Position numbers and translations under genes: made by a program. This document shows positions 1 through 64,000 of a stretch of 64,000 bases of DNA, one piece after another (within the stretch, counting starts at the first letter, position 1; each line of letters opens with the position of its first letter). Source of the stretch: an uncultured Flavobacteriaceae bacterium (GTDB taxonomy: Bacteria; Bacteroidota; Bacteroidia; Flavobacteriales; Flavobacteriaceae). The notes beneath the pieces were generated by a model, which was not told the origin of the DNA, did not search any database, and saw only the letters and a program-made list of their open reading frames with translations. The stretch is from NCBI GenBank assembly GCA_947503005.1, contig CANNCA010000010.1, positions 1 to 64,000 on the forward strand. The letters are read 5' to 3'.

Positions 1-510
1 AACTGGACCGAGACGGGCCTCAACGGCGGCAACAAACCAAGTGAGGTGGGCAGTGCCCTGGCGACGCTAACGGGAACCCATTCCATAGGCCAGACCAAGG
101 TGTGGGACCTTGACGTGGGCCGATTGCCGGCCAGTGGACTGGTCACGCTTATCGTGAAGCACAGCAACGGCAACGACGTGGCCTTCGCCTCGGACGAGAC
201 GGCCCAGGCCCCCGAGCTGATCCTGACCACCGAAGGTTCCGGACCACCGGTAACGGTGAACACCCTGAGCCTATCGCCGAACCCGGCTTCGATAGAAACG
301 AACATGACCTTGAAGGAGCCCGGTAAGCTGACGAAGGTCTACCTCTACGATGCGGTGGGCCGCATGGTCGGTACCTACGAGGGCGAGGCCATAGAGCGGA
401 ACGGCACCTATGTGATCGACGTACGATCATTGGCCCCCGGCGCGTATTTTGTGAAGTCCTACGATGAACAGGGCAACACCTATCAAAAGCAGATGATCAT
501 CAATAAATAA
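1..510 (+). CDS. Secreted protein, C-terminal end only (DNRLRE-type domain plus T9SS sorting domain)
   Basis: The gene enters from the left edge and is open from base 1, so its start lies outside the window. The 169 visible residues hold the second half of a DNRLRE/CBM96-like beta-sandwich ([17 protein letters not shown], then KVWDLDV and VAFASDET). After it comes a type A type IX secretion sorting domain ([29 protein letters not shown], ending in KQMIINK). Such tails direct export across the outer membrane by the type IX system. The amino acid sequence is identical to the end of the protein encoded at 1564-7655, and the DNA differs at only 7 of 510 positions. A hairpin terminator follows directly. 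The function of the missing N-terminal part cannot be told. Confidence 0.85.
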   Translation, partial: NWTETGLNGGNKPSEVGSALATLTGTHSIGQTKVWDLDVGRLPASGLVTLIVKHSNGNDVAFASDETAQAPELILTTEGSGPPVTVNTLSLSPNPASIETNMTLKEPGKLTKVYLYDAVGRMVGTYEGEAIERNGTYVIDVRSLAPGAYFVKSYDEQGNTYQKQMIINK

Positions 511-532
511 TACAAGGAACGTGAATGAACAA

Positions 533-564
533 GGGGGCCACACCAAGTGTGGCCCCCTTTTTTT
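533..564 (+). terminator. Rho-independent terminator of the first secreted-protein gene
   Basis: A 10-bp GC-rich stem (GGGGGCCACA with TGTGGCCCCC) around a 5-base loop is followed by seven T. It lies 22 bases after the stop codon. Confidence 0.85.
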
Positions 565-1563
565 GTTAAGATGGTAGGGAAGCGCCCCGCTCGTATATCC
601 CTTAATGTGTGCTTTTTTGAATTAAGACTTTCTAAAGATGCTCAATATAGGAAAACACCTAAATTCCATAGTAAATAGAGTATATACCGAATTGCACCTC
701 CTCTTTTTTTCTAGGACAAAGCAACCTTGACGGTTTTTCTTTCACGTGATATTGAGGCCTGTCGCCCAGCAGTTGATTCCGATTAAGGGATACACTTAAG
801 ACTAACATGGAATATGAAAAATACAGCCTTTTATTACCAATTATCATTGGACACCATAACTTGTCCAATACTTTGGCCCAATAGGTCGGGATTTAATTAG
901 GTTTTTAAGAAATTACTATGTGAAGACCAACAATAGTAAGAGAAAACAGTTCCAATAGTATATGGTGATTAAACACCCACCGTTTCCATTTTTTAAATAA
1001 GTAGTCCTTGTCGGTATAGCTAGAAAGGGTTATTGGCGGTTGTAAGTATCCTACAAAACCGATGCGTATTTAACCGTTCATCGATCGAACCGAGCACTTT
1101 AAGGAATGTTAACAATAACTATGGATAATAGCTTAAATTACACTAGTTGTTTAAAGACTATATGTTTTATTTCCTAGTCGCTACTTTCTAGCGCCCGGTT
1201 GTTTAAGATGCTGATCAAAGAATAGGTATCAAAACCAATAGATTTAAATTCAGTTGCGAGTCCCTCATCGAACTGACCCCCATTTACGCTTTTTTAACTA
1301 AAGAACCAACGCTTTATGGGTTACCGCCCAAAGAAATTTACAATCATCAATGATGTCGCATTGGGCTTTAGGTCTACGCGAAGTAAATGCCCATACGATA
1401 GCATAATTGAACAAGAGGAGAGCGATCCTTCTGTTAGCTTCCTCAATATTATTTTTATCATTTTCCAAATCCATTCGTATCAAATAATCTGTACCTATCA
1501 CCGCATTAAAAATTCTTTAATCTCGTCCAATAATTCATTTACCAATCTAAATACCGAACCATT
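565..1563. other. Long intergenic stretch without a supportable gene
   Basis: About 1 kb of AT-rich DNA separates the two secreted-protein genes. The short open frames in it (on both strands between 659 and 1567) have no recognisable domain, no codon bias like the neighbours and no supporting context. I see no RNA gene or clear repeat. It probably contains the promoter of the LRR gene at 1564. Confidence 0.5.
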
Positions 1564-4500
1564 ATGAAACAGTATTTCAGTAAAATTCTTATCGCATTCA
1601 TTTTAATAGGTACATGCTCAAAAGCATGGACTCAAACAACACTCGTTCCTGGGGATATTGGTGTTTTTTGGGCGCAAACCGATACACCCGACGATTTTGC
1701 TTTTGTTACCTATGTAGATTTGGAAGCAAGTACGGTCATCTATTTTACCGATTGCGGTGTCGTTCCTTCGGGATCTTTTGACCCGGCCGGATGTATGGAA
1801 GGCGCTTTTGCCTATACCGTTCCAGCTGGTGGGCACGCAATTGGCGATGTGATAACTTTAGCGAACGTTAGTGCACCGGTAATTCCCGGAAATCCTAATT
1901 TCAGTGTATATAACGATGCTTTAATTACGGAAAATTTCGGTATTTCAACTGGGGGTGATCAGGTGACTGTTTTTCAGGATGCGAACTTCCCAGGGGGTTC
2001 TTCGAATGCATCGGCAAACCCGAAATTTATTTTTCAGTTAAACATAGGTTCTACTTTATTTACCGGAGATGACGCCGCGAGTAGTACGCAAACAGGTTTG
2101 CCAACGGGGTTGCAGAATACGGTGGCACCTTTTACGGCACTAGGGCTCGGTTCAGGGCCAGGTGTTTCAGATGAAAATGATAATGCGGTATATACGGGTT
2201 CTTACACATTCAATGATGTAGCTGCTGCCAAGCTTGCGTTGACAGATTATAATAATTATTATTTCACTGACATTAACCCCCCGGGCGATGCAACCTATAA
2301 CGGTCACTTAGCAGCTATTCCTACCGTTTTAACATTACAGTCAGTACCAAATTTAGCGCCTACTATTACAAGTGCCGCAGTGGCAACTGTGGCAGAAAAC
2401 CAAACATCGGTTATCGACGTAAATGCTACCGATGACAATGACGCTGAAGGAGCTGGATTAACTTATAGTTTGACAGGCGGCGCTGATCAAGGTTCTTTTA
2501 CTATTGATCCCAATACGGGTATTATAACATTTAATAGCGCCCCGGACTTTGAAGCGCCTACAGATGCCTCTGGCGATAACATATATGAACTTCAGGTAAC
2601 GGTGACCGATTCTGGTGCTGAAACTGCAGTTCAAGATATTAGTATCACCGTAACGGATGTTGATGATACCCCACCAACATTGGTATCCACCGATCCAGCC
2701 GATAATGCAACGGATGTTGCCGTTGATGCCATACTGACAGCAACTTTTGATGAACCTATAGTCTGGAATCCTAGTAATGCAATTGGCATAGCGGAGGTGG
2801 GAGGTCCACCGGTTTTTTCTATGTTCCCGGGTTCAGGTGGTAGTGTTTCGGGGAATACCCTTACTCTGGATCCACCAGGAGATTTGGAACCGGGAACAGA
2901 GTATTTCGTTTTGATAACAGGGAACCAGTTAGAAGATATCGCCGGGAACCCTTTTCCAGGAATTCCTTTTATTGATTGGACATTTACTACAGCACCACCC
3001 GCGCTACTTTGCCCAACCACCACAATTGAACTTACCACCCAGCAGCAAGTTGATGATTTTGCGACGACCTATGATGTGGCGAACTGTTCTTTTATTGGTG
3101 GCATAGAGATTTCTGGGAGTAGTATCACTGATCTTAATGGCCTATCTGGTTTAACAGGTATTGGCGGGCCACTAGCTATATCCCAGACTGATATAACCTC
3201 GCTTGACGGTCTGGATGCATTGACCGCCATAGGTGAAGATTTATTTATCTCTGGAAATTCGCTTTTAACAGACCTAAGTGGTTTGGACGCATTAACAGCC
3301 GTACTTGGACCAATAAATATCGATGATAATGCAGGGCTATTGGATATCAACGGGTTTGATGCCCTTACAGTCGCAGAAGACATAGAAATAACTAATAATG
3401 GATCACTGACCAATGTGAGTGGTTTCAATGGGATTACAAGCACTACAGGATCTATAGCGATCTCTGATAATGCCGTACTACCTGATTTTACAGGTTTTTC
3501 TATGGTAGTTACCATAGGGTCCCGCTTGGAAATTGCGCGTAATGACTTGCTGCTGTCTATTAGCGGTTTAAGTAGTCTTGAAAACGTATCTGGACTTGTA
3601 GAGATTGTTAACAATACAAGCCTGCCAACGATCAGCGGGTTCAATAACCTGCAAACGATTGGGAGTTTTCTTCTTATTGACCTAAACAATGGGCTTACTT
3701 CCATTGACGGTTTTACGAATCTTGGCTCCGTTGCGGATCAAATAAGAATTGCCGACAATCCGATTTTGGCCAGTATAACAGGTTTCGGGTTAAATGCTTT
3801 GGTGGACTTGCGCTTAAGTGATAATCCACTTTTAACCAACTTGGATGGTTTTATGAGTCTTACCGGTATTTCCGGAAATCTACAAGTAAGTCAATTGGAT
3901 GCCCTAACCAATCTCAATGGCTTTGCTAACCTCACAGCAATTGGAGGTAGTTTGGACATATCGGAGAATGACATTTTAACGGATCTGAACGGCTTATCGG
4001 CGCTTACAAGTATTGGAGGTCCAATCCAAATAACAGGTAATGCGGCCCTGGCAGACTGCGACATTACGGCTGTTTGCGATAATCTAACCAATGATCCGGG
4101 TAACGTAAGTATCTCTGGCAATACAGGATCTTGTGTTGATGCTATAAGCGTACAGCTGGCATGTGACGGGCCTCCTCTGCTTTGTCCGACTACAACGGTC
4201 TTTTTAAGTACGCAACAACAAATTGATGATTTTTCATTGCTCTATGATGTGGCGAACTGTCCTTTTAATGGAGGGATTGAAATTAGAGGAGCGGATATCA
4301 CGAATGTAGACGGACTTTCAACCTTGACGGGTATGGCGGGAAGTATTATAATACTTCTTAATCCATTGTTGACAAATGTGAACGGTCTTTCGGCTTTGAC
4401 AGATGTAGGTGGAGATTTGGTTATTGGCGGCAATGGAGCCTTATTGGATTTGAACGGCCTTTCGACCCTGACCGGCGTGGGGGGAAACCTAGCTATTTCT

Positions 4501-5268
4501 GCTAATGAAACTCTTGCTAATTTAAACGGACTTTCTTCCCTGACCAATGTGGGGGGGGGGGTTGCTATTGCAAGCAATGATCTTATTACCAATTTAAACG
4601 GCCTCTCTCCGCTGACCAGCGTGGCGGGAGATCTGGTAATTAATGCTAATGACGCCCTTACATCCTTGGACGGCCTTTCTACTTTGGCAAGCGTAGGGGG
4701 TGCATTTACAATTACAAATAATTCAAGCCTTACCAATTTAAACGGCCTTTCTGCGCTGACCAGCGTGGTAGGAGACCTAGCCATTGTTGGTAATAATGCC
4801 CTATCCAATTGCACCATAGCTGCAGTATGTGATGCAACAGTGGTTGCAGGTGTTACAGTCATTTTCGATAATACAGGCGACTGTTTGGATCTAGCTACGG
4901 CAGAGGCGGCCTGTACGCCTGCTTTAATATGCCCGACCACTCCAATTTTTCTTAGCACGCAGCAACAAATAGATGATTTCGCGACTACCTATGATGTGGC
5001 CAATTGCGCCTTTGATGGGGGTATTGAAATTTCAGGCACGGATATTACGAATTTAGATGGCCTTTCGGGTCTAACCAGTGTGGGAGGATACCTTAGTATT
5101 TTTGATAGTGAACTTACGAGTCTGTCCGGCCTTTCTGCCTTGACTGGCGTGGGAAATAATCTGGCCATTTTTGATAATACTGACCTTACCAATGTGGACG
5201 ACCTTTCGGCACTTACCAATGTGGGGGGGGACTGTTTATTGAAGGGAATAATGCCCTTACCAGTATAA
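1564..5268 (+). CDS. Giant secreted leucine-rich-repeat surface protein, N-terminal part (frameshifted)
   Basis: This is the 5' part of a gene that would encode about 2,030 residues if joined to the frame ending at 7655. In order: a signal peptide (first 24 residues, hydrophobic core IAFILIGT); an unassigned beta-rich domain to about residue 260; a cadherin-like domain (about 265-375, [14 protein letters not shown] and VTVTD); an Ig-like Big_5 domain (about 378-480, [22 protein letters not shown]). Then come three cysteine-bounded blocks of 23-25-residue leucine-rich repeats of the L-domain type. Each block opens with a CPTT..STQQQ.DDF..YDVANC motif (near nt 3007, 4180 and 4928), and a typical unit is [19 protein letters not shown]. 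The frame breaks at a G8 tract (5223-5230), giving 17 wrong residues and a stop. The truncated product lacks the T9SS tail and could not be sorted. Likely an adhesin or ligand-binding surface protein; the ligand is unknown. Confidence 0.8.
4551..4561 (+). repeat. G11 homopolymer in the LRR gene
   Basis: Eleven G encode V-G-G-G-V in frame, at the same position of the LRR unit as the G8 tract at 5223. This is a second slip-prone site upstream in the same gene. Confidence 0.8.
5223..5230 (+). repeat. G8 homopolymer at the frameshift in the LRR gene
   Basis: Eight G follow GT in the codons for the V-G-G-G segment of an LRR. Nine G (or six) would keep the gene open into the frame that ends at 7655. 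Slipped-strand change of this tract would switch between the truncated and the full-length sorted protein. An assembly error is the other explanation. Confidence 0.7.
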
Positions 5269-5291
5269 ACGGTTTTTCCACGCTGAGCGGC

Positions 5292-7655
5292 TTGGGTGGC
5301 GAGCTCAAAATTTTTGCTAATGCGGCCCTTACCAATGTAAACGGCCTTTCTGCTATAACCAGTGTGGGAGGGCTCTTGTATATTGGTAATAATACTAGCC
5401 TTTCCAATGTGACCGGTCTTGCTGCGCTGACCAACGTGGAGGGAGGCTTGCGAATTGAAAATAATGCGATGCTCGCCAACTGTGCTATAGCTGCGGTCTG
5501 TGATGCAACGGTGGTTACGGGAGATTCTATCATTTTTGGTAATACCGGCGACTGTTTGGATTTGGCGACAGCGGAGGCAGCCTGTATGCCACCAGCGTTG
5601 TCCATACTGAGTTTCAACCTGGTCGATGCGGAGAACGATGTACTAATCGGTCCGTTGACGGACGGCGCCATGATCGATGTGAACACGCTATTGAGCATGA
5701 ACCTGAACATCGAGGCGATCACCACTGCTGATGTGGAGAGTGTGAACATGGTACTCGGGGGAACCCAGACCAAGATGATGGTCGAGAACTTCGCGCCCTA
5801 TGCACTTTTCGGAAACGACGGCATGGACTATAATATCAATGTATTTGATATTGGCCCGTACACCCTGACGGCCACGCCCTATAGTGCGGACGCACTGGGG
5901 GGCACCATGGGCGCCCCGGTGACGATAAACTTCAGTTTCGTCTCGGCACCCGTGGACAACGACAACGACGGGTCCTTCAGCGATGTGGACTGTGACGACA
6001 ACGACGATACGGTCTATCCCGGTGCGCCGGAGCTCTGTGACGGCAAGGACAACGATTGTAACGGTGACGTGGACGATGGTTTGATGACCGATACCTTTTA
6101 CGTGGATTCGGATGGTGACGGCTACGGCGACCCGAACGAGGCGACACAGTTGTGCGCGATCCAACCTGGATACGTTTCGGACAATACGGACTGTAACGAC
6201 AACGACCCGAACGTGAACCCCGATGCGACAGAGGTCTGTGACGGTATCGACAACAACTGTGACGGTCTGATCGACGACCAGGACCCAACGGTGACCTGTG
6301 ATGTGATGAGCGGTCCCGCCGATCTGCTCGATGCGACCTATTTGATGGGCGCCAGCAACCCCAGTCCGTTAGGTCCCATCCTAAGGGTGGAACAGGGGAA
6401 CAGGGAGACCTATCTGAAATTCGACCTGAGTTCGTTCAGCGGACCCGTTACCGAGGCCACCCTGCAGATGCAAGTGGCCAGTGATCCCGGCAACGGTACC
6501 TTGGAGGTCTTCCTCGGAAGTGATTCGAACTGGACGGAGACGGGCCTTAACGGAAGCAACAAACCAAGCGCGGTAGGTGCCCCTCTGGCGGTGATCACGG
6601 GAACCCATTCCATAGGCCAGACCAAGGTCTGGGACCTTGACGTAAGCCGATTACCGGCCAGTGGGTTGGTAACGCTTATCGTGAAGCACAGCAACGGCAA
6701 CGACGTGGCCTTCGCCTCTGACGAGACGGCCGCGGCACCACAGTTGATAGTCACCACCGGTGGCGGCGGACCCGTTGACAACGACGGCGACGGATCCTTC
6801 AGCGATGTGGACTGCGACGACAACGATCCCACGGTCTACCCGGGCGCACCGGAACTGTGCGACGGGAAGGACAACGACTGTGACGGTCTCGTGGACGGCG
6901 ACGACCCCGATGCGGACTGCACCGTGGTGGAGGTCCCCGCCGACCTGATCGACGCGACCTACCTGCAGGGGGCGGCCAACCCGAGCCCATTGGGCCCCAT
7001 CCTAAGGGCGGAACAGGGCAACAGGGTCACCTACCTGAAGTTCGACATGGGGGTGATCGGTACGTTCACCAACGCACGGCTCGAGATGCAGGTGGCGAGC
7101 GACCCTGGCAACGGTACCTTGGAGGTCTTCCTCGGAAGTAGTTCGAACTGGACGGAGACTGGCCTCAACGGCGGCAACAAGCCAAGTGAGGTGGGCAGTG
7201 CCCTGGCGACGCTAACGGGAACCCATTCCATAGGCCAGACCAAGGTGTGGGACCTTGACGTGGGCCGATTGCCGGCCAGTGGACTGGTCACGCTTATCGT
7301 GAAGCACAGCAACGGCAACGACGTGGCCTTCGCCTCGGACGAGACGGCCCAGGCCCCCGAGCTGATCCTGACCACCGAAGGTTCCGGACCACCGGTAACG
7401 GTGAACACCCTGAGCCTATCGCCGAACCCGGCTTCGATAGAAACGAACATGACCTTGAAGGAGCCCGGTAAGCTGACGAAGGTCTACCTCTACGATGCGG
7501 TGGGCCGCATGGTCGGCACCTACGAGGGCGAGGCCATAGAGCGGAACGGCACCTATGTGATCGACGTACGTTCATTGGCCCCGGGCGCGTATTTTGTGAA
7601 GTCCTACGATGAACAGGGCAACACCTATCAAAAGCAGATGATCATCAACAAATAA
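5292..7655 (+). CDS. Giant secreted LRR surface protein, C-terminal part (after the frameshift)
   Basis: This frame is open from 5229 and continues the leucine-rich repeats without a gap ([21 protein letters not shown]), so it is the 3' half of the gene at 1564. The first ATG-like codon at 5292 is not a likely real start. In order: the last LRRs and a [12 protein letters not shown] cap; a linker domain ([14 protein letters not shown]) that often ends Bacteroidota surface proteins; MopE-like calcium-binding repeats ([24 protein letters not shown]), three copies; two near-identical DNRLRE-type beta-sandwich domains (about nt 6304-6760 and 6928-7375); and a T9SS type A sorting domain ending in MIINK. 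From about nt 5580 the DNA becomes clearly more GC-rich than the LRR part. The C-terminal 170 residues are identical to those of the upstream gene. Confidence 0.8.
7146..7655 (+). repeat. 510-bp direct repeat of window positions 1-510
   Basis: Aligned base by base with 1-510, there are seven mismatches and no gaps. They fall in third codon positions of Thr, Thr, Lys, Gly, Arg, Pro and Asn codons, so the encoded 169 residues are identical. Confidence 0.9.
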
Positions 7656-7672
7656 CTTTAAAGAACATTACT

Positions 7673-7705
7673 AAAAAAAGGAGACCATTTTGGTCTCCTT
7701 TTTTT
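7673..7705. terminator. Bidirectional hairpin terminator between the LRR gene and yebC
   Basis: A7, then GGAGACCA, a TTT loop and TGGTCTCC, then T7. The symmetrical A and T tracts let it end both the + strand LRR gene and the convergent yebC transcript. Confidence 0.85.
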
Positions 7706-7724
7706 ATTGATATGCTATGGGAAT

Positions 7725-8435
7725 TTATTCTTGCATGGTATGATATACATTTTGTACATCATCGTCTTCTTCGATTTTCTCTAAAAGTTTTTCGACATCG
7801 GCGGCTTCTTCTTCGGTCAATTGTTTGGTGACTTGTGGAATACGCTCAAAACCAGAAGAAAGAATTTCGATTTCACGTGATTCCAATTCTTTTTGAATAG
7901 CTCCGAAACTTTCGAAGGGAGCATAGATTAAGATACCATCATCATCTACAAATACCTCTTCGGCTCCGTAGTCGATCATTTCGAGTTCTAGCTCTTCAGG
8001 GTCGATGCCTTCCGCTGGAATTCTGAAATTACAAGTATGATCGAACATGAATTCCACAGAACCCGATGTACCCAAACTTCCATTGCATTTATTGAAATAA
8101 CTGCGAACGTTCGCGACAGTTCTGGTATTATTGTCCGTTGCGGTCTCTATCAAAATTGCAATGCCGTGGGGGGCATAGCCTTCAAACAGCACTTCTTTAT
8201 AATCACCAAGACTTTTGTCACTTGCCCTTTTAATGGCACGTTCGACATTGTCTTTGGGCATGTTGACCGACTTCGCATTCTGAATAACAGCACGAAGACG
8301 AGAATTGGAGTCGGGATCTGGTCCACCTTCCTTCACGGCCATGACGATATCCTTACCGATACGCGTAAAGGCTTTGGACATTGCCGACCAACGTTTCATT
8401 TTACGTGCTTTTCGAAACTCAAAAGCTCTTCCCAT
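7725..8435 (-). CDS. yebC: YebC/PmpR (TACO1) family protein
   Basis: A 236-residue protein of the usual family length. It starts with the family signature MGRAFEFRKARKMKRWS and continues with AFTRIGKDIVMAVKEGG, then NMPKDNVERAIKRA and GYAPHGIAILIE. Members have been described as DNA-binding regulators and more recently as ribosome-associated factors that help translate difficult stretches, so the exact role here is open. It has its own promoter-like sequence at 8466-8495 and ends at a shared hairpin terminator. The acidic C-terminus (EEDDDVQNVYHTM) is typical. Confidence 0.95.
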   Translation of the reverse strand: MGRAFEFRKARKMKRWSAMSKAFTRIGKDIVMAVKEGGPDPDSNSRLRAVIQNAKSVNMPKDNVERAIKRASDKSLGDYKEVLFEGYAPHGIAILIETATDNNTRTVANVRSYFNKCNGSLGTSGSVEFMFDHTCNFRIPAEGIDPEELELEMIDYGAEEVFVDDDGILIYAPFESFGAIQKELESREIEILSSGFERIPQVTKQLTEEEAADVEKLLEKIEEDDDVQNVYHTMQE

Positions 8436-8465
8436 AGTAGATATCTCTTAGTATTTGAACGGTAG

Positions 8466-8495
8466 CAAATTTAATAAAATCATGTTCAAGCACAA
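8466..8495 (-). promoter_or_regulatory. Candidate yebC promoter (TTG-N19-TAAATTTG)
   Basis: On the minus strand TAAATTTG (8473-8466) matches the Bacteroidota -7 consensus TAnnTTTG. TTG at 8495-8493 lies exactly 19 bases upstream, as the -33 element should. The start codon of yebC is about 30 bases downstream. Confidence 0.6.
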
Positions 8496-8549
8496 ATTGC
8501 ACCTTGATTACCGAATTCAATTTTTAGACATGCCAACTGAAAAATGATT

Positions 8550-8837
8550 TCACTCTCCCTCAATAATTTCCTCAATGCTATGCGCCAATTTGAAATCTTT
8601 TTCGGTCACTCCGCCCGCGTCATGCGTATTCAAGCGAATGTGGAGGCTTTTATAGACATTGCTCCAATCAGGGTGATGCCCTTGTTTTTCGCATTCAAAA
8701 GCGATTCTGGTCATTGTTGAGAAGGCTTCTTTGAAATTGGCAAATTCAAAAGAAGTTTCGATCGCACCATCCACATATTCCCAACCTTCTAATTTTTCTA
8801 GATATTCTTGAATTTGTTGATCTGATAATTTTTCCAT
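8550..8837 (-). CDS. Pterin-4-alpha-carbinolamine dehydratase
   Basis: A 95-residue protein from the ATG at 8837 (MEKLSDQQIQEYLEKLEGW). The frame also opens 18 codons further upstream, but that extension (KKTEIPAVAGINIKRLA) is not part of the family, so the inner start is preferred. The active-site motif E-K-Q-G-H-H-P-D-W followed by Y, H and D residues (YKSLHIRLNTHDAGGVTEKD) is complete. The enzyme dehydrates 4a-hydroxytetrahydropterin after aromatic amino acid hydroxylation, or acts in pterin recycling. It is probably transcribed with gcvT and the SDR gene upstream. Confidence 0.9.
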   Translation of the reverse strand: MEKLSDQQIQEYLEKLEGWEYVDGAIETSFEFANFKEAFSTMTRIAFECEKQGHHPDWSNVYKSLHIRLNTHDAGGVTEKDFKLAHSIEEIIEGE

Positions 8838-8910
8838 AGCTAGACGTTTTATGTTAATTCCCGCAACGGCGGGAATCTCTGTTTTCTTCAAATTAAAATT
8901 TTAATCGTTA

Positions 8911-9753
8911 TCAGCTCATCATATGGTGGTTGATAATATCTTGGTAGCTCACCTGAAGGTTTTTCGGCAATTTGTTATCCTTTGGTAAAACCGCCAAATA
9001 GCGCTCGTCATTCGTAGTAAAAACACGTTTATAAATCGGACTGAATTCGCCTATCCGTTCTACAATCTCTTTAATAAATTCTTCATGGTGCACAAGGTCA
9101 CTACTTCCCAAATGATAGATTCCACTTTTATCCCTATTGATGAGGTAATGTATCTGTTGTGTCAGTTTATCATCATTGGTAACGTTCAAAATCAGATTCG
9201 GGAAAACTTCGACAGGTTCATTGTCCCAAATAAACTTTTTGATTTCCCTAATTCGTGGAGACGAATTACCGAAAACCATCGGTACTCTCAAGATAGCCAT
9301 TTTTTCTTTTGGCAAGCGTAAGAGCATATTCTCAATTTTAATCTTCAATCGCCCGTAAACACTTTCTGATAAGGTCTTGTCATTTTCATAGGAGGGGTAC
9401 TTGCTATAGGCATCAAAAACATTGGCCGACGATATGAAATAGAGCTTACAATCGTTTTTAGAGATGTATTCCACGATATGCTGATGTGCCTGAACCTGGG
9501 CGGCAAAATTTCCACGAAGCGCAGAGATGATAAGCTGTGGGCGAACTTTTTCAAGTATCTGAAAAACGTCGTCCTCTCGCATATCGTACCGCATAAACTG
9601 TTGATTGTTCTCAAAAGCTTTACGAGCCGTGAAATAGGTGCCGTACGTATCAAAATAGTTGCAGAGTTCTTTGTAGATGGCGTTTCCTAAAAAACCACTT
9701 CCTCCTAAAATGAGTATTTTTTTTCCCGCATCATCCGCTTTTCTTTTCCCCAT
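8911..9753 (-). CDS. NAD(P)-dependent SDR-type sugar epimerase/reductase family protein (RmlD-like)
   Basis: 280 residues with an N-terminal Rossmann motif GGSGFLG (about residues 18-24), a conserved S-S-A-N-V-F segment and the catalytic Y-G-R-L-K (YxxxK) near residue 131. These mark an extended short-chain dehydrogenase of the epimerase/dTDP-4-dehydrorhamnose-reductase group. The substrate cannot be told. It starts 7 bases after the gcvT stop, so the two are surely co-transcribed. No polysaccharide genes lie nearby, so a role in rhamnose synthesis is not supported. Confidence 0.8.
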   Translation of the reverse strand: MGKRKADDAGKKILILGGSGFLGNAIYKELCNYFDTYGTYFTARKAFENNQQFMRYDMREDDVFQILEKVRPQLIISALRGNFAAQVQAHQHIVEYISKNDCKLYFISSANVFDAYSKYPSYENDKTLSESVYGRLKIKIENMLLRLPKEKMAILRVPMVFGNSSPRIREIKKFIWDNEPVEVFPNLILNVTNDDKLTQQIHYLINRDKSGIYHLGSSDLVHHEEFIKEIVERIGEFSPIYKRVFTTNDERYLAVLPKDNKLPKNLQVSYQDIINHHMMS

Positions 9754-9760
9754 TTAAAAA

Positions 9761-10846
9761 CTAAGTTTTGTAAAATGGAAGTTTTACAACAGTTGCACTA
9801 ACTGCGTTCTTGCGAATCTGAATATTTATTTTACTGCCCACTTCGGAAAAAATAACGGGCACATAACCCAAACCAATTCCCTTACCCAAAGAGGGTGACA
9901 TGGTACCTGAAGTCACGATGCCTATTTTTTTACCTTGCCCGTCAACAATATCATAATCATGTCTTGGAATACCTCGGTCATCCAATTCGAAAGCGACTAG
10001 TTTTCGTTCCGGTCCGCGTGCCTTTTCTTTGGCAAGGGCTTCACTATTGACAAAGTCTTTGGTGAATTTGGTAATCCAACCCAAACCTGCTTCAAAGGGT
10101 GAGGTCTCATCATTGATATCGTTTCCGTAGAGGCAATACCCCATTTCCAAACGTAATGTGTCGCGGGCTGCTAGACCGATGGGCTTTATGCCGTAATCAG
10201 CCCCTGCTTCAAATACCTTGTCCCAGACTTGTTTTACCTCTTCGTTTTTGCAGTAGATTTCAAATCCTCCAGAACCGGTATATCCTGTCGCCGAAATAAT
10301 CACATGTTCGATGCCCGCAAAATCGGCAACTACAAAATTATAGAACTTGATTTCGGCTAAATCTACTGATGTAATGGACTGCATAGCTTCCACAGCTTTT
10401 GGACCTTGAATGGCCAATAGGGAATACCCTTCGGAAAGGTCTCGCATCTCGGCTTTGAACGCTGCATTGTATTTTGAGATATGATCCCAGTCCTTTTGGA
10501 TGTTGGATGCATTGACCACCAATAAATATTGCTCCTCTTTAATTCGATAAACAATAAGATCATCTACGATACCACCTGTTTCATTAGGCAGACAACTATA
10601 CTGCGCTTTGCCAATGGTCAATTTTGATGCATCATTGGAAGTGACCTTTTGAATAAGATCTAAGGCATTAGGACCCGAAATCAAAAATTCGCCCATGTGC
10701 GAAACATCAAAAACACCAACACCTTTTCGAACCGTTTCATGTTCAGCATTCACACCTTCATAAGAAACGGGCATATTATATCCTGCAAAAGGAACCATTT
10801 TAGCGCCCAGATCCTCGTGGGTTGTGGTCAAAGCAGTATTTTTCAT
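9761..10846 (-). CDS. gcvT: Glycine cleavage system T protein (aminomethyltransferase)
   Basis: 361 residues, normal length. The folate-binding protein shows MVPFAGYNMPVSYEGV, VFDVSHMGEF, the ATGYTGSGGFEIY signature and the C-terminal PLGYV-like segment GLGYVPV. It transfers the methylene group of glycine, carried on the lipoyl H protein, to tetrahydrofolate and releases ammonia. The H and P proteins are not in the window. It heads a minus-strand unit gcvT - SDR - pterin dehydratase. Because both the T protein and the dehydratase handle pterin cofactors, the grouping may be functional, but that is only an inference. Confidence 0.95.
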   Translation of the reverse strand: MKNTALTTTHEDLGAKMVPFAGYNMPVSYEGVNAEHETVRKGVGVFDVSHMGEFLISGPNALDLIQKVTSNDASKLTIGKAQYSCLPNETGGIVDDLIVYRIKEEQYLLVVNASNIQKDWDHISKYNAAFKAEMRDLSEGYSLLAIQGPKAVEAMQSITSVDLAEIKFYNFVVADFAGIEHVIISATGYTGSGGFEIYCKNEEVKQVWDKVFEAGADYGIKPIGLAARDTLRLEMGYCLYGNDINDETSPFEAGLGWITKFTKDFVNSEALAKEKARGPERKLVAFELDDRGIPRHDYDIVDGQGKKIGIVTSGTMSPSLGKGIGLGYVPVIFSEVGSKINIQIRKNAVSATVVKLPFYKT

Positions 10847-10867
10847 CTTTCGATTTGTTTAGTTGGG

Positions 10868-10875
10868 CAAAGCTA
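10868..10875 (-). promoter_or_regulatory. Candidate gcvT -7 promoter element (TAGCTTTG)
   Basis: The minus strand has TAGCTTTG, matching TAnnTTTG, 22 bases before the gcvT start codon. I see no convincing TTG at the -33 spacing, so support is moderate. Confidence 0.4.
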
Positions 10876-11049
10876 TTGAATAATTTAAGGATAGGAAAGC
10901 CGAGGTATTCTTTGTTTTGTATAATCTTCTGTTAATTTCAGCGACTTTGGTAAAGAAATTGCAAGTTCTTTAGAAGGAGATTTTGTCTGGGTTTTAACAG
11001 GCATCCTGAATTTTAATCCCTATTTTGGGCCGAAATTATATCCTTTATC

Positions 11050-12663
11050 ATGAATAAATTGTTCCTTTTTAGTATCATTTTATTTTCAGTATTCTTATCG
11101 TTCGGCCAGGCTACTCCCACCGATTTCTTATCCGCAGATTTTCATAAAGAAAGAAGAGAAGCCGTACGTGAAAAGATGCCACCGAATACGGTCGCCGTTT
11201 TCTTTGCCAATGCGGAACGCAATCGCGCAAATGATGTGGATTATATTTACCATCAAGACCCTGATTTTTATTATTTAACTGGATACAAAGAACCCAACGC
11301 CGTTCTTGTAATTTTTTCAGAAGTTCAAGAAAACGCCGAAGGAATTTTATATGATGAACTGCTTTATGTTCAGGAACGTGACCCAAGAGCGGAACAATGG
11401 AACGGCAAACGTTTGGGTATTGAAGGCGCCAAAAGTCAGCTAGGTTTTGAACAGGCTTTTAACGGTGCCGATTTTTCCAAATCAGGAATAGATTTCAAGG
11501 CTTTTGATAAAGTTTTGTTTTTTGACTTTCAGAACGATTACCGAGATAAAAGGGGGGACGCCGACCTCTTTGATCTCATCAAAACCTTTAAGCAAAAGAC
11601 GGATTATCCATCGGATTACAATGCGACCAAACAGCAATTGTACAGTATGATAAAATCTGTGACAAGTGAGAATAGAGCAAACGTTGTGCAAACCGTAAAA
11701 CGCTATCTCAATTTTGATGATGACCTAAAGGAGGATGAGTTATTGAAAAATTTTGTTGCTGCTGACGATGACAATTTGGTCAATGATATTAAAAAAAGAG
11801 TGGTGCTAAAACTGGGGGCGAATAATTTAGATTCTACAATGCTGTCCGAAATCATGAGTACGCTTCGTGAGACGAAAACCGAAGAAGAACTCACATTACT
11901 TAAAAAGGCTGTTGAGATTTCAGCTGTGGGTCAGGTCGAGGTAATGAAGGCGATGCATCCGAATATGTCGGAGACCGAGATTCAAGGAGTGCATGAATAC
12001 GTTTATAAAAAGTATGGTGCGGAATATGAAGGTTATCCTTCCATTGTCGGAGGAGGTAACAATGGGTGTATCCTTCACTATATTGAAAACAACAAAACCG
12101 AGGTTGGCGATGATTTGGTTTTGATGGATTTGGGTGCCGAGTACCATGGCTATACCGCTGACGTGACCAGAACCATTCCGGCAAACGGAAAGTTTTCTCC
12201 TGAACAAAAACAGATCTATGATATTGTGTACAATGCTCAGGAAGCAGGAATACAAGCGAGCGTCGTCGGTGCATCTTTTAGGGCTCCAGGTGAAGCTGCC
12301 AGTAAAGTGGTAACAGAAGGATTACTTGCATTGGGAATTATTCAAAATGCTTCAGAAGCCAGAACCTATTTTCCCCACGGTACTTCACATTATTTAGGAT
12401 TGGATGTGCACGACAAAGGAACCTACGGGCCTTTTCAAGCAAATACCGTAATTACGGTCGAACCCGGAATTTATATTCCCGAGGGAAGTGATTGTGATAA
12501 AAAATGGTGGGGCATCGCCGTACGGATCGAAGATGATATTTTGATAACGGATAATGGACCGGTAAATTTATCGGCTATGGCTCCTAGAACTACAGAAGCC
12601 ATTGAAGCGATGATGAAGCAACCTAGTCCGTTAGATGATTTCAAGTTGCCTAAGTTGGATTAA
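11050..12663 (+). CDS. Secreted Xaa-Pro aminopeptidase (M24B metallopeptidase)
   Basis: 537 residues with an N-terminal signal peptide (MNKLFLFSIILFSVFLSFGQ), so the enzyme acts outside the cytoplasm. An aminopeptidase-P N-terminal domain (about 28-190) precedes the pita-bread catalytic domain. The dinuclear metal ligands are visible: D360 (VLMDLGAEYHGYTADVTRT), D371, H447 (HGTSHYLGLDVHD), a glutamate in TVEPGIYIP and another in VRIEDDIL. It removes N-terminal residues before proline. The gene converges on thrC with the two stop codons overlapping by 4 bases, so no room is left for a separate terminator. Confidence 0.92.
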   Translation: MNKLFLFSIILFSVFLSFGQATPTDFLSADFHKERREAVREKMPPNTVAVFFANAERNRANDVDYIYHQDPDFYYLTGYKEPNAVLVIFSEVQENAEGILYDELLYVQERDPRAEQWNGKRLGIEGAKSQLGFEQAFNGADFSKSGIDFKAFDKVLFFDFQNDYRDKRGDADLFDLIKTFKQKTDYPSDYNATKQQLYSMIKSVTSENRANVVQTVKRYLNFDDDLKEDELLKNFVAADDDNLVNDIKKRVVLKLGANNLDSTMLSEIMSTLRETKTEEELTLLKKAVEISAVGQVEVMKAMHPNMSETEIQGVHEYVYKKYGAEYEGYPSIVGGGNNGCILHYIENNKTEVGDDLVLMDLGAEYHGYTADVTRTIPANGKFSPEQKQIYDIVYNAQEAGIQASVVGASFRAPGEAASKVVTEGLLALGIIQNASEARTYFPHGTSHYLGLDVHDKGTYGPFQANTVITVEPGIYIPEGSDCDKKWWGIAVRIEDDILITDNGPVNLSAMAPRTTEAIEAMMKQPSPLDDFKLPKLD

Positions 12664-13955
12664 TTCGACAGTAAAAAAGATTTTAGCTTTTCGTAAGAAT
12701 TAATTTTAATCGAGTTCTTTTCCTTGTTCATCACCTTTTGAATCTGCGCAGGAATTTCCAATTTCTCAGGAATGGTTTCCTCGACCACGTCCAAAAATTT
12801 AACTGGATGCGCAGTTTCTAAGAAAATTCCGTACGTATCTGGATTATTTTCTTGGTACTTTTTCAATCCCAAATAGCCTACCGCACCGTGTGGGTCAGCA
12901 GTATAGTTGGAGGTGTTATAAATATGGTTCATTGCTTCTCGGGTTTCATCATCTGTAAAAGTATAAGAGGATAGCTTTTCTGAAAGTGATTCAAAATTAT
13001 CTTGAAACAGATGGCGAATTCGAATAAAATTACTGGGATCACCTACATCCATAGCGTTAGAAATGGTTGCGGTTGAAGGCTTGGGATTGTATTCTCCCGT
13101 TCTCATGTACTCTGGAACGGTATCGTTTACGTTGGTGGCGGCGACAAAGTGTTTAACAGGCATGCCCAATTTTTGAGCGACCAATCCCGCACAGATATTT
13201 CCAAAGTTGCCGCTAGGTACCGAAAAGACGATTTCTTTCCCCTGCGATTTGACCTGTTTATAGGCAAAAAGAAAATAGAACAATTGCGGTAACCAACGCG
13301 CCACATTGATGGAGTTGGCGGATGTCAGTTGCATTTCATTCAAAAGTTCTTTGTCTAGAAAGGCGGTCTTGACCATTTTTTGACAATCGTCAAATGTGCC
13401 ATCTACTTCCAGTGCAGTAATGTTTTGCCCGAGAGTAGTCAATTGGCGTTCTTGAATATCACTCACTTTACCGCTAGGGTAGAGGATAACAACCTTTACG
13501 CCCTGAACACCTAAAAAGCCATTGGCTACAGCTCCGCCAGTATCGCCTGAAGTCGCTACTAAAACAGTCACCTCATTGTCTTGGTCTTCAGAAAAGTAAC
13601 CCAAACAATTGGCCATAAAACGTGCACCAACATCTTTGAAGGCCATGGTAGGTCCATGAAAAAGTTCAAGTGTAGCCACATTTTCTTCTAACTGAACTAC
13701 AGGAAAATCAAAGTCCAGGACCTTTGCTAAAATCGCTCTTAATTTATCATTCGGAATATCGTGACTTACAAATTGATGTATAGCATTGAACGCAATTTCT
13801 TGATGTGATAAATCAGCTATTCCTGCGAAAAAAGTAGGTGGCAAAGGTTCAATACGCTCAGGAAAGTATAACCCTTTATCAGGAGCTATGCCCTTGATTA
13901 CTGCATCTTTGAAAGATACATTCGGCGCTTGTTCATTTAGGCTGTAAAAGTTCAT
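12660..13955 (-). CDS. thrC: Threonine synthase
   Basis: 431 residues. The PLP-lysine motif FHGPTMAFKDVGARFMA (about residue 105) and the cofactor-binding ATSGDTGGAVANGF are both present. It converts O-phosphohomoserine to threonine. It is the last gene of thrA-thrB-thrC: thrB ends at 13956, directly abutting this gene. Length and N-terminus (MNFYSLNEQAPNVSFKDAV) match the Bacteroidota enzyme. Confidence 0.96.
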   Translation of the reverse strand: MNFYSLNEQAPNVSFKDAVIKGIAPDKGLYFPERIEPLPPTFFAGIADLSHQEIAFNAIHQFVSHDIPNDKLRAILAKVLDFDFPVVQLEENVATLELFHGPTMAFKDVGARFMANCLGYFSEDQDNEVTVLVATSGDTGGAVANGFLGVQGVKVVILYPSGKVSDIQERQLTTLGQNITALEVDGTFDDCQKMVKTAFLDKELLNEMQLTSANSINVARWLPQLFYFLFAYKQVKSQGKEIVFSVPSGNFGNICAGLVAQKLGMPVKHFVAATNVNDTVPEYMRTGEYNPKPSTATISNAMDVGDPSNFIRIRHLFQDNFESLSEKLSSYTFTDDETREAMNHIYNTSNYTADPHGAVGYLGLKKYQENNPDTYGIFLETAHPVKFLDVVEETIPEKLEIPAQIQKVMNKEKNSIKINSYEKLKSFLLSN

Positions 13956-14879
13956 TTAGTTTAAATTCTTAATTCCCGTGTGATTGATTTTCGAGACGTG
14001 AATTTCATAATCGATTCCTATGTTTTGATAGACCTCCTTCATGGCCTCACCTACCTTTTGAGCCGTTGTTTCCCCTTTACCGAAGGTAAATATTGAAGGA
14101 CCCGACCCCGAGATGCCACATCCTAAAGCACCCGCACCGATCGCCGCAGATTTGACCTCATTAAAACCTGGGATCAAAATTGACCGAATCGGTTCCACAA
14201 TATGATCCACCAATGAGCGACCGATGAGGTCATAATCATCGGTAAAAAGTCCGGCGACCAAACCACCCACATTTCCCCATTGTTTGATTCCGTCTGCCAA
14301 AGTGATATTGGTTTTCAATATTTTTCGCGAATCGGATGTTTTTACTTCAATCTGTGGATGGATTACCGTGGCATACAGTTCACTAGGGCTAGGAATAGGA
14401 ATCACATCCAACGGGTCATAACTACGCACCAAAGTGAAACCTCCAAATAGGGCAGGGGCTACGTTGTCCGCATGTGCTACACCGCTGGCCAAACGTTCAC
14501 CTTCCATGGCGAATTTCACTAATTCTAAAGTAGAGAATGGTTTGCCTAACAATTCGTTCATGGCCCAGACAGCTCCCGTAGAACTTGCTGCGCTGCTTCC
14601 GATACCGCTACCGGCTTTAATATTTTTATAGATTTCAATTTCGAAACCTCCTTTATATTCAGTTTCTTCCAAGAATGCCAACCCTGCAACTCCTGCTACA
14701 TTTTTTAGGGTTTCCATTGGAAGATCTTGACCTTCCAACTTCGTGATTGTGATGCCTTTTTGACTAACTTTTCGAACAATCATTTCATCCCCTACAGCAT
14801 CCAAAGCAACGCCAAGTACGTCAAATCCGCAGGAAATGTTTGCAATGGTTGCTGGACAAAATACTTTGATTGTTTCCAT
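13956..14879 (-). CDS. thrB: Homoserine kinase
   Basis: 307 residues of the GHMP kinase superfamily. The phosphate-binding loop is GSGIGSSAASSTGA (about residues 92-105), the N-terminus carries ATIANISCGFDVLG, and the C-terminal motif is GCGISGSGPSIF. It phosphorylates homoserine for threonine synthase. It sits between thrA (2-base gap) and thrC (no gap), so the operon is tightly packed and probably translationally coupled. Confidence 0.96.
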   Translation of the reverse strand: METIKVFCPATIANISCGFDVLGVALDAVGDEMIVRKVSQKGITITKLEGQDLPMETLKNVAGVAGLAFLEETEYKGGFEIEIYKNIKAGSGIGSSAASSTGAVWAMNELLGKPFSTLELVKFAMEGERLASGVAHADNVAPALFGGFTLVRSYDPLDVIPIPSPSELYATVIHPQIEVKTSDSRKILKTNITLADGIKQWGNVGGLVAGLFTDDYDLIGRSLVDHIVEPIRSILIPGFNEVKSAAIGAGALGCGISGSGPSIFTFGKGETTAQKVGEAMKEVYQNIGIDYEIHVSKINHTGIKNLN

Positions 14880-14881
14880 TT

Positions 14882-17326
14882 TTAGAAATTTCCGATACGT
14901 ATAATATCCGCAAAGATACCAGAAGCTGTGACATCAGCTCCTGCGCCGGCACCCTTGATAATCATGGGTTGGTTGGGATATCTTTCCGAAAAGAACAATA
15001 CAATATTGTCGCTTCCTTCGAGATTGTAAAAATCATGTCCCTTAGGAATTTCTTGTAAGCCTACGTTAGCCTTGCCATTTTCGAATTGTGCTACATATTT
15101 TAGTTTGCTTCCTTTTTCTGAAGCATTTAGATATAACTTTTGAAAATCAGTTTCATGTTTGCTTAGCGAAGCGAAAAAATCATCATTGTTATCGGTAGCT
15201 AAGCTTTCTTGGGGAAGGAATGGTTTATTCTCAATATCATCTATTTCCAATCGGTTGCCACTCTCACGCGCTAAAATCAAAATTTTTCGCATCACGTCAA
15301 CGCCACTTAAGTCTATTTTGGGATCTGGTTCAGTGTACCCTTCTTCTTGGGCCTGTTTTACTACATCATGAAATGTGGTTTTATCATTGAAATTATTGAA
15401 AACAAAATTTAGACTTCCAGAAAGAACGGCTTGAATCTTTAAAATTTTATCTCCGGAAGCAATCAAATGCTTTAAGGTATCAATAATGGGTAAACCTGCA
15501 CCTACATTAGTTTCAAATAGGAATGGCGCATTGTAAGTCCGGGCCAGGTCCTTTAATTCGCTGTAGTTGGCATAGTCTGATGAACAAGCAATTTTATTAC
15601 ATGTGACCACTGAAATACTATTTTCTAAATAGGCGTTATAAGAAGCAGAAACTTCAGCACTCGCCGTGTTGTCGACAAAAATACTATTGCGGTAGTTTAA
15701 TTGATTTACGGTTTCAAAGAATTTTTCTTTATCCGCTTTCGTTCCTTCTGCCAAAGCTTCCTCCCAATTTTTAAGCGAAATTCCTCCTTCATCGAAAACC
15801 ATGGTTCTTGAATTGGAAAGTCCGATAACCCTTATATTCAGTTTCAGATTTTCCTTGAGGTATTTTTTTTGCTGGCCAATCTGATTCAAAAATTTAGAAC
15901 CCACATTTCCTACCCCCATGACAAATAGGTTCAATTGTTTGACATTCTCTTCAAAAAATTCTTCGTGTAAGGCATTCAAAGCTTTTTTTACATCATCTTC
16001 TTTAATAACGGCAGAGATATTACGCTCCGAAGCACCTTGTGCAATTACGCGAATATTCACGTTGTTCTTACCCAGTGTACTGAACATTTTTCCGCTGAGT
16101 CCCTGATGACTTTTCATATTGTCACCAACCAATGCGATAATAGCCAATCCTTTTTCCGCGAGAACGGGTTTGATTTTTCCGCGTTCAATCTCATATTGAA
16201 ACGCCGTGTTGACAATTTGAACCGCTTTTTCCACATCATCCGCAGAAATACCCACACAAATGGAATGCTCGGAAGAAGCTTGTGTAATCAAAACAACACT
16301 AACTTCAGTTTGCGACAAGACTTCAAAAAAGCGTTTTGAGATTCCTGGAATACCAACCATGCCTGGCCCTTCTAAAGATAAAAGTGCAATATTCTCCACA
16401 TGGCTGATGCCACGCACGGTCTTACCTTTTTCATTTTTATTCTTGGTAATCAAGGTGCCTTCATCCTCAGGTTCGAAGGTATTTTTTATGACTATGGATA
16501 TGCCTTTCGATAGCACTGGTTGAATAGTCGGCGGATATAAGACCTTCGCACCAAAGTGCGACAACTCCATCGCTTCTTCGTAGGATATGTGCGGAATTGC
16601 CTTCGCTTGTTTGACCAATTTCGGGTTGGCGGTATACATACCACTAACATCTGTCCAGATTTCTAGAATTTCGGCGTTGACCGCAGCCGCTATTATTGCC
16701 GCGGTGTAGTCAGAACCTCCGCGGCCCAAAGTGGTTGAATTCCCGTTTTCGGAAGAAGCTATGAATCCACCTATAACAATGACTTTTTGTTGAACTTTCG
16801 CAAAATAATCCTTGCAATTGGCATTGGTCAGTTTAAAGTTTACCGCGGCTTTTCCGTTGATATCATTGGTCTTAATAAGTTTTCGACTATCGGCGTAGGC
16901 AATATCTAGTTTATCCTGAGCGAAGTATTCGCTAATGATGTAGGAGGATAGAAGCTCACCATAACTTACGATCTTATCAGACAATCGGGGCGTAATCTCA
17001 CCGATTAAAAAAGCACCTTCTAGAAGGGTCTCCAAAGTGTTCATTTCACTTTTTACCTTGCTCAATACACTACTTTGCGCGTTGACAGGAATCAATTCTT
17101 TGACCGTTGAAAGATGCCTGTCTTCCAAATCTCTAAGAACATCCTTGTAGCCTGAATCTTGCTCTGAGGCCAACAATGCTGACTTGAGGAGCATATCGGT
17201 AACCCCACCGAATGCAGAAACTACGACTATGGTTTTATCGGATATGGTGTTCGAAACAATATCCTTTACCAAATTTATATTTTGAGCGTTGGCTACCGAA
17301 GTGCCTCCGAATTTTAAGACTTTCAT
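14882..17326 (-). CDS. thrA: Bifunctional aspartate kinase / homoserine dehydrogenase I
   Basis: 814 residues. The N-terminal aspartokinase domain (KFGGTSVANAQN at the start; GRGGSDYTAA near residue 200) is followed by two ACT domains (LEGPGMVGIPGISKRFFEVL and VGDNMKSHQGLSGKMFSTLG). These normally bind threonine for feedback inhibition. The C-terminal homoserine dehydrogenase begins near residue 465 with the Rossmann motif GVGNVGSKF. It catalyses the first and third steps from aspartate to homoserine. It is the first gene of thrABC. I see no leader peptide rich in Thr or Ile codons upstream, so attenuation of the enterobacterial kind is not supported. Confidence 0.97.
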   Translation of the reverse strand: MKVLKFGGTSVANAQNINLVKDIVSNTISDKTIVVVSAFGGVTDMLLKSALLASEQDSGYKDVLRDLEDRHLSTVKELIPVNAQSSVLSKVKSEMNTLETLLEGAFLIGEITPRLSDKIVSYGELLSSYIISEYFAQDKLDIAYADSRKLIKTNDINGKAAVNFKLTNANCKDYFAKVQQKVIVIGGFIASSENGNSTTLGRGGSDYTAAIIAAAVNAEILEIWTDVSGMYTANPKLVKQAKAIPHISYEEAMELSHFGAKVLYPPTIQPVLSKGISIVIKNTFEPEDEGTLITKNKNEKGKTVRGISHVENIALLSLEGPGMVGIPGISKRFFEVLSQTEVSVVLITQASSEHSICVGISADDVEKAVQIVNTAFQYEIERGKIKPVLAEKGLAIIALVGDNMKSHQGLSGKMFSTLGKNNVNIRVIAQGASERNISAVIKEDDVKKALNALHEEFFEENVKQLNLFVMGVGNVGSKFLNQIGQQKKYLKENLKLNIRVIGLSNSRTMVFDEGGISLKNWEEALAEGTKADKEKFFETVNQLNYRNSIFVDNTASAEVSASYNAYLENSISVVTCNKIACSSDYANYSELKDLARTYNAPFLFETNVGAGLPIIDTLKHLIASGDKILKIQAVLSGSLNFVFNNFNDKTTFHDVVKQAQEEGYTEPDPKIDLSGVDVMRKILILARESGNRLEIDDIENKPFLPQESLATDNNDDFFASLSKHETDFQKLYLNASEKGSKLKYVAQFENGKANVGLQEIPKGHDFYNLEGSDNIVLFFSERYPNQPMIIKGAGAGADVTASGIFADIIRIGNF

Positions 17327-17640
17327 GTCAGTGAGTTATCAAGTAGAACTTTTTGAAAGGGCCTAGCAGGCGAGACGATTGAATATATAGTAGTTTACCC
17401 CAACGGGGTTATAGCGGCCATTGTAAACTTGAAGCCATTTGGTGTAGAAAATACGTTTGCTATGTTCGTTTTTAGATAGACCATATCTTTAATAGAGCAG
17501 TAAATGTAGTACTTTTGACTTGCTAAACAAACCTTGGCCATGATTTTTGCGGAATTATCAACGATAGCGTTGTTAGATTATAAAATAAACGTTTGTTGGT
17601 AAATCTAAGTCTATAGTGTCAAAATAATAGAGCATACCGT
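17327..17640. other. Divergent promoter region between thrA and the NAD(P)HX repair gene
   Basis: 314 bases without an open frame. It must hold the thrABC promoter on the minus strand, which I could not place. On the plus strand a TACTTTTG sequence at 17510 is a -7 candidate for the gene at 17641. Confidence 0.5.
17510..17517 (+). promoter_or_regulatory. Candidate -7 promoter element (TACTTTTG)
   Basis: Matches TAnnTTTG. A T-rich stretch, CTTTAA, lies about 20 bases upstream in place of a clear TTG. It implies a leader of roughly 115 bases before the start at 17641. Confidence 0.35.
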
Positions 17641-19194
17641 ATGAAGATATTTTCCGCCGAGCAGATTTATGCTGCTGATAAATTTACCATCGAAAATCAA
17701 CAGATTACCAGTGATGAACTTATGGAACGTGCCGCGGTTCAGATTTTTAACTGGATTCATACTCGAATGCAGGGCGCGCAAGTTAAGATTCATTTATTCT
17801 GTGGTATTGGTAACAATGGGGGAGACGGTATTGCTTTAGCGCGGCATTTGTTCGAGCATGGTTATAACTTTTCGACCTATGTTGTTAACTATAGTAAAAC
17901 CCGTTCGAAAGACTTTCTAATCAATTTAGACCGATTGAAAGACCGTAAAATATGGCCGGAGTTTTTAGACTCCGATTGTAAGTTTCCAGAGATAGGGAAG
18001 GATGATATTATCGTTGATGCGATTTTTGGTATAGGTTTGAATAGAGCCCCGGATGACTGGGTGGTAAAACTCATGGACCATCTACACAAAACAGAGGCCT
18101 TTATATTATCGGTTGATATTCCCTCAGGATTGTTTACGAATAAAATTCCAGGGGATAAAAATGCTGCAATCAAATCAAATTTTGTTTTAAGTTTTCAAGC
18201 TCCGAAGTTGGTATTTTTTCTTCCTGAAACAGGAATATATAGTAACCAATGGGAAATATTGGATATTGGTCTAGATCCTGAGTTTCTGAACAGTACCGAT
18301 ACGGAATATGAATTGATCGGGAAGAATGAGGTCCTTCCTTTTTACGTTCCGAGAGAAAAATTTTCCCATAAAGGAACGTATGGCCATGCACTCATTATCG
18401 GAGGAAGCAAGGGGAAAATCGGAGCCGTTCAATTGGCTGCCAGAGCCTGTTTGAATTCAGGAAGTGGCTTAGTTACGGGTTATATACCTGAATGCGGTTA
18501 TGTACCCCTACAAACTGCCCTACCGGAAGTTATGGTATTGACTGAAGGAGAGGATGTAATTTCCAAAATCGAATTTGATATAATGGTCAATGTAATTGGA
18601 ATTGGAATAGGGTTGGGAACACACGAAACCACAGGAAAAGCTTTTGGTGATTTTCTAGAGAAGAATAAAACACCTTTGGTCATAGACGCAGACGGTTTGA
18701 ATATTTTATCGGAAAACAAATCCTTTTTGAAAAAGTTACCAGGGCAATCCGTTTTGACTCCACACCCCAAAGAACTGGAGCGTCTGGTAGGAAAATGGAA
18801 AGATGATTTTGATAAACTCGAAAAAACCAAAGCATTTTCAAAAAAATACGATTGCATAATAGTAATCAAAGGTGCTCATTCGATTACGATATACGAGGAC
18901 AAGGGTTATGTAAATACCACAGGCAATCCCGGAATGGCGACTGCGGGCAGTGGAGATGTCCTAACCGGAATCATTACCGGGTTCATGGCCCAAGGTTACG
19001 AACCATTACATGCAACTCTTTTTGGTGTGTACCTACATGGTAGGGCGGGAGATATTGCTGTCGAACAGACTGGCTACCAATCTTTAACGGCATCGGATAT
19101 TGTCAATGGTATCGGAATGGCTTTTATTGATTTATTTAAAATACCGGAGCCGCCTCAGCAGGCCCCAGAAGAACAAGTGGAAAAAGAAGGATAA
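17641..19194 (+). CDS. nnr: Bifunctional NAD(P)H-hydrate epimerase / ADP-dependent NAD(P)H-hydrate dehydratase
   Basis: 517 residues, the usual two-domain length. The N-terminal YjeF_N epimerase domain (about 1-215; FCGIGNNGGDGIALARHL, then DAIFGIGL and SVDIPSG) interconverts R and S NADHX. The C-terminal ribokinase-like dehydratase domain (about 225-505; HKGTYGHALIIGGS, LVIDADGLNIL, TPHPKELERL, GNPGMATAGSGDVLTGII) restores NAD(P)H with ADP. It is a metabolite-repair enzyme. It is transcribed alone, away from thrA, and is followed by a hairpin terminator. Confidence 0.95.
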   Translation: MKIFSAEQIYAADKFTIENQQITSDELMERAAVQIFNWIHTRMQGAQVKIHLFCGIGNNGGDGIALARHLFEHGYNFSTYVVNYSKTRSKDFLINLDRLKDRKIWPEFLDSDCKFPEIGKDDIIVDAIFGIGLNRAPDDWVVKLMDHLHKTEAFILSVDIPSGLFTNKIPGDKNAAIKSNFVLSFQAPKLVFFLPETGIYSNQWEILDIGLDPEFLNSTDTEYELIGKNEVLPFYVPREKFSHKGTYGHALIIGGSKGKIGAVQLAARACLNSGSGLVTGYIPECGYVPLQTALPEVMVLTEGEDVISKIEFDIMVNVIGIGIGLGTHETTGKAFGDFLEKNKTPLVIDADGLNILSENKSFLKKLPGQSVLTPHPKELERLVGKWKDDFDKLEKTKAFSKKYDCIIVIKGAHSITIYEDKGYVNTTGNPGMATAGSGDVLTGIITGFMAQGYEPLHATLFGVYLHGRAGDIAVEQTGYQSLTASDIVNGIGMAFIDLFKIPEPPQQAPEEQVEKEG

Positions 19195-19195
19195 T

Positions 19196-19226
19196 AAAAA
19201 AGACCCGATAGGGTCTTTAAATTTTT
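19196..19226 (+). terminator. Terminator of the NAD(P)HX repair gene
   Basis: An AAAGACCC / GGGTCTTT stem with a 4-base loop lies directly after the stop codon and is followed by an A/T-rich tract. The upstream A run may make it act in both directions, for the convergent gene at 19244 as well. Confidence 0.75.
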
Positions 19227-19243
19227 ATTTTTTGCTCGTTGAA

Positions 19244-19660
19244 TTATTTGCTTTTAAGGCGTCTTTTCACCCAAGTCAATGCATTGTCAAACTCGATAAA
19301 AAATTTCATCTGTTTTTTATAGAACAACTTTTCGATTTTAAAGTTGTGCATGTCGATTTCCTTAACGGAAACGATTGCAAATGCTTTCAAGTTGTCCAAC
19401 TGTCTGATATAGGTGTAAACTGTTGGGTCGATCGCGTATGAGTTTTGACGTAAACTGATATAACCAAAATCTTTGCCCCTGAAATGTATCTCAGAAATAC
19501 CTATGATTTGATAGGCCCTTTCTAAGGTAATCGTTGCTCCTTCGTCAAAATTGGCTACGATGTAGTTGTCGAATACCTGAACTGTACCAATGTCCAATTT
19601 ATATTCGCGAACGACTAAGCGTTTTCTTTTCTTTGACTGTCCTACGTTCATTTTTCCCAT
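19244..19660 (-). CDS. Conserved hypothetical protein, small cytoplasmic alpha/beta protein
   Basis: 138 residues, no signal peptide and no membrane segment. The N-terminus is basic (GQSKKRKRLVVREYKL), then alternating beta strands and helices (TVQVFDNYIVANFDEGATITLERAYQII, FGYISLRQNSYAIDPTVY, LKAFAIVSVKEIDMHNFKIEKLFY, basic end VKRRLKSK). The pattern resembles the STAS/SpoIIAA-like proteins common in flavobacteria, but I see no conserved phosphorylatable serine motif, so the assignment is weak. A second ATG three codons downstream is an equally good start. It has its own transcription unit between two terminators. Confidence 0.65.
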   Translation of the reverse strand: MGKMNVGQSKKRKRLVVREYKLDIGTVQVFDNYIVANFDEGATITLERAYQIIGISEIHFRGKDFGYISLRQNSYAIDPTVYTYIRQLDNLKAFAIVSVKEIDMHNFKIEKLFYKKQMKFFIEFDNALTWVKRRLKSK

Positions 19661-19799
19661 TGTTGTAATGTCTTGAACGAAAGTAGAATTAACTGCCGCT
19701 AATGAGAAAATTAATAGATTAAAGGCGTAAATATCGTTTATATTGCGAAATAGTTAATACACTGACATTCTATTTCTTACAAGCTCAATTTATACCTAT

Positions 19800-19830
19800 A
19801 AAAAAAGGAGTCAATTAATATGACTCCTTT
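19800..19830 (-). terminator. Terminator of clpC
   Basis: A perfect 10-bp stem (AAAGGAGTCA with TGACTCCTTT), loop ATTAATA. On the minus strand it is followed by seven T. It lies 35 bases past the clpC stop codon. Confidence 0.85.
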
Positions 19831-19864
19831 GATTGCAATTTCTTACGAAAACTTGATTTCTAAG

Positions 19865-22414
19865 TTAGGTCTTTGAAGATTTCTCCGCTTTTTTGATTTT
19901 AATCGTGAGTTCTTCCTTCTTTTTATCCAAATCCATTGAAATGGTATCGCCTTCTTCAAGTTTTGAGTTTACGATTTCCTCCGCTAGCGCATCTTCAATA
20001 TACTTTTGTATGGCCCTCTTAAGTGGTCGAGCTCCATATTGTTTGTCGAATCCTTTTTCAGCGATATAGTCTTTCGCTGCGGTAGATAATTTCAGGTCGT
20101 ATCCGATATCGTTGATTCGAGCAAAAAGCTTATCAAGCTCTATATCAATAATCATATGAATATGTTCGCGTTCAAGAGGATTAAATACGATTACGTCATC
20201 AATACGATTTAGAAATTCAGGAGCAAATGCTTTTTTCAATGCGTTTTCGATAACACTTTTCTGGTGTGTATCTGCCTGCGATTTCTTTGCTGAAGTACCA
20301 AAACCAACACCTTGACCGAAATCTTTCAACTGACGGGCTCCAATATTGGAGGTCATAATGATGATCGAATTTCTAAAATCGATTTTACGTCCAAGACTAT
20401 CAGTTAAGTAACCATCATCCAATACCTGTAATAGCATATTGAACACGTCGGGATGCGCTTTTTCAACTTCATCCAATAGAATCACAGAATAAGGTTTTCT
20501 TCTAACTTTTTCTGTCAACTGACCGCCTTCTTCATAACCTACATATCCTGGAGGTGCGCCCACCAAACGTGATATTGCGAATTTCTCCATGTACTCACTC
20601 ATATCGATGCGTATTAAGGCATCTTCCGAGTCAAATAATTCTTTTGCTAAAACTTTGGCTAGCTGAGTCTTTCCTACTCCTGTTTGTCCTAAGAAAATGA
20701 AAGATCCAATAGGTTTGTTAGGGTCTTTAAGACCTGCCCGGTTTCTTTGAATTGCTTTGGAAACTTTGGCAACAGCTTCATCTTGACCAATAACATTGTT
20801 TTTGATTAGATCTGGTAATTCTGCTAGCTTATTGCTTTCAGTCTGCGCTATTCTATTCACGGGAATGCCACTCATCATAGATACCACATCGGCCACATTG
20901 TCTTCCGTAACGATTTCTTTGTTCAGCTTACTTTCATCTTCCCATCTTTCTTGGGCCGCCGCAAGTTCTTTTTCTAAACGCTTTTCGTCATCGCGAAGCT
21001 TGGCAGCCTCTTCGTACTTTTGCTTTTTAACTACACTATTTTTCAACACCCGAACATCGTCAAGCTGTTTTTCAAGATCGACAATTTGTTTGGGTACATC
21101 CATATTAACGATATGCACGCGCGAACCGGCCTCGTCTAAAGCATCTATCGCCTTGTCCGGTAAAAATCGATCAGTCATGTATCGATTTGTTAATTTCACA
21201 CAGGCAACAATTGCCTCATCAGTATAATCGACATTATGATGGTCTTCGTATTTGCTTTTGATATTTTGAAGTATCTCAATAGTTTCGTCTACAGTAGTCG
21301 GTTCAACGATGACCTTTTGAAATCTACGTTCCAGGGCGCCGTCTTTTTCAATATACTGGCGATACTCATCTAAGGTGGTGGCTCCAATACATTGAATTTC
21401 ACCTCTAGCTAATGCCGGTTTGAACATGTTAGACGCATCTAAACTTCCAGTTGCGCCTCCTGCACCGACAATAGTATGTATTTCGTCAATGAAGAGAATG
21501 ACATCGTCATTCTTTTCCAATTCGTTCATAACTGCCTTCATGCGCTCTTCGAACTGCCCACGGTATTTTGTACCAGCGACTAAAGATGCTAAATCAAGAG
21601 TTACCACTCTTTTACCGTAAAGAATTCTTGAAACTTTTTTATTGATAATACGTAGCGCCAACCCCTCGGCTATTGCACTTTTACCAACACCTGGCTCGCC
21701 AATTAAGAGCGGATTATTCTTTTTTCTTCTACTTAGAATTTGCGAAACCCTTTCAATCTCCTTTTCACGGCCAACAACTGGATCCAGTTTGTTTTCTTCA
21801 GCCATGGCAGTCAAATCACGACCAAAGTTATCCAGAACCGGAGTTTTAGACTTCTTATTTCCTTTTTGATTTGATGCGCCTCCAAAAGTACTTTCCTTTC
21901 CTTCGCTTGTTTCGTCACTATCGCCGGGGAAAGATTCAGAAGTAGGAGCGTCAACAATGTCATCATCACTTGTAATCATGAACTTGAACTGCTCCTTAAC
22001 CCCATCATAGTCTACTTTCAGTTTGTGAAGCAACTTAGTGGTAGGATCGTTTTCGTTTCTTAGAATACAAAGCAACAGGTGAGCGGTATTAATAGAAGAA
22101 CTTTGAAATAGTTTGGCTTCTAAAAAGGTGGTTTTCAAAGCTCGTTCTGCCTGTCTTGTTAAGTGCAAGTTTTTTTTATCCTTTTGAACATTGTTAGGGC
22201 TAGGATTTGAAGGGCTAAGTATTTCTACTTTTCTTCGTAGATGATCCAAGTCGACATCAAGAGCATCCAAAATAGTGATTGCTTTTCCACTTCCGTCACG
22301 CAAAAGGCCTAACATCAAATGCTCGGTTCCGATAAAGTCGTGACCTAACCTCAATGCTTCCTCCTTGCTGTACGCAATTACATCCTTAACTCTAGGGGAA
22401 AAATTATCATCCAT
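19865..22414 (-). CDS. clpC: ATP-dependent Clp protease ATP-binding subunit ClpC
   Basis: 849 residues from the ATG at 22414 (MDDNFSPRVKDVIAYSKEEA). The frame is open 34 codons further upstream, but that extension does not belong to the family. In order: Clp N-domain repeats (about 1-145), a charged linker, AAA+ module 1 (Walker A GEPGVGKS at 239-246, Walker B VILFIDEIH), a UVR-like middle segment (KKQKYEEAAKLRDDEKRLEKE, about 463-483) and AAA+ module 2 (GQTGVGKT at 576-583, ILLDEVEKAHPDV). The UVR-type middle region marks ClpC rather than ClpB. It unfolds proteins for ClpP or refolds aggregates. It is divergent from gyrA. Confidence 0.95.
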   Translation of the reverse strand: MDDNFSPRVKDVIAYSKEEALRLGHDFIGTEHLMLGLLRDGSGKAITILDALDVDLDHLRRKVEILSPSNPSPNNVQKDKKNLHLTRQAERALKTTFLEAKLFQSSSINTAHLLLCILRNENDPTTKLLHKLKVDYDGVKEQFKFMITSDDDIVDAPTSESFPGDSDETSEGKESTFGGASNQKGNKKSKTPVLDNFGRDLTAMAEENKLDPVVGREKEIERVSQILSRRKKNNPLLIGEPGVGKSAIAEGLALRIINKKVSRILYGKRVVTLDLASLVAGTKYRGQFEERMKAVMNELEKNDDVILFIDEIHTIVGAGGATGSLDASNMFKPALARGEIQCIGATTLDEYRQYIEKDGALERRFQKVIVEPTTVDETIEILQNIKSKYEDHHNVDYTDEAIVACVKLTNRYMTDRFLPDKAIDALDEAGSRVHIVNMDVPKQIVDLEKQLDDVRVLKNSVVKKQKYEEAAKLRDDEKRLEKELAAAQERWEDESKLNKEIVTEDNVADVVSMMSGIPVNRIAQTESNKLAELPDLIKNNVIGQDEAVAKVSKAIQRNRAGLKDPNKPIGSFIFLGQTGVGKTQLAKVLAKELFDSEDALIRIDMSEYMEKFAISRLVGAPPGYVGYEEGGQLTEKVRRKPYSVILLDEVEKAHPDVFNMLLQVLDDGYLTDSLGRKIDFRNSIIIMTSNIGARQLKDFGQGVGFGTSAKKSQADTHQKSVIENALKKAFAPEFLNRIDDVIVFNPLEREHIHMIIDIELDKLFARINDIGYDLKLSTAAKDYIAEKGFDKQYGARPLKRAIQKYIEDALAEEIVNSKLEEGDTISMDLDKKKEELTIKIKKAEKSSKT

Positions 22415-22673
22415 AAAAAAATCCGTATAGGCTTTAAAATTAGTAAATCTAGAACAATCTAAGGCAAATACCGTACCCATATTCGATAAACTATATCGAA
22501 ATGACGAAAAAAGCATCGATTTACAAAATAATTAACAGGGTAATTATCAACTATGGCTAACGCAAAAAGTGTTAATAAATTGTTGAATAAAGTACTATAT
22601 GTATTCTTTGAAGGGTTCGATTTTACGTATATTGGCATGCTTTTTTAATCATTTAAATACTTAAGATTTTCAT

Positions 22674-25223
22674 ATGGCGGAAGGAGAAAAATTGATTCCT
22701 ATTAACATCGAAGATGAAATGAAGTCTGCCTACATTGACTATTCAATGTCGGTCATTGTGTCACGTGCACTTCCAGATGTCAGAGATGGATTCAAACCAG
22801 TTCACAGAAGAGTTCTCTATGGCATGTACGAATTAGGTGTACGATCCACCAGTGCGCATAAGAAGTCCGCACGTATTGTGGGTGAAGTTTTGGGTAAGTA
22901 TCACCCTCACGGTGATACCTCGGTATATGATTCGATGGTTCGTATGGCGCAAGAATGGAGCTTACGATATATGATGGTAGATGGCCAGGGTAACTTTGGA
23001 TCCGTCGATGGTGACAGTCCAGCTGCAATGCGATATACGGAGGCTCGTATGCGCAAAATTGCGGATGACATGTTGGCCGATATTGACAAAGATACTGTTG
23101 ACCACCAACTCAATTTCGATGACTCTTTAGAAGAACCTACAGTACTTCCTGCCCGTGTGCCGAACCTATTGGTTAACGGAGCATCGGGAATCGCGGTAGG
23201 TATGGCAACCAATATGCCACCGCACAATCTTACCGAAGTAATTGATGGTACGGTAGCCTATATTGATAATAATGACATCGAGATAGACGAACTTATTACC
23301 CATATTAAAGCGCCTGATTTTCCAACCGGAGGTATTATCTATGGATATGATGGTGTAAAAGAAGCTTTCCATACCGGTCGCGGTAGAGTCGTAATGCGGG
23401 CAAAAGCTACTTTTGAGGAAGTGCAAGGAAGGGAATGCATTGTCGTGACTGAGATTCCTTATCAGGTGAATAAGGCGGATATGATCAAAAAGACTGCAGA
23501 TGCTGTCAATGAGAAAAAAATCGAGGGTATCTCCAGCATTCGTGATGAGTCGGATCGAAAAGGGATGCGTATCGTTTATATCCTAAAAAGGGATGCGATA
23601 CCTAATATTGTTTTGAATACCCTTTACAAGTATACTGCTTTACAATCTTCTTTCAGTGTCAATAACATCGCACTAGTTAATGGCAGGCCACAGTTGTTGA
23701 ATGTCAAAGAAATGATTCATTATTTTGTGGAGCATCGACATGAAGTGGTTGTGCGTCGGACTAAATTTGAGCTTAAAAAAGCAGAAGACCGAGCTCACAT
23801 TTTAGAAGGATTGATCATAGCCTCTGATAATATAGACGAGGTCATCAAGATTATTCGTGCATCTTCCAATGCAGATGAGGCACGTGAGAACTTGATGGAA
23901 CGTTTCAAACTCAGTGAGATTCAGGCGAAGGCGATTGTCGAAATGCGCTTGCGTCAATTGACAGGTCTTGAACAAGATAAATTACGTACTGAGTACGATG
24001 AAGTTATTAAAACAATAGCGGATTTGAAGGATATTTTGGACCGTAAGGAGCGCAGAATGCAAATTATCAAAGACGAGCTCCTTGAAGTTAAGGACAAGTA
24101 TGGTGATGAGCGTCGCTCAGAAATCAATTTTGCCGGTGGCGATTTGAGTATGGAAGATATGATACCTAATGAGCAAGTGGTCATTACCATTTCACATGCA
24201 GGTTATATCAAACGTACACCACTGACAGAATACAAGACACAAAATAGAGGTGGAGTTGGCCAAAAAGCTTCTTCAACTCGAAATGAAGATTTCTTGGAGC
24301 ATTTATTCGTAGGTACCAACCACCAGTATATGTTGTTCTTTACTCAAAAAGGTAAATGTTTCTGGATGCGTGTCTATGAAATTCCAGAGGGAAGTAGAAC
24401 TTCAAAAGGTAGGGCCATTCAAAATTTGATTAACATCGAAAGTGACGATAAGGTTAAGGCATTTATCTGTACGCAAGATTTAAAGGATGAAGAGTACGTC
24501 AATAGCCACTATGTAATTATGGCTACTAAAAAAGGTACCGTTAAGAAAACCTCTTTAGAGCAATATTCTCGTCCTAGGCAAAATGGAATTAATGCTATTG
24601 GAATCAGAGAAGGTGATGAGCTACTAGAAGCTAAATTGACTACAGGAACCAGTCAGATTTTCCTAGGATTGAAATCTGGTAAAGCCATTCGTTTTGAAGA
24701 AAGTAAGACTCGACCGATGGGTAGAAATGCTTCTGGAGTAAGAGGAATTCGATTGGCCAATGACGAAGATGAAGTAATTGGAATGGTATCCGTTCATAAT
24801 TTCGAGGATGAACTTTTGGTTGTTTCCGAAAATGGTTATGGCAAACGATCTAGTATTGAAGATTACAGAATTACCAATCGGGGCGGAAAAGGAGTCAAAA
24901 CCATTTCTATTACAGAAAAAACCGGGGGCTTGGTCGCTATCAAAAATGTCTGTGATTCGGATGATTTGATGATCATAAATAAATCAGGTATAGCAATTCG
25001 AATGAGCGTAGAAGATCTTCGTGTAATGGGAAGGGCCACACAAGGTGTGAAACTCATTAACATCAAAGGAGATGACAGCATTGCGGCCGTAGCTAAGGTC
25101 ATGAAAGATGACGAAGAACTTGAAGAAGTTGATATCATGGATATTGAAGTTACTACGGAAGATGGCACGGCTATTGATAATGGAAGTGCGGATGCTACTA
25201 AAAATAGCTCCGAAGAAGAATAA
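22674..25223 (+). CDS. gyrA: DNA gyrase subunit A
   Basis: 849 residues. The catalytic tyrosine is Y121 in [10 protein letters not shown]. The quinolone-determining region reads [17 protein letters not shown], with T82 and D86 at the positions of E. coli S83 and D87. The GyrA box and C-terminal beta-pinwheel repeats follow ([48 protein letters not shown]). The acidic C-terminal tail ([10 protein letters not shown]) is usual. It introduces negative supercoils with GyrB, which is not here. A TPR protein gene follows after 42 bases and may be co-transcribed. Confidence 0.97.
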
Positions 25224-25265
25224 ATATTAATAATAATTTAAACTCTAACTTTTAATTTTTTGAAG

Positions 25266-26528
25266 ATGAAAACTAAAATTTTAATACTTGCAACAATGTC
25301 CTTTGCAATGGTCTCGTTTGCACAAAAAGCTGAGCTAAAGACAGCTGAGAAAGCTGTTAAAAGCGGAGATATGACAGCTGCAAAGACTGCGCTTGACGGT
25401 ATTTCCGGAATGATCGATGGTGCTGATGAGAAATATCAGACGCAATATCATTTTTTGAGAGGTCAGGCACTAGCCGATTTAGGTAAGAAAGGTGACAATG
25501 CAGCCTTTAAAGAAGCAGCTGAGTCTTTCAACAAAGTCGTTGACATGGAAGAGAAAAGCGGTAAAACAAAATACTCGGCTGAAACGAAACAGCGTATTGC
25601 TGCTCTTACAGCGGATTTGGTCAATTCTGCGGTTGAAGACAATGGTAATAAAAACTTCGATGTGGCGGCTGAAAAGCTGTACACTGCTTACAAAATCAGT
25701 CCTCAAGACACTTCGTATCTCTATTATGCAGCAAGTAGTGCGGTAAATGGCCAACATTTTGAGGAAGCGTTAACCTACTACAATGAGTTGCAGGAAATAG
25801 GTTATGACGGTAGTGGTGTAGTGTATAAAGCTACCAACATTGAAACCGGCGAGGAAGAAATAATGGACAAGGTACAACGGGACCTTATGGTGAAGTCAGG
25901 AACTTTCAAGGATCCGGTTGATGAAAAAACACCATCTAAATCAGCTGAGATAGTTAAGAACACGGCACTCATATATACGCAATTGGGCCAAGATGATAAA
26001 GCATTGGAAGCTTACAAAACGGCTAGAGCTAATGACCCAAATGACGTAAACCTAATCTTGAACGAAGCGAACCTATACTATAAAATGGGTGATAAAGAAA
26101 AGTTCAAGTCGCTAATGGCAGAAGCAGCTGCAGTTGCTCCCGATAATCCGGATTTGCACTATAACATAGGTGTAATCAATATGGAACAAGGTAATATGGA
26201 AGAAGCAAGAGCCGCGTATAAAAGGGCTTTAGAAGTTAATCCTAATTATACCAATGCGCAATTGAACCTCTCTACCACCTATGTAAATGAAGGAAACGGC
26301 CTCATTGACGAAATGAATTCTTTAGGTAATTCACGTAGCGATATTGCACGATATGACGAGTTGAAAAAGAAAAAAGATGATTTATTCGTACAGGGCGCAC
26401 AAGTACTTGAAGATGCTCTTAAACAAAACCCTGACAACCAAGGGATTCTTACACAGTTGAAGAATATCTATGGTGCTATGGGAGACAACGAGAATTTCAT
26501 GAGACTTAAAAAATTGTTGGGCGAATAA
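25266..26528 (+). CDS. Exported tetratricopeptide-repeat protein
   Basis: 420 residues from the ATG at 25266 (an in-frame TTG two codons earlier is less likely). A signal peptide (MKTKILILATMSFAMVSFAQ) places it in the periplasm. TPR helices are seen near residues 30-110, 135-175, and most clearly as ALIYTQLGQDDKALEAYKTARANDPNDV, PDNPDLHYNIGVINMEQGN and MEEARAAYKRALEVNPNYT. This genus-level family regularly follows gyrA in flavobacteria. The binding partner is unknown. A hairpin terminator follows. Confidence 0.85.
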   Translation: MKTKILILATMSFAMVSFAQKAELKTAEKAVKSGDMTAAKTALDGISGMIDGADEKYQTQYHFLRGQALADLGKKGDNAAFKEAAESFNKVVDMEEKSGKTKYSAETKQRIAALTADLVNSAVEDNGNKNFDVAAEKLYTAYKISPQDTSYLYYAASSAVNGQHFEEALTYYNELQEIGYDGSGVVYKATNIETGEEEIMDKVQRDLMVKSGTFKDPVDEKTPSKSAEIVKNTALIYTQLGQDDKALEAYKTARANDPNDVNLILNEANLYYKMGDKEKFKSLMAEAAAVAPDNPDLHYNIGVINMEQGNMEEARAAYKRALEVNPNYTNAQLNLSTTYVNEGNGLIDEMNSLGNSRSDIARYDELKKKKDDLFVQGAQVLEDALKQNPDNQGILTQLKNIYGAMGDNENFMRLKKLLGE

Positions 26529-26552
26529 GAATTCCCCAATTGATTGCAAAGG

Positions 26553-26585
26553 AAACCCCCGCTCATTGAGAGTGGGGTTTTTTTA
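26553..26585. terminator. Terminator after the TPR protein gene
   Basis: AAACCCC and GGGGTTT form the stem base, with a further CTC/GAG pairing inside the loop, and T7 follows. The T tract runs into the stop codon of the convergent NlpC/P60 gene. Confidence 0.75.
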
Positions 26586-27335
26586 TACAATCTTTTTGAT
26601 TACCCTAAGTTTGTGAGTATATCTACTCGATGCGGTATTGAAGATTCCGGTATGGTCCAGTCGGTCAATTCTAACTTTACCATGACAATGGATGATATAA
26701 TTGTTTTCCATTACAATACCTACATGATCGATTACCCCTTCTTTATTATCGAAAAAGGCCAGGTCTCCAGGTTCGCTTTCCTCTATAAAACTTAAGGCTT
26801 CTCCTTGAGCAGATTGTTCCACTGCTGTGCGTTTTAATTGATAACCATTTACCTTGTAAGTCATTTGCGTGAAACCTGAACAATCTAGGCCGAAAGGTGT
26901 TCTTCCTCCCCAAAGAAAAGGTGCATTTAAATATAAGAGTGCGGTTTGTATTAAATTTGATTTGTCTTGTTTGTTTACCAAGAAACCCCCTTCAAATTGA
27001 TGGCCTAAAATTTCCGTACTATGTACAGAAGACCCTAAAACAATCGGAATTAAAGCACCTTCCTTTGTGGATACAAATGAAATGAGATCTGCAGTGTATT
27101 TCGTACTCAACGAAGTCTGTATTTTGTTATATTCGGCCAACTCAAGCTGAAATATTTGATTGTTTGGTACCCATCCTTCACATCGGTCAAAGTCCACGCG
27201 AATTTTGCTCCAAGATTTGCGAGCTTCAAGTACCTTAAAATGTTCACCGTATAAAAGTTGGGACACCAATTCACCCGAATCATCTGCAATTGATCGAACC
27301 GGAACAACACTAAGGTGACAAATACCGTATTGCAT
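26583..27335 (-). CDS. NlpC/P60 (C40) family peptidase with N-terminal SH3-like region
   Basis: 250 residues. The N-terminal part (about 1-65) is a bacterial SH3-like region (CHLSVVPVRSIADDSGELVSQLLYGEHFKVLE, then W-S-K-I and G-W-V). The C-terminal NlpC/P60 domain (about 125-250) carries the catalytic triad C152 in GLDCSGFTQ, H204 in IDHVGIVM and a further histidine in IIHCHG. Such enzymes cut D-Glu to diamino-acid bonds in cell-wall peptides. No signal peptide is evident, so it may act on turned-over muropeptides in the cytoplasm. The thiolase gene lies 17 bases upstream in the same direction. Confidence 0.9.
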   Translation of the reverse strand: MQYGICHLSVVPVRSIADDSGELVSQLLYGEHFKVLEARKSWSKIRVDFDRCEGWVPNNQIFQLELAEYNKIQTSLSTKYTADLISFVSTKEGALIPIVLGSSVHSTEILGHQFEGGFLVNKQDKSNLIQTALLYLNAPFLWGGRTPFGLDCSGFTQMTYKVNGYQLKRTAVEQSAQGEALSFIEESEPGDLAFFDNKEGVIDHVGIVMENNYIIHCHGKVRIDRLDHTGIFNTASSRYTHKLRVIKKIV

Positions 27336-27352
27336 GAAATTTATTGCCTGCT

Positions 27353-28534
27353 TCAGAATTTATTTCTTTCGATAACCATAGCCGAAGCTCCACCGCCGCC
27401 ATTACAGATGGCCGCAGCTCCAATTTTTGCCTCTTTTTGGTGTAGTACGTGAAGTAATGTTACCAAAATTCGAGCCCCAGAGCAACCTAATGGATGCCCC
27501 AATGATACAGCACCACCATTAACATTTACGTTATTGTCAGTAAGGCCCAGTAACTTCATATTGGCCAAGCCTACAACCGCGAACGCTTCATTGAATTCGA
27601 AGAAATCAACATCTTCAATTGTCAAACCAGCTTTTGACAGTGCCTTTGGCAATGCTTTGGCAGGTGCCGTAGTGAACCATTTTGGTTCTAGGGCAGCATC
27701 GGCATAGCCTTTTATTTTTGCCAGAGGTTTTAGGTTTAAATCTTTTGCTTTTTCCGCACTCATTAAAATCAGAGCGGCAGCGCCATCGTTTATGGTAGAG
27801 GCATTGGCCGCTGTAACGGTTCCGTCTTTTGAAAAAGCCGCTCTAAGGGCAGGTATCTTTTCCAATTTCACATTTCTGAACTCCTCATCCTCAGTAACAA
27901 CTATCGGTTCACCTCTACGTTGAGGTACTTCAACAGGAACAACCTCACTGTTAAACCGGCCATTATCCCAAGCGTCGGCCGATCTTTGATACGACTGAAT
28001 GGCGAATGCATCTTGATCTTCCCTACTGAAATTATGCTCAGTGGCACATGCATCTGCACAAACGCCCATGGCATTTTGATCGTAAACATCTACAAGTCCG
28101 TCCTTTTGCATACCATCGATTAGGGAAGTAGGTCCGAATTTTTGACCTGATCTTAAGTGAACATAGTGCGGTATAAGGCTCATATTTTCCATTCCTCCCG
28201 CTACGGCAATTTCGATATCTCCCAGGGCTATTGCCTGAGCCGCTTGTGAAACCGCCTTCATTCCTGAAGCGCATACTTTGTTTATGGTAGTACAAGGTAC
28301 ACTATCGGGGATGCCGGCAAAAATCGCGGCCTGACGTGCTGGAGCTTGTCCCGTACCCGCTTGTACAACATTCCCCATCAATACTTCATCTACCTTACTT
28401 GGATCAAGATTAATTTTTTCCAAAGCCCCTTTGATAGCTATGGCACCTAATTTGGGCGCCGGTATGGTCGATAACTTACCCATAAAGCTACCTATGGGTG
28501 TTCGTACCGCAGATACTATGACTACTTCTCTCAT
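27353..28534 (-). CDS. Acetyl-CoA C-acetyltransferase (thiolase)
   Basis: 393 residues, standard thiolase length. The acyl-accepting cysteine is C88 (INKVCASGMKAV). H347 and C351 lie in GHPLGCSGAR, and C377 lies in the C-terminal CNGGGGASAM signature. It condenses two acetyl-CoA or, in reverse, splits acetoacetyl-CoA. Biosynthetic and degradative thiolases cannot be distinguished from this sequence alone. No other beta-oxidation gene is adjacent. Confidence 0.93.
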   Translation of the reverse strand: MREVVIVSAVRTPIGSFMGKLSTIPAPKLGAIAIKGALEKINLDPSKVDEVLMGNVVQAGTGQAPARQAAIFAGIPDSVPCTTINKVCASGMKAVSQAAQAIALGDIEIAVAGGMENMSLIPHYVHLRSGQKFGPTSLIDGMQKDGLVDVYDQNAMGVCADACATEHNFSREDQDAFAIQSYQRSADAWDNGRFNSEVVPVEVPQRRGEPIVVTEDEEFRNVKLEKIPALRAAFSKDGTVTAANASTINDGAAALILMSAEKAKDLNLKPLAKIKGYADAALEPKWFTTAPAKALPKALSKAGLTIEDVDFFEFNEAFAVVGLANMKLLGLTDNNVNVNGGAVSLGHPLGCSGARILVTLLHVLHQKEAKIGAAAICNGGGGASAMVIERNKF

Positions 28535-28713
28535 TAATAAGTCGATTTAATCTTATGCTTGCGAAATTAATAAATTAAGTGGGTTAACACAGCATCGAAC
28601 ACGGTAGAAACTAATTTGTGGGTCATCTTGAAAAACAATAGTCTTTTGGTTTTAATAAACGGTCATCCTATAAAATGGATAGCTTCTGAACTTCTTTTAC
28701 GGGTATAATTTTC

Positions 28714-28721
28714 TATTTTTG
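28714..28721 (+). promoter_or_regulatory. Candidate -7 element (TATTTTTG) of the 7TM-HD gene
   Basis: TATTTTTG matches TAnnTTTG and lies 18 bases before the ATG at 28740, with a TTC/TTTT-rich segment about 19 bases upstream. Transcription would start about 12 bases before the ATG. Confidence 0.4.
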
Positions 28722-28739
28722 ATACCTGACTGCCTTTCA

Positions 28740-30788
28740 ATGCAAAAATCCCTAGACAATCTTTATAAAAATCAATCGCTGATCTACAAGTATATTCTTT
28801 ATACTGTAACTGTGTTTGGCATTGTATTTTTTTTCCCAAAGGGAGGTAAGTTCAAATACGAGTTCCAGAAGGGCAAGCCTTGGCAGTATGAAAATCTCTA
28901 TGCTCCCTTTGATTTTTCAATTACCAAGACTGCGCAGGAAATTCAGGAGGAACAAAAACTTGTTAAAAGTAATCAAGTAGATTACTTTACTGTTGATACT
29001 TCGATATTGGGAGAAGTTAAAAAGAGTTATGAGGATAAATTCCCCTCAATATTTTCATCGGATAACTATAACCAGAATCAAATCCCTACCCTTAAGCAAG
29101 CAGGGCAAAAAATAATCGATAAACTTTATGCCAAAGGTGTAGTTGAAAACTCTAGGGAATATAATAGGGATGACTCGGTTTATCTTGTTAAAAATAATCT
29201 TCAAAGTTTAGTTTCGTTTAAAGAGCTTCATAAACTTGAAGAAACGGATAATGCGATTCGCGATTTGCTGCGTGAAAATGGCTTGGGAGTATTCACTCGA
29301 CCATTTCAAGAACTATTAGGAGGTATTATTCAACCTAATGTTACCTACGACAATAACCTTTCCGATCAAGCATTAGCGGCTGAAATTGCAAAAATCTCGC
29401 ATACCCGAGGTACAATAGACGAGGGAAAACTGATAGTTGCAAAAGGGGAGGTTGTGGAAGCTGAAAACTATAAAATACTGGACTCACTTAGACAGGAGTA
29501 TGAATCAGAGCTCTGGGCGGCCAACAATTATTATTTCATACTCTTTGGATATACAATTCTTGTGGCATTGGTGCTTATGATGCTTCTTTTCTTCTTGAAA
29601 AAGTACCGGTTTGAAATCTATCAAAACAATACCAAAGTAACCTTCATCTTCTTTAACATTCTCTTGATGGTCTTCGTGACCACAATGATGGTCAAATACA
29701 ATGAAGCTTATGTATTTGTGGTACCTCTCTGTATTCTGCCTCTGCTATTGAAAACATTCTTTGACGCCCGTCTAGGCCTTTTTGTGCATGTTCTGACTGT
29801 ATTGATTTTAGGGTTTGTCGTACCCAATAGTTTCGAGTACATATTTCTTCAAATTATTGCCGGTATTGTTACCATTTTAACCATTTCAGAACTTTATAAA
29901 AGGGCAAATCTGTTTATTTCGGTGGCACAAATAACATTAATCTATGTAGTTGGCTATCTGGCATTTCATATCATCCATGAGGGAAATTTAGAAAATATCG
30001 TTTGGTTCACGTTGGGGCTATTCTTTCTCAACGGTATGATTACTCTTTTTGTTCAGCCGCTTATCTACATTTATGAAAAGGTTTTCGGTCTTGTTTCGGA
30101 TGTTTCGTTGTTGGAGCTTTCAGATACCAACTCAAAGTTGTTGAAAGAATTATCAAATAAGGCCCCAGGTACGTTTCATCACTCACTTCAGGTGGCGAAC
30201 TTGGCTGAGGCAGCGGCGAACGAAATTGGTGCAAATTCGATGTTGGTCAGGGTAGGAGCATTATACCATGATATCGGAAAAATGTTGAATCCGACTTATT
30301 TTACGGAGAATCAGATAACGAACGTAAATCCACATGATGAGCTATCTTCAAAGGATAGTGCAAAAATCATTATTGATCATGTGATAGAAGGAATTGAATT
30401 GGCTCGAAAAAACAATTTGCCAGATAGGGTCATTGATTTTATCAGATCTCATCATGGTACCACTATGGTGTATTATTTTTTTAAAAAGCAACAAGAACTT
30501 GATGCAGATGTTGACGAAAGTGAATTTAGATACCCTGGTCCTATTCCTTTTTCAAAGGAGACTGCAATTTTGATGATGGCCGACTCCGTTGAGGCAGCCT
30601 CTAAAAGTCTAAAGAACCCCACATTTTTGATAATTGACGAGTTTGTCAATAAGATTATCGCAGGTCAAATGGCTGCTGACCAGTTTATAAATGCTGACAT
30701 TACCTTCAAGGAAATTGAAACCATAAAGAAAATATTCAAGCAGAAGTTGACCAATATTTATCACCTTAGAGTCGAATACCCGGAATAG
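28740..30788 (+). CDS. 7TM-HD family membrane phosphohydrolase (PgpH/YqfF-like)
   Basis: 682 residues from the ATG at 28740. The frame opens with a TTG 7 codons earlier, but that lies inside the promoter-like TATTTTTG. One N-terminal transmembrane helix (YILYTVTVFGIVFFF) is followed by an extracytoplasmic 7TMR-HDED domain (about 50-255), seven predicted membrane helices (about 265-450) and a cytoplasmic HD domain with HHSLQVANLAE and YHDIGKM near residue 510. Related proteins hydrolyse cyclic di-AMP. That activity is inferred from the family. Confidence 0.92.
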   Translation: MQKSLDNLYKNQSLIYKYILYTVTVFGIVFFFPKGGKFKYEFQKGKPWQYENLYAPFDFSITKTAQEIQEEQKLVKSNQVDYFTVDTSILGEVKKSYEDKFPSIFSSDNYNQNQIPTLKQAGQKIIDKLYAKGVVENSREYNRDDSVYLVKNNLQSLVSFKELHKLEETDNAIRDLLRENGLGVFTRPFQELLGGIIQPNVTYDNNLSDQALAAEIAKISHTRGTIDEGKLIVAKGEVVEAENYKILDSLRQEYESELWAANNYYFILFGYTILVALVLMMLLFFLKKYRFEIYQNNTKVTFIFFNILLMVFVTTMMVKYNEAYVFVVPLCILPLLLKTFFDARLGLFVHVLTVLILGFVVPNSFEYIFLQIIAGIVTILTISELYKRANLFISVAQITLIYVVGYLAFHIIHEGNLENIVWFTLGLFFLNGMITLFVQPLIYIYEKVFGLVSDVSLLELSDTNSKLLKELSNKAPGTFHHSLQVANLAEAAANEIGANSMLVRVGALYHDIGKMLNPTYFTENQITNVNPHDELSSKDSAKIIIDHVIEGIELARKNNLPDRVIDFIRSHHGTTMVYYFFKKQQELDADVDESEFRYPGPIPFSKETAILMMADSVEAASKSLKNPTFLIIDEFVNKIIAGQMAADQFINADITFKEIETIKKIFKQKLTNIYHLRVEYPE

Positions 30789-30848
30789 GTGATAACTATA
30801 AACACGGAATGATTTTTGCAGATTTTTTCGTATTCAAAACTTTTTAGG

Positions 30849-33188
30849 ATGATTAAAATACTATCTTCTATTTTACTACTTGCTTCTCTTTTCCAAGGTA
30901 TTTACGTTAGTGCACAAGGAGATTCTTTCAACGAATTAATTAATGCAGATTTTCCAAGAACCTCACCTCAGGACAATAGCGTTCGCGATTCTTTAGTTCA
31001 ATGGCAAGAACGAATCGCAATTCAGCTAGATAAGAACGCAGTGATGCCAAAAGATATACTTTTCTTCAAAGCATATGTTCTCACTGGACCTAAACAGCTT
31101 AGAGTAAGTGCTAGTGAGGTTCTGAAGGTTGAACTGTTGGATGATACCGGTGAATTGATTAAAACCCAAAACCACAAAATAAATGCTGGTCAGGCCTATG
31201 GATCATTTGAAATACCTAGAAAGTTAAAACCTGGGGCATATTTTCTCAGGGCGTATACGCAATGGATGCTCAATTATGGCACCGAACAGCTTGCTGTTCA
31301 TAAAATTCGAGTCGGAGATTTTGATGCGAAATTGGCAGGGCATAAAATGGAATTTTATCCCGAGGGAGGTGCTTTAATTGCAGGTTTGGAAAATAGATTG
31401 ATTATGAGAATAGAAGAGCCACCAACGAATGACCTCCGAATTGTCAATGCACAAAATCGAAGTGTATCAAGTGTAGTTAAATATGATAAGAATGTATATT
31501 CTGCACTTTTCAGACCAGAGAAAGGGAGCCGTTATTTCCTTCAATTCAATGATAATGTAAAATATCAGCTACCGCCTAGTCAGGATTCGGGTTATGCGTT
31601 ACAGGTTAACAATATTGAAGAGGATTTTTTTGATTTGCGCATTCAGGCAAGTACAGAAATTCAGAAACAAAAGCTTTATGTTATCGGGGAATCAAATGGC
31701 GTGCAGTATTTAAACACGGAAGTCGATTTTAAGGATGGCCCGAGTATTGATCTACATATACCTAAAAGCGGATTGCCCAACGGCATATTCGAATTGGCAT
31801 TGGTCAATGAGCTTAATCAGGTAGAAGCTGAAAGAAAGTTGCAGATTGGCGATCCAGAATTACAGATAACAATAGAGCCTATTGAGAACGAGCCCCATGA
31901 AGAATTTAAATCATTTTCAGTTAAAGTTGTAGATGATTATGGCAAGCCAGTTCCAACTGAGTTAAGCGTTAGTTTAATGGGAGAACGGACTGTGCCAGAA
32001 ACTTACAAATATAAAATCCAAGACAAGGATTATATACATAGCCGAAAGGATAGGTTTAAGGATGATCTGTTATTACTTACCCGTCAACTCCCTGTTCAAT
32101 TGGGAAAAACTAGAGCGAAAGATTTTCCTGATGAAATATATTATGGTTTTCAAAATGGATTAGACTTTTATGGTCAGGCATATGATCTGGATTACAAGTT
32201 GGTGGTAAATAGTAAGGTGCAGATACTTATTAAAACGGAAGAGGGTAATATTGTAAGGGAAGTCCAAACTGATTCCAATGGAATGCTCAAGTTATTGGGG
32301 CTTCAGTTAGATGGCGAAGCGACGATGGTTTTCCGAAAGATAGCTGAAGATACAAAATCAAAATTGGTACGGGTAAATCCATATAAGTTTGAAATACCAC
32401 CTTTGAAAACACCATATGATGAGAGCGGTATGAATTTCTCTACATTGAAGCAACTAAACCCTAGAATTCCTCAAACTCCCAAAAAAAGAGTCGAATCTTT
32501 GAAAAAGGAGGAGGGTACCATTATCTTGGATGGGGTTACGTTAGTAGAAGAAAAAGATAAAAAAATAACGATCCCCCCGGTATATGGTATCGAACCCACC
32601 CGAAAAGTATACCAAGACCCTGAAAGACCGAAAACCATTCCTCAATTATTTATTGGTATTCCCGGTTTTCAGGTTAGTGGTATGGGAGGTTTAAACCCCA
32701 CACTTGCTATACCCAGATCATTGGGAATTGGTCCAGTTCTTTGGGTGATTGACGGTTTTCCGCTTGATCAAGGGAATAGTTCTTTACGTAAGGTAATGAA
32801 TTTGCTTAGTTATATCGATGTTGAACGAATAGAGATTTTGTCTGGACCTAATGCCGCTATTTACGGTTCAAGAGCCTCTGGTGGAGTTATTAGCATCTAC
32901 ACCAGATCAGGCAATACGGACGAGTATTACGCAAGAAAAGATGCCCAGACCACTTTTCAAGGGTATCACAAATCACTTGATTTTAATGAATACCAAGAAT
33001 CATTTAATAAGAACAAAAAAAAGAATCAACCTTCATCAACTATATACTGGAACCCTTCGTTAAAAACCGATGAAAACGGGGAAGCGATTATTAGAGTAAA
33101 GGTTCCATCCGAAGCGATGAAAATCAAATTTGAAGCACTTACAATAACGGCTGAGGGCAGAACGGGAAAGTTGATTCGATTCTTCTAA
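30849..33188 (+). CDS. Exported protein with macroglobulin-like N-terminus and TonB-receptor plug domain, no barrel
   Basis: 779 residues from the ATG at 30849, which gives a proper signal peptide (MIKILSSILLLASLFQGIYVSAQG). The frame is open 11 codons earlier. The N-terminal part (about 35-120) looks like an MG2-type alpha-2-macroglobulin segment (IQLDKNAVMPKDILFFKAYVLTG). A TonB plug-like domain lies near residues 590-700 (VLWVIDGFPLDQGN, YIDVERIEILSGPNAAIYGS, GGVISIYTR). The end (WNPSLKTDENGEAIIRVKVP) is again macroglobulin-like. There is no outer-membrane beta-barrel after the plug, so it is not itself a transporter. It lies 60 bases after the 7TM-HD gene. Confidence 0.8.
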   Translation: MIKILSSILLLASLFQGIYVSAQGDSFNELINADFPRTSPQDNSVRDSLVQWQERIAIQLDKNAVMPKDILFFKAYVLTGPKQLRVSASEVLKVELLDDTGELIKTQNHKINAGQAYGSFEIPRKLKPGAYFLRAYTQWMLNYGTEQLAVHKIRVGDFDAKLAGHKMEFYPEGGALIAGLENRLIMRIEEPPTNDLRIVNAQNRSVSSVVKYDKNVYSALFRPEKGSRYFLQFNDNVKYQLPPSQDSGYALQVNNIEEDFFDLRIQASTEIQKQKLYVIGESNGVQYLNTEVDFKDGPSIDLHIPKSGLPNGIFELALVNELNQVEAERKLQIGDPELQITIEPIENEPHEEFKSFSVKVVDDYGKPVPTELSVSLMGERTVPETYKYKIQDKDYIHSRKDRFKDDLLLLTRQLPVQLGKTRAKDFPDEIYYGFQNGLDFYGQAYDLDYKLVVNSKVQILIKTEEGNIVREVQTDSNGMLKLLGLQLDGEATMVFRKIAEDTKSKLVRVNPYKFEIPPLKTPYDESGMNFSTLKQLNPRIPQTPKKRVESLKKEEGTIILDGVTLVEEKDKKITIPPVYGIEPTRKVYQDPERPKTIPQLFIGIPGFQVSGMGGLNPTLAIPRSLGIGPVLWVIDGFPLDQGNSSLRKVMNLLSYIDVERIEILSGPNAAIYGSRASGGVISIYTRSGNTDEYYARKDAQTTFQGYHKSLDFNEYQESFNKNKKKNQPSSTIYWNPSLKTDENGEAIIRVKVPSEAMKIKFEALTITAEGRTGKLIRFF

Positions 33189-33286
33189 AATTAGATGTCA
33201 TAAAATAATCCAAAAAGTTGCGAAGTAGTTCTTGAAACAGTATTTTTGCATCCGCATTTTGTGCGATAGTTCATTGAGAAAATATA

Positions 33287-33375
33287 GGAGAGGTGCCTGA
33301 GTGGCCGAAAGGAGCGGTTTGCTAAATCGTCGTACCCTAACAAGGGTACCCAGGGTTCGAATCCCTGTCTCTCCG
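33287..33375 (+). tRNA. tRNA-Ser(GCU)
   Basis: 89 bases with a class II long variable arm. The acceptor stem GGAGAGG pairs with TCTCTCC. The anticodon loop is TTGCTAA with anticodon GCT, reading AGC/AGU. The T arm has GGTTCGAATCC. The CCA end is not encoded. Confidence 0.95.
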
Positions 33376-33485
33376 CAAGAGTCTTTGTGAGAAGACAGAA
33401 AAATTATATTTAAACTAGTAGATTGAGGGCCGACACACCGGCTGGTCCTTCGTTTAAAATGTCTACTAGACATTTACACTCAGTC

Positions 33486-33560
33486 CGGGGTGTAGCGTAG
33501 CCCGGTTATCGCGCCGCGTTTGGGACGCGGAGGTCGCAGGTTCGAATCCTGCCACCCCGA
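33486..33560 (+). tRNA. tRNA-Pro(UGG), integration target of the conjugative element
   Basis: 75 bases. The acceptor stem CGGGGTG pairs with CACCCCG, the anticodon TGG sits in TTTGGGA, and the T arm has GGTTCGAATCC. The CCA end is not encoded. A tyrosine integrase gene starts 227 bases downstream, so the 3' end of this tRNA is the likely attachment site. Confidence 0.95.
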
Positions 33561-33561
33561 C

Positions 33562-33591
33562 AAAAGTGGTATTTTTAAATACCATCTTTTT
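33562..33591 (+). terminator. Possible terminator of the tRNA transcript
   Basis: AAAGTGGTATTT pairs imperfectly with AAATACCATCTTT, followed by T-rich sequence. It starts 2 bases after tRNA-Pro. It lies inside the element if the attachment site is the tRNA end, and would then have been brought in with it. Confidence 0.5.
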
Positions 33592-33598
33592 GCTAAAC

Positions 33599-33638
33599 AA
33601 ATGAAAATCAAGGAATTACATTTTCCTTGATTTCATTT
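33599..33638. repeat. Inverted repeat between tRNA-Pro and the integrase gene
   Basis: AAATGAAAATCAAGGAA pairs with TTCCTTGATTTCATTT with one bulged A, around the loop TTACATT. There is no clear T run after it. It may be a terminator or part of the attachment region. Confidence 0.7.
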
Positions 33639-33662
33639 GAATAGTTTTAGAATCATATTTAA

Positions 33663-33686
33663 AGGTGTCCTATTAGGTGTCCTATT
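33663..33686 (+). repeat. Tandem 12-bp direct repeat upstream of the integrase
   Basis: AGGTGTCCTATT occurs twice back to back. A short inverted repeat TTGATA-AA-TATCAA follows at 33685-33698. Spaced direct repeats beside an integrase are typical of arm-type integrase or excisionase sites. Confidence 0.7.
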
Positions 33687-33787
33687 GATAAATATCAATT
33701 TTGTATCTTACACCTAAATCGTCGCAATTGATCTTCACAGCGATTTGACTTTCGTTTAACGGAATTAATAACTCTAAAACGAAAGTG

Positions 33788-35032
33788 ATGAAAACAGTAC
33801 ACACTTTTAGCGTAGTATTTTGGTTAAAGAAGCGTTCCACCAAAAAGGATGGTACTATCCCAATTTATGCGCGAATTACGGTAGACGGCATCCGAGCCGA
33901 TGTCAGCACAAAACATTCTGTATTACAATCTTGTTGGTCTTATGATACAGGTAGGGTAAAAACCAAGGTAAATGGAGCCAAGTCTATAAACGATGACTTG
34001 ACGGAAGTTTACCAAGATATTACCCAGAGCAAAAAGGAGCTCCTAGAAGAAGGCAGGATCCTTACTGCCCAGTCCGTAAAATTGAGATATCTCGGTCAGG
34101 ACGTACCTTTAAGAACACTCAAGGACTTGCTTCAATATCATAAGAATAATGAAGTACAGAAGTTGGAGGCTGGTACGGCCAAGAATTATGGTGCCACGGA
34201 AAAATACTTGTTATTGTTTATCAAAAAGAAGTATAAGGCTTCGAATGTGCACTTGGGCCACATCAATTATTCCTTCATTCTTAGTTTTGAGAACTACCTT
34301 CGGAATTGTAAACCGTTAAAGGCCTCTCAACCATTGACTAATAATGGTATTATGAAGCATATGGAACGGTTGAAAAAGATGACGACTATAGCATTTAAAT
34401 TGGATTGCATCAAGAAAGACCCTTTCGCGTTTTTCCGTGCAAACTTCAACAGGTATGATAGACCTTTCCTGAGTATCGAGGAATTGAAATTGATGGAAAG
34501 TCTTTCTTTGAAGGACATTGGACTTGAATATGTTAGGGATGTATTCGTCTTTGCCTGCTATACGGGCTTATCCTACATAGATGCAAAGCAACTTAAACCT
34601 GAACACGTTGTTCTTGGGATGGACGGGGATGATTGGATATTCACACGAAGAGAAAAAAGCGAAACATTCGTAAAGATTCCATTATTGGAAAAGGCTAAAG
34701 GCATACTGGACAAATATGCGGATAAACTTTACGGGAAAAATGAAGACTTGCTTTTACCTGTCTATTCTAATCAGAAATGTAATAAATATTTGAAGGTCTT
34801 AGCTTCCAAATGTGGAATAGACAAGAATCTTTCTTTTCACTGCGCAAGACATACTTTCGCAACATCCGTTACTTTGGCCAATGGTGTTCCAATAGAAACC
34901 GTATCTAAATTACTTGGTCACAAGAAACTTTCGACCACTCAGATCTATGCCAGAGTATTGGAAAAGAAGATTAGTGAGGATATTTCGGATCTAAAAACAA
35001 AACTTAAATCCACGGAAAGAAAAGTTGCGTGA
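33788..35032 (+). CDS. int: Tyrosine recombinase/integrase of the conjugative element (IntDOT-like)
   Basis: 414 residues from the ATG at 33788 (a GTG codon just before it is also in frame). An N-terminal arm-binding domain (VFWLKKRSTKKDGTIPIYARITVDG) is followed by a SAM-like core-binding domain (about 105-215) and the catalytic domain (about 225-400). Counting from the GTG, the catalytic residues are H352 and R355 in FHCARHTFAT, H379 in LLGHKK and Y388 in TTQIYAR. At the place of the first catalytic arginine the sequence reads TGLSYID, with S263. The CTnDOT integrase is known for the same serine. It integrates the element at tRNA-Pro. Confidence 0.93.
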   Translation: MKTVHTFSVVFWLKKRSTKKDGTIPIYARITVDGIRADVSTKHSVLQSCWSYDTGRVKTKVNGAKSINDDLTEVYQDITQSKKELLEEGRILTAQSVKLRYLGQDVPLRTLKDLLQYHKNNEVQKLEAGTAKNYGATEKYLLLFIKKKYKASNVHLGHINYSFILSFENYLRNCKPLKASQPLTNNGIMKHMERLKKMTTIAFKLDCIKKDPFAFFRANFNRYDRPFLSIEELKLMESLSLKDIGLEYVRDVFVFACYTGLSYIDAKQLKPEHVVLGMDGDDWIFTRREKSETFVKIPLLEKAKGILDKYADKLYGKNEDLLLPVYSNQKCNKYLKVLASKCGIDKNLSFHCARHTFATSVTLANGVPIETVSKLLGHKKLSTTQIYARVLEKKISEDISDLKTKLKSTERKVA

Positions 35033-35426
35033 GGCGCGTTTTTTTGAAGATTACGAAATTTTGATGAACAAAATGTGTTAAGATCGTTCGATTTTGGTTC
35101 CGTGCGTTATGTTTCCAATATGTTTATCGTTGAAGGTCAAATTGCGAGAAAAGGCTGAAATCAAACTAGGTTTTTGATTCAGCCTTTTTTTATTGGGGTT
35201 TCATTCATTACAAAAACCACTTGACTAACCCTACCCTTAGTTTCCCTAATTACAGTTTGAATTTTTAAGCTGGTTCAAGTATATTTTGGAGTTGTCGATA
35301 ATGAAGGCATGATTTTTGGGGTTTGATATTCTCAAAGAATTTCAAATTTTAAATTCAATACTCGTCTACGCGAATCCCCATTCCTACAATGAACGATGGT
35401 ATTAACTGTTGTCAAAATTTGGGGAT
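35033..35426. other. Gap between integrase and rteC
   Basis: About 390 bases with no gene seen. It holds a hairpin terminator at 35151-35190. The rest probably carries the rteC promoter, which I could not place. Confidence 0.5.
35151..35192 (+). terminator. Terminator downstream of the integrase
   Basis: AAGGCTGAAATCAAA pairs with TTTTGATTCAGCCTT with one bulge and is followed by a T run. It lies about 120 bases past the integrase stop codon. Confidence 0.75.
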
Positions 35427-36257
35427 ATGGAAAGAGCATTACTTTCAGAAAAGCTATTAGAAGAATTAAACGTCCTTGAAAATACAATTTCAGAGGTCAT
35501 TAAAAAATGTGATCTATCTATCACGAAATGCAGAGATCTTATCTATCGATTCAAAAAACAGATTTCAAGCTTCAAGTTTAAAAATACCGATGCCGAAATC
35601 CACTTCTTTAAATACATCAAACAAGTTCCCTTGTCCAATTTGGTGTACTATTCGGAACTGCGTTCATTTGAAATTCAATTTCCAGTTGGTAACCAAGATG
35701 CCCAAAAAGAGTATATACAGAGAAAGATGGATAAGATCAATCGATTTTTCAGATACAATCTTGACTTTACGCAATACATTGAGCAGGACAAAACCCACCT
35801 AGATGAGAATTACTTTACTAGGGCATATTTTCGAGATGTAAATATTACTTATTCGAGACACTATTATCGTGATAAGGATTTCAGTACATCGCACGATTTG
35901 TTGTTGGCCAAATTATTTGCCAATAGGAGGTTAATAGATTACTTGAAAAAGCGCCTTTCAAAAATTGATTCTGACTGCCTTCCTTGTGATGAATGTTCGG
36001 AAAGTGAATTGAGATGGACATTTTCCAATACCGCTTATGTTGAACTTATATACGCTCTGGTAAGTGTAGGTGCGGTAAATGATGGTAAGATTGAAATTTC
36101 TATAATCGATAGGGCCCTGCGGAGGGTTTTTAACCATGACTCTGGAGATATTTATAAAATCTACTCCGAAATTCGTCGAAGGAAAAAAAGCCGGGCCAAA
36201 TTCATGGAAGACCTTACAAGAGGTTTGGAAGACAGAATGGACAGTGCTGACGCGTGA
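35427..36257 (+). CDS. rteC: RteC family protein
   Basis: 276 residues from the ATG at 35427 (the frame is open six codons earlier from a TTG). It is rich in basic and aromatic residues. The middle carries the RteC-like segments EIHFFKYIKQVPLSNLVYYS, RYNLDFTQYIEQD and LDENYFTRAYF, and the C-terminal helix-turn-helix-like part contains WTFSNTAYVELIYAL, GAVNDG and the basic end RRRKKSRAKFMEDL. In CTnDOT, RteC activates the excision genes. Position next to the integrase and ahead of an HTH excisionase-like gene fits this role. The short palindrome right after its stop (36261-36276) may matter for regulation. Confidence 0.85.
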   Translation: MERALLSEKLLEELNVLENTISEVIKKCDLSITKCRDLIYRFKKQISSFKFKNTDAEIHFFKYIKQVPLSNLVYYSELRSFEIQFPVGNQDAQKEYIQRKMDKINRFFRYNLDFTQYIEQDKTHLDENYFTRAYFRDVNITYSRHYYRDKDFSTSHDLLLAKLFANRRLIDYLKKRLSKIDSDCLPCDECSESELRWTFSNTAYVELIYALVSVGAVNDGKIEISIIDRALRRVFNHDSGDIYKIYSEIRRRKKSRAKFMEDLTRGLEDRMDSADA

Positions 36258-36260
36258 TAG

Positions 36261-36276
36261 TTTATCCGAGGATAAA
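36261..36276. promoter_or_regulatory. 16-bp palindrome after rteC
   Basis: TTTATCC-GA-GGATAAA is a perfect inverted repeat three bases past the rteC stop codon. It could be an operator for the following HTH gene or a weak hairpin; there is no T run. Confidence 0.4.
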
Positions 36277-36432
36277 TACTTTCTCTAAAAATGTTAAAAT
36301 TTGACCAGAGGTCGGGTGTACTGTTGAATTTTCTCCATCGTTTATAATCAAATTTGTTTAAAGGGATACAAAATATTACAACAAATAGTAATTGACTCCC
36401 TAAAGATTAATTCTAATGTAAACAAATGGGTT

Positions 36433-36720
36433 ATGGCAGCAAATATCATTACTACAGAAGATTTAGAGGAGTTCAGAATTAAACTGCTCAACGAAATCAA
36501 AGAATTACTCGTAATACATGGTAGGATAGGAATCGATCATTGGATCAAGTCGGGACAAGTAATGAACAAACTTGAAATAAGTCCTGGTACGCTACAAAAT
36601 TTCAGGATAAACGGAACCATCCCCTTTTCAAAACTTGGCGGTATCATCTACTACGATGAGGAAAAGATTAATGAGATTTTAGAGAACAATGAGATTGACT
36701 TTAAAAGAAGTGCGGCATGA
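36433..36720 (+). CDS. Helix-turn-helix DNA-binding protein, excisionase-like
   Basis: 95 residues. The central segment (WIKSGQVMNKLEISPGTLQNFRINGTIPFSKLGGIIYYDEEKINEILE, about 38-85) is a MerR/Xis-type winged helix-turn-helix as found in the excision proteins of Bacteroidota conjugative elements. It overlaps the next gene by 4 bases (ATGA), so the two are translationally coupled. Likely job: bend DNA at the attachment sites for excision or control the next gene. Confidence 0.75.
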   Translation: MAANIITTEDLEEFRIKLLNEIKELLVIHGRIGIDHWIKSGQVMNKLEISPGTLQNFRINGTIPFSKLGGIIYYDEEKINEILENNEIDFKRSAA

Positions 36721-37862
36721 AAATAGCGACCTTTAATATTCAAAATCTATTCCACAGACATACCGAAATGGTGGAGTTGGAATATGAAATCAAATCCGAA
36801 ATTTGGAAGGAAGAGTTCGAGATTCTAATGCTAAAAGCAGAGCGGACGGAGGAAAATTATATTCGCATGCGAGAATTGGCAAATCTTTTAGGCTTTCACA
36901 GCGCGTCGTACGAGCCATATTTATCGATGCTGAATTTCGACGGAAGCCTGCACGTGAAATCGTCAATGAAAGTTATGGAGACACGAGCATCATACATGAC
37001 CGATTGGAACGGTTGGACAAAGCTTAAATCGGTCCCGATATCCAAGAACTCAATAATCAATAAAGCAAAAGTCATTAACGAGGTAAATCCTGATATTATT
37101 TTAGTGCAACAAGTTGAAAACAGGGAATCACTTATTCAGTTTCATAATTCATTCTTTAAAGAGAATCAAAGCTCAAATTATGAAGAGATTATGCACCTTC
37201 AGGGAAATGACGGTAAGGGTTTAGGTATGGGCATCCTTTTAAAGAAAGGTTATCATTTAAAATCCTTGAAATCCTTTTCAAATGAACGGGATACAGATGG
37301 CAGCTTACTCTTTAATACAGATTTTCAGCAATACAAAATTAAAAACCAGGAAAACAAAACATTGTATTTGCTTTGTTGTCAGCTAGCAGGTGGAAACATA
37401 TCTGACACCATACGAAAAAAGCAGGCTAAAAAGGTAGCCGAAGTCTATACCGACCTACTTTCAAAAGGAATTGAGAATATTATTATCGCGGGCACCTTAA
37501 ATGCTCCTTCCTATGCCGATTGTATTTCTCCCATTATGGAATCAGGAGTTTCAGACGTTGTTAAGCATCAATCTTTTGATGTAATGGCGGATTCAGGAAA
37601 AGATGCAGGCTATTATCGAATGGGGGCTTATCGAATGGGTGTCAACATTAAGCAAAAAGACTACCTATTGGTTTCTCCTATCTTATATGATAAAATAAAC
37701 GCGTGCGGGATGAACAGAAAGGGCATGTGGCCGTTGAATAAACCGGAATGGGAAACGTATGAAACTGTAGAGAAAGAAAAAGATGCGGCAAGCGACCATC
37801 CCTTGTTATGGGCTGATTTCAAATTAGAAGATTCCATTCGGCTCTATAAAAAAAGCGCATAG
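36717..37862 (+). CDS. Endonuclease/exonuclease/phosphatase-fold protein with altered active site
   Basis: 381 residues, start coupled to the HTH gene. The EEP fold is recognised from KIATFNIQNLF (N7) at the N-terminus, PDIILVQQVENRESL near 125-140, IIIAGTLNAPSYAD near 256-268 and ASDHPLLW near the end. Several catalytic positions differ from the usual pattern. The glutamate of LQEVE is Q132, the aspartate of GDxN is T260, and the usual N-H before the core strand reads C-C-Q. N7, N262 and the S-D-H motif are kept. It may therefore bind rather than cut nucleic acid. A perfect hairpin follows directly. Confidence 0.75.
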   Translation: MKIATFNIQNLFHRHTEMVELEYEIKSEIWKEEFEILMLKAERTEENYIRMRELANLLGFHSASYEPYLSMLNFDGSLHVKSSMKVMETRASYMTDWNGWTKLKSVPISKNSIINKAKVINEVNPDIILVQQVENRESLIQFHNSFFKENQSSNYEEIMHLQGNDGKGLGMGILLKKGYHLKSLKSFSNERDTDGSLLFNTDFQQYKIKNQENKTLYLLCCQLAGGNISDTIRKKQAKKVAEVYTDLLSKGIENIIIAGTLNAPSYADCISPIMESGVSDVVKHQSFDVMADSGKDAGYYRMGAYRMGVNIKQKDYLLVSPILYDKINACGMNRKGMWPLNKPEWETYETVEKEKDAASDHPLLWADFKLEDSIRLYKKSA

Positions 37863-37870
37863 TATTATTT

Positions 37871-37915
37871 ATAAGTGGCCAAAACTAATGAAAAATTGTA
37901 GTTTTGGCCACTTAT
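37871..37915. repeat. Perfect 17-bp inverted repeat at the end of the ATPase cassette
   Basis: ATAAGTGGCCAAAACTA pairs perfectly with TAGTTTTGGCCACTTAT around an 11-base loop. It lies 9 bases after the EEP gene stop and contains the stop codon of the convergent ATPase gene. It can end both transcripts. The right arm recurs at 39374-39390 upstream of the ATPase gene. Confidence 0.85.
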
Positions 37916-39336
37916 AATTTTTTAAATAAATCCTCTATCGTGAGCTCATTTTGTACATATTGTTTTGCATATGAATTAGGTGTCAAACCATTTGCGGTAA
38001 TAAAGGTTACGAAAATGCTTTTCCTCGTTTTGGTACTTTCAATGAATACGTTGGTCTTCTTAGCAATCTCATGGGCATATTTTTTGTTCAAGGTATACGG
38101 TGCATCATAAAATTTCATTTCGCATAAGTTTATGACATCGTCATCCCTATCAATTAACATATCAATTTGGGCGCCATTAACGTCATTTTTTTCAATCCAA
38201 CTTTCATGGGTAGAATGGATTCCTGATATTTTAAGGCCCTCCTTGATCTGTTCGATATGTTTTATACAAATTGTTTCAAAACTGTAACCGCACCAGATTT
38301 TATAGGAAGGTTTCCCCGCCATTTTTGACCACAATGGCCTTGATGAAGGTTTTGTTTTTTCAATGTACTTTATATAAAACATAGAATATTCATCAGTGAG
38401 CCGATATATGGAATTTTTGATTCCATCATACGGGAGATAGTTTTCTATAAACCCGGATTGCTCGAGTTCCAACAAAGTTTTGGTAAGTCTTCCACCGGAA
38501 TTCTTTTTAATCTTACTTAGTAGCTGATTTCTTGTCAATCCTTTTCTGACACTAGCCAAAGCCCTAACTACTATTTCATGGTTCTCGTACTGCTCAAAAA
38601 GTGATGCGAACACATTGTCAAATTCAGTTCTTAAAAAACCGTTTTTTTGAAAACATAGCCTGTCTATGACTTGAGGGACACTTTCGCCTGGAACTATTTT
38701 TTCCAAGTAATGTGGTATTCCTCCCATGGTCATATATAGTTGTACTATTTGGTATCTATTTAACTTTGTTACTCCGATACTTTTCAATAATTCTTCAGTC
38801 TCATAGAGGTCGAATGGTGACAACTGTATTCTCTGGGTCAATCTGTTATGTAAGCCACCCTTGCTTTTTACAATTTTTTGAATCATATAGGAAGCTGCTG
38901 AACCACAAACCACCACAATAATGTCTTCTCTTTTAGATGCATAATTGTTCCAGAAATTATCAAAGGCAGGAAGAAATTTTGACCGTCTAGAATCAAGCCA
39001 AGGAAACTCATCGATGAACAGTACCTTTTTCTTTTTTGATTTTAAGGTATCAAAGTATTTGCCCAAATGATGGAATGCTTCAATCCAACTTTTTGGTTCG
39101 TTTAACTTGGGTCTTTTGTCTGATAGAAGTAAATGAAAATTTGAAAGCTGCTCCTTTAACGTAGCTCCATGGATACCTGAAAATCTAAATTGAATATGAT
39201 TCTTATAAACTTGATCGATCAAAAATGTCTTCCCTATTCTCCTTCTACCATAAACCACGATAAGCTCGGGCCGACCGCTTTTTAGTGCACCTTCCAATAT
39301 TTTTTTTTCACTTTCCCTACCTATTAGCTTTCCCAT
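37912..39336 (-). CDS. AAA-family ATPase with DUF234-like C-terminus (archaeal-type ATPase)
   Basis: 474 residues from the ATG at 39336; the seven upstream codons begin with TTG and overlap a repeat, so they are left out. Walker A is YGRRRIGKTFL near residue 30 and Walker B is KVLFIDEFPWLDSRR near 110-125. A winged-helix segment (GLTRNQLLSKIKKNSGGRLTKTLLELEQSGFI) and a C-terminal nuclease-like region (GYSFETICIKHIEQI, AQIDMLIDRDDDVINLCEMKFYD) follow. In that region D-x-L-I-D and C-E-M-K look like a PD-(D/E)XK core. Such ATPases are common in Bacteroidota and archaea, with no settled role. The gene is alone between two copies of an inverted repeat and runs against its neighbours, so it looks like an inserted cargo. 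Confidence 0.8.
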   Translation of the reverse strand: MGKLIGRESEKKILEGALKSGRPELIVVYGRRRIGKTFLIDQVYKNHIQFRFSGIHGATLKEQLSNFHLLLSDKRPKLNEPKSWIEAFHHLGKYFDTLKSKKKKVLFIDEFPWLDSRRSKFLPAFDNFWNNYASKREDIIVVVCGSAASYMIQKIVKSKGGLHNRLTQRIQLSPFDLYETEELLKSIGVTKLNRYQIVQLYMTMGGIPHYLEKIVPGESVPQVIDRLCFQKNGFLRTEFDNVFASLFEQYENHEIVVRALASVRKGLTRNQLLSKIKKNSGGRLTKTLLELEQSGFIENYLPYDGIKNSIYRLTDEYSMFYIKYIEKTKPSSRPLWSKMAGKPSYKIWCGYSFETICIKHIEQIKEGLKISGIHSTHESWIEKNDVNGAQIDMLIDRDDDVINLCEMKFYDAPYTLNKKYAHEIAKKTNVFIESTKTRKSIFVTFITANGLTPNSYAKQYVQNELTIEDLFKKL

Positions 39337-39350
39337 ATAATTTCTATATC

Positions 39351-39390
39351 TGGCCAAATCTTGAAAAAAAACATAGTTTTGGCCACTTAT
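39351..39390. repeat. Imperfect inverted repeat upstream of the ATPase gene, related to 37871-37915
   Basis: TGGCCAAA at 39351 faces TTTTGGCCA at 39377-39385. The segment 39374-39390 (TAGTTTTGGCCACTTAT) is identical to the right arm of the hairpin at the other end of the cassette. It may be an operator of the ATPase gene or a border of an inserted unit. Confidence 0.75.
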
Positions 39391-39394
39391 AAAT

Positions 39395-39502
39395 TTACAA
39401 ACTTTGTTTCACATATTTTCTAATGAGCATGGAAACCTCTTTGCATACAACTAGAACAACACTCCCAATACTTTTTACAACCTCAAATAATAGCTCTTTC
39501 AT
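39395..39502 (-). CDS. Possible small hydrophobic protein, 35 residues
   Basis: An ATG at 39502, 9 bases after the amidase stop codon, opens MKELLFEVVKSIGSVVLVVC and ends in RKYVKQSL. It has a hydrophobic middle and a basic end, as a single membrane-associated helix would. It would be the second gene of an amidase operon. There is no family evidence, so this rests on position and composition only. Confidence 0.3.
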   Translation of the reverse strand: MKELLFEVVKSIGSVVLVVCKEVSMLIRKYVKQSL

Positions 39503-39511
39503 AATCTTGAT

Positions 39512-40126
39512 TTAAATGGACATTAATATGGATAAGGCCAATGCCTTCCTGTTTTGGCTGTCTTTTAAATAGTAGGACTCACTTGAATTGGACAAATACC
39601 CAAGCTCTAATAGAAGCGCAGGACAGTGCTCTTTTGTTTCCCTTAAAACCTGAAAATTGCCCTTCCTAGGTTTTCTAGTCTTAAAACCAAGGTCCTGATT
39701 TAGCTCATTCAAAATTGTTTTCGCATACAACAGAGATAATTCATTACTATCATAGGTATAGATTTCTGCACCTTGTATGTTAGTATCATTTATATGATTA
39801 CAATGCAGAGAAATGAAAACATCAGGTTTTAGATGTTTGACGAGCTTGGTTCTATCGGTCAATGATATCAAGGTATCCATTCTCCTTGTCAAATAGATAT
39901 CATATTTGGATTCAAGTAAAATTTTGTTCCATACTTTCATCTGCCGGGCTATGTCTAGAACAACATCCTTCTCTTGAAGTCCATCTTCCGAAATTGTACC
40001 GGAATCAGTACCTCCATGTCCTGCATCGAGAACAACCACCTTTCGTTCCGCAGTTAATGTCTGCCCGATTGTGTTGTTGTTGCTCAACATCAATAGACAT
40101 ATAAAGAAGATTATAGGCACTCTCAT
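39512..40126 (-). CDS. N-acetylmuramoyl-L-alanine amidase (Amidase_3) of the conjugative element
   Basis: 204 residues from the ATG at 40126, which gives a signal peptide (MRVPIIFFICLLMLSNNNTIGQ). The frame is open 11 codons further upstream. The zinc ligands are in VLDAGHGG, the glutamate in LQEKDVVL, and SLHCNH; the catalytic glutamate is in LLLELGYLSN. It cuts the bond between muramic acid and the stem peptide. Conjugative elements use such enzymes to open the wall for the transfer channel, which fits its place just before the tra operon, in the opposite direction. Confidence 0.9.
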   Translation of the reverse strand: MRVPIIFFICLLMLSNNNTIGQTLTAERKVVVLDAGHGGTDSGTISEDGLQEKDVVLDIARQMKVWNKILLESKYDIYLTRRMDTLISLTDRTKLVKHLKPDVFISLHCNHINDTNIQGAEIYTYDSNELSLLYAKTILNELNQDLGFKTRKPRKGNFQVLRETKEHCPALLLELGYLSNSSESYYLKDSQNRKALALSILMSI

Positions 40127-40208
40127 CGATTCATGATTTTCAGATTCTTCATTGAGCAATATTCAACGAATCTTCCAAAACCATGAACTTCCATCAAAAA
40201 TTAACGCT

Positions 40209-40231
40209 ATTCCTAGTTAATTTTTAGGAAT
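40209..40231. promoter_or_regulatory. Inverted repeat ahead of the tra operon
   Basis: ATTCCTA and TAGGAAT with a 9-base spacer lie in the divergent gap between the amidase and traE. The place suits an operator controlling both, but there is no further support. Confidence 0.35.
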
Positions 40232-40316
40232 TCTTCGGTAAAAAGTTCATTCCACTTCTACATTTCATAATAATTAATCACAGGCCGAAAATGTTTCGAC
40301 CTTAAAATTATCAGTT

Positions 40317-40604
40317 ATGGAAAAAGCTAAAAGTCTAACGCTGGCATTCCTGTTTATGAGCCTTGCCAGTTACGCTCAGGTCGGTGGAATCGAGGATTCC
40401 GTAAACGATGTATCGGATACCATTCGCGCCATCTTTCCCATTATCCTTGGGGTCATCTTTCTTATAGGTTTCCTATTTAATGCGGGCCACTTCTTCGGTG
40501 AGAACGCGGACCTCAAAAAGGGTATTACAAGGGTACTGGTATTCGTGCTTATCGCTGGTGCCGTAGTCGGCATCTTTACTTATTTAATCTCAATAGTGGT
40601 GTAA
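40317..40604 (+). CDS. traE: Conjugative element protein TraE (DUF4134, VirB2-like pilin candidate)
   Basis: 95 residues. A signal-like N-terminus (MEKAKSLTLAFLFMSLASYAQ) is followed by two membrane helices (IFPIILGVIFLIGFLF and VLVFVLIAGAVVGIFTYLI). Size, topology and position before TraF and TraG match the CTnDOT TraE family and VirB2/TrbC pilins. It overlaps traF by one base, so it is the first gene of a tightly coupled operon. Confidence 0.85.
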   Translation: MEKAKSLTLAFLFMSLASYAQVGGIEDSVNDVSDTIRAIFPIILGVIFLIGFLFNAGHFFGENADLKKGITRVLVFVLIAGAVVGIFTYLISIVV

Positions 40605-40897
40605 TGAGAAGCTACGAGGTTTACCGGAACATCCGCAAAGGGGCATTGATATGGGGTCTGCCCATATCGCTCTTTGCCCTTTTGATGGTGTCCGTTGTAG
40701 CCTCGCTGTTGGTTGTCATTTTCTCTTTCAGCTTGATTATGGTGCTCTCTCTTTTTATCTGGAATGCCGGCCTCTTTATAGGCCTGAATAAAATGAACAG
40801 CAGCACTCAGCTTTTCCATATCAGAAAAGTATTCCCTAAAAGTATCAGTAATAAAAAAGACAATATCCTGAACCATGTCGAAGATCAATATCTCTAA
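40604..40897 (+). CDS. traF: Conjugative element protein TraF (DUF4133, VirB3-like)
   Basis: 97 residues with a long hydrophobic hairpin (ALIWGLPISLFALLMVSVVA and VVIFSFSLIMVLSLFIW). The N-terminal Y-E-V-Y-R-N-I-R-K-G motif is typical of the family. It corresponds to VirB3, an inner-membrane component that works with the VirB4 ATPase. It overlaps traG by 23 bases. Confidence 0.85.
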   Translation: MRSYEVYRNIRKGALIWGLPISLFALLMVSVVASLLVVIFSFSLIMVLSLFIWNAGLFIGLNKMNSSTQLFHIRKVFPKSISNKKDNILNHVEDQYL

Positions 40898-43283
40898 ATA
40901 TCATCCCATAGCGGACATCAAAGATCATCTGTTGTTCTGTAACAACGGGAATGTGGTGGCTTGCTATAAGGTAGAGCTACCTGAGATCTATTCCCTTTCG
41001 GAAAAGGATTTTGAGGACCTTCATAGCAATTGGTTCCAGGCAATGAAATCCTTACCCGTTGGCACTGTTGTTCATAAACAGGACATTTATTTCAAAAAAT
41101 CCTTCACTTCGGAAAACTTGCCCAATAACACGTTTCTATCGAGGGCCACGCACGATTACTTTAAGGGAAGGGAGCATATGGAGCACCAAGGGTATCTCTT
41201 CTTTACCCTTACCAAGAACAAGCAGCTCAACAACTCAAAATATGTCAACCCCTTTCGTAAAGCGGATGCGAAGATTCCCGAAGTGCTGCAAGAAAATCTG
41301 CAGCGTTTCAAAGCGGCTGTGAACGATTCGGTTTCCTTTATCAATAATGGAAGAAAGGTCTCATTGATACCGATGAGGAGTCAAGAAATCGTATCAATGA
41401 GTTCGGATTATTTCAACGGCTATAACGACGGATTTGATACAGCTATAGAACTGGGAAGAAAAGACATCCAAATAGGGGAGAATCATTTCGATGTGCTTAC
41501 GGTGAACAGCGAAAGCTGTTTTGGGGAGAAAGTGCAGACCAGTAAGATAAACGAACGCTTTACCTCAGATGATTTCAGTTTTCATCAAGGTTTTATAGAT
41601 GGGCTTGGGCTTTCCCTGAACGAAAATCATGTAGTCAATCAAATCATCTATCTCGATGACAAACAGAAATGGCGAAAGCTACTGGACAAGAAAATCGAGG
41701 AGCTGAACAAGAGTTCCAATTTCGGTTCTCAGAACAAGGTCATCCTAAAGAAAATCCAGTATATCCAAGAGCAAATCAATAATGATGATAGTTCCCGAAT
41801 CATTCGTGGACACCTAAACGTCATCTACTGGCACCGCGAGGCGCGGAGCCTAGAAAAAATTGCTTCACAAATAAAAACTGAATTTAAGGAACTTGATATC
41901 GTGCCTTATTATCCGAGTAGCGAAGAACGCAAGAACTATTTCCTGAATAGTTATTGCTGTTTCGCTTCCAACTTTTCAAATGAAGACCTCTATGTAACCG
42001 ATTTGAAGCATGCCTTGTGTTTGCTCATCAATAACACGAATTATCAATCCGACAAAAAGGGTATCATCTTCAATGATAGGGAACATAACATTCCCGTACT
42101 CAAAGATGTTTGGGACGAAAAGAAAAAGCGTATTAAGGCAAGGAACTTTGCCATTTTCGCCCCAACAGGTGAAGGAAAATCCTTTTTGGCAAATAATATC
42201 CTACGCCAATATTTTGAAATGGATGTCCGTCTGGTCATTATCGATTTAGGGGGTTCGTATACCAAGTTCGCACAGTTATACCCTGAACAGTATGCTGTAC
42301 TGCGTTATGAGAGCGGAAAAAACTTAGGTATCAACCCCTTTTATATTTCGGATGTAAACGATATCAGTCCCGAACGATTGGAAGACCTTTCCGTCTTTCT
42401 TTTCGAACTACTTGCATCGGATTTAAAAGTGACCAAAGCACAATCGGTATCGCTAAAGAAAATCCTTCAGTATTATTACAAAACTGTTTCCGTTGCCCAT
42501 TCCTTGGAGAGTTTTTATGGATTTATAAGGAATAATAGAGAGCAACTTTTGGAAACCCTTGGTATCGACAAAGCCTATTTCAACATTACCAATTTCCTGC
42601 ACATCCTTTCGGAATATGTGGAGGGCGGCCTATACAGTTTCCTCTTCGAGATGAGTGAGGACCAATCCTATAAAATTGAGGACAAGCGACTGATCGTATT
42701 CGAACTCGACGAGGTCAAGGACAATAAGGAAATCCTGTCCGTCATGCTAAAGCTCATCAAAACGGCTATCCAACGAACGATTTGGCGGAATAAGGAAGAG
42801 AAAGGCATTATCCTGTTCGATGAGTTTGCCAAACAGTTGAAGTTTCCGAATGTATTGGAGAGCGTGGAATTCTATTATCAGGCCATTCGAAAACAAGAGG
42901 GGGCAATTGGTATCATATTGCAGTCCATCAATCAACTGCCGGACAATTCCACCTCGGCCAGCATCCTTGAAAATACGCAGGTTATTTATAGCCTGAACAA
43001 TGAGAAGGGATATGACGAACTAATCAAGAGGCTCAATCTTTCCAGTCATGACCTCAACCAACTCAAATCCATAAAGAACGACCTGACCGGGGAACGCAAA
43101 TACACCGAAATGTTCATCAAGATTGGTAAGGAGAGTAACATCTTCCGATTGGAAGTGCCACCTGAGGTATTCGCGGCCTACCTAACCGACGGCTCCGACA
43201 ACGAGTCCATAATGGCGCTTTACAAGGAAGAAGACAATATGGAAGTAGCCATAAAGCGGTTCCTTGAACATAAAGCTGCATAG
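40875..43283 (+). CDS. traG: Conjugative transfer ATPase TraG (VirB4-like)
   Basis: 802 residues. The N-terminal part (KYHPIADIKDHLLFCNNGNVVACYKVELPEIYSLSE) is the family start. Walker A is APTGEGKSFLANN near residue 430 and Walker B is GIILFDEFAKQL near 650. The late segments GYDELIKRLNLSSHDLNQL and EMFIKIGKE are typical. It powers assembly of the pilus and transfer of the DNA-protein complex. It is the largest of the Tra proteins here. Confidence 0.93.
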   Translation: MSKINISKYHPIADIKDHLLFCNNGNVVACYKVELPEIYSLSEKDFEDLHSNWFQAMKSLPVGTVVHKQDIYFKKSFTSENLPNNTFLSRATHDYFKGREHMEHQGYLFFTLTKNKQLNNSKYVNPFRKADAKIPEVLQENLQRFKAAVNDSVSFINNGRKVSLIPMRSQEIVSMSSDYFNGYNDGFDTAIELGRKDIQIGENHFDVLTVNSESCFGEKVQTSKINERFTSDDFSFHQGFIDGLGLSLNENHVVNQIIYLDDKQKWRKLLDKKIEELNKSSNFGSQNKVILKKIQYIQEQINNDDSSRIIRGHLNVIYWHREARSLEKIASQIKTEFKELDIVPYYPSSEERKNYFLNSYCCFASNFSNEDLYVTDLKHALCLLINNTNYQSDKKGIIFNDREHNIPVLKDVWDEKKKRIKARNFAIFAPTGEGKSFLANNILRQYFEMDVRLVIIDLGGSYTKFAQLYPEQYAVLRYESGKNLGINPFYISDVNDISPERLEDLSVFLFELLASDLKVTKAQSVSLKKILQYYYKTVSVAHSLESFYGFIRNNREQLLETLGIDKAYFNITNFLHILSEYVEGGLYSFLFEMSEDQSYKIEDKRLIVFELDEVKDNKEILSVMLKLIKTAIQRTIWRNKEEKGIILFDEFAKQLKFPNVLESVEFYYQAIRKQEGAIGIILQSINQLPDNSTSASILENTQVIYSLNNEKGYDELIKRLNLSSHDLNQLKSIKNDLTGERKYTEMFIKIGKESNIFRLEVPPEVFAAYLTDGSDNESIMALYKEEDNMEVAIKRFLEHKAA

Positions 43284-43350
43284 CATAAATAATAAGTGTT
43301 TAATCAGATGACGAAAGCCAAAAACTTCGGCATCACAAAACCCGGAAATC

Positions 43351-43938
43351 ATGAAAATAGGAAGCAAGAAAATACTCTTAACGACATCCCTAATCTTGGC
43401 TTTATCAATGCCCAGCCGTGCCACGGCTCAAGGGATACCCGTATACGACAATGTGAACTTTATCTCCTTTGTCAAACAACTGTTGGAAGCTGGAAAACAG
43501 ACCGCCAATATCATCAAGACGGTCAAATTCCTTAAAAGACAGAAAGAGAACATAGAAAAGGTCAGTGCCGCCATTGAAAAACTAAAGGCAGTGCAAGAAC
43601 TCATCCGCAATAACAAGCGACTTTATGATATGGTGCAGGGCGATTTAAGGGATATTCTTAATTCACCGCATATAAGGGCGGATGAAGTGGAACGGATATC
43701 GACATCGTTCAACGCCATCTTAGATCAAGCCACGGAAGACTTGGAATTCATAAACGAAATCCTGTCCAGTGACCATTTGAAATTGACGGATGGGGAGCGC
43801 ATGCGGGCCATCCGTGCTCATCAACAGGAGTCAAAGGAAATGGTGACCGAAATCGAGCGTAAGACTGAGCGGTATCGTGACATCATCGCCTTTCGTGAAA
43901 TGCAGGACAAGATCAATAATAGGAAAACCAATTACTAA
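43351..43938 (+). CDS. traI: Conjugative element protein TraI (DUF4141, VirB5-like)
   Basis: 195 residues with a signal peptide (KILLTTSLILALSMPSRATAQ) and a long alpha-helical, coiled-coil-like body (VKFLKRQKENIEKVSAAIEKL, DQATEDLEFINEILSS). This is the form of CTnDOT TraI and of VirB5 minor pilins. It lies 67 bases after traG, and traJ follows after 2 bases. CTnDOT TraH has no counterpart between them. Confidence 0.8.
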   Translation: MKIGSKKILLTTSLILALSMPSRATAQGIPVYDNVNFISFVKQLLEAGKQTANIIKTVKFLKRQKENIEKVSAAIEKLKAVQELIRNNKRLYDMVQGDLRDILNSPHIRADEVERISTSFNAILDQATEDLEFINEILSSDHLKLTDGERMRAIRAHQQESKEMVTEIERKTERYRDIIAFREMQDKINNRKTNY

Positions 43939-43940
43939 GG

Positions 43941-44783
43941 ATGGAACTCATGATTTCCTTGAGCATAGGACTTGAATACGTGGACGCTGTCTTTGAGACG
44001 ATCAAGGGCACCGACTTCTCTACCTATACCATTAGGGGTATCAAGGTCTTGGCCGTGCTGTTCTTTTTGGTCAACATCCTCAAAAAATATAATGAAGGAG
44101 TTGCCGATAAGGAAGGATATTCATGGGGGCTATCCCCAAGGGACCTCGCCAAGAATTTTGTAATCGTCCTATTGGTCATATTCTCAACGCAGATCTTGGG
44201 CTTTTTCGATGGTATTTTGGTGGCCATTGAAGGTCAGTATCGCGATACTGCTCCGGCTTTGATTCCGCTGCAATTACAGGAAATTCCTATTGAAGAGGAT
44301 GTTGGTGCTTTTGATGCGGCCAAGAAAGCTTGGGCCTTGTTGTACGAAGCTTTGGTCACTCCCGTATTCGGGATAAAGATGTTCAGCTTTTTCATCGGAT
44401 TGATCCTATGGATGATAGATCTTTTCATCTACCCCTTGTTCTTGGCGGAGCGGTATTTCCTGCTCGGGATCATGCAGGCCTTTTTTCCCTTGGTCATCAG
44501 TTTGGCAGTGTTTGAGAAATTCAGAACTATGGCCTATACTTTTTTCAAATTATATGCTGCGGTCTATATGCTCGTACCAGCTTTTTTTCTGGTCAACATT
44601 TTCGTGAACCAATTGTATTCGGAGATCAACGCCAATTTCTGGACGAACCTTTGGGGAGGGCCAACGGACAACAATACCATCAAGATTTTAGTGGAAGCTG
44701 CGACCATCGGGTTTATCGTCTTCCTGAAATTCAAACTCTATAAAAGGGCGACCTCCTTTACGCTAAAACTCTTCAGCGGGTAG
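43941..44783 (+). CDS. traJ: Conjugative element protein TraJ (VirB6/TrbL-like)
   Basis: 280 residues, mostly hydrophobic. Membrane segments include YTIRGIKVLAVLFFLVNIL, FVIVLLVIFSTQILGFFDGIL, IGLILWMIDLFIYPLFLAERY and AVYMLVPAFFLVNIFVNQLY. A polytopic inner-membrane protein at this place in the operon corresponds to CTnDOT TraJ. It would form part of the inner-membrane channel. Confidence 0.85.
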   Translation: MELMISLSIGLEYVDAVFETIKGTDFSTYTIRGIKVLAVLFFLVNILKKYNEGVADKEGYSWGLSPRDLAKNFVIVLLVIFSTQILGFFDGILVAIEGQYRDTAPALIPLQLQEIPIEEDVGAFDAAKKAWALLYEALVTPVFGIKMFSFFIGLILWMIDLFIYPLFLAERYFLLGIMQAFFPLVISLAVFEKFRTMAYTFFKLYAAVYMLVPAFFLVNIFVNQLYSEINANFWTNLWGGPTDNNTIKILVEAATIGFIVFLKFKLYKRATSFTLKLFSG

Positions 44784-44839
44784 CACCCGCAGGCAAGTTA
44801 TGCATGAGGTTATTAATGTAAATATGAAAACATATAAAA

Positions 44840-45454
44840 ATGAAACTACCGTATAAGAACATTTATGATGTACTCAAATTGAACCGCTATGTGACGATTA
44901 TAGTAACTGTTACAGCACTTTTATCAAGCGTATTTTCAGGGGTGATGGTGTTCAATATGTACCAAAAAGCGATGGATAGTGCTTTTGCCGTGAATACCGA
45001 CGGTTCCGTTATTCCTTTGAAATTGGTATCCCAAAAGGAAAATCTTCAAGTAGAGGCCTTGTCACATTTGCAACTGTTCCATGAATACTTCTACGGTATC
45101 GATGACAGTAACTATGAAAGCAATTTGGAGAAATCCCTTTGGCTTGGAAATAGTACAGTTGACAATGTCTATCGGCAGAAAAAGGCCGATGGAGTGTACA
45201 ACCGGATATTGCAATATTCCCTGGTCCAGAAAGTACTCAGTGTTGAATCACAAGTGGATTTAAAGGCCGAACCTTATCGCTTTAAAACTATCACAGTTTT
45301 TGAAATCAATAGGGGCTCTGTCATTGATCGCTATGAAATGGTTTCAACAGGTGGACTTATTACAGTAGACCGAAACTATCCCAAGAACACACATGGTCTG
45401 CTGATTACCGATTATTTCGAGAATTCCCTAAAAAAGGTAAAAGAGCTGGAGTGA
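44840..45454 (+). CDS. traK: Conjugative element protein TraK (VirB8-like)
   Basis: 204 residues. A short cytoplasmic N-terminus (MKLPYKNIYDVLKLNRYV) and one membrane helix (VTIIVTVTALLSSVFSGVMVF) are followed by a periplasmic NTF2-like domain. This is the VirB8 topology. The next gene begins 21 bases later. Positions match the CTnDOT gene order J-K-(L)-M-N, with no separate TraL seen. Confidence 0.88.
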   Translation: MKLPYKNIYDVLKLNRYVTIIVTVTALLSSVFSGVMVFNMYQKAMDSAFAVNTDGSVIPLKLVSQKENLQVEALSHLQLFHEYFYGIDDSNYESNLEKSLWLGNSTVDNVYRQKKADGVYNRILQYSLVQKVLSVESQVDLKAEPYRFKTITVFEINRGSVIDRYEMVSTGGLITVDRNYPKNTHGLLITDYFENSLKKVKELE

Positions 45455-45475
45455 ATTGAACTTAAAAAACGAGCT

Positions 45476-46414
45476 ATGAAAATGGACAAAAAGAAAATAG
45501 TGTTTGCAGCGGTCATCGGTGTTGTCATTTTGTTCATCATCGGTTATTCGGTCTTTGTATTGGGTGAGGATGATGAAAGTGCCAACGAACTCCAACAGAC
45601 TTTGGTGCCCGAACTAGAAGATGGGGAGGATATGTACTCCTCCAAAAAGGTAGCAGTGGATGCCATAAAAGATGAAAGGGAACGGATTGCACCCAGTATT
45701 TATGACGAGCGTTTCTTAGATGAATCGGGAATATACGATGAAGACCTTTTGGACAAAAAGAAACAGCGTATCGTAGATAGCATATACCGAATCGGTCGTA
45801 TAGATTACTCCCAAGATTCTACAACTTCGGGAACCCGAAAACCATTACGTAAAAAGCGAAGAAAGAAAAGCGAGGTAATCGATACAAAGGACACTATTTC
45901 GCCATTGAAGGCAATGGGTCTGGAGCATCAATTGTTCTTTGCGGTGAGTCCTCAAGTTTTGGCAGATGGCACTGGCGAATCTTTGGTAGTCGAGATCGAT
46001 GGGGAACAGACCATAAGGGTAAATGACCGGCTACAGTTGCGGGTAACCGAAAACACTACTATCCAAGGTTTGGAAATCAAAAAAAACACCCTGCTCTACG
46101 GAATTGTAAAGTTCCGGCCCAATCGGGTCATATTAAATGTGGAAAATATAGGGGGAGTTCCGCTGAAGCTCAAGGCCTATGATAACGCTGATGGATTGGA
46201 AGGCATTTACATACGAAACAGTTTTCGGGGCGATGTTTTTAACGAGGTCTTGGGCGATGCGATTGTAGAATTCAATATTCCCGGCGTTCCTGATGTTTCA
46301 GGGGCGGTCAATACTGGGGTAAGTGGAGTAAAAAAAGTATTCCAACGCAATAACCGTAACGTCAAGGTTACGGTCAACAACAATTATAAACTCATTTTAA
46401 AACCAAAGCTATGA
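45476..46414 (+). CDS. traM: Conjugative element protein TraM (VirB10-like)
   Basis: 312 residues. An N-terminal membrane anchor (KKIVFAAVIGVVILFIIGYSVFVLG), a charged region rich in basic residues (RKPLRKKRRKKSE) and a C-terminal beta-rich domain (LFFAVSPQVLADGTGESLVVEID and KNTLLYGIVKF) are the VirB10/TraM plan. It bridges inner and outer membranes in the transfer channel. Confidence 0.88.
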   Translation: MKMDKKKIVFAAVIGVVILFIIGYSVFVLGEDDESANELQQTLVPELEDGEDMYSSKKVAVDAIKDERERIAPSIYDERFLDESGIYDEDLLDKKKQRIVDSIYRIGRIDYSQDSTTSGTRKPLRKKRRKKSEVIDTKDTISPLKAMGLEHQLFFAVSPQVLADGTGESLVVEIDGEQTIRVNDRLQLRVTENTTIQGLEIKKNTLLYGIVKFRPNRVILNVENIGGVPLKLKAYDNADGLEGIYIRNSFRGDVFNEVLGDAIVEFNIPGVPDVSGAVNTGVSGVKKVFQRNNRNVKVTVNNNYKLILKPKL

Positions 46415-46451
46415 GAGCCCATAATGGGCATTAATTCTAAAAAAGATAGTT

Positions 46452-47276
46452 ATGAAAACAGAGATATTAACGATTATGGTTCTTTTGACATTTTTTTTAA
46501 GCATTGGTCAAGAGACAAAGAAACTGGATACCATTTATGCCAATGAAAAAATGAACTTGGCCCTTTTTTTCCCTACGAACATTCGTCAGGGAATTGTCGG
46601 TGCAACTAACTTTGTCTTTAGTTATAATCGGGAACGCGCACAACCTTTGGGGCTTTTAAAGGCAACCAAGGGAAATCAAAGTAATCTGTTAGTGGTCACT
46701 ACTGATGGCAAGGTATATTCATACATTATCAAATATGCCGATTCCTTGAAGGAGATGAATCGTTTTGTTTCCTTTTCGGAAAGTATCGGGCACGAACATC
46801 AAAGGGAGTCTCTTGTAATTCGTGATACCATACAACTGGATTCCAATCTGGTGGTACATAAGCAATACCCAAAAGCGTTTTTGGAAAAATCATCAAAAGC
46901 AATGCTCAAGCAACCGGAACGAAAGAATATTATCAAGCGAAAAGAAGGGATGTCATTGGCCATAAAGAATATGGTCTATTTCGAGGATTTGGTCTTTATG
47001 CAGTTCGAGATCAAGAACGAATCGGGTATTGATTTTGACATTGACTATCTGAAAGTAGCGATGGTCATAGGTAATGAGAAACGCAGAGCTTCATATCAAT
47101 CCGTACCGCTTAGGCCTCGATATGTTTATAAAATGCCTGAAAAAACTAGGCATGCGGAGACTTCAAGGTTTGTTTATGTACTACCGAAATTTACTTTGGG
47201 CGATAATGAGAAACTGGAATTAAGGCTAAAGGAATTGAAAGGGAATCGGGAAATGATACTAAGAAGAAGATTATAA
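46452..47276 (+). CDS. traN: Conjugative element protein TraN (DUF4138, VirB9-like)
   Basis: 274 residues with a signal peptide (LTIMVLLTFFLSIGQ). The beginning LDTIYANEKMNLALFFPTNIRQGIVGATNFVFSYN and the later MVYFEDLVFMQFEIKNESGIDFDIDYL are the family segments. It is the outer-membrane-side partner of TraM. Last gene of the visible tra operon; TraO to TraQ do not follow. A SRAP gene lies opposite after 15 bases. Confidence 0.88.
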   Translation: MKTEILTIMVLLTFFLSIGQETKKLDTIYANEKMNLALFFPTNIRQGIVGATNFVFSYNRERAQPLGLLKATKGNQSNLLVVTTDGKVYSYIIKYADSLKEMNRFVSFSESIGHEHQRESLVIRDTIQLDSNLVVHKQYPKAFLEKSSKAMLKQPERKNIIKRKEGMSLAIKNMVYFEDLVFMQFEIKNESGIDFDIDYLKVAMVIGNEKRRASYQSVPLRPRYVYKMPEKTRHAETSRFVYVLPKFTLGDNEKLELRLKELKGNREMILRRRL

Positions 47277-47291
47277 GTAAATAGGACGGAA

Positions 47292-48065
47292 TCAAAAATC
47301 GATTGCCAATTCTTCGTACACAACCTTCTCGATAATGTCAGGTCTATCACTATCGGCCTTATGTAGGTCCTTGCTTATGGGCCAGGTTTTAAATTCAAAG
47401 TCGGGCAGGTCGTTGTCCAGAATATCGATTAGGTCATCTTGGTCCAGGTCGTCCTCTAGCCAGTATTCAGCTTCGCCGTCTTCAAGTACTACAGGCCTTC
47501 TATAATCTCCATATTTGTTGCTAGGTTGATTATGTATGTCTTCGAACAAAGGGGTTGCCTTTTTGGTAAAAATAGAGAAAGTGACCATTTTATCTTTGGT
47601 AACATTATAAATACCTGCAAGGTTCATCGGTTTGTCTTTTATTCTTCTAAAGTAGAACGGAACCTTAAAAGGTTTTCCTTTGACCTTTGCCGGAGTGGTA
47701 TGTGGCTCGAAAAAACCATCAACGGGAATTATGCATCGCTTGGTAAAAACATTGTCGCCGTACATGTAATGATTGAATACATCTTCAGACCTGAGATTTA
47801 GTCCACCGTAGGCCCCACGGTTGTTCTTGAAATACTCTTTGAATTCAGTACCTTCTGCAGTAGAGGGCATAATACCCCATTTTGCCGGAATCATATGACC
47901 CTTTCGCTGTTGGGGAAGAATCCACATATTGGGGTGTGCCCAGCCGTTGGCATGATTGTATATTAATTCGTATTCTTTTTCTTCCTGTTCCCCTAACAGT
48001 CTTTCAATTTCATAATAATCCTCTAACTCTCCGACCTTTCTTGTAGCTCTCGTACTGTAGCACAT
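47292..48065 (-). CDS. SOS response-associated peptidase family protein (SRAP, YedK/HMCES-like)
   Basis: 257 residues. The catalytic cysteine is C2, exposed after loss of the initiator methionine (MCYSTRAT). The other conserved parts are PAKWGIMP near 80, N-L-R-S-E, IPVDGFFEPH near 135 with the active glutamate, and EDIHNQPSN carrying the histidine. The family forms a thiazolidine bond with abasic sites in single-stranded DNA and so shields them. It sits opposite to the tra operon. In a conjugative element it could protect the transferred single strand. That is an inference. Confidence 0.9.
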   Translation of the reverse strand: MCYSTRATRKVGELEDYYEIERLLGEQEEKEYELIYNHANGWAHPNMWILPQQRKGHMIPAKWGIMPSTAEGTEFKEYFKNNRGAYGGLNLRSEDVFNHYMYGDNVFTKRCIIPVDGFFEPHTTPAKVKGKPFKVPFYFRRIKDKPMNLAGIYNVTKDKMVTFSIFTKKATPLFEDIHNQPSNKYGDYRRPVVLEDGEAEYWLEDDLDQDDLIDILDNDLPDFEFKTWPISKDLHKADSDRPDIIEKVVYEELAIDF

Positions 48066-48180
48066 AACAAATCGCGTTTATTTAAATTTCAATTTACTGA
48101 AAATTGTTAAAGTTTTAAAAGTATAAAAAAGGAATGATATATTTGGAATAATTCCATAAAATAGGAATATATCCATAAGT

Positions 48181-48447
48181 ATGTTTGTTCACAATATTGT
48201 TTTTAGAAATAATGATCGGTTCGCCATTACTACTCTTTTACGGGAGATAGGCGAAAATACCTTGAACCATCATTGTTGGAACAGGAAGCTCAATAAGCCC
48301 AGACGCCTCAATCAATTTTTTTTAGAGGCAAACGAGCACGGAACAAGGCTAAAATATAGATACCCCCAAAAAGGAGTTCATACCATTATGGAAGTTGATA
48401 AATATGAACTTCCAGAATGTGGATGGATCAGGGTAAAAGTCAAATGA
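48181..48447 (+). CDS. Hypothetical protein, first of a coupled pair
   Basis: 88 residues. It begins MFVHNIVFRNNDRFAITTLL, is basic in the middle (CWNRKLNKPRRLNQFFLEA) and ends with GWIRVKVK. No family is recognised and there is no signal or membrane segment. Its TGA overlaps the ATG of the following gene (ATGA), which supports both as real genes. It lies between the SRAP gene and the cargo border hairpin. Confidence 0.5.
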   Translation: MFVHNIVFRNNDRFAITTLLREIGENTLNHHCWNRKLNKPRRLNQFFLEANEHGTRLKYRYPQKGVHTIMEVDKYELPECGWIRVKVK

Positions 48448-48782
48448 AAAAGAAAACAGATGTTAGGACCATTTATATTGGAATGCGAAAACTAGACTTG
48501 ATTGAAGGGCTTACGATTAAAAAGTATCTACCTGAAGGAATACTAAAGAGGGTCCATATGGCCATGGATGATCAGGGATTGGAATGGAGGGATGAAATAA
48601 TCGAAGACTGCACTATGGTTATTTCTAATAAAGTGCATATTTCGGTCATGTACAAATACGATGCCCTACGATTTAAAGGCTTATTGCTCTTTTGTTTTAT
48701 GGACGAACCCAAACATGATTATCGGTTCTCGTTTCCTTTGAAGCAGTTTCATATTGAATACTATACAAGAACAAAATATTGA
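48444..48782 (+). CDS. Hypothetical protein, second of a coupled pair
   Basis: 112 residues from the ATG at 48444 that overlaps the stop of the gene before. Charged, without signal peptide. Segments MRKLDLIEGLTIKKYLPEGI and VHISVMYKYDALRFKGLLLF suggest an alpha/beta fold. No family is recognised. It is followed directly by the hairpin at 48817 that borders the cargo. Confidence 0.5.
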   Translation: MKKKTDVRTIYIGMRKLDLIEGLTIKKYLPEGILKRVHMAMDDQGLEWRDEIIEDCTMVISNKVHISVMYKYDALRFKGLLLFCFMDEPKHDYRFSFPLKQFHIEYYTRTKY

Positions 48783-48816
48783 AAGTATTACAAGAACGAT
48801 TTTACCACTTTTTTAA

Positions 48817-48850
48817 AACTCTTTACAAAAAGCGGATTTTGTAAAGAGTG
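48817..48850. repeat. 34-bp hairpin element, left border of the cargo
   Basis: AACTCTTTACA, nine bases, then TTTTGTAAAGAGTG, forming a stem of about 10 bp. The same two arms with the same 9-base spacing occur at 57863-57896. It can also act as a terminator for the gene before it. Confidence 0.8.
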
Positions 48851-48942
48851 CTAGTTTCTTGAAGTATGTTCTAGGGGTTAAATTGCTATTCAGGAACTAC
48901 TTCCAAGAAGCATAATGTAAAGAGTTCCTGAAAGAAAACTAG
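48851..48942. repeat. Nested inverted repeats next to the border hairpin
   Basis: An outer pair CTAGTTTCTT (48851) / AAGAAAACTAG (48932-48942, one extra A) encloses an inner pair CAGGAACT (48891-48898) / AGTTCCTG (48923-48930). A further TGTAAAGAGT at 48915 repeats the border sequence. No coding frame covers it. It may be a structured RNA or the remains of recombination at the border. Confidence 0.6.
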
Positions 48943-49042
48943 AAAACGGGTCACAAGCAAATACCCTATAAATATCAATCTTCACAAATTTCTAAAGAAT
49001 ACTTAAAATATTAAGTAGGTTTGGATTACATCTGCGTAGAAA

Positions 49043-50794
49043 TTATTTTCGCTTTTTTGAAAGTTTTCCAAAATCTAGGAGTTGTTTGAAAATACCTCCA
49101 TCTTTATTCAATAAATATTCAGGTATTGCTGGTGCTGTAATCTTTCTTCTGATATATTGGTCGAGAGTGAGAAACGGAGCATACTTTTTTCTTGATAGTT
49201 CTACATTTGTGCTATCTGCATACCCCTGAAGAAATCGGTCTAATTTCACTTTTCTTTTATTAAGTGCCTCTTGTAACCTTTCTAATTCACTAATATGAAG
49301 TACTACTAATCTATTAATTCTCCACATAGAACTTTCTCGTTCTATTCCAAAATCTGCTAACATCTGCTGAAACTTTTGATTGAAAATAAATGTCGTTATA
49401 GCGAATGATATAATTGGCTCATTAATTAATAAAACGGGATATATAAACAATTTGTTTTTAGGCAGGTTTGAATCTATGATTGAAGCATACTCATCAAATT
49501 TATTGATTGACATTTCAACAATCTGATTCAATCCAAACCTGTCATAAAACTCATCTTTATCCAAATCATTAAAGTCTTTCAAGGAGTATACTTCTTTGTA
49601 ATCAACTTGCGGGACATAAGATCGTTTTGCCTGAACCAACACAATATTCCGTTTTCTGCGGATGTAATAATCAGCATACTCCTTCCCTGCTATAAGCAGT
49701 TGATCAGTTGATTTAAAAAAGATGTCTTTATGACCCTCAAAACAATAGTTGAAAACGCCTTTGGTGTATTCTTCAAAGAACAAACCGACATCACCTCCCC
49801 ATGTTTCGATCCGTACGCCCTCTTTTTTTAATACATCAAAATAAAAATCCCAAAAGAATAATTCATAAGACTTTTCTATCAAAAACGTATTATCCAGTAA
49901 TATATATATGTTTGTTTCTTCTCCTTCTATAAAGTATAAAGGGGATTTTTTAATCTCTAAAAATTCAAATTTTTTTATACCCGTATTAGGTTTTCCCAAA
50001 CCTCTCTTACTGAGAGCATTTAATCTTTCAATTGCCAGTTTATCTGCTTTCTTTACCCGGTAGGCTTGAATAAAACCCATGCCTGAATTAAATACAAAAT
50101 GATTTGCTATAACGCTAAGTAAATGTTCCGGTGAATCAAGTTGATAGTCTTTCGTGAAATTATCCAATTCCGTCTTATACCTACCCTTTAAAAATTCAAA
50201 TAACTGTCTTCCTCGCTCTAAAAGATTGATTGGATTTTGAATATAACTATATTGATTGCTCGGTATTTCCTTAAACATAAAAGCTTCAAAAAAATCTCCT
50301 CCAAGTTTGTCCGAGGTTATTTCATCGTCATAAGATTCATTATAAGAAAGCATTTCATGGTTGCATAGCAGAAGAAACTTAAAAATTGCCAAATAGTCAT
50401 CGGGGTAGAACTTAATACCTGGCTTTTCTTCAAATTCTAGCTTATCACAAAAGAGAATTTCGTTTAATGCATAAAGACAGCTGGTTCTAGTACTTAAAGT
50501 TGCACCACCTTTGTAAGCATCAAAATGCTCTTTAAATCTGTCAATATGCGTTTTACAATATTCTATGCCACGCGGTTCTTCATGAAGATGATAAAGTGTA
50601 CTAATAATTTTGATTTGATTCTCATAAGAGAAATTAAAATCTAAATCTAAAGGCTTTTTTAAAAGATGATTTATTGAAGAGAAAGATGCAATGAGTTCAA
50701 CACGTGGGATATATTTAATTATATCAAATTTATCTGGAGGCATCGGTTGATTGAAAAAATCTTCATATTTCAGTATGGTTCCAATCATATCCAT
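49043..50794 (-). CDS. Uncharacterised protein with a QxK-type PD-(D/E)XK nuclease-like core
   Basis: 583 residues, no signal peptide. Most of the chain is not recognisable. The C-terminal half holds a plausible nuclease core: E341/E342 (LFFEEYTKGVF), then D375 in EYADYYIRRKR and Q388-A-K390 at the end of a strand (NIVLVQAKRSY). That arrangement, E then D then QxK with a preceding beta strand, is the Mrr-like form of the PD-(D/E)XK fold. The end is basic (LLDFGKLSKKRK). It is the third gene of a minus-strand operon (nuclease-NTPase, GIY-YIG, this gene), 33 bases after the second. I infer a part in defence. The nuclease call rests on motifs alone. Confidence 0.6.
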   Translation of the reverse strand: MDMIGTILKYEDFFNQPMPPDKFDIIKYIPRVELIASFSSINHLLKKPLDLDFNFSYENQIKIISTLYHLHEEPRGIEYCKTHIDRFKEHFDAYKGGATLSTRTSCLYALNEILFCDKLEFEEKPGIKFYPDDYLAIFKFLLLCNHEMLSYNESYDDEITSDKLGGDFFEAFMFKEIPSNQYSYIQNPINLLERGRQLFEFLKGRYKTELDNFTKDYQLDSPEHLLSVIANHFVFNSGMGFIQAYRVKKADKLAIERLNALSKRGLGKPNTGIKKFEFLEIKKSPLYFIEGEETNIYILLDNTFLIEKSYELFFWDFYFDVLKKEGVRIETWGGDVGLFFEEYTKGVFNYCFEGHKDIFFKSTDQLLIAGKEYADYYIRRKRNIVLVQAKRSYVPQVDYKEVYSLKDFNDLDKDEFYDRFGLNQIVEMSINKFDEYASIIDSNLPKNKLFIYPVLLINEPIISFAITTFIFNQKFQQMLADFGIERESSMWRINRLVVLHISELERLQEALNKRKVKLDRFLQGYADSTNVELSRKKYAPFLTLDQYIRRKITAPAIPEYLLNKDGGIFKQLLDFGKLSKKRK

Positions 50795-50827
50795 TCAAAT
50801 AATGCAACTAAGTTAATATATCAGACT

Positions 50828-51415
50828 TTAGTGCGTTTTAAATGAATTATAGTAATGCAATTTAAGTTCTACAGCTAAATATACTTCAAATAGATAAAGC
50901 TCTATTGAGCTATTTATGGCCAACATTGATACTTGGCACTCCTCCTTCAGCAACTTCTTAAATGGACCAGAATACATATTAAAATCCAATTCATTTCTTG
51001 TGCCTGTGTGTTTTAGATTTAATAATTCGAAATGATGCTGTTTACCCATTTTATAACTTAAGGAAGACGAGAAGTGATTTACACCTTTAACATGTTGATG
51101 AATTCGCTTTATTACACCACGAGAGATTCCAGTATAAAAAGGTTCGTGATGATGCCAAAATAAATAAATACCCTTGAAGTCCTTTTCTTTTATTAGTTCA
51201 GAAATTGTAGATTTCAGAAGTTCTCTCGACGCAACCTTTCCGATTCCTTTTTTACCAAATGTGTCGTAAATACTTATAATACTTGATGTTTCAATCAAAC
51301 TTTGCAGCATTAAGGGAAAGGCTTTAGTGATTTCCTTAAAGTCTCGTATATCTTCTGGTTCAAAATCAGATGGCCAGTTTCTATTTAGTTTTATTTTGGG
51401 TTTTATTGTTGACAT
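50828..51415 (-). CDS. GIY-YIG nuclease domain protein
   Basis: 195 residues from the ATG at 51415. The frame is open 12 codons further upstream, into the preceding gene. The nuclease motif is GIYLFWHHHEPFYTGISRGV (about 104-123), i.e. G-I-Y then F-Y-T-G in place of Y-I-G. It is followed by the conserved R in VIKRIHQHV. A late glutamate is in SSIELYLFEVYLAVEL, which fits the metal-binding Glu of the family, and an Asn follows in YYNSF. The N-terminal 90 residues are of unknown type. Middle gene of the operon, 19 bases after the nuclease-NTPase stop codon. Confidence 0.7.
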   Translation of the reverse strand: MSTIKPKIKLNRNWPSDFEPEDIRDFKEITKAFPLMLQSLIETSSIISIYDTFGKKGIGKVASRELLKSTISELIKEKDFKGIYLFWHHHEPFYTGISRGVIKRIHQHVKGVNHFSSSLSYKMGKQHHFELLNLKHTGTRNELDFNMYSGPFKKLLKEECQVSMLAINSSIELYLFEVYLAVELKLHYYNSFKTH

Positions 51416-51434
51416 AATAATCACTCTCTTAAAC

Positions 51435-54400
51435 TTATTCGAAACTCTCATTTACTCTTGTGCTGCGTTCCTCCTCCCATTCCCTATGTCTTTCAATTTC
51501 GGTTAAAAAAACCGGATATTCGGAAATAGCCCAAGTCCTAACTATTTCTATAGGATTATCCTGAAGTATTGAGAGCAATACTTTTCTTTTTTCTAAGACA
51601 TTAACCAGTGAACTGCTCATCATAGTTTGAGAAAGTGAGTATTTCATTTCCTTCAGAATTTCTACTTTATTTGGAGCCTTTTTTAAAATTTGATATACCA
51701 ATGGTTTCCAATCCAATTTTCCCTCTTTATTCTGGCCAAAACAATCAATAACTTCAATGATACGGGGGTATCTAAGTTGAGGGTTTATTTGACACCAGTT
51801 CAAGATGGTTTTATCTGATATTTTACTAAGTGGAGCATCGTGCCGCTCGAAGTTATTTCTGAAGATAAGTCGATGCCGATAGTTTTCAAATGGTTGCTCC
51901 CCAAGAAATGTATCTAAAAAAACGTTTGCCTGTAATTCTGCCAAACATTGAAAATATTTTCTATAGTTCGATGGATAAAGATGATTATTCTCAATAGAAC
52001 GATAAGCATTTTCACATACACTTGTGGACTCCGTAAATCCATATTCCGCCTGCAAGCAAACAGAAGCTATTTTAGTGAGGGCATAATCCAAATGACTGTG
52101 AGTTCTGACATCTTCCTCAAATGGATAATTTGAAAGAAAGTCATAAGCTTCTGAAATAATTTCATTATTTCTAAACCTCTTGTCATTTTTACTTTCGAGT
52201 TTATAATAAAACAGATCAGCAACAACAGAACTCCCACCTACTTTCTTTCGTAATTTACGAATTACTTGTACAAAATTTTTGCTCGATAATGACCCTTGAT
52301 TAATTCCCGAGTCTATTCGCATGTAAGTCCATAACAAGGTTAATTCCCCGTCTAAGGATTTCTTAATACGTTTCAGTCCAGCGGGGTCTAATTTTGAGAC
52401 ACATTGAAATAATGGAAACCAAGGCCTCATACAATGATCTGGTAACAAAATATCATCCAAAAACTGGTTATACAGCACCTTATCAAGCTCCGCCAATTGA
52501 GCCATATAACCGAGCATAACATTATACTGCCGTGCGGACTTTTCAGTTTTATCGCATTGTTCAATTAGACACTTCCACATAACAGTTTTGTTCTTTGTTC
52601 CAAATGCCAAGCCCTTACCAAATTGATATAGTCGTGGAGCATTAGTAGATACAAGGTCTGGGAGTAAGCATTTGAAACCCTTTGCGTCTAAAGCCAGTTT
52701 AGTCCCTAAATCGAAAGTAATTCCATCTATGCGCTTGTGGTAAGTTTCATAATCCTCCGTCTCTGAATAGTCATCTGTAATGTCGAATCTACCTAGGTGT
52801 TGATTATTTAATGCGAAAACCTTTACTTGATTTATTAAATTATTCGGCTTTAAAAAATCTACTAGCGATTTTATTTTATCAATAGTCTTCTTTTCAAGTT
52901 CTTTGGAGTCATATCTCTTTATTTCCTTAAGAGCCAACCAACCTTGATTCCAACTATCTTTTAGATGCATCTCTCTTATTTTATCATCTATTTCATCCAA
53001 AATTCTTACTTGAGTTATTAACCCCCTGATATTATTGGCAAGTACTTGTCTAACTTTTTTAGCCAGGCCAGTATTGAAATTGGCAAAATCAAAACAAATA
53101 CCAACAAAAGCTTCATACCAATTCACAATTTCAGTCTTTGTTTTAGGTTGGTAACCATAATCCCTAGATCTGGCTCCAAAAGATTGTACAATTCCTCCGC
53201 TAAAATGCCAGGTTTTCATTGCCGATTCTAGTAACAGTACTCCGAGATTTTGACGATCTACATTACTAGAGGCCAGAAGACCCCTAATAATTTTTGCTCG
53301 TTGCTGCAGAGATGCATGAGTACCAGAAAGATATAATTGGAAGAGAACTTTTAAAACGTTTCTTGTTGAATCTACATTCTCCTTTTCATTTTCGGATAGA
53401 GCAAAACGAATAATAATTTCAACACTTTCATTAAAAAATTGAGGATCATATGAGATAAAGTTTAAAATCCTTACAAACTCAACATGATGGTTATTCTCCC
53501 TCGATGTAAATAACTTGCCATCGACGTTAGTGGCAGCTTCGACTATTCTTTTTAGAGTCGATTCTGGATCTATTGAGGACAAATTTTTAAACAACGTCAA
53601 TCCAGTCCTATTGAAATTAACTGTAGAAGAACCTATCCACCCATCTGCAGCCAACCAATCCCTGGCAATAGTAAGAGCATTTTCGTTTTCATGAAGATAC
53701 GATAGTCTTCTTGTAAACGAAATTATCATACGTTCGGGGGATCGTTGGAAAATTCTTGAAATAACATCGGTTGGTATAGTAAGTAAAGCACGATTGGCCA
53801 GTCTATTGGAAATTGCGTGAGGTAATATTGCTCTCCAAATACTACGAGTTTGAATTAGATCCCTGTCCTTAAGTATGGCAACATTTCTGAATAACTCAGA
53901 TGGAGATACTTCAATGAGTGATGCAAGGATACTCAATTCTGACTTTGGATTATCTATTTCAGTTCCCTCAAACGAATAAACTAATGAGCAGACTTCAGCA
54001 CATTTTAAAAGTGTCTCGCTTCTATCATTTCGTTGGCTGAATAGCCTATTAAACAATTCTTCATCACGTAACCCAGATATCGACTCTCCTTTATTAAGCG
54101 TATTGGCCAATGCTAAAGCAACTCTTGAGTTACCTCCAGAAAAATCAGCTATCATTCTGGCATCTAGATCACTTATAAAGTCGAACCTTCTTTTTATTAG
54201 TTTATAAATAATTTCCAACCCCGAAGGTTCTAATCGAAATACCTCAGTTTCCTCGGGCAAATCGTCCCTTACATCATATTCGATAGTCAATAGACTTAAT
54301 TTGCTTGTTGGTTTTGAGCAAACTTTAGTAAGTCTTCTGTGTAAATCAGGAGGGCAGTTATCAACAATAATAGTGGCTTTTCTAGAAGTCGCAAGCAATT

Positions 54401-55268
54401 GTTCAGCCACGGATACCGGATCCGGTTTTGGGCTATCAGAAATATCTGTATATATAACATTAGATGGGTTCAAAGCTTGCTTACCTATCCTCTCGTCAAA
54501 AAGAGCCTGAGCAAATCTTGTTTTACCAACACCAGATAATCCGGTAAGCCTAATCGAGCTTCTTGTTTTGCTTAACAGGATTCTAAGTTCTGAGATTCCC
54601 TCCTCTATCGAAACACCTTCATTTTTTTTTTTAATTCCGCTAAAAAATCTGGAAGACTCGTCAATTAGATACTCATCCAAAACTCCATCTGGAGAATTAC
54701 ACCAATTTTCAAATTGTCTCCAGCCGCTCATTGGCAGCCCAATTTTGTTATGAACCCATATAATACAAGAAGGATGTTCTCTAACCCAACTTGCTATCCG
54801 TCCTCTATCGTAAAAGTCAATGAATAATTTACTATCCGTATCATCTGACAAGGTCGAATCCCGCATCGCTTTTAGGCGACTTTGTAAAGTCAAATGGGTT
54901 AGATTCTCGCCGGAACTAATTATTACATAAGCACCGTTATTATTTATAAGAGTCTTGATTACATCTCTTAAATTACCTTTTGGCCGCATTTCAGATAGTA
55001 TAGATGATCTTGGCATCTTGGGTTTTTTGACCTGAAAACCTGTGAATTTTCTAGGAACAAAACCGTTTTTAGGAGGTTTGAACTTACTTTTAACTACTAC
55101 ATCCAATCCTCCATCCGAGGCATCTTGGTTTCCGCCCCAAAGGATTCCATTACAAGATAGATCTGCCTTTCTAAAATCTGCTTCACATAAAAGGCCTATC
55201 AATTCTCTAAGTTGAGAATCGTTAAGTTTTACAATATGCTCTCCTGTTATTTCTAAAAGTGATTCCAT
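51435..55268 (-). CDS. Large nuclease-NTPase fusion (Mrr-like nuclease plus STAND-type P-loop NTPase), putative defence protein
   Basis: 1,277 residues. The N-terminal domain (about 1-120) has an Mrr-like core: E29, D52/D56 in SDGGLDVVV and Q79-V-K81 in FTGFQVKKP. A linker with WVREHPSCIIWVHNKIGLPMSGW follows. The NTPase begins near 235 with Walker A TGLSGVGKT (242-250) and Walker B ATIIVDNC (D303). A winged-helix-like part follows (near 400-480), then about 750 residues of helical, probably repeat-like sensor region without a named domain. A sensor-switch-effector layout like this is typical of STAND immune proteins such as Avs, but the C-terminus does not let me assign a known type. First gene of the operon, divergent from the retron. 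Confidence 0.7.
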   Translation of the reverse strand: MESLLEITGEHIVKLNDSQLRELIGLLCEADFRKADLSCNGILWGGNQDASDGGLDVVVKSKFKPPKNGFVPRKFTGFQVKKPKMPRSSILSEMRPKGNLRDVIKTLINNNGAYVIISSGENLTHLTLQSRLKAMRDSTLSDDTDSKLFIDFYDRGRIASWVREHPSCIIWVHNKIGLPMSGWRQFENWCNSPDGVLDEYLIDESSRFFSGIKKKNEGVSIEEGISELRILLSKTRSSIRLTGLSGVGKTRFAQALFDERIGKQALNPSNVIYTDISDSPKPDPVSVAEQLLATSRKATIIVDNCPPDLHRRLTKVCSKPTSKLSLLTIEYDVRDDLPEETEVFRLEPSGLEIIYKLIKRRFDFISDLDARMIADFSGGNSRVALALANTLNKGESISGLRDEELFNRLFSQRNDRSETLLKCAEVCSLVYSFEGTEIDNPKSELSILASLIEVSPSELFRNVAILKDRDLIQTRSIWRAILPHAISNRLANRALLTIPTDVISRIFQRSPERMIISFTRRLSYLHENENALTIARDWLAADGWIGSSTVNFNRTGLTLFKNLSSIDPESTLKRIVEAATNVDGKLFTSRENNHHVEFVRILNFISYDPQFFNESVEIIIRFALSENEKENVDSTRNVLKVLFQLYLSGTHASLQQRAKIIRGLLASSNVDRQNLGVLLLESAMKTWHFSGGIVQSFGARSRDYGYQPKTKTEIVNWYEAFVGICFDFANFNTGLAKKVRQVLANNIRGLITQVRILDEIDDKIREMHLKDSWNQGWLALKEIKRYDSKELEKKTIDKIKSLVDFLKPNNLINQVKVFALNNQHLGRFDITDDYSETEDYETYHKRIDGITFDLGTKLALDAKGFKCLLPDLVSTNAPRLYQFGKGLAFGTKNKTVMWKCLIEQCDKTEKSARQYNVMLGYMAQLAELDKVLYNQFLDDILLPDHCMRPWFPLFQCVSKLDPAGLKRIKKSLDGELTLLWTYMRIDSGINQGSLSSKNFVQVIRKLRKKVGGSSVVADLFYYKLESKNDKRFRNNEIISEAYDFLSNYPFEEDVRTHSHLDYALTKIASVCLQAEYGFTESTSVCENAYRSIENNHLYPSNYRKYFQCLAELQANVFLDTFLGEQPFENYRHRLIFRNNFERHDAPLSKISDKTILNWCQINPQLRYPRIIEVIDCFGQNKEGKLDWKPLVYQILKKAPNKVEILKEMKYSLSQTMMSSSLVNVLEKRKVLLSILQDNPIEIVRTWAISEYPVFLTEIERHREWEEERSTRVNESFE

Positions 55269-55282
55269 TTAGTATAGTTTCG

Positions 55283-55290
55283 CAAAATTA
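55283..55290 (-). promoter_or_regulatory. Candidate -7 element of the nuclease-NTPase operon
   Basis: The minus strand reads TAATTTTG, a match to TAnnTTTG, 14 bases before the start codon. A TTG lies 21 bases further upstream (55314-55312). The leader would be very short. The AATACT-ACA-AGTATT palindrome close by (from 55305) could be an operator. Confidence 0.45.
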
Positions 55291-55494
55291 ATTGTACTAC
55301 TTACAATACTACAAGTATTAAACTTATATGAGTATTCTTACAAAAGTAAGTTATGTAATTTCTCGATTTAATGGAACTTATTATTAGTTTTAAACCAATA
55401 CATAGAGTACACAGAATTAATATATTATTTGAGTTGTAAAGTATGTTAAGTCAAATTAATCGATGATATAACAAGTTGCCAGCAAACTAAATAA

Positions 55495-56349
55495 ATGACT
55501 ACAATAGAATCAATAAGAGAATTAACCAAAATATTTGAAAGCAAAAAATGGCCTGAAATAGACATTGAACAATATGTGTTTGATAATTTCTGCAAACTGT
55601 TAGATAATGTGAAAAACAGTGAACGAGAATTAATAATTGAATTAGTTGAAAGATATCAATGGATTTCTTATTCGGAATATCAAGGGAAAATTCTTTCAAC
55701 TTTAGAAAGTGTAGAAAATGAAAAATTAGAAAAATTAAAAACAATATATTTCTTTCCAGTAATTAAACTCGATGATGAAGGCGGTTATAAAAGTGGGCAA
55801 TTGCTCATCTACTTGATAAAAGCATTTAAAAAGCACTTAACAAAATACACAGATATCAAATTTAAATTAGTTTCAAAATTTGAACATTTAACTGATTCAA
55901 AATTTACACTTAAAGAGAATGAAGCTATTTTCTTGATTGATGACTATATTGGTTCTGGAGAAACATTAAAGGAATGTCTTAAAGTAATTAAGAGCAATAA
56001 AAATATTACAAACGAGAAATTAAACATAGTATCTATTGCAATTCAAAAAGAGACCTCAGACATTATTACAAAAGAAGGTATTTCTATATATTCAGATTAT
56101 TTTTCACCAAGGGGATTGAGTGATTTTAATGATTCGCCTATTCTGGAAGAGAAAATAAAAGTTATGCTTGAAATCGAAAAGTTGATACCAGGTGGCCATA
56201 ATTTCAGCTTAGGCTACAATAAATGTGAGGCACTAATAACACTTGTGAGAACACCGGATAATACTTTTCCAGTTTTTTGGATGAAACATAGAATCGGAAA
56301 AAAATACTTTGACGCTCCTTTTTCAAGAGAAGAAACATTTGAAACATGA
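55495..56349 (+). CDS. Retron-associated phosphoribosyltransferase-like effector
   Basis: 284 residues. The central strand-loop IFLIDDYIGSGETLKECL (145-162) is the PRPP-binding loop of the type I phosphoribosyltransferase fold: two acidic residues after a hydrophobic strand, then a G-S-G-E-T loop. The rest is not typical of nucleotide-salvage enzymes: helical N-terminus (about 1-85) and a C-terminal extension with SDYFSPRGLSDFND and GGHNFSLGYNKCEALITLVRTPDNTFP. Proteins of this type are the effectors in PRTase (type III) retrons. The winged-helix gene overlaps its stop (ATGA), and the RT follows. Target unknown. Confidence 0.75.
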   Translation: MTTIESIRELTKIFESKKWPEIDIEQYVFDNFCKLLDNVKNSERELIIELVERYQWISYSEYQGKILSTLESVENEKLEKLKTIYFFPVIKLDDEGGYKSGQLLIYLIKAFKKHLTKYTDIKFKLVSKFEHLTDSKFTLKENEAIFLIDDYIGSGETLKECLKVIKSNKNITNEKLNIVSIAIQKETSDIITKEGISIYSDYFSPRGLSDFNDSPILEEKIKVMLEIEKLIPGGHNFSLGYNKCEALITLVRTPDNTFPVFWMKHRIGKKYFDAPFSREETFET

Positions 56350-56660
56350 TTAATAGAAGAGAAACGTTATTACTCAATATTATTGAGAATTCAGGAAATG
56401 TTAAAAAATTATTGAGAGAGAATCTATCCTATAAGGAAATTTCAGAACTCACAGCCAAGTTAGAACAAGATGAACTACTGAGTTATGTTGACAAGAAAAT
56501 AATCTTAACAGAAAAAGGCAAAACAGCTTTAACCGATAACAAACATCTACTAAAAGAAACTAATAAAGAACTTTGGATACAACCTGAAGACAAAAGCAGA
56601 ATAAAAAAACATGAAAGAAATTTCATATATTTACCTAATCAAAATGAGCTTGATTTTTAA
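56346..56660 (+). CDS. Retron-associated winged-helix protein
   Basis: 104 residues. RRETLLLNIIENSGNVKKLLRENLSYKEISELTAKLEQDELL is a winged-helix DNA-binding segment, and the wing is SYVDKKIILTEKGKTAL (about 48-64). The C-terminal tail (DKSRIKKHERNFIYLPNQ) is basic. It is translationally coupled to the PRTase gene and ends directly before the structured RNA region. Probably it joins effector and retron RNA/DNA or controls the operon. Confidence 0.75.
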   Translation: MINRRETLLLNIIENSGNVKKLLRENLSYKEISELTAKLEQDELLSYVDKKIILTEKGKTALTDNKHLLKETNKELWIQPEDKSRIKKHERNFIYLPNQNELDF

Positions 56661-56820
56661 AAGAATTGGTTGGTGATGTCACCTTTCCAAATAGTGAACA
56701 TTCTTTCAAGCAGGCGAATTTTGGAAAGGCAAAATCGGAGATATTTCCCTTTCCAAAATTCTTATTCCGAACGGGGGCTCTGAGTAGTCCCCTGTTCATA
56801 AGGATAAAAACTCCCTTATG
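56661..56820 (+). ncRNA. Candidate retron msr-msd RNA
   Basis: A 164-base gap between the winged-helix gene and the RT is packed with inverted repeats. GAATTTTGGAAAGG (56716-56729) pairs perfectly with CCTTTCCAAAATTC (56748-56761). An upstream CCTTTCCAAA (56682-56691) competes for the same partner. AAGAATT (56661) can pair with AATTCTT (56757-56763), as the a1/a2 ends of a retron RNA would. A 9-bp GAACGGGG-type stem (56769-56797) and CATAAGG/CCTTATG (56797-56820) follow. The exact ends and the branching G cannot be fixed by eye. The RNA may end at 56763. Confidence 0.65.
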
Positions 56821-56824
56821 AAAT

Positions 56825-57844
56825 ATGACCGACCAACAGTTATATGTAAAAAAGTTTACGGAAAAAGCACTTGTAAACGGCTTTTCATCTGATTACGTAG
56901 AAAAGTGTTTGTCATATGCAAATCCACTATTAACTAATAATCTTCCTGTAGTATATAATATTTACCATTTAAGCGGTTTAGTTGGCTATAATGTTTCTTA
57001 TTTAAAACGCGCAGTAAAATTTCAAAAGTATTTTTATCGCAAGTTTGAAATTCTCAAACGTAATGGGAAGAAAAGAACTCTTTATGAGCCTCTGCCTAGC
57101 CTCAAAGAAATTCAATCATGGATTTTAGATGAAATTCTATATAAATGCAAAGTTAGCAGATATGCAAAGGCATATGTGCCAAAACGGAGTATTAAAGAAC
57201 ATACAAGATATCACACTGATGAACCATTCGTGCTTACTTTGGACATAAGGGAGTTCTTTAGGAGTATTAAATTTGAATTAGTTGAAAGCCTTTTCCACAA
57301 TATGGGTTATTCAATAAGACTGTCTAATTTGCTTACTAAACTTTGCTTTTTAGAAGATGAATTACCTCAAGGAGCGTCAACTAGTCCATATATCTCGAAT
57401 CTAATTATGCAGGATTTTGACAATGAAATTTCAAAATATTGTATTTCCAATGATATAAAATATACGAGATATGCAGATGACCTGGCTTTTTCTGGCAATT
57501 TAAAAGCCGATGAAGTTGAAGAATTAGTTAAAGGCGAATTATCTAAAATAGGGCTTGAATTAAATGATGAAAAAAGAAAATTGATGAAGCCTAATCAACC
57601 ACAACTGGTATCAGGTGTTATCGTTAACAAAAAAGCACAATTACCGAAAAAGGTTCGTAATTCGTTAAGGAATGAAATGTATTACATCCAAAAGTTCGGA
57701 TTGGAAAATCATATGGAACGAACCAATCAAAAGAAACCGAATTACTTAAAACATTTATTGGGAAGAATTAATTATGTTTTACAAATTAACCCTCGCGACA
57801 AAGAATTTATTGAATACAGAAAGCATTTACACGAATTAATGTAA
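56825..57844 (+). CDS. Retron-type reverse transcriptase
   Basis: 339 residues. RT motifs in order: VLTLDIREFFRSI (D140), LPQGASTSPYISNL (180-193), YTRYADDLAFSG (YADD 216-219), and a late LVSGV at 261-265 in the place of the retron VTG motif. The length and compact form match retrons. No maturase or endonuclease domain is present, which speaks against a group II intron. It would make the msDNA from the RNA upstream. It starts 5 bases after the CATAAGG hairpin. A hairpin at 57863 ends the transcript. Confidence 0.93.
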   Translation: MTDQQLYVKKFTEKALVNGFSSDYVEKCLSYANPLLTNNLPVVYNIYHLSGLVGYNVSYLKRAVKFQKYFYRKFEILKRNGKKRTLYEPLPSLKEIQSWILDEILYKCKVSRYAKAYVPKRSIKEHTRYHTDEPFVLTLDIREFFRSIKFELVESLFHNMGYSIRLSNLLTKLCFLEDELPQGASTSPYISNLIMQDFDNEISKYCISNDIKYTRYADDLAFSGNLKADEVEELVKGELSKIGLELNDEKRKLMKPNQPQLVSGVIVNKKAQLPKKVRNSLRNEMYYIQKFGLENHMERTNQKKPNYLKHLLGRINYVLQINPRDKEFIEYRKHLHELM

Positions 57845-57862
57845 AGGATGTCGTAATAAATC

Positions 57863-57896
57863 AACTCTTTACAGAATGCACCTTTTGTAAAGAGTG
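57863..57896. repeat. 34-bp hairpin element, right border of the cargo
   Basis: AACTCTTTACA, nine bases, then TTTTGTAAAGAGTG: arms and spacing are the same as in 48817-48850, in the same direction, and only the 9-base spacer differs. It lies 19 bases after the RT gene and 20 bases before the stop of the coupling protein gene. Confidence 0.85.
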
Positions 57897-57916
57897 TACA
57901 ATTTGAATTTTTGATA

Positions 57917-59506
57917 CTATTTTTTTAGAATTTCTTTCACTTCCCGATGAATCTTCTCAAAATTCTCCTGAAGTTTTTCCTTTAAATTCCGGCCCGGCAA
58001 AGGCAACTTCCTAACAATCTTGGGTGTTTTGAACTGTACCTTTTTATCCTTTCCATCCGCCAATACCACAAAACCACCCTGTTGCAGTCCATAGAATACA
58101 TCGGCACGGGTCTTTGCTACTTCCCGTTCCCCTTTGGTCACACGGGTATCAAAGTTGAGGTTGTAGCCTTTGTTCACGCTCTTAGTCTCCTTCTTTACGA
58201 TTTCAAAAAAACGTTCGTAGTATTTGGCGGTATCGGGGTCGTTGGCCTTGCCAAAGAACTGATAGGACAAATTGGCCAAAATTGCTTTACTGGCCATAGG
58301 GCCGTATATCATATCGTTTTGAATCTTGTCCTGTAAAACATAGACCGTGGCAATATCATAACTGCGCAAGGTAGCAGGAATACGGTGCATATTCAATAAT
58401 CGCAAAGTAGCTGCTTCCTCCATCAACAAAAATGAAGGGTTTTGGTGGCGGACACTCATTTGTTTGGTCATGGTATGGATAATGGTGGCAATAACGGGTG
58501 AGAGGGACGTTTCGATTTTCGGGTTATTCACAACCGAAACAACAGCCAAATTATCTTTATGATTGATGTTCAAATCAACTTCATCGGCGGATAGTGCCAT
58601 AAAGATCCGTTGGGTACTGATCTTTTTAAAAGCATTGGCCAAAGTACTTTTGACCCCTGCGGTCTGCCGTTCGGAATCCACTCCGCTTATAAAGGCATCG
58701 GCCATCGCTTTTGAGGTAACATTGCCGGATAAGAACTCAATAAGTTGTGCCGTATTTAGATGTTGATATAGGGCAATCAAATGGGGCAGGGTACAGAACT
58801 TTTCAAAATCGGTTTTCAAACGCCATATCATGCCTCCGACCAGACCTTCTACCACATCATTAAAGAATCGGGTAGTGGCGTTCATGTTGTTATCCTTCTG
58901 TTCCAAGAGATTTTCCACCAGTACCCGTGAAAGCTCGTTGACACTTTCCTCATCGGGCAGGTATCTTGGCGCAATGGGATTGACCCTTGAATGAATGGTG
59001 TCGAAGGAAATGATAAAGAAGGGAATATCGCATTGGCTGAATAGGGGGTAGGCCATTTCGGTAATCTCAAAGTCTTTGTAATCATAGATGACCCCACTAA
59101 AGTTCCACTGGCTAAAATGATCCAAAAGCGGATAGACCACACTTTCCGTTTTGCCACTCCCCGCAGCCCCGATAATGGCGATACCCCTACGGATGTTTTC
59201 CAAAAGCAGCTTCCCTTTTGCGACTTGAAGCTTGACCCGGTACCTACCATTAGAATTCGATTCACTCTCCTTGGGAAAGAAAACATAAAAGAGGATGTTG
59301 ACAAATAACAATGGCAAACCAATGAGCAGAAGAACCAAAAGGAACTGCTTTTGATCTGGGGCATTTGACCATGCCCAAAACAATCCCAACCCGATCCAAA
59401 AGATATTGATAAAGAACCCCTCTTTGATGAAACGCGCCAAGAGAAAGCAAAGGCCGCTTCCAAAGAGCAGGGTCAAGACAACACGACTAAGATTTAATTC
59501 TTCCAT
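57917..59506 (-). CDS. mobC: Type IV coupling protein (MobC/TraG-VirD4 family)
   Basis: 529 residues. Two or three N-terminal membrane helices (FWIGLGLFWAW and FLLVLLLIGLPLLFVNILFYVFF) are followed by the ATPase part with Walker A GAAGSGKT (113-120) and Walker B SFLLMEEAATL near 345. The motif GVIYDYKDFEITEM is typical of the family. It brings the relaxase-DNA complex to the secretion channel. It lies 9 bases after the MobB-like relaxase gene. Confidence 0.9.
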   Translation of the reverse strand: MEELNLSRVVLTLLFGSGLCFLLARFIKEGFFINIFWIGLGLFWAWSNAPDQKQFLLVLLLIGLPLLFVNILFYVFFPKESESNSNGRYRVKLQVAKGKLLLENIRRGIAIIGAAGSGKTESVVYPLLDHFSQWNFSGVIYDYKDFEITEMAYPLFSQCDIPFFIISFDTIHSRVNPIAPRYLPDEESVNELSRVLVENLLEQKDNNMNATTRFFNDVVEGLVGGMIWRLKTDFEKFCTLPHLIALYQHLNTAQLIEFLSGNVTSKAMADAFISGVDSERQTAGVKSTLANAFKKISTQRIFMALSADEVDLNINHKDNLAVVSVVNNPKIETSLSPVIATIIHTMTKQMSVRHQNPSFLLMEEAATLRLLNMHRIPATLRSYDIATVYVLQDKIQNDMIYGPMASKAILANLSYQFFGKANDPDTAKYYERFFEIVKKETKSVNKGYNLNFDTRVTKGEREVAKTRADVFYGLQQGGFVVLADGKDKKVQFKTPKIVRKLPLPGRNLKEKLQENFEKIHREVKEILKK

Positions 59507-59515
59507 TGCTTTGAT

Positions 59516-60535
59516 TTAAATTCCTATTGATCCAGATTCGATGGCCCGTTGCATTCCCCGTCTCAATCTATGAAACACTTTTAGAGCCAATTGTACTTTA
59601 TTCGTGGGGATGGCCGGAATACGCATTCCAGATTTTGAAAGTAGTTTTAGGGCGAGGGCTTTTTCATTGGTAGGCAGGTTGCCCAAGAGCATCCGAAACT
59701 TAGCGGGATTTTTGATCAGGGTCTTCTTAGCGGTATAGGTTTCCACAAAGTTGCGGTCATAGCCAAAAACCCTATCAAAGGTCTGTTCTGCCTTTTCGAA
59801 GAATTGATCTCGATGGAAACCCCGTTGTACTTTTTTGCCGTGTATTTCAACTTCGGAGGCCTTGTATTTCGATCCAGGGGAAAGGCTAAAGGTATTGGTC
59901 ACATCCTTGCGGCTAACGATGATATGGATGTGGGATTGGTTGCCCTCTTTTTTCATTCCCACCACGATCATTTGGCCATTGATCTGATGTGGTGCGGCTT
60001 CTTTTAAAGCTGTGATTTCTTGCTCCAATTTTTTAATAGTTCCCTTCAATTCCCCACGCGCCACTTTTCGGATATCGTTCTGCAGTTTTGCAATCTGTTT
60101 TCTGTATGGGGCATTTTCCAGTACTTCTTTTTCAAACCCGCGATAGGTGCGTTCGTGTTCTATTTTGGCGAAGTATTTTATCTGATCGACCGTAATTGGT
60201 TTCTCTCTGTAAAAGGATTTGGCGTATTCCTTCATTAGTTCACGGGTATAGGTTTTTAAAGCTTCGGGATTGTTGGTTATTTTTTTGAGTTCACGTTGGC
60301 TCGGACTGACTACGATCGAATAAAATTTGGGTTCGGTTTTTTTGAGTTTTGCCGTATTGGCATCGATTTCTGAAATGACTTTATCGGGGGAAATCCGGTC
60401 CTCGGTCTGGTTGAAAAAATGCTCCTGATTTTCAGGTTCCAGATCTTCGTTTTCCTTTTCGAGATAGGCCACATAATCCGCCGCGCTGTTCGAATAACTT
60501 TGCCCTAATTTCTGTGGAGTGATCGCTATATACAT
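59516..60535 (-). CDS. mobB: MobB-like relaxase (DUF5712 type)
   Basis: 339 residues. The N-terminus MYIAITPQKLGQSYSNSAADYVAYLEKEN is the family start. The metal-binding histidines lie in SHIHIIVSRKD near residue 200, the HxH motif of relaxases. A coiled-coil stretch (KLEQEITALKE) lies in front of it. It should nick the origin of transfer and lead the strand to the recipient. It lies 1 base after the BfmA-like gene. The catalytic tyrosine cannot be assigned with certainty. Confidence 0.82.
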   Translation of the reverse strand: MYIAITPQKLGQSYSNSAADYVAYLEKENEDLEPENQEHFFNQTEDRISPDKVISEIDANTAKLKKTEPKFYSIVVSPSQRELKKITNNPEALKTYTRELMKEYAKSFYREKPITVDQIKYFAKIEHERTYRGFEKEVLENAPYRKQIAKLQNDIRKVARGELKGTIKKLEQEITALKEAAPHQINGQMIVVGMKKEGNQSHIHIIVSRKDVTNTFSLSPGSKYKASEVEIHGKKVQRGFHRDQFFEKAEQTFDRVFGYDRNFVETYTAKKTLIKNPAKFRMLLGNLPTNEKALALKLLSKSGMRIPAIPTNKVQLALKVFHRLRRGMQRAIESGSIGI

Positions 60536-60536
60536 T

Positions 60537-61106
60537 TCATGAATCTTTTAAGCCCCTTTTGAATCGGGCGAGTTCTTCCCTAGTGATTTCCAATTTTAAA
60601 AAGTCCTTTCCAAAATGGTTACTGACCAATTCGACCCGTTCCAAAACGTATCGTAATCTGTCTTTGGTTTCTAACAGTTTTTCCTTGGTTCGATCATAGT
60701 CGATTCTTGAAACTGTGTTCATTTCGACTTTGGATTTTTGAACGGATTTAGTAACCATTTTCGGTTCCAATAATTTGGGAGCGTACTTTTTGATTTCCTC
60801 TTTGAAGAGTGATTTCAGCATGGCCTCGATATTCATAATGGGAACGTTCTGCGACTTCTCGACGGACTTAATGATCGCAATTACCGCATCGATACGCTTG
60901 CGGTTTTTCTTCTGTCCAGCGATTACATCTTTGCCGAAACGTTGGTGCGGTGAGTAGTTGTGCCATTCAAAAAAGTCCATCATGGCCGTTAAGGTATCGG
61001 CATGGGAACGGGCCACTTTTTTAGAGAAAGCACGAAAGCGGACAACGACCTTTGCCCGTAAGTTCAAAGCCAGATAGTCATACTTGTATTTGTTTTTCAC
61101 CTTCAT
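60537..61106 (-). CDS. BfmA/BtgA family mobilization protein
   Basis: 189 residues, basic. The N-terminal part (LRAKVVVRFRAFSKKVARSHADTLTAMMDFFEWHNYSP) has the ribbon-helix-helix-like strand and helices of BfmA/BtgA mobilization proteins. The C-terminal half is a long helix (EKLLETKDRLRYVLERVEL). It helps the relaxase at oriT. The gene begins within a 17-bp repeat (61106-61122) that recurs upstream, which is a likely binding site. Confidence 0.8.
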   Translation of the reverse strand: MKVKNKYKYDYLALNLRAKVVVRFRAFSKKVARSHADTLTAMMDFFEWHNYSPHQRFGKDVIAGQKKNRKRIDAVIAIIKSVEKSQNVPIMNIEAMLKSLFKEEIKKYAPKLLEPKMVTKSVQKSKVEMNTVSRIDYDRTKEKLLETKDRLRYVLERVELVSNHFGKDFLKLEITREELARFKRGLKDS

Positions 61107-61122
61107 TTTGCAACAAACTTTT
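61106..61122 (-). repeat. 17-bp direct repeat, copy at the bfmA start
   Basis: TTTTGCAACAAACTTTT on the + strand, identical to 61149-61165. Start to start is 43 bases, about four helical turns, so a protein could bind both on one face. Confidence 0.8.
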
Positions 61123-61487
61123 TCAATGTTTCAGGGGTCTTCCGAATGTTTTGCAACAAACTTTTGACCTATTCCTAGGCTGAATTCAGGCCTAAGACAA
61201 CTATAATCAATTCATTTTCAAGGCATTGAAAAAGAAATCAAACATCATAACATCGCTTTAGCGTGTTATCCTCTTGCTATTCCTTTTTCCCCCGCAGGGG
61301 TCAAAAAAAATACCTTTCCCTCAAGGTAAAGGCTCTTAGTGCTACAAGGATAAAAACACGGTTTTTTAAGAGGGAAATAGACCCTTTTTTAAGGAATCCG
61401 TATCGAATATGGGAAAGGGTTGCATTTCCCTAAAAAGAGAAAGGCAACTTTTACAAGTCGCCCTAATCGTTAAAAATGGCATTTTCA
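61123..61487. other. Non-coding region in front of the mobilization genes, probable oriT
   Basis: About 365 bases without a gene. It holds one of the 17-bp repeats, CCCCCGCAGGGG (61289-61300), ACCTT/AAGGT (61312-61327) and GGGAAA/TTTCCC (61411-61430) inverted repeats. Its segment 61313-61357 shares three ordered blocks with the retron RNA region. Position between divergent-function genes and next to relaxase genes makes it the best oriT candidate. Confidence 0.5.
61149..61165 (-). repeat. 17-bp direct repeat, upstream copy
   Basis: Second copy of TTTTGCAACAAACTTTT. The pair lies directly in front of the mobilization operon, where an origin of transfer or operators would be expected. Confidence 0.8.
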
Positions 61488-61685
61488 TTACATCGAAAAT
61501 GTGAATTTGTAATTGTACAGGTTTCGGATGGCTTCCTCGTTTAGAAGTTCGCCGTAGTCCAGACCATTTTCAATGGCATATGATTTGAGATCTTTGCCAA
61601 ATTGTAGTTCGATTTCTTGTTTGGATTTGGACAGTAACCGCTCTTGGGTTTCCCCATCCAAGTTGTTGTAATTCAGATATACCAT
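61488..61685 (-). CDS. Small conserved hypothetical protein
   Basis: 65 residues, acidic, with a helical pattern (ETQERLLSKSKQEIELQFGKDL, then YAIENGLDYGELLNEEAIRNLYNYKF). No signal or membrane segment. Small proteins of this type lie beside radC in related elements. It begins 17 bases after the radC stop codon, so it belongs to that unit. Function unknown. Confidence 0.6.
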   Translation of the reverse strand: MVYLNYNNLDGETQERLLSKSKQEIELQFGKDLKSYAIENGLDYGELLNEEAIRNLYNYKFTFSM

Positions 61686-61702
61686 AATTCTAAGGTTTCA
61701 AA

Positions 61703-62152
61703 TTATAGGATGCCCTCATCCGCAAAACTGTAGTAGTCTCCATTGGACACGATAATCAAATGGTCCAATAGTTTGATGTCCAGTAGTTGGGCAGCGTCTT
61801 TGATTTTTCGGGTGATCTGTCTATCCGCAGTACTGGCTTTTAAAGTTCCGCTCGGATGGTTATGGGTCAAGATAATCGCTACGGAAAGGGTCTTTAAAAC
61901 CACGGCAAACAGGATTCTCAAATCTACTAGCGTTCCTGTTATTCCTCCCTGCGAGATCTGATAGATTCCTTTTACTTTATTGCTGTTGTTCAATAGGATT
62001 ACCTTAAAGGATTCATGTACTTGAATAGTGTCTTTGTCCCAAAGTTCATGGAGCATTTCCGCAGCATCTTTGGAGGATTTTATCTTGCGCCAAAAAGGGG
62101 AGGTTATCCGCTCTTTGTAGCTCACTTTTATTTCATTAACTTGTGATTTCAT
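61703..62152 (-). CDS. radC: RadC/JAB-domain protein of the conjugative element
   Basis: 149 residues, the short form that lacks the N-terminal HhH part of chromosomal RadC. The JAB metal site is complete: E47 in VHESFKVILL, H97 and H99 in LTHNHPSG, and D110 in STADRQ. Such short RadC proteins are common in mobile elements of Bacteroidota and are of uncertain role despite the name. It follows the SSB gene at 84 bases in the same direction. Confidence 0.88.
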   Translation of the reverse strand: MKSQVNEIKVSYKERITSPFWRKIKSSKDAAEMLHELWDKDTIQVHESFKVILLNNSNKVKGIYQISQGGITGTLVDLRILFAVVLKTLSVAIILTHNHPSGTLKASTADRQITRKIKDAAQLLDIKLLDHLIIVSNGDYYSFADEGIL

Positions 62153-62236
62153 TGCTTATGATTTATGTTAGTAGTAATGAAAAAGAGGGCAGTACTTTTG
62201 CGAGAATGCCCTCTTTCTTTTTAGTACTTCAATGCA

Positions 62237-62590
62237 TTAGACTGCCTTGTTTTCGTTCTTGGCACCCAACAATAAAACCTCGCTAACAATCACTTCGGTG
62301 ATGTACCTTTTTTCGCCGTCTGTGGTCTCATAGCTTCGAGCGGTCAATTTGCCTTCGATGGCAATTTCCTTACCCTTGCTTGCATACTTCTCAATAATTT
62401 CGGCGGTCTTGTTCCAAGCTACCAAATTGTGCCAGTGGGTACTTTGCACTTTCTCGCCCTTGGCATTGTGATAGTTCTCATTGGTCGTCAATGAAAAACG
62501 GATTACTTTTTTACCACTTTCCAAAACGGTCATTTCGGGGTTGTTCCCCACGTTGCCGATCAATTGGACTTTGTTTCTAAGATTACTCAT
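62237..62590 (-). CDS. ssb: Single-stranded DNA-binding protein
   Basis: 117 residues with an OB fold (MSNLRNKVQLIGNVGNNPEMTVLESGKKVIRFSL, THWHNLVAWNKTAEIIEKYASKGKEIAIEGKL and RYITEVIVSEVLLL). The end NENKAV lacks the acidic DDIPF-type tail of host SSB, so it probably does not recruit host repair proteins the same way. It should coat the transferred single strand. Its ATG overlaps the stop of a small open frame upstream (ATGA). Confidence 0.93.
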   Translation of the reverse strand: MSNLRNKVQLIGNVGNNPEMTVLESGKKVIRFSLTTNENYHNAKGEKVQSTHWHNLVAWNKTAEIIEKYASKGKEIAIEGKLTARSYETTDGEKRYITEVIVSEVLLLGAKNENKAV

Positions 62591-62769
62591 AATTGAAAAA
62601 AATTAAAATGAATTAATAGACCTGCCCGAACTTTTCGGACAGCTTTTAAAATCGATTTACTTATTATATCCAGAGCGTTTTTCCTTTTTTTGATCTTTAA
62701 CTTTTGTTCCGCTTCCTTTTTGTTGATTCCGTACGATTTCATGATTTTTGTTTTTGATTTACTTCCCAT
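62587..62769 (-). CDS. Possible small basic protein ahead of ssb
   Basis: 60 residues, rich in lysine (KSYGINKKEAEQKLKIKKRKNALDII). Its stop overlaps the ssb start as ATGA, which would couple the two. No family is recognised. Strong lysine bias in AT-rich DNA can arise by chance, so support is modest. Confidence 0.35.
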   Translation of the reverse strand: MGSKSKTKIMKSYGINKKEAEQKLKIKKRKNALDIISKSILKAVRKVRAGLLIHFNFFQL

Positions 62770-63188
62770 AGGGCCTTCGCTGTTACCTTTTTTGATGCTG
62801 TATCGGATTCAATATCCGGGCTTGGTAAGACGTATAAAAAAGAGGCCCGATAGGGGCCTGGTTTATGCCGTCGTCCAAGAATGGATGTTGTTATTTTGCT
62901 GTCAAAAAAAGGTAATGGAGTGGGTGCAGGAAATAAGTCAAAGCTGACTAGTGGGATTCCTACTCAACGGGAAAAGGAAATAAAATGGAGCCGGATTCTA
63001 CTGAAGTAGTTTTAGTATTAAAGGTTTTTGAACTACGTTGCTATCAAATTCTTTGACCTTATGGTAATATTTTCTATGGAAAGGTTTTTCTTTTTGTGGA
63101 ATTATCGGCTCCGTTTATTTATCCAGCCAGATAGGTCTTGACCGTATAATAAAAAGATTGAATGTTTTCTTGTTTTAAATATAGTCAA
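62770..63188. other. Gap between the response regulator and the ssb unit
   Basis: 419 bases without a supportable gene on either strand. It holds one minus-strand terminator (62835-62859), well away from the response regulator stop. An ssb promoter should lie between 62770 and 62835, but none is clear. Confidence 0.5.
62835..62859 (-). terminator. Minus-strand terminator in a non-coding region
   Basis: On the minus strand AGGCCC and GGGCCT pair with a 5-base loop and are followed by C and T6. It lies about 330 bases beyond the response regulator gene, so it ends either a long 3' tail or a separate short RNA. Confidence 0.75.
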
Positions 63189-63890
63189 CTATAAAAATCC
63201 TTTTTCACGAGCTCGGTGAATTAAATCGCGATTTGTTCCTTCTGATATTCCGAAAAAAATCTTCAGGTTTTTTTTCCTTCTTTCAATACTCGCCATTGAA
63301 AGTGGGATGTGTTTTGGAAGATTTTTCATTTTTTCACCAATCGAAATATAGTAAAGTATTTCTTTATCGAAAGTGTTAAGTTCTTCATGATTTGGAATAT
63401 TCAAAGGCAGGACCTTTTGAACTTCCTTACAGTAGAAATTTCCATTTTTCAATACATTGGCTATTGAATCAAATAGTAACTCGGGAGTTATTTGACTTTT
63501 GATAATAAATCCATTTGGGTTTAAATTTTTCAAAATGTATTTGATTCTTAAAGCGTCACCTAGCATGGTCAATACTATAATTTTAATATCGGGATAGAGT
63601 TTTCTTATTTCCAAGCCTAGGTCTTCACCATTTTTTATATTCCCAGAATCCGATGCTGGCAGGTTAATATCCAGAAGAACTACTTGATAAGGGGTATGGG
63701 TATTATTTTCTAATATTTTTATTGCTTGATCACAATTATTTGCTTTTCCGAAATTCCATTCATAATCTTCAGCATACATTTTTAATGTAAGTTCATAACC
63801 CCATATGGTCATCGGGTGGTCATCCACTATTAGGATGTTCAGCTTTTTTTCGTATAAAGCTTGACTTTGAGAAATTTTCAAATAGGACAT
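63189..63890 (-). CDS. Response regulator with LuxR-type helix-turn-helix
   Basis: 233 residues. The receiver domain (about 15-140) has the acidic pair D23-D24 in LIVDDHP, the phosphate-accepting D74 in VVLLDINLP, the T in IIVLTM and the K in FIIKSQ. The C-terminal HTH (about 165-230; FDKEILYYISIGEKMKNLPKHIPLSMASIERRKKNLK) is of the NarL/LuxR kind, although the recognition helix departs from the usual. Its sensor kinase is not in the window. It may control transfer functions of the element or belong to the DNA beyond it. Confidence 0.85.
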   Translation of the reverse strand: MSYLKISQSQALYEKKLNILIVDDHPMTIWGYELTLKMYAEDYEWNFGKANNCDQAIKILENNTHTPYQVVLLDINLPASDSGNIKNGEDLGLEIRKLYPDIKIIVLTMLGDALRIKYILKNLNPNGFIIKSQITPELLFDSIANVLKNGNFYCKEVQKVLPLNIPNHEELNTFDKEILYYISIGEKMKNLPKHIPLSMASIERRKKNLKIFFGISEGTNRDLIHRAREKGFL

Positions 63891-64000
63891 AACAAAAGTA
63901 GTTTTTCTAAAATTTGGACTATGAAAAAATATTCAATACAGCTTTTTTACACATTCAATTAGAACATATATGAATTATAAAAAGTGGTTTAGGGTTTTAG

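Follow-up and report, generated by a model that had tools for sequence, protein, structure and literature searches.

Do three adjoining genes on a mobile element of an uncultured Flavobacteriaceae bacterium form a single anti-phage system, and does that system already have a name? The initial annotation of the stretch of DNA analyzed here (64,000 nucleotides of contig CANNCA010000010.1, assembly GCA_947503005.1; hereafter the window) considered an anti-phage role fitting and could match the set to no named system. We compared the three genes, designated A, B, and C, with defense-system profiles, with their relatives in other genomes and, for A and C, with predicted structures, and inspected the neighborhoods in which their relatives occur.

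The locus and its setting

Gene A (51435..55268; 1,277 aa), gene B (50828..51451; 207 aa, or 195 aa from its second ATG), and gene C (49043..50794; 583 aa) follow each other on the minus strand, in the order and at the coordinates first assigned to them. The intervals were also read correctly: 19 bases separate the stop codon of A from the second ATG of B (the first ATG of B overlaps A by 17 bases), and 33 bases separate B from C. The genes are co-directional and their spacing is compatible with an apparent operon, from which they may be co-transcribed.

The locus is part of the cargo of a conjugative element (33785..62152), recognized from Pfam matches and tRNAs, whose outer limits are approximate. 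An integrase gene (33785-35032) lies beside tRNA-Ser/tRNA-Pro, and Pfam matches identify TraG (40875-43283), TraM (45476-46414), a TraN-like DUF4138 protein (46452-47276), a coupling protein (57917-59506), a relaxase-like DUF5712 protein (59516-60535), and RadC (61703-62152). The site before the coupling gene is a cargo hotspot, at which related elements carry other cargo; one of them (G006) is a close relative of the right part of the element and carries different genes there.

On the plus strand, divergent from gene A, lies a type III-A retron (55495..57844), all three proteins of which match the corresponding PADLOC models: the PRTase (55495-56349; PRTase_III-A, E 1.4e-90), the winged-helix protein (56346-56660; WH_III-A, E 7.5e-34), and the reverse transcriptase (56825-57844; RT_III-A, E 6.5e-151). 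An Rfam search of positions 48500-58000 for the msr-msd yielded no match at gathering score and two chance-level matches. The retron is a separate system, outside A-B-C. The picture drawn initially, of three nuclease-like proteins encoded in one apparent operon within a mobile element and beside a retron, thus agrees with our data.

Gene A is a relative of PD-λ-4_A

The PADLOC profile PDLC03991 (PD-Lambda-4_A) matches residues 4-1277 of A with an E-value of 1.5e-298. The E. coli EC71 protein that adjoins PD-λ-4_B also matches this profile along its full length, and the identity between A and the E. coli PD-λ-4 protein is about 32 per cent. Because the match spans the whole protein, the family of A already has a name. 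The layout of the protein, an Mrr-like nuclease followed by a STAND domain and repeats, has likewise been published (PMC9122126).

The alignment, the AlphaFold model, and Foldseek agree with the proposed architecture, in which an Mrr-like nuclease is followed by a STAND-type NTPase and an extended helical part. The N-terminal nuclease domain carries D31, D56, and Q79-V-K81, the NTPase carries Walker A K249 and Walker B D303, and the C-terminus is helical. D56, Q79, K81, K249, and D303 are identical in all 23 aligned A sequences (the window's included). The conserved acid had been placed at E29, which is incorrect: in this alignment the conserved acidic column is 31, where the window has D and E is commonest (19 of 23). 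The model of residues 1-1190 has a mean pLDDT of 81.7; its top Foldseek match is the STAND protein 6mfv (E 4.5e-7), followed by Apaf-1, CED-4, NOD2, and Avs5 filaments, with low TM-scores. Pfam AAA matches fall below their cut-offs, and a P-loop NTPase of STAND fold is predicted from the model and the motifs between the effector domain and the repeats.

The second PD-λ-4 component appears to be missing beside A: in PADLOC at E 0.1, the PD-λ-4_B profile PDLC03992 matches none of the six cargo proteins. Among other A copies, PD-λ-4_B adjoins that of E. coli EC71 (by profile) and, by phmmer, only those at L074 and L085. With PD-λ-4_B at just 2 of the 43 other A places, an adjoining PD-λ-4_B is itself rare. 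The idea that B or C is a PD-λ-4_B protein was rejected, as neither PDLC03992 nor blastp gave a match.

Genes B and C have nuclease-like motifs and relatives in restriction operons

Gene B matches the GIY-YIG family PF01541 with an E-value of 4.1e-5 and 24.2 bits, above the cut-off of 22.6. The YIG of the motif reads YTG in the window, and G94, Y96, Y106, G108, R116, E189, and N202 are shared by all 10 B sequences. Sequence comparison thus identifies B as a GIY-YIG protein that retains the catalytic motif residues, and as a putative nuclease.

A profile search for B in 254 genomes gave matches in 100, of which four (the window's included) were clear, with E-values no higher than 4.5e-29. The best of the others had an E-value of 4.2e-7; these weak matches, mostly ORFs of about 430-490 aa, were dropped as presumably unrelated GIY-YIG proteins, and four from another search were also left out. 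Within the family of the host, all four clear relatives of B outside the window lie in type I restriction operons between hsdM/hsdS and hsdR, directly before hsdR. Other genomes and records bring the clear B places to 14, the window not counted; at 10 of these, inspection of annotations or ORFs by eye revealed no type I operon, and some relatives sit, again as judged by eye, among phage structural genes; B could therefore be a free-standing mobile nuclease. Relatives also occur on plasmids and viral contigs, with no constant partner. Two proteins that neighbor B elsewhere, from L076 (545 aa) and L029 (500 aa), match each other weakly (E 0.002). Genes upstream of B elsewhere were considered as relatives of C and rejected, their scores being at chance level.

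Gene C belongs to a family without a name in Pfam or NCBIfam. The residues D375, Q388, and K390, like those named in A (D56, Q79-V-K81, and K249), are present as first described. Across the seven C members E341, D375, and K390 do not vary, and position 388 holds Q in four and E in three; three more distant relatives retain D...ExK (EVK or ESK). As judged from the alignments, residue conservation in A, B, and C is beyond chance. Motif conservation therefore bears out one part of the proposal of a second QxK core, namely a PD-(D/E)XK-like set of E341, D375, and Q388-A-K390, and the nuclease fold itself stays putative: the AlphaFold model of C, built from a shallow 4-row alignment, has a mean pLDDT of 34, Pfam gives no consistent match, and an hhalign profile comparison of the C core with the nuclease domain of A was negative.

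Relatives of C lie within or behind restriction genes at four of eight other places, a count that omits the weak matches in G408 (E 4.9e-7), G796 (1.2e-5), and G251 (9.4e-4). One relative overlaps the final 59 bases of a type ISP gene, one overlaps the final 4 bases of hsdR, one begins 9 bases downstream of hsdS, and the fourth, in Bizionia, is separated from the hsdR that it follows by a YgjP gene and an ORF of 141 aa. The remaining four show no restriction operon: two of them lie among small ORFs, one with a cytosine methylase gene following at about 1 kb, and two near contig ends.

The combination was found only in the window

Co-occurrence of the three genes elsewhere, the test set beforehand, came out negative within the searches made: B or C was present at none of the 43 other A places, and neither A nor the other partner turned up at the clear places of B (14) and of C (8) outside the window. 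No close copy of the A-B-C locus was found, and the locus as an established three-gene system was rejected, because the data searched hold no second copy. The neighborhoods inspected span a few kilobases, some of them stopping at contig ends, and a large genome collection was scanned with C as the only query. For A, 14 of the 43 plasmid records with a copy were retrieved and, with long flanks, 10 others of the 15 genomes of the phylum (the window's included); among the 24 A places with listed neighbors there was no constant close partner. Split A genes (L058, L059, L083, and L089) were counted as A places, unrepaired. Neither A nor B had a match in 50,697 phage records, nor C in 72,556 plasmid records; single-query viral scans with A, B, and C and a profile scan with C were unproductive, and sequence searches of the PDB returned chance-level matches only. 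Given that B and C, where met elsewhere, had neither A nor each other beside them, the three genes came together either at this locus or in a relative that was not sampled. The initial impression of an unnamed three-part set is thus not borne out: the family of A is named, and the combination was met nowhere else in our searches.

Proposed function and alternative explanations

The absence of A-B-C elsewhere leads us to regard the locus as a mosaic, in which a sensor-nuclease of known type stands with two accessory genes of kinds that often accompany restriction genes elsewhere. We lean, if only slightly, toward the view that A is a PD-λ-4-type sensor nuclease without PD-λ-4_B, supplemented by the accessory nucleases B and C, which elsewhere are often restriction-associated. 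An anti-phage role of the set, as originally suggested, is likely. A phage product would be sensed by the helical repeats of A; the STAND NTPase would bind a nucleotide, and oligomerization would then bring the Mrr domains together for DNA cleavage. B and C might cleave further, whether by acting on that same DNA or by serving as back-up effectors upon failure of the main system, and the outcome would be that the infection is limited or the cell killed.

Speaking against joint action, A occurs without B and C at 43 of 43 other places. This, the lack of a constant partner at the 24 places, the exchange of cargo at the hotspot, and the existence of B and C without A are what one would see if A were a complete one-gene defense and B and C unrelated cargo, independent if working at all, that became its neighbors by chance. 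Such an origin is possible, but we find it doubtful, since the genes lie on one strand, 19 and 33 bases apart, and several relatives of B and C are tightly packed inside defense operons. That habit could instead mean that B and C are remnants of a restriction-modification operon in which A replaced the modification and motor genes, and that they no longer matter: hsdM, hsdS, hsdR, or type ISP genes are frequent beside both families, and none was found in the window's cargo. Leftovers should lose their motif residues, however, whereas B and C have full-length frames and keep them, and the two were never found together in one restriction operon, so we judge this history quite improbable.

Free-standing GIY-YIG genes include homing enzymes. 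The occurrence of B relatives on plasmids and viral contigs with inconstant partners would suit a self-spreading gene of this type, leaving defense to A and C, or to A alone, but the fixed position of all four clear relatives in the host's family directly before hsdR is unexpected for a homing gene and makes this account highly improbable. A broader proposal, which we offer as an unlikely one, is that B and C act as a portable second line of effectors for defense operons centered on a nuclease-NTPase, whether the NTPase is a restriction motor (HsdR, type ISP) or a STAND sensor (PD-λ-4_A), and are triggered by failure or activation of the main system. If so, parts would have moved from restriction-modification to an NLR-like system, linking two defense classes that have so far been treated apart.

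The favored reading, a sensor nuclease with two accessory nucleases, suggests that accessory parts may be exchanged between bacterial defense systems. If the three genes cooperate, an NLR-like sensor can re-use restriction-associated nucleases, and the role of unexplained type I accessory genes becomes testable in one small operon. With this locus PD-λ-4 gains a variant that lacks PD-λ-4_B, and C represents a nuclease-like family that matches nothing in Pfam or NCBIfam and recurs in defense operons.

Comparison with known defense systems

The closest named system is PD-λ-4, which was experimentally selected in E. coli (Vassallo et al. 2022, PMC9519451); gene A is laid out in the same way and matches its profile from end to end. 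PD-λ-4 includes PD-λ-4_B, whereas the window has instead a GIY-YIG gene and a C-type gene, neither of which occurs at any of the 43 other A places. Avs and other STAND NTPase defenses have in common with A an effector domain, a STAND NTPase, and helical repeats, and the A model matches Avs5 filaments. A named Avs type was nevertheless rejected, as no PADLOC match at E 0.1 bears that name. Avs systems are not known to include extra genes of the GIY-YIG or C type.

In related bacteria, accessory genes from the families of B or C occur in some restriction-modification operons of type I and type ISP. These operons differ from the window, in the cargo of which we found no modification, specificity (HsdM, HsdS), HsdR, or SF2 motor gene. 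Dnd-associated URI/GIY-YIG and REase genes are likewise stand-alone nucleases at the edge of a defense operon, and they have been proposed to be back-up suicide effectors (PMC10853773). The back-up role considered for B and C is carried over from such published proposals for other systems and would apply by analogy: the Dnd core system differs from A, and its nucleases are like B and C in general type. The defense systems PD-T4-3 and PD-λ-1 are further cases for which GIY-YIG proteins are listed (PMC10952713).

PADLOC additionally returned weak matches of B to UzuA (E 0.0027), of C to HEC-02B (E 0.004), and of the Bizionia C relative to Orf5 (E 0.0011), all of which were set aside.

Gene A encodes a full-length PD-λ-4_A homolog

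Genes A (positions 51435–55268), B (50828–51451) and C (49043–50794) follow one another in that order on the minus strand of a contig of 98,951 bases, which belongs to a genome of 4.58 Mb in 31 contigs. The coordinates bear out the gaps of 19 bases (A to B) and 33 bases (B to C) reported in the initial annotation, the former being counted to the second ATG of B; the first ATG of B overlaps A by 17 bases.

The three genes had been considered a set without a match among named systems. This does not hold for A, whose residues 4–1277 are matched by the PADLOC model PD-Lambda-4_A (E = 1.5e-298); Pfam gave AAA matches only, all under their cut-offs. PD-λ-4 was identified by functional selection in Escherichia coli (PMC9519451, the available text of which gives no mechanism). 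In an alignment of 23 sequences of A, residues D52, G54, D56, Q79, K81, G243, G246, G248, K249, R251, D303 and C305 are invariant. The residues named in the initial annotation are present in the sequences, but E29 of A is not the conserved acid of its nuclease domain, which is found in column 31 of the alignment instead.

Residues 1–1190 of A were modeled from an alignment with 16 of 17 relatives from viral contigs (mean pLDDT 81.7, pTM 0.56). An alpha/beta N-terminal part leads into a P-loop part, and helices continue up to the end. When the whole model was compared to the PDB with Foldseek, the best match was the STAND-TPR protein 6mfv (E = 4.5e-7), and further matches included Apaf-1, CED-4, NOD2, NLRP2 and the AVAST5/EfAvs5 filaments, together with many helical-repeat proteins, such as karyopherins. 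Since the TM-scores are low (0.11–0.23 on the query), these matches support the layout of A and not a close relationship. The Mrr-STAND-repeats layout is already in print (PMC9122126), and sensor-nucleases of A's kind are known.

Within the phylum, A is found in 15 of 395 genomes (the window's own counted), and among 197 near relatives only in the window's own genome. It occurs in 43 of 72,556 plasmid records and in none of 50,697 phage records. When an Enterobacter relative of A served as a DNA query, partial matches came up in 173 of 5,426 E. coli genomes, none covering >80 per cent of the query. Two of these genomes were opened for the neighbors of A. In EC71, a gene for PD-Lambda-4_A is immediately followed by PD-λ-4_B. 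In STEC434 (positions 7001–12613 of the examined stretch L075), the position after a PD-Lambda-4_A relative is occupied by an AbiP2-type reverse transcriptase in place of PD-λ-4_B; in the window, too, a reverse-transcriptase defence adjoins the A gene.

Families of genes B and C in restriction operons

In this bacterial group, the B and C families often ride in restriction operons. The GIY-YIG domain of B scores above the Pfam cut-off (E = 4.1e-5), and its seven motif residues are shared by all ten sequences compared, of which the nine besides the window's B are ~30 per cent identical to it; judged by these residues, B therefore looks active. Outside the window, B has 14 clear places: 4 plasmids, 5 viral contigs and genomes G651, G615, G053, G110 and G026. 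In the last four, all from the window's own family, B lies directly before hsdR, at a distance of 12 to 249 bases, and the operon also includes hsdM and hsdS (assigned by Pfam matches in G615 and by blastp matches to the G615 proteins in the others). No type I operon was seen near B at the other ten places in annotations and ORF lists, the plasmid gene tables being incomplete; among these, one B is downstream of an SRA-domain gene and one is ~3.4 kb from a dcm methylase gene. The B-bearing type I operons (stretches L077, L137, L138 and L139) start with sensor kinase- or ATPase-looking genes and a response regulator-looking gene, unusual company for restriction genes; one of these genes has an HATPase_c match below the cut-off, and the rest were named by eye.

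C has no match in Pfam or NCBIfam and no strong match in PADLOC. Its relatives occur at three loci in the genome collection, and matches were found in 7 of 397 genomes of the family and 3 of 296 of the order (the window's own counted in both). There are eight clear places outside the window, across seven genomes, two of the places being close to contig ends, and at four of the eight C is tied to restriction genes. It overlaps the end of a type ISP enzyme gene in Maribacter aquimaris, and in Muriicola jejuensis hsdM and hsdS precede an hsdR overlapped by C. In Bizionia myxarmorum, hsdR and GmrSD-type genes lie upstream of C, from which a YgjP gene and a 141-aa ORF separate them; no hsdM or hsdS was seen among the genes scanned. 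In G220, hsdR, hsdM and hsdS are followed by C, one base before an AAA gene of the PDC-M62 kind. A more distant relative (G408) is downstream of AbiEi and AbiEii genes and a 500-aa ORF. Two copies in G345 lie among small ORFs, one of them ~1 kb before a cytosine methylase gene. These copies (L026, 9293–11080; L027, 9836–11578) are ~59 kb apart, each in rows of small ORFs, and a 244-aa ORF is repeated within L026; the surroundings look like a gene-cassette array.

The core E341-D375-(Q/E)388-x-K390 of C is kept in seven of seven sequences; the four closer ones have Q at position 388, the three more distant ones E. A PD-(D/E)XK site tolerates a Q/E exchange at the corresponding position. Three remoter relatives carry the motif D-x-Y...E-V/S-K. 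Structure prediction for C, from an alignment of four rows only, gave a mean pLDDT of 34, and a profile comparison of C with the nuclease domain of A found nothing.

Relationship of A to B and C

We compared 43 distinct places of A outside the window (14 plasmids, 10 phylum genomes, 2 E. coli and 17 viral contigs), mostly over 4–8 kb per side and less at contig ends. The co-occurrence of the three genes did not recur: no B or C relative was seen near A at any of these places, and PD-λ-4_B is present at two. A restriction gene adjoins A in at least 3 of the 10 phylum genomes (a type IV enzyme, a type I R piece and a type III methyltransferase). The A-B-C set looks like a mosaic. A and the restriction partners of B and C have a feature in common, the fusion of a nuclease to an NTPase (HsdR, type ISP, PD-λ-4_A). 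We lean slightly toward a joint function of A with B and C; that the three are chance neighbors seems rather unlikely.

The nearest published idea concerns Dnd operons: the available text of PMC10853773 proposes that the stand-alone nucleases at their edges, of the GIY-YIG and restriction types, are back-up suicide effectors. By analogy, B and C might be such effectors. No paper that places B or C among the accessory genes of type I operons was found in titles and abstract openings, with few subscription papers covered, nor does the available text of PMC8432527 treat them as such; we make no claim that such a role is undescribed.

The cargo site of the mobile element

In the element, an integrase adjoins tRNA-Ser and tRNA-Pro; conjugation genes are also present, as are genes for a coupling protein and a relaxase-like protein (DUF5712). 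Between its TraN-like and coupling genes (47276–57917) are an SRAP gene, small ORFs, A-B-C and the divergent type III-A retron (plus strand; PRTase 55495–56349, winged helix 56346–56660, RT 56825–57844). Related elements (stretches L118, L119, L120 and L121; genes named by eye) have other genes at this junction. That of G006, with a relaxase-like protein 95 per cent identical to the window's and DNA 86 per cent identical over 57864–62771, carries an AAA-looking 808-aa protein and a 151-aa GIY-YIG-like ORF; Dnd-looking genes are found in G034, type I restriction-looking genes in G027 and three other genes in G030. Because the genes at one junction differ among related elements, the site looks like a cargo hotspot. 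The G+C content of the cargo (0.30–0.36) is lower than that of the conjugation genes (0.41–0.44).

A 22-nt inverted repeat, 82 per cent complementary (48905–48926 and 57863–57884), stands on either side of the entire defence cargo and may be a terminator pair, an insertion trace or chance. Between the winged-helix and RT genes of the retron, a strong hairpin (56716–56761; 18-nt arms, 94 per cent complementary, 10-nt loop) is a candidate part of the retron RNA.
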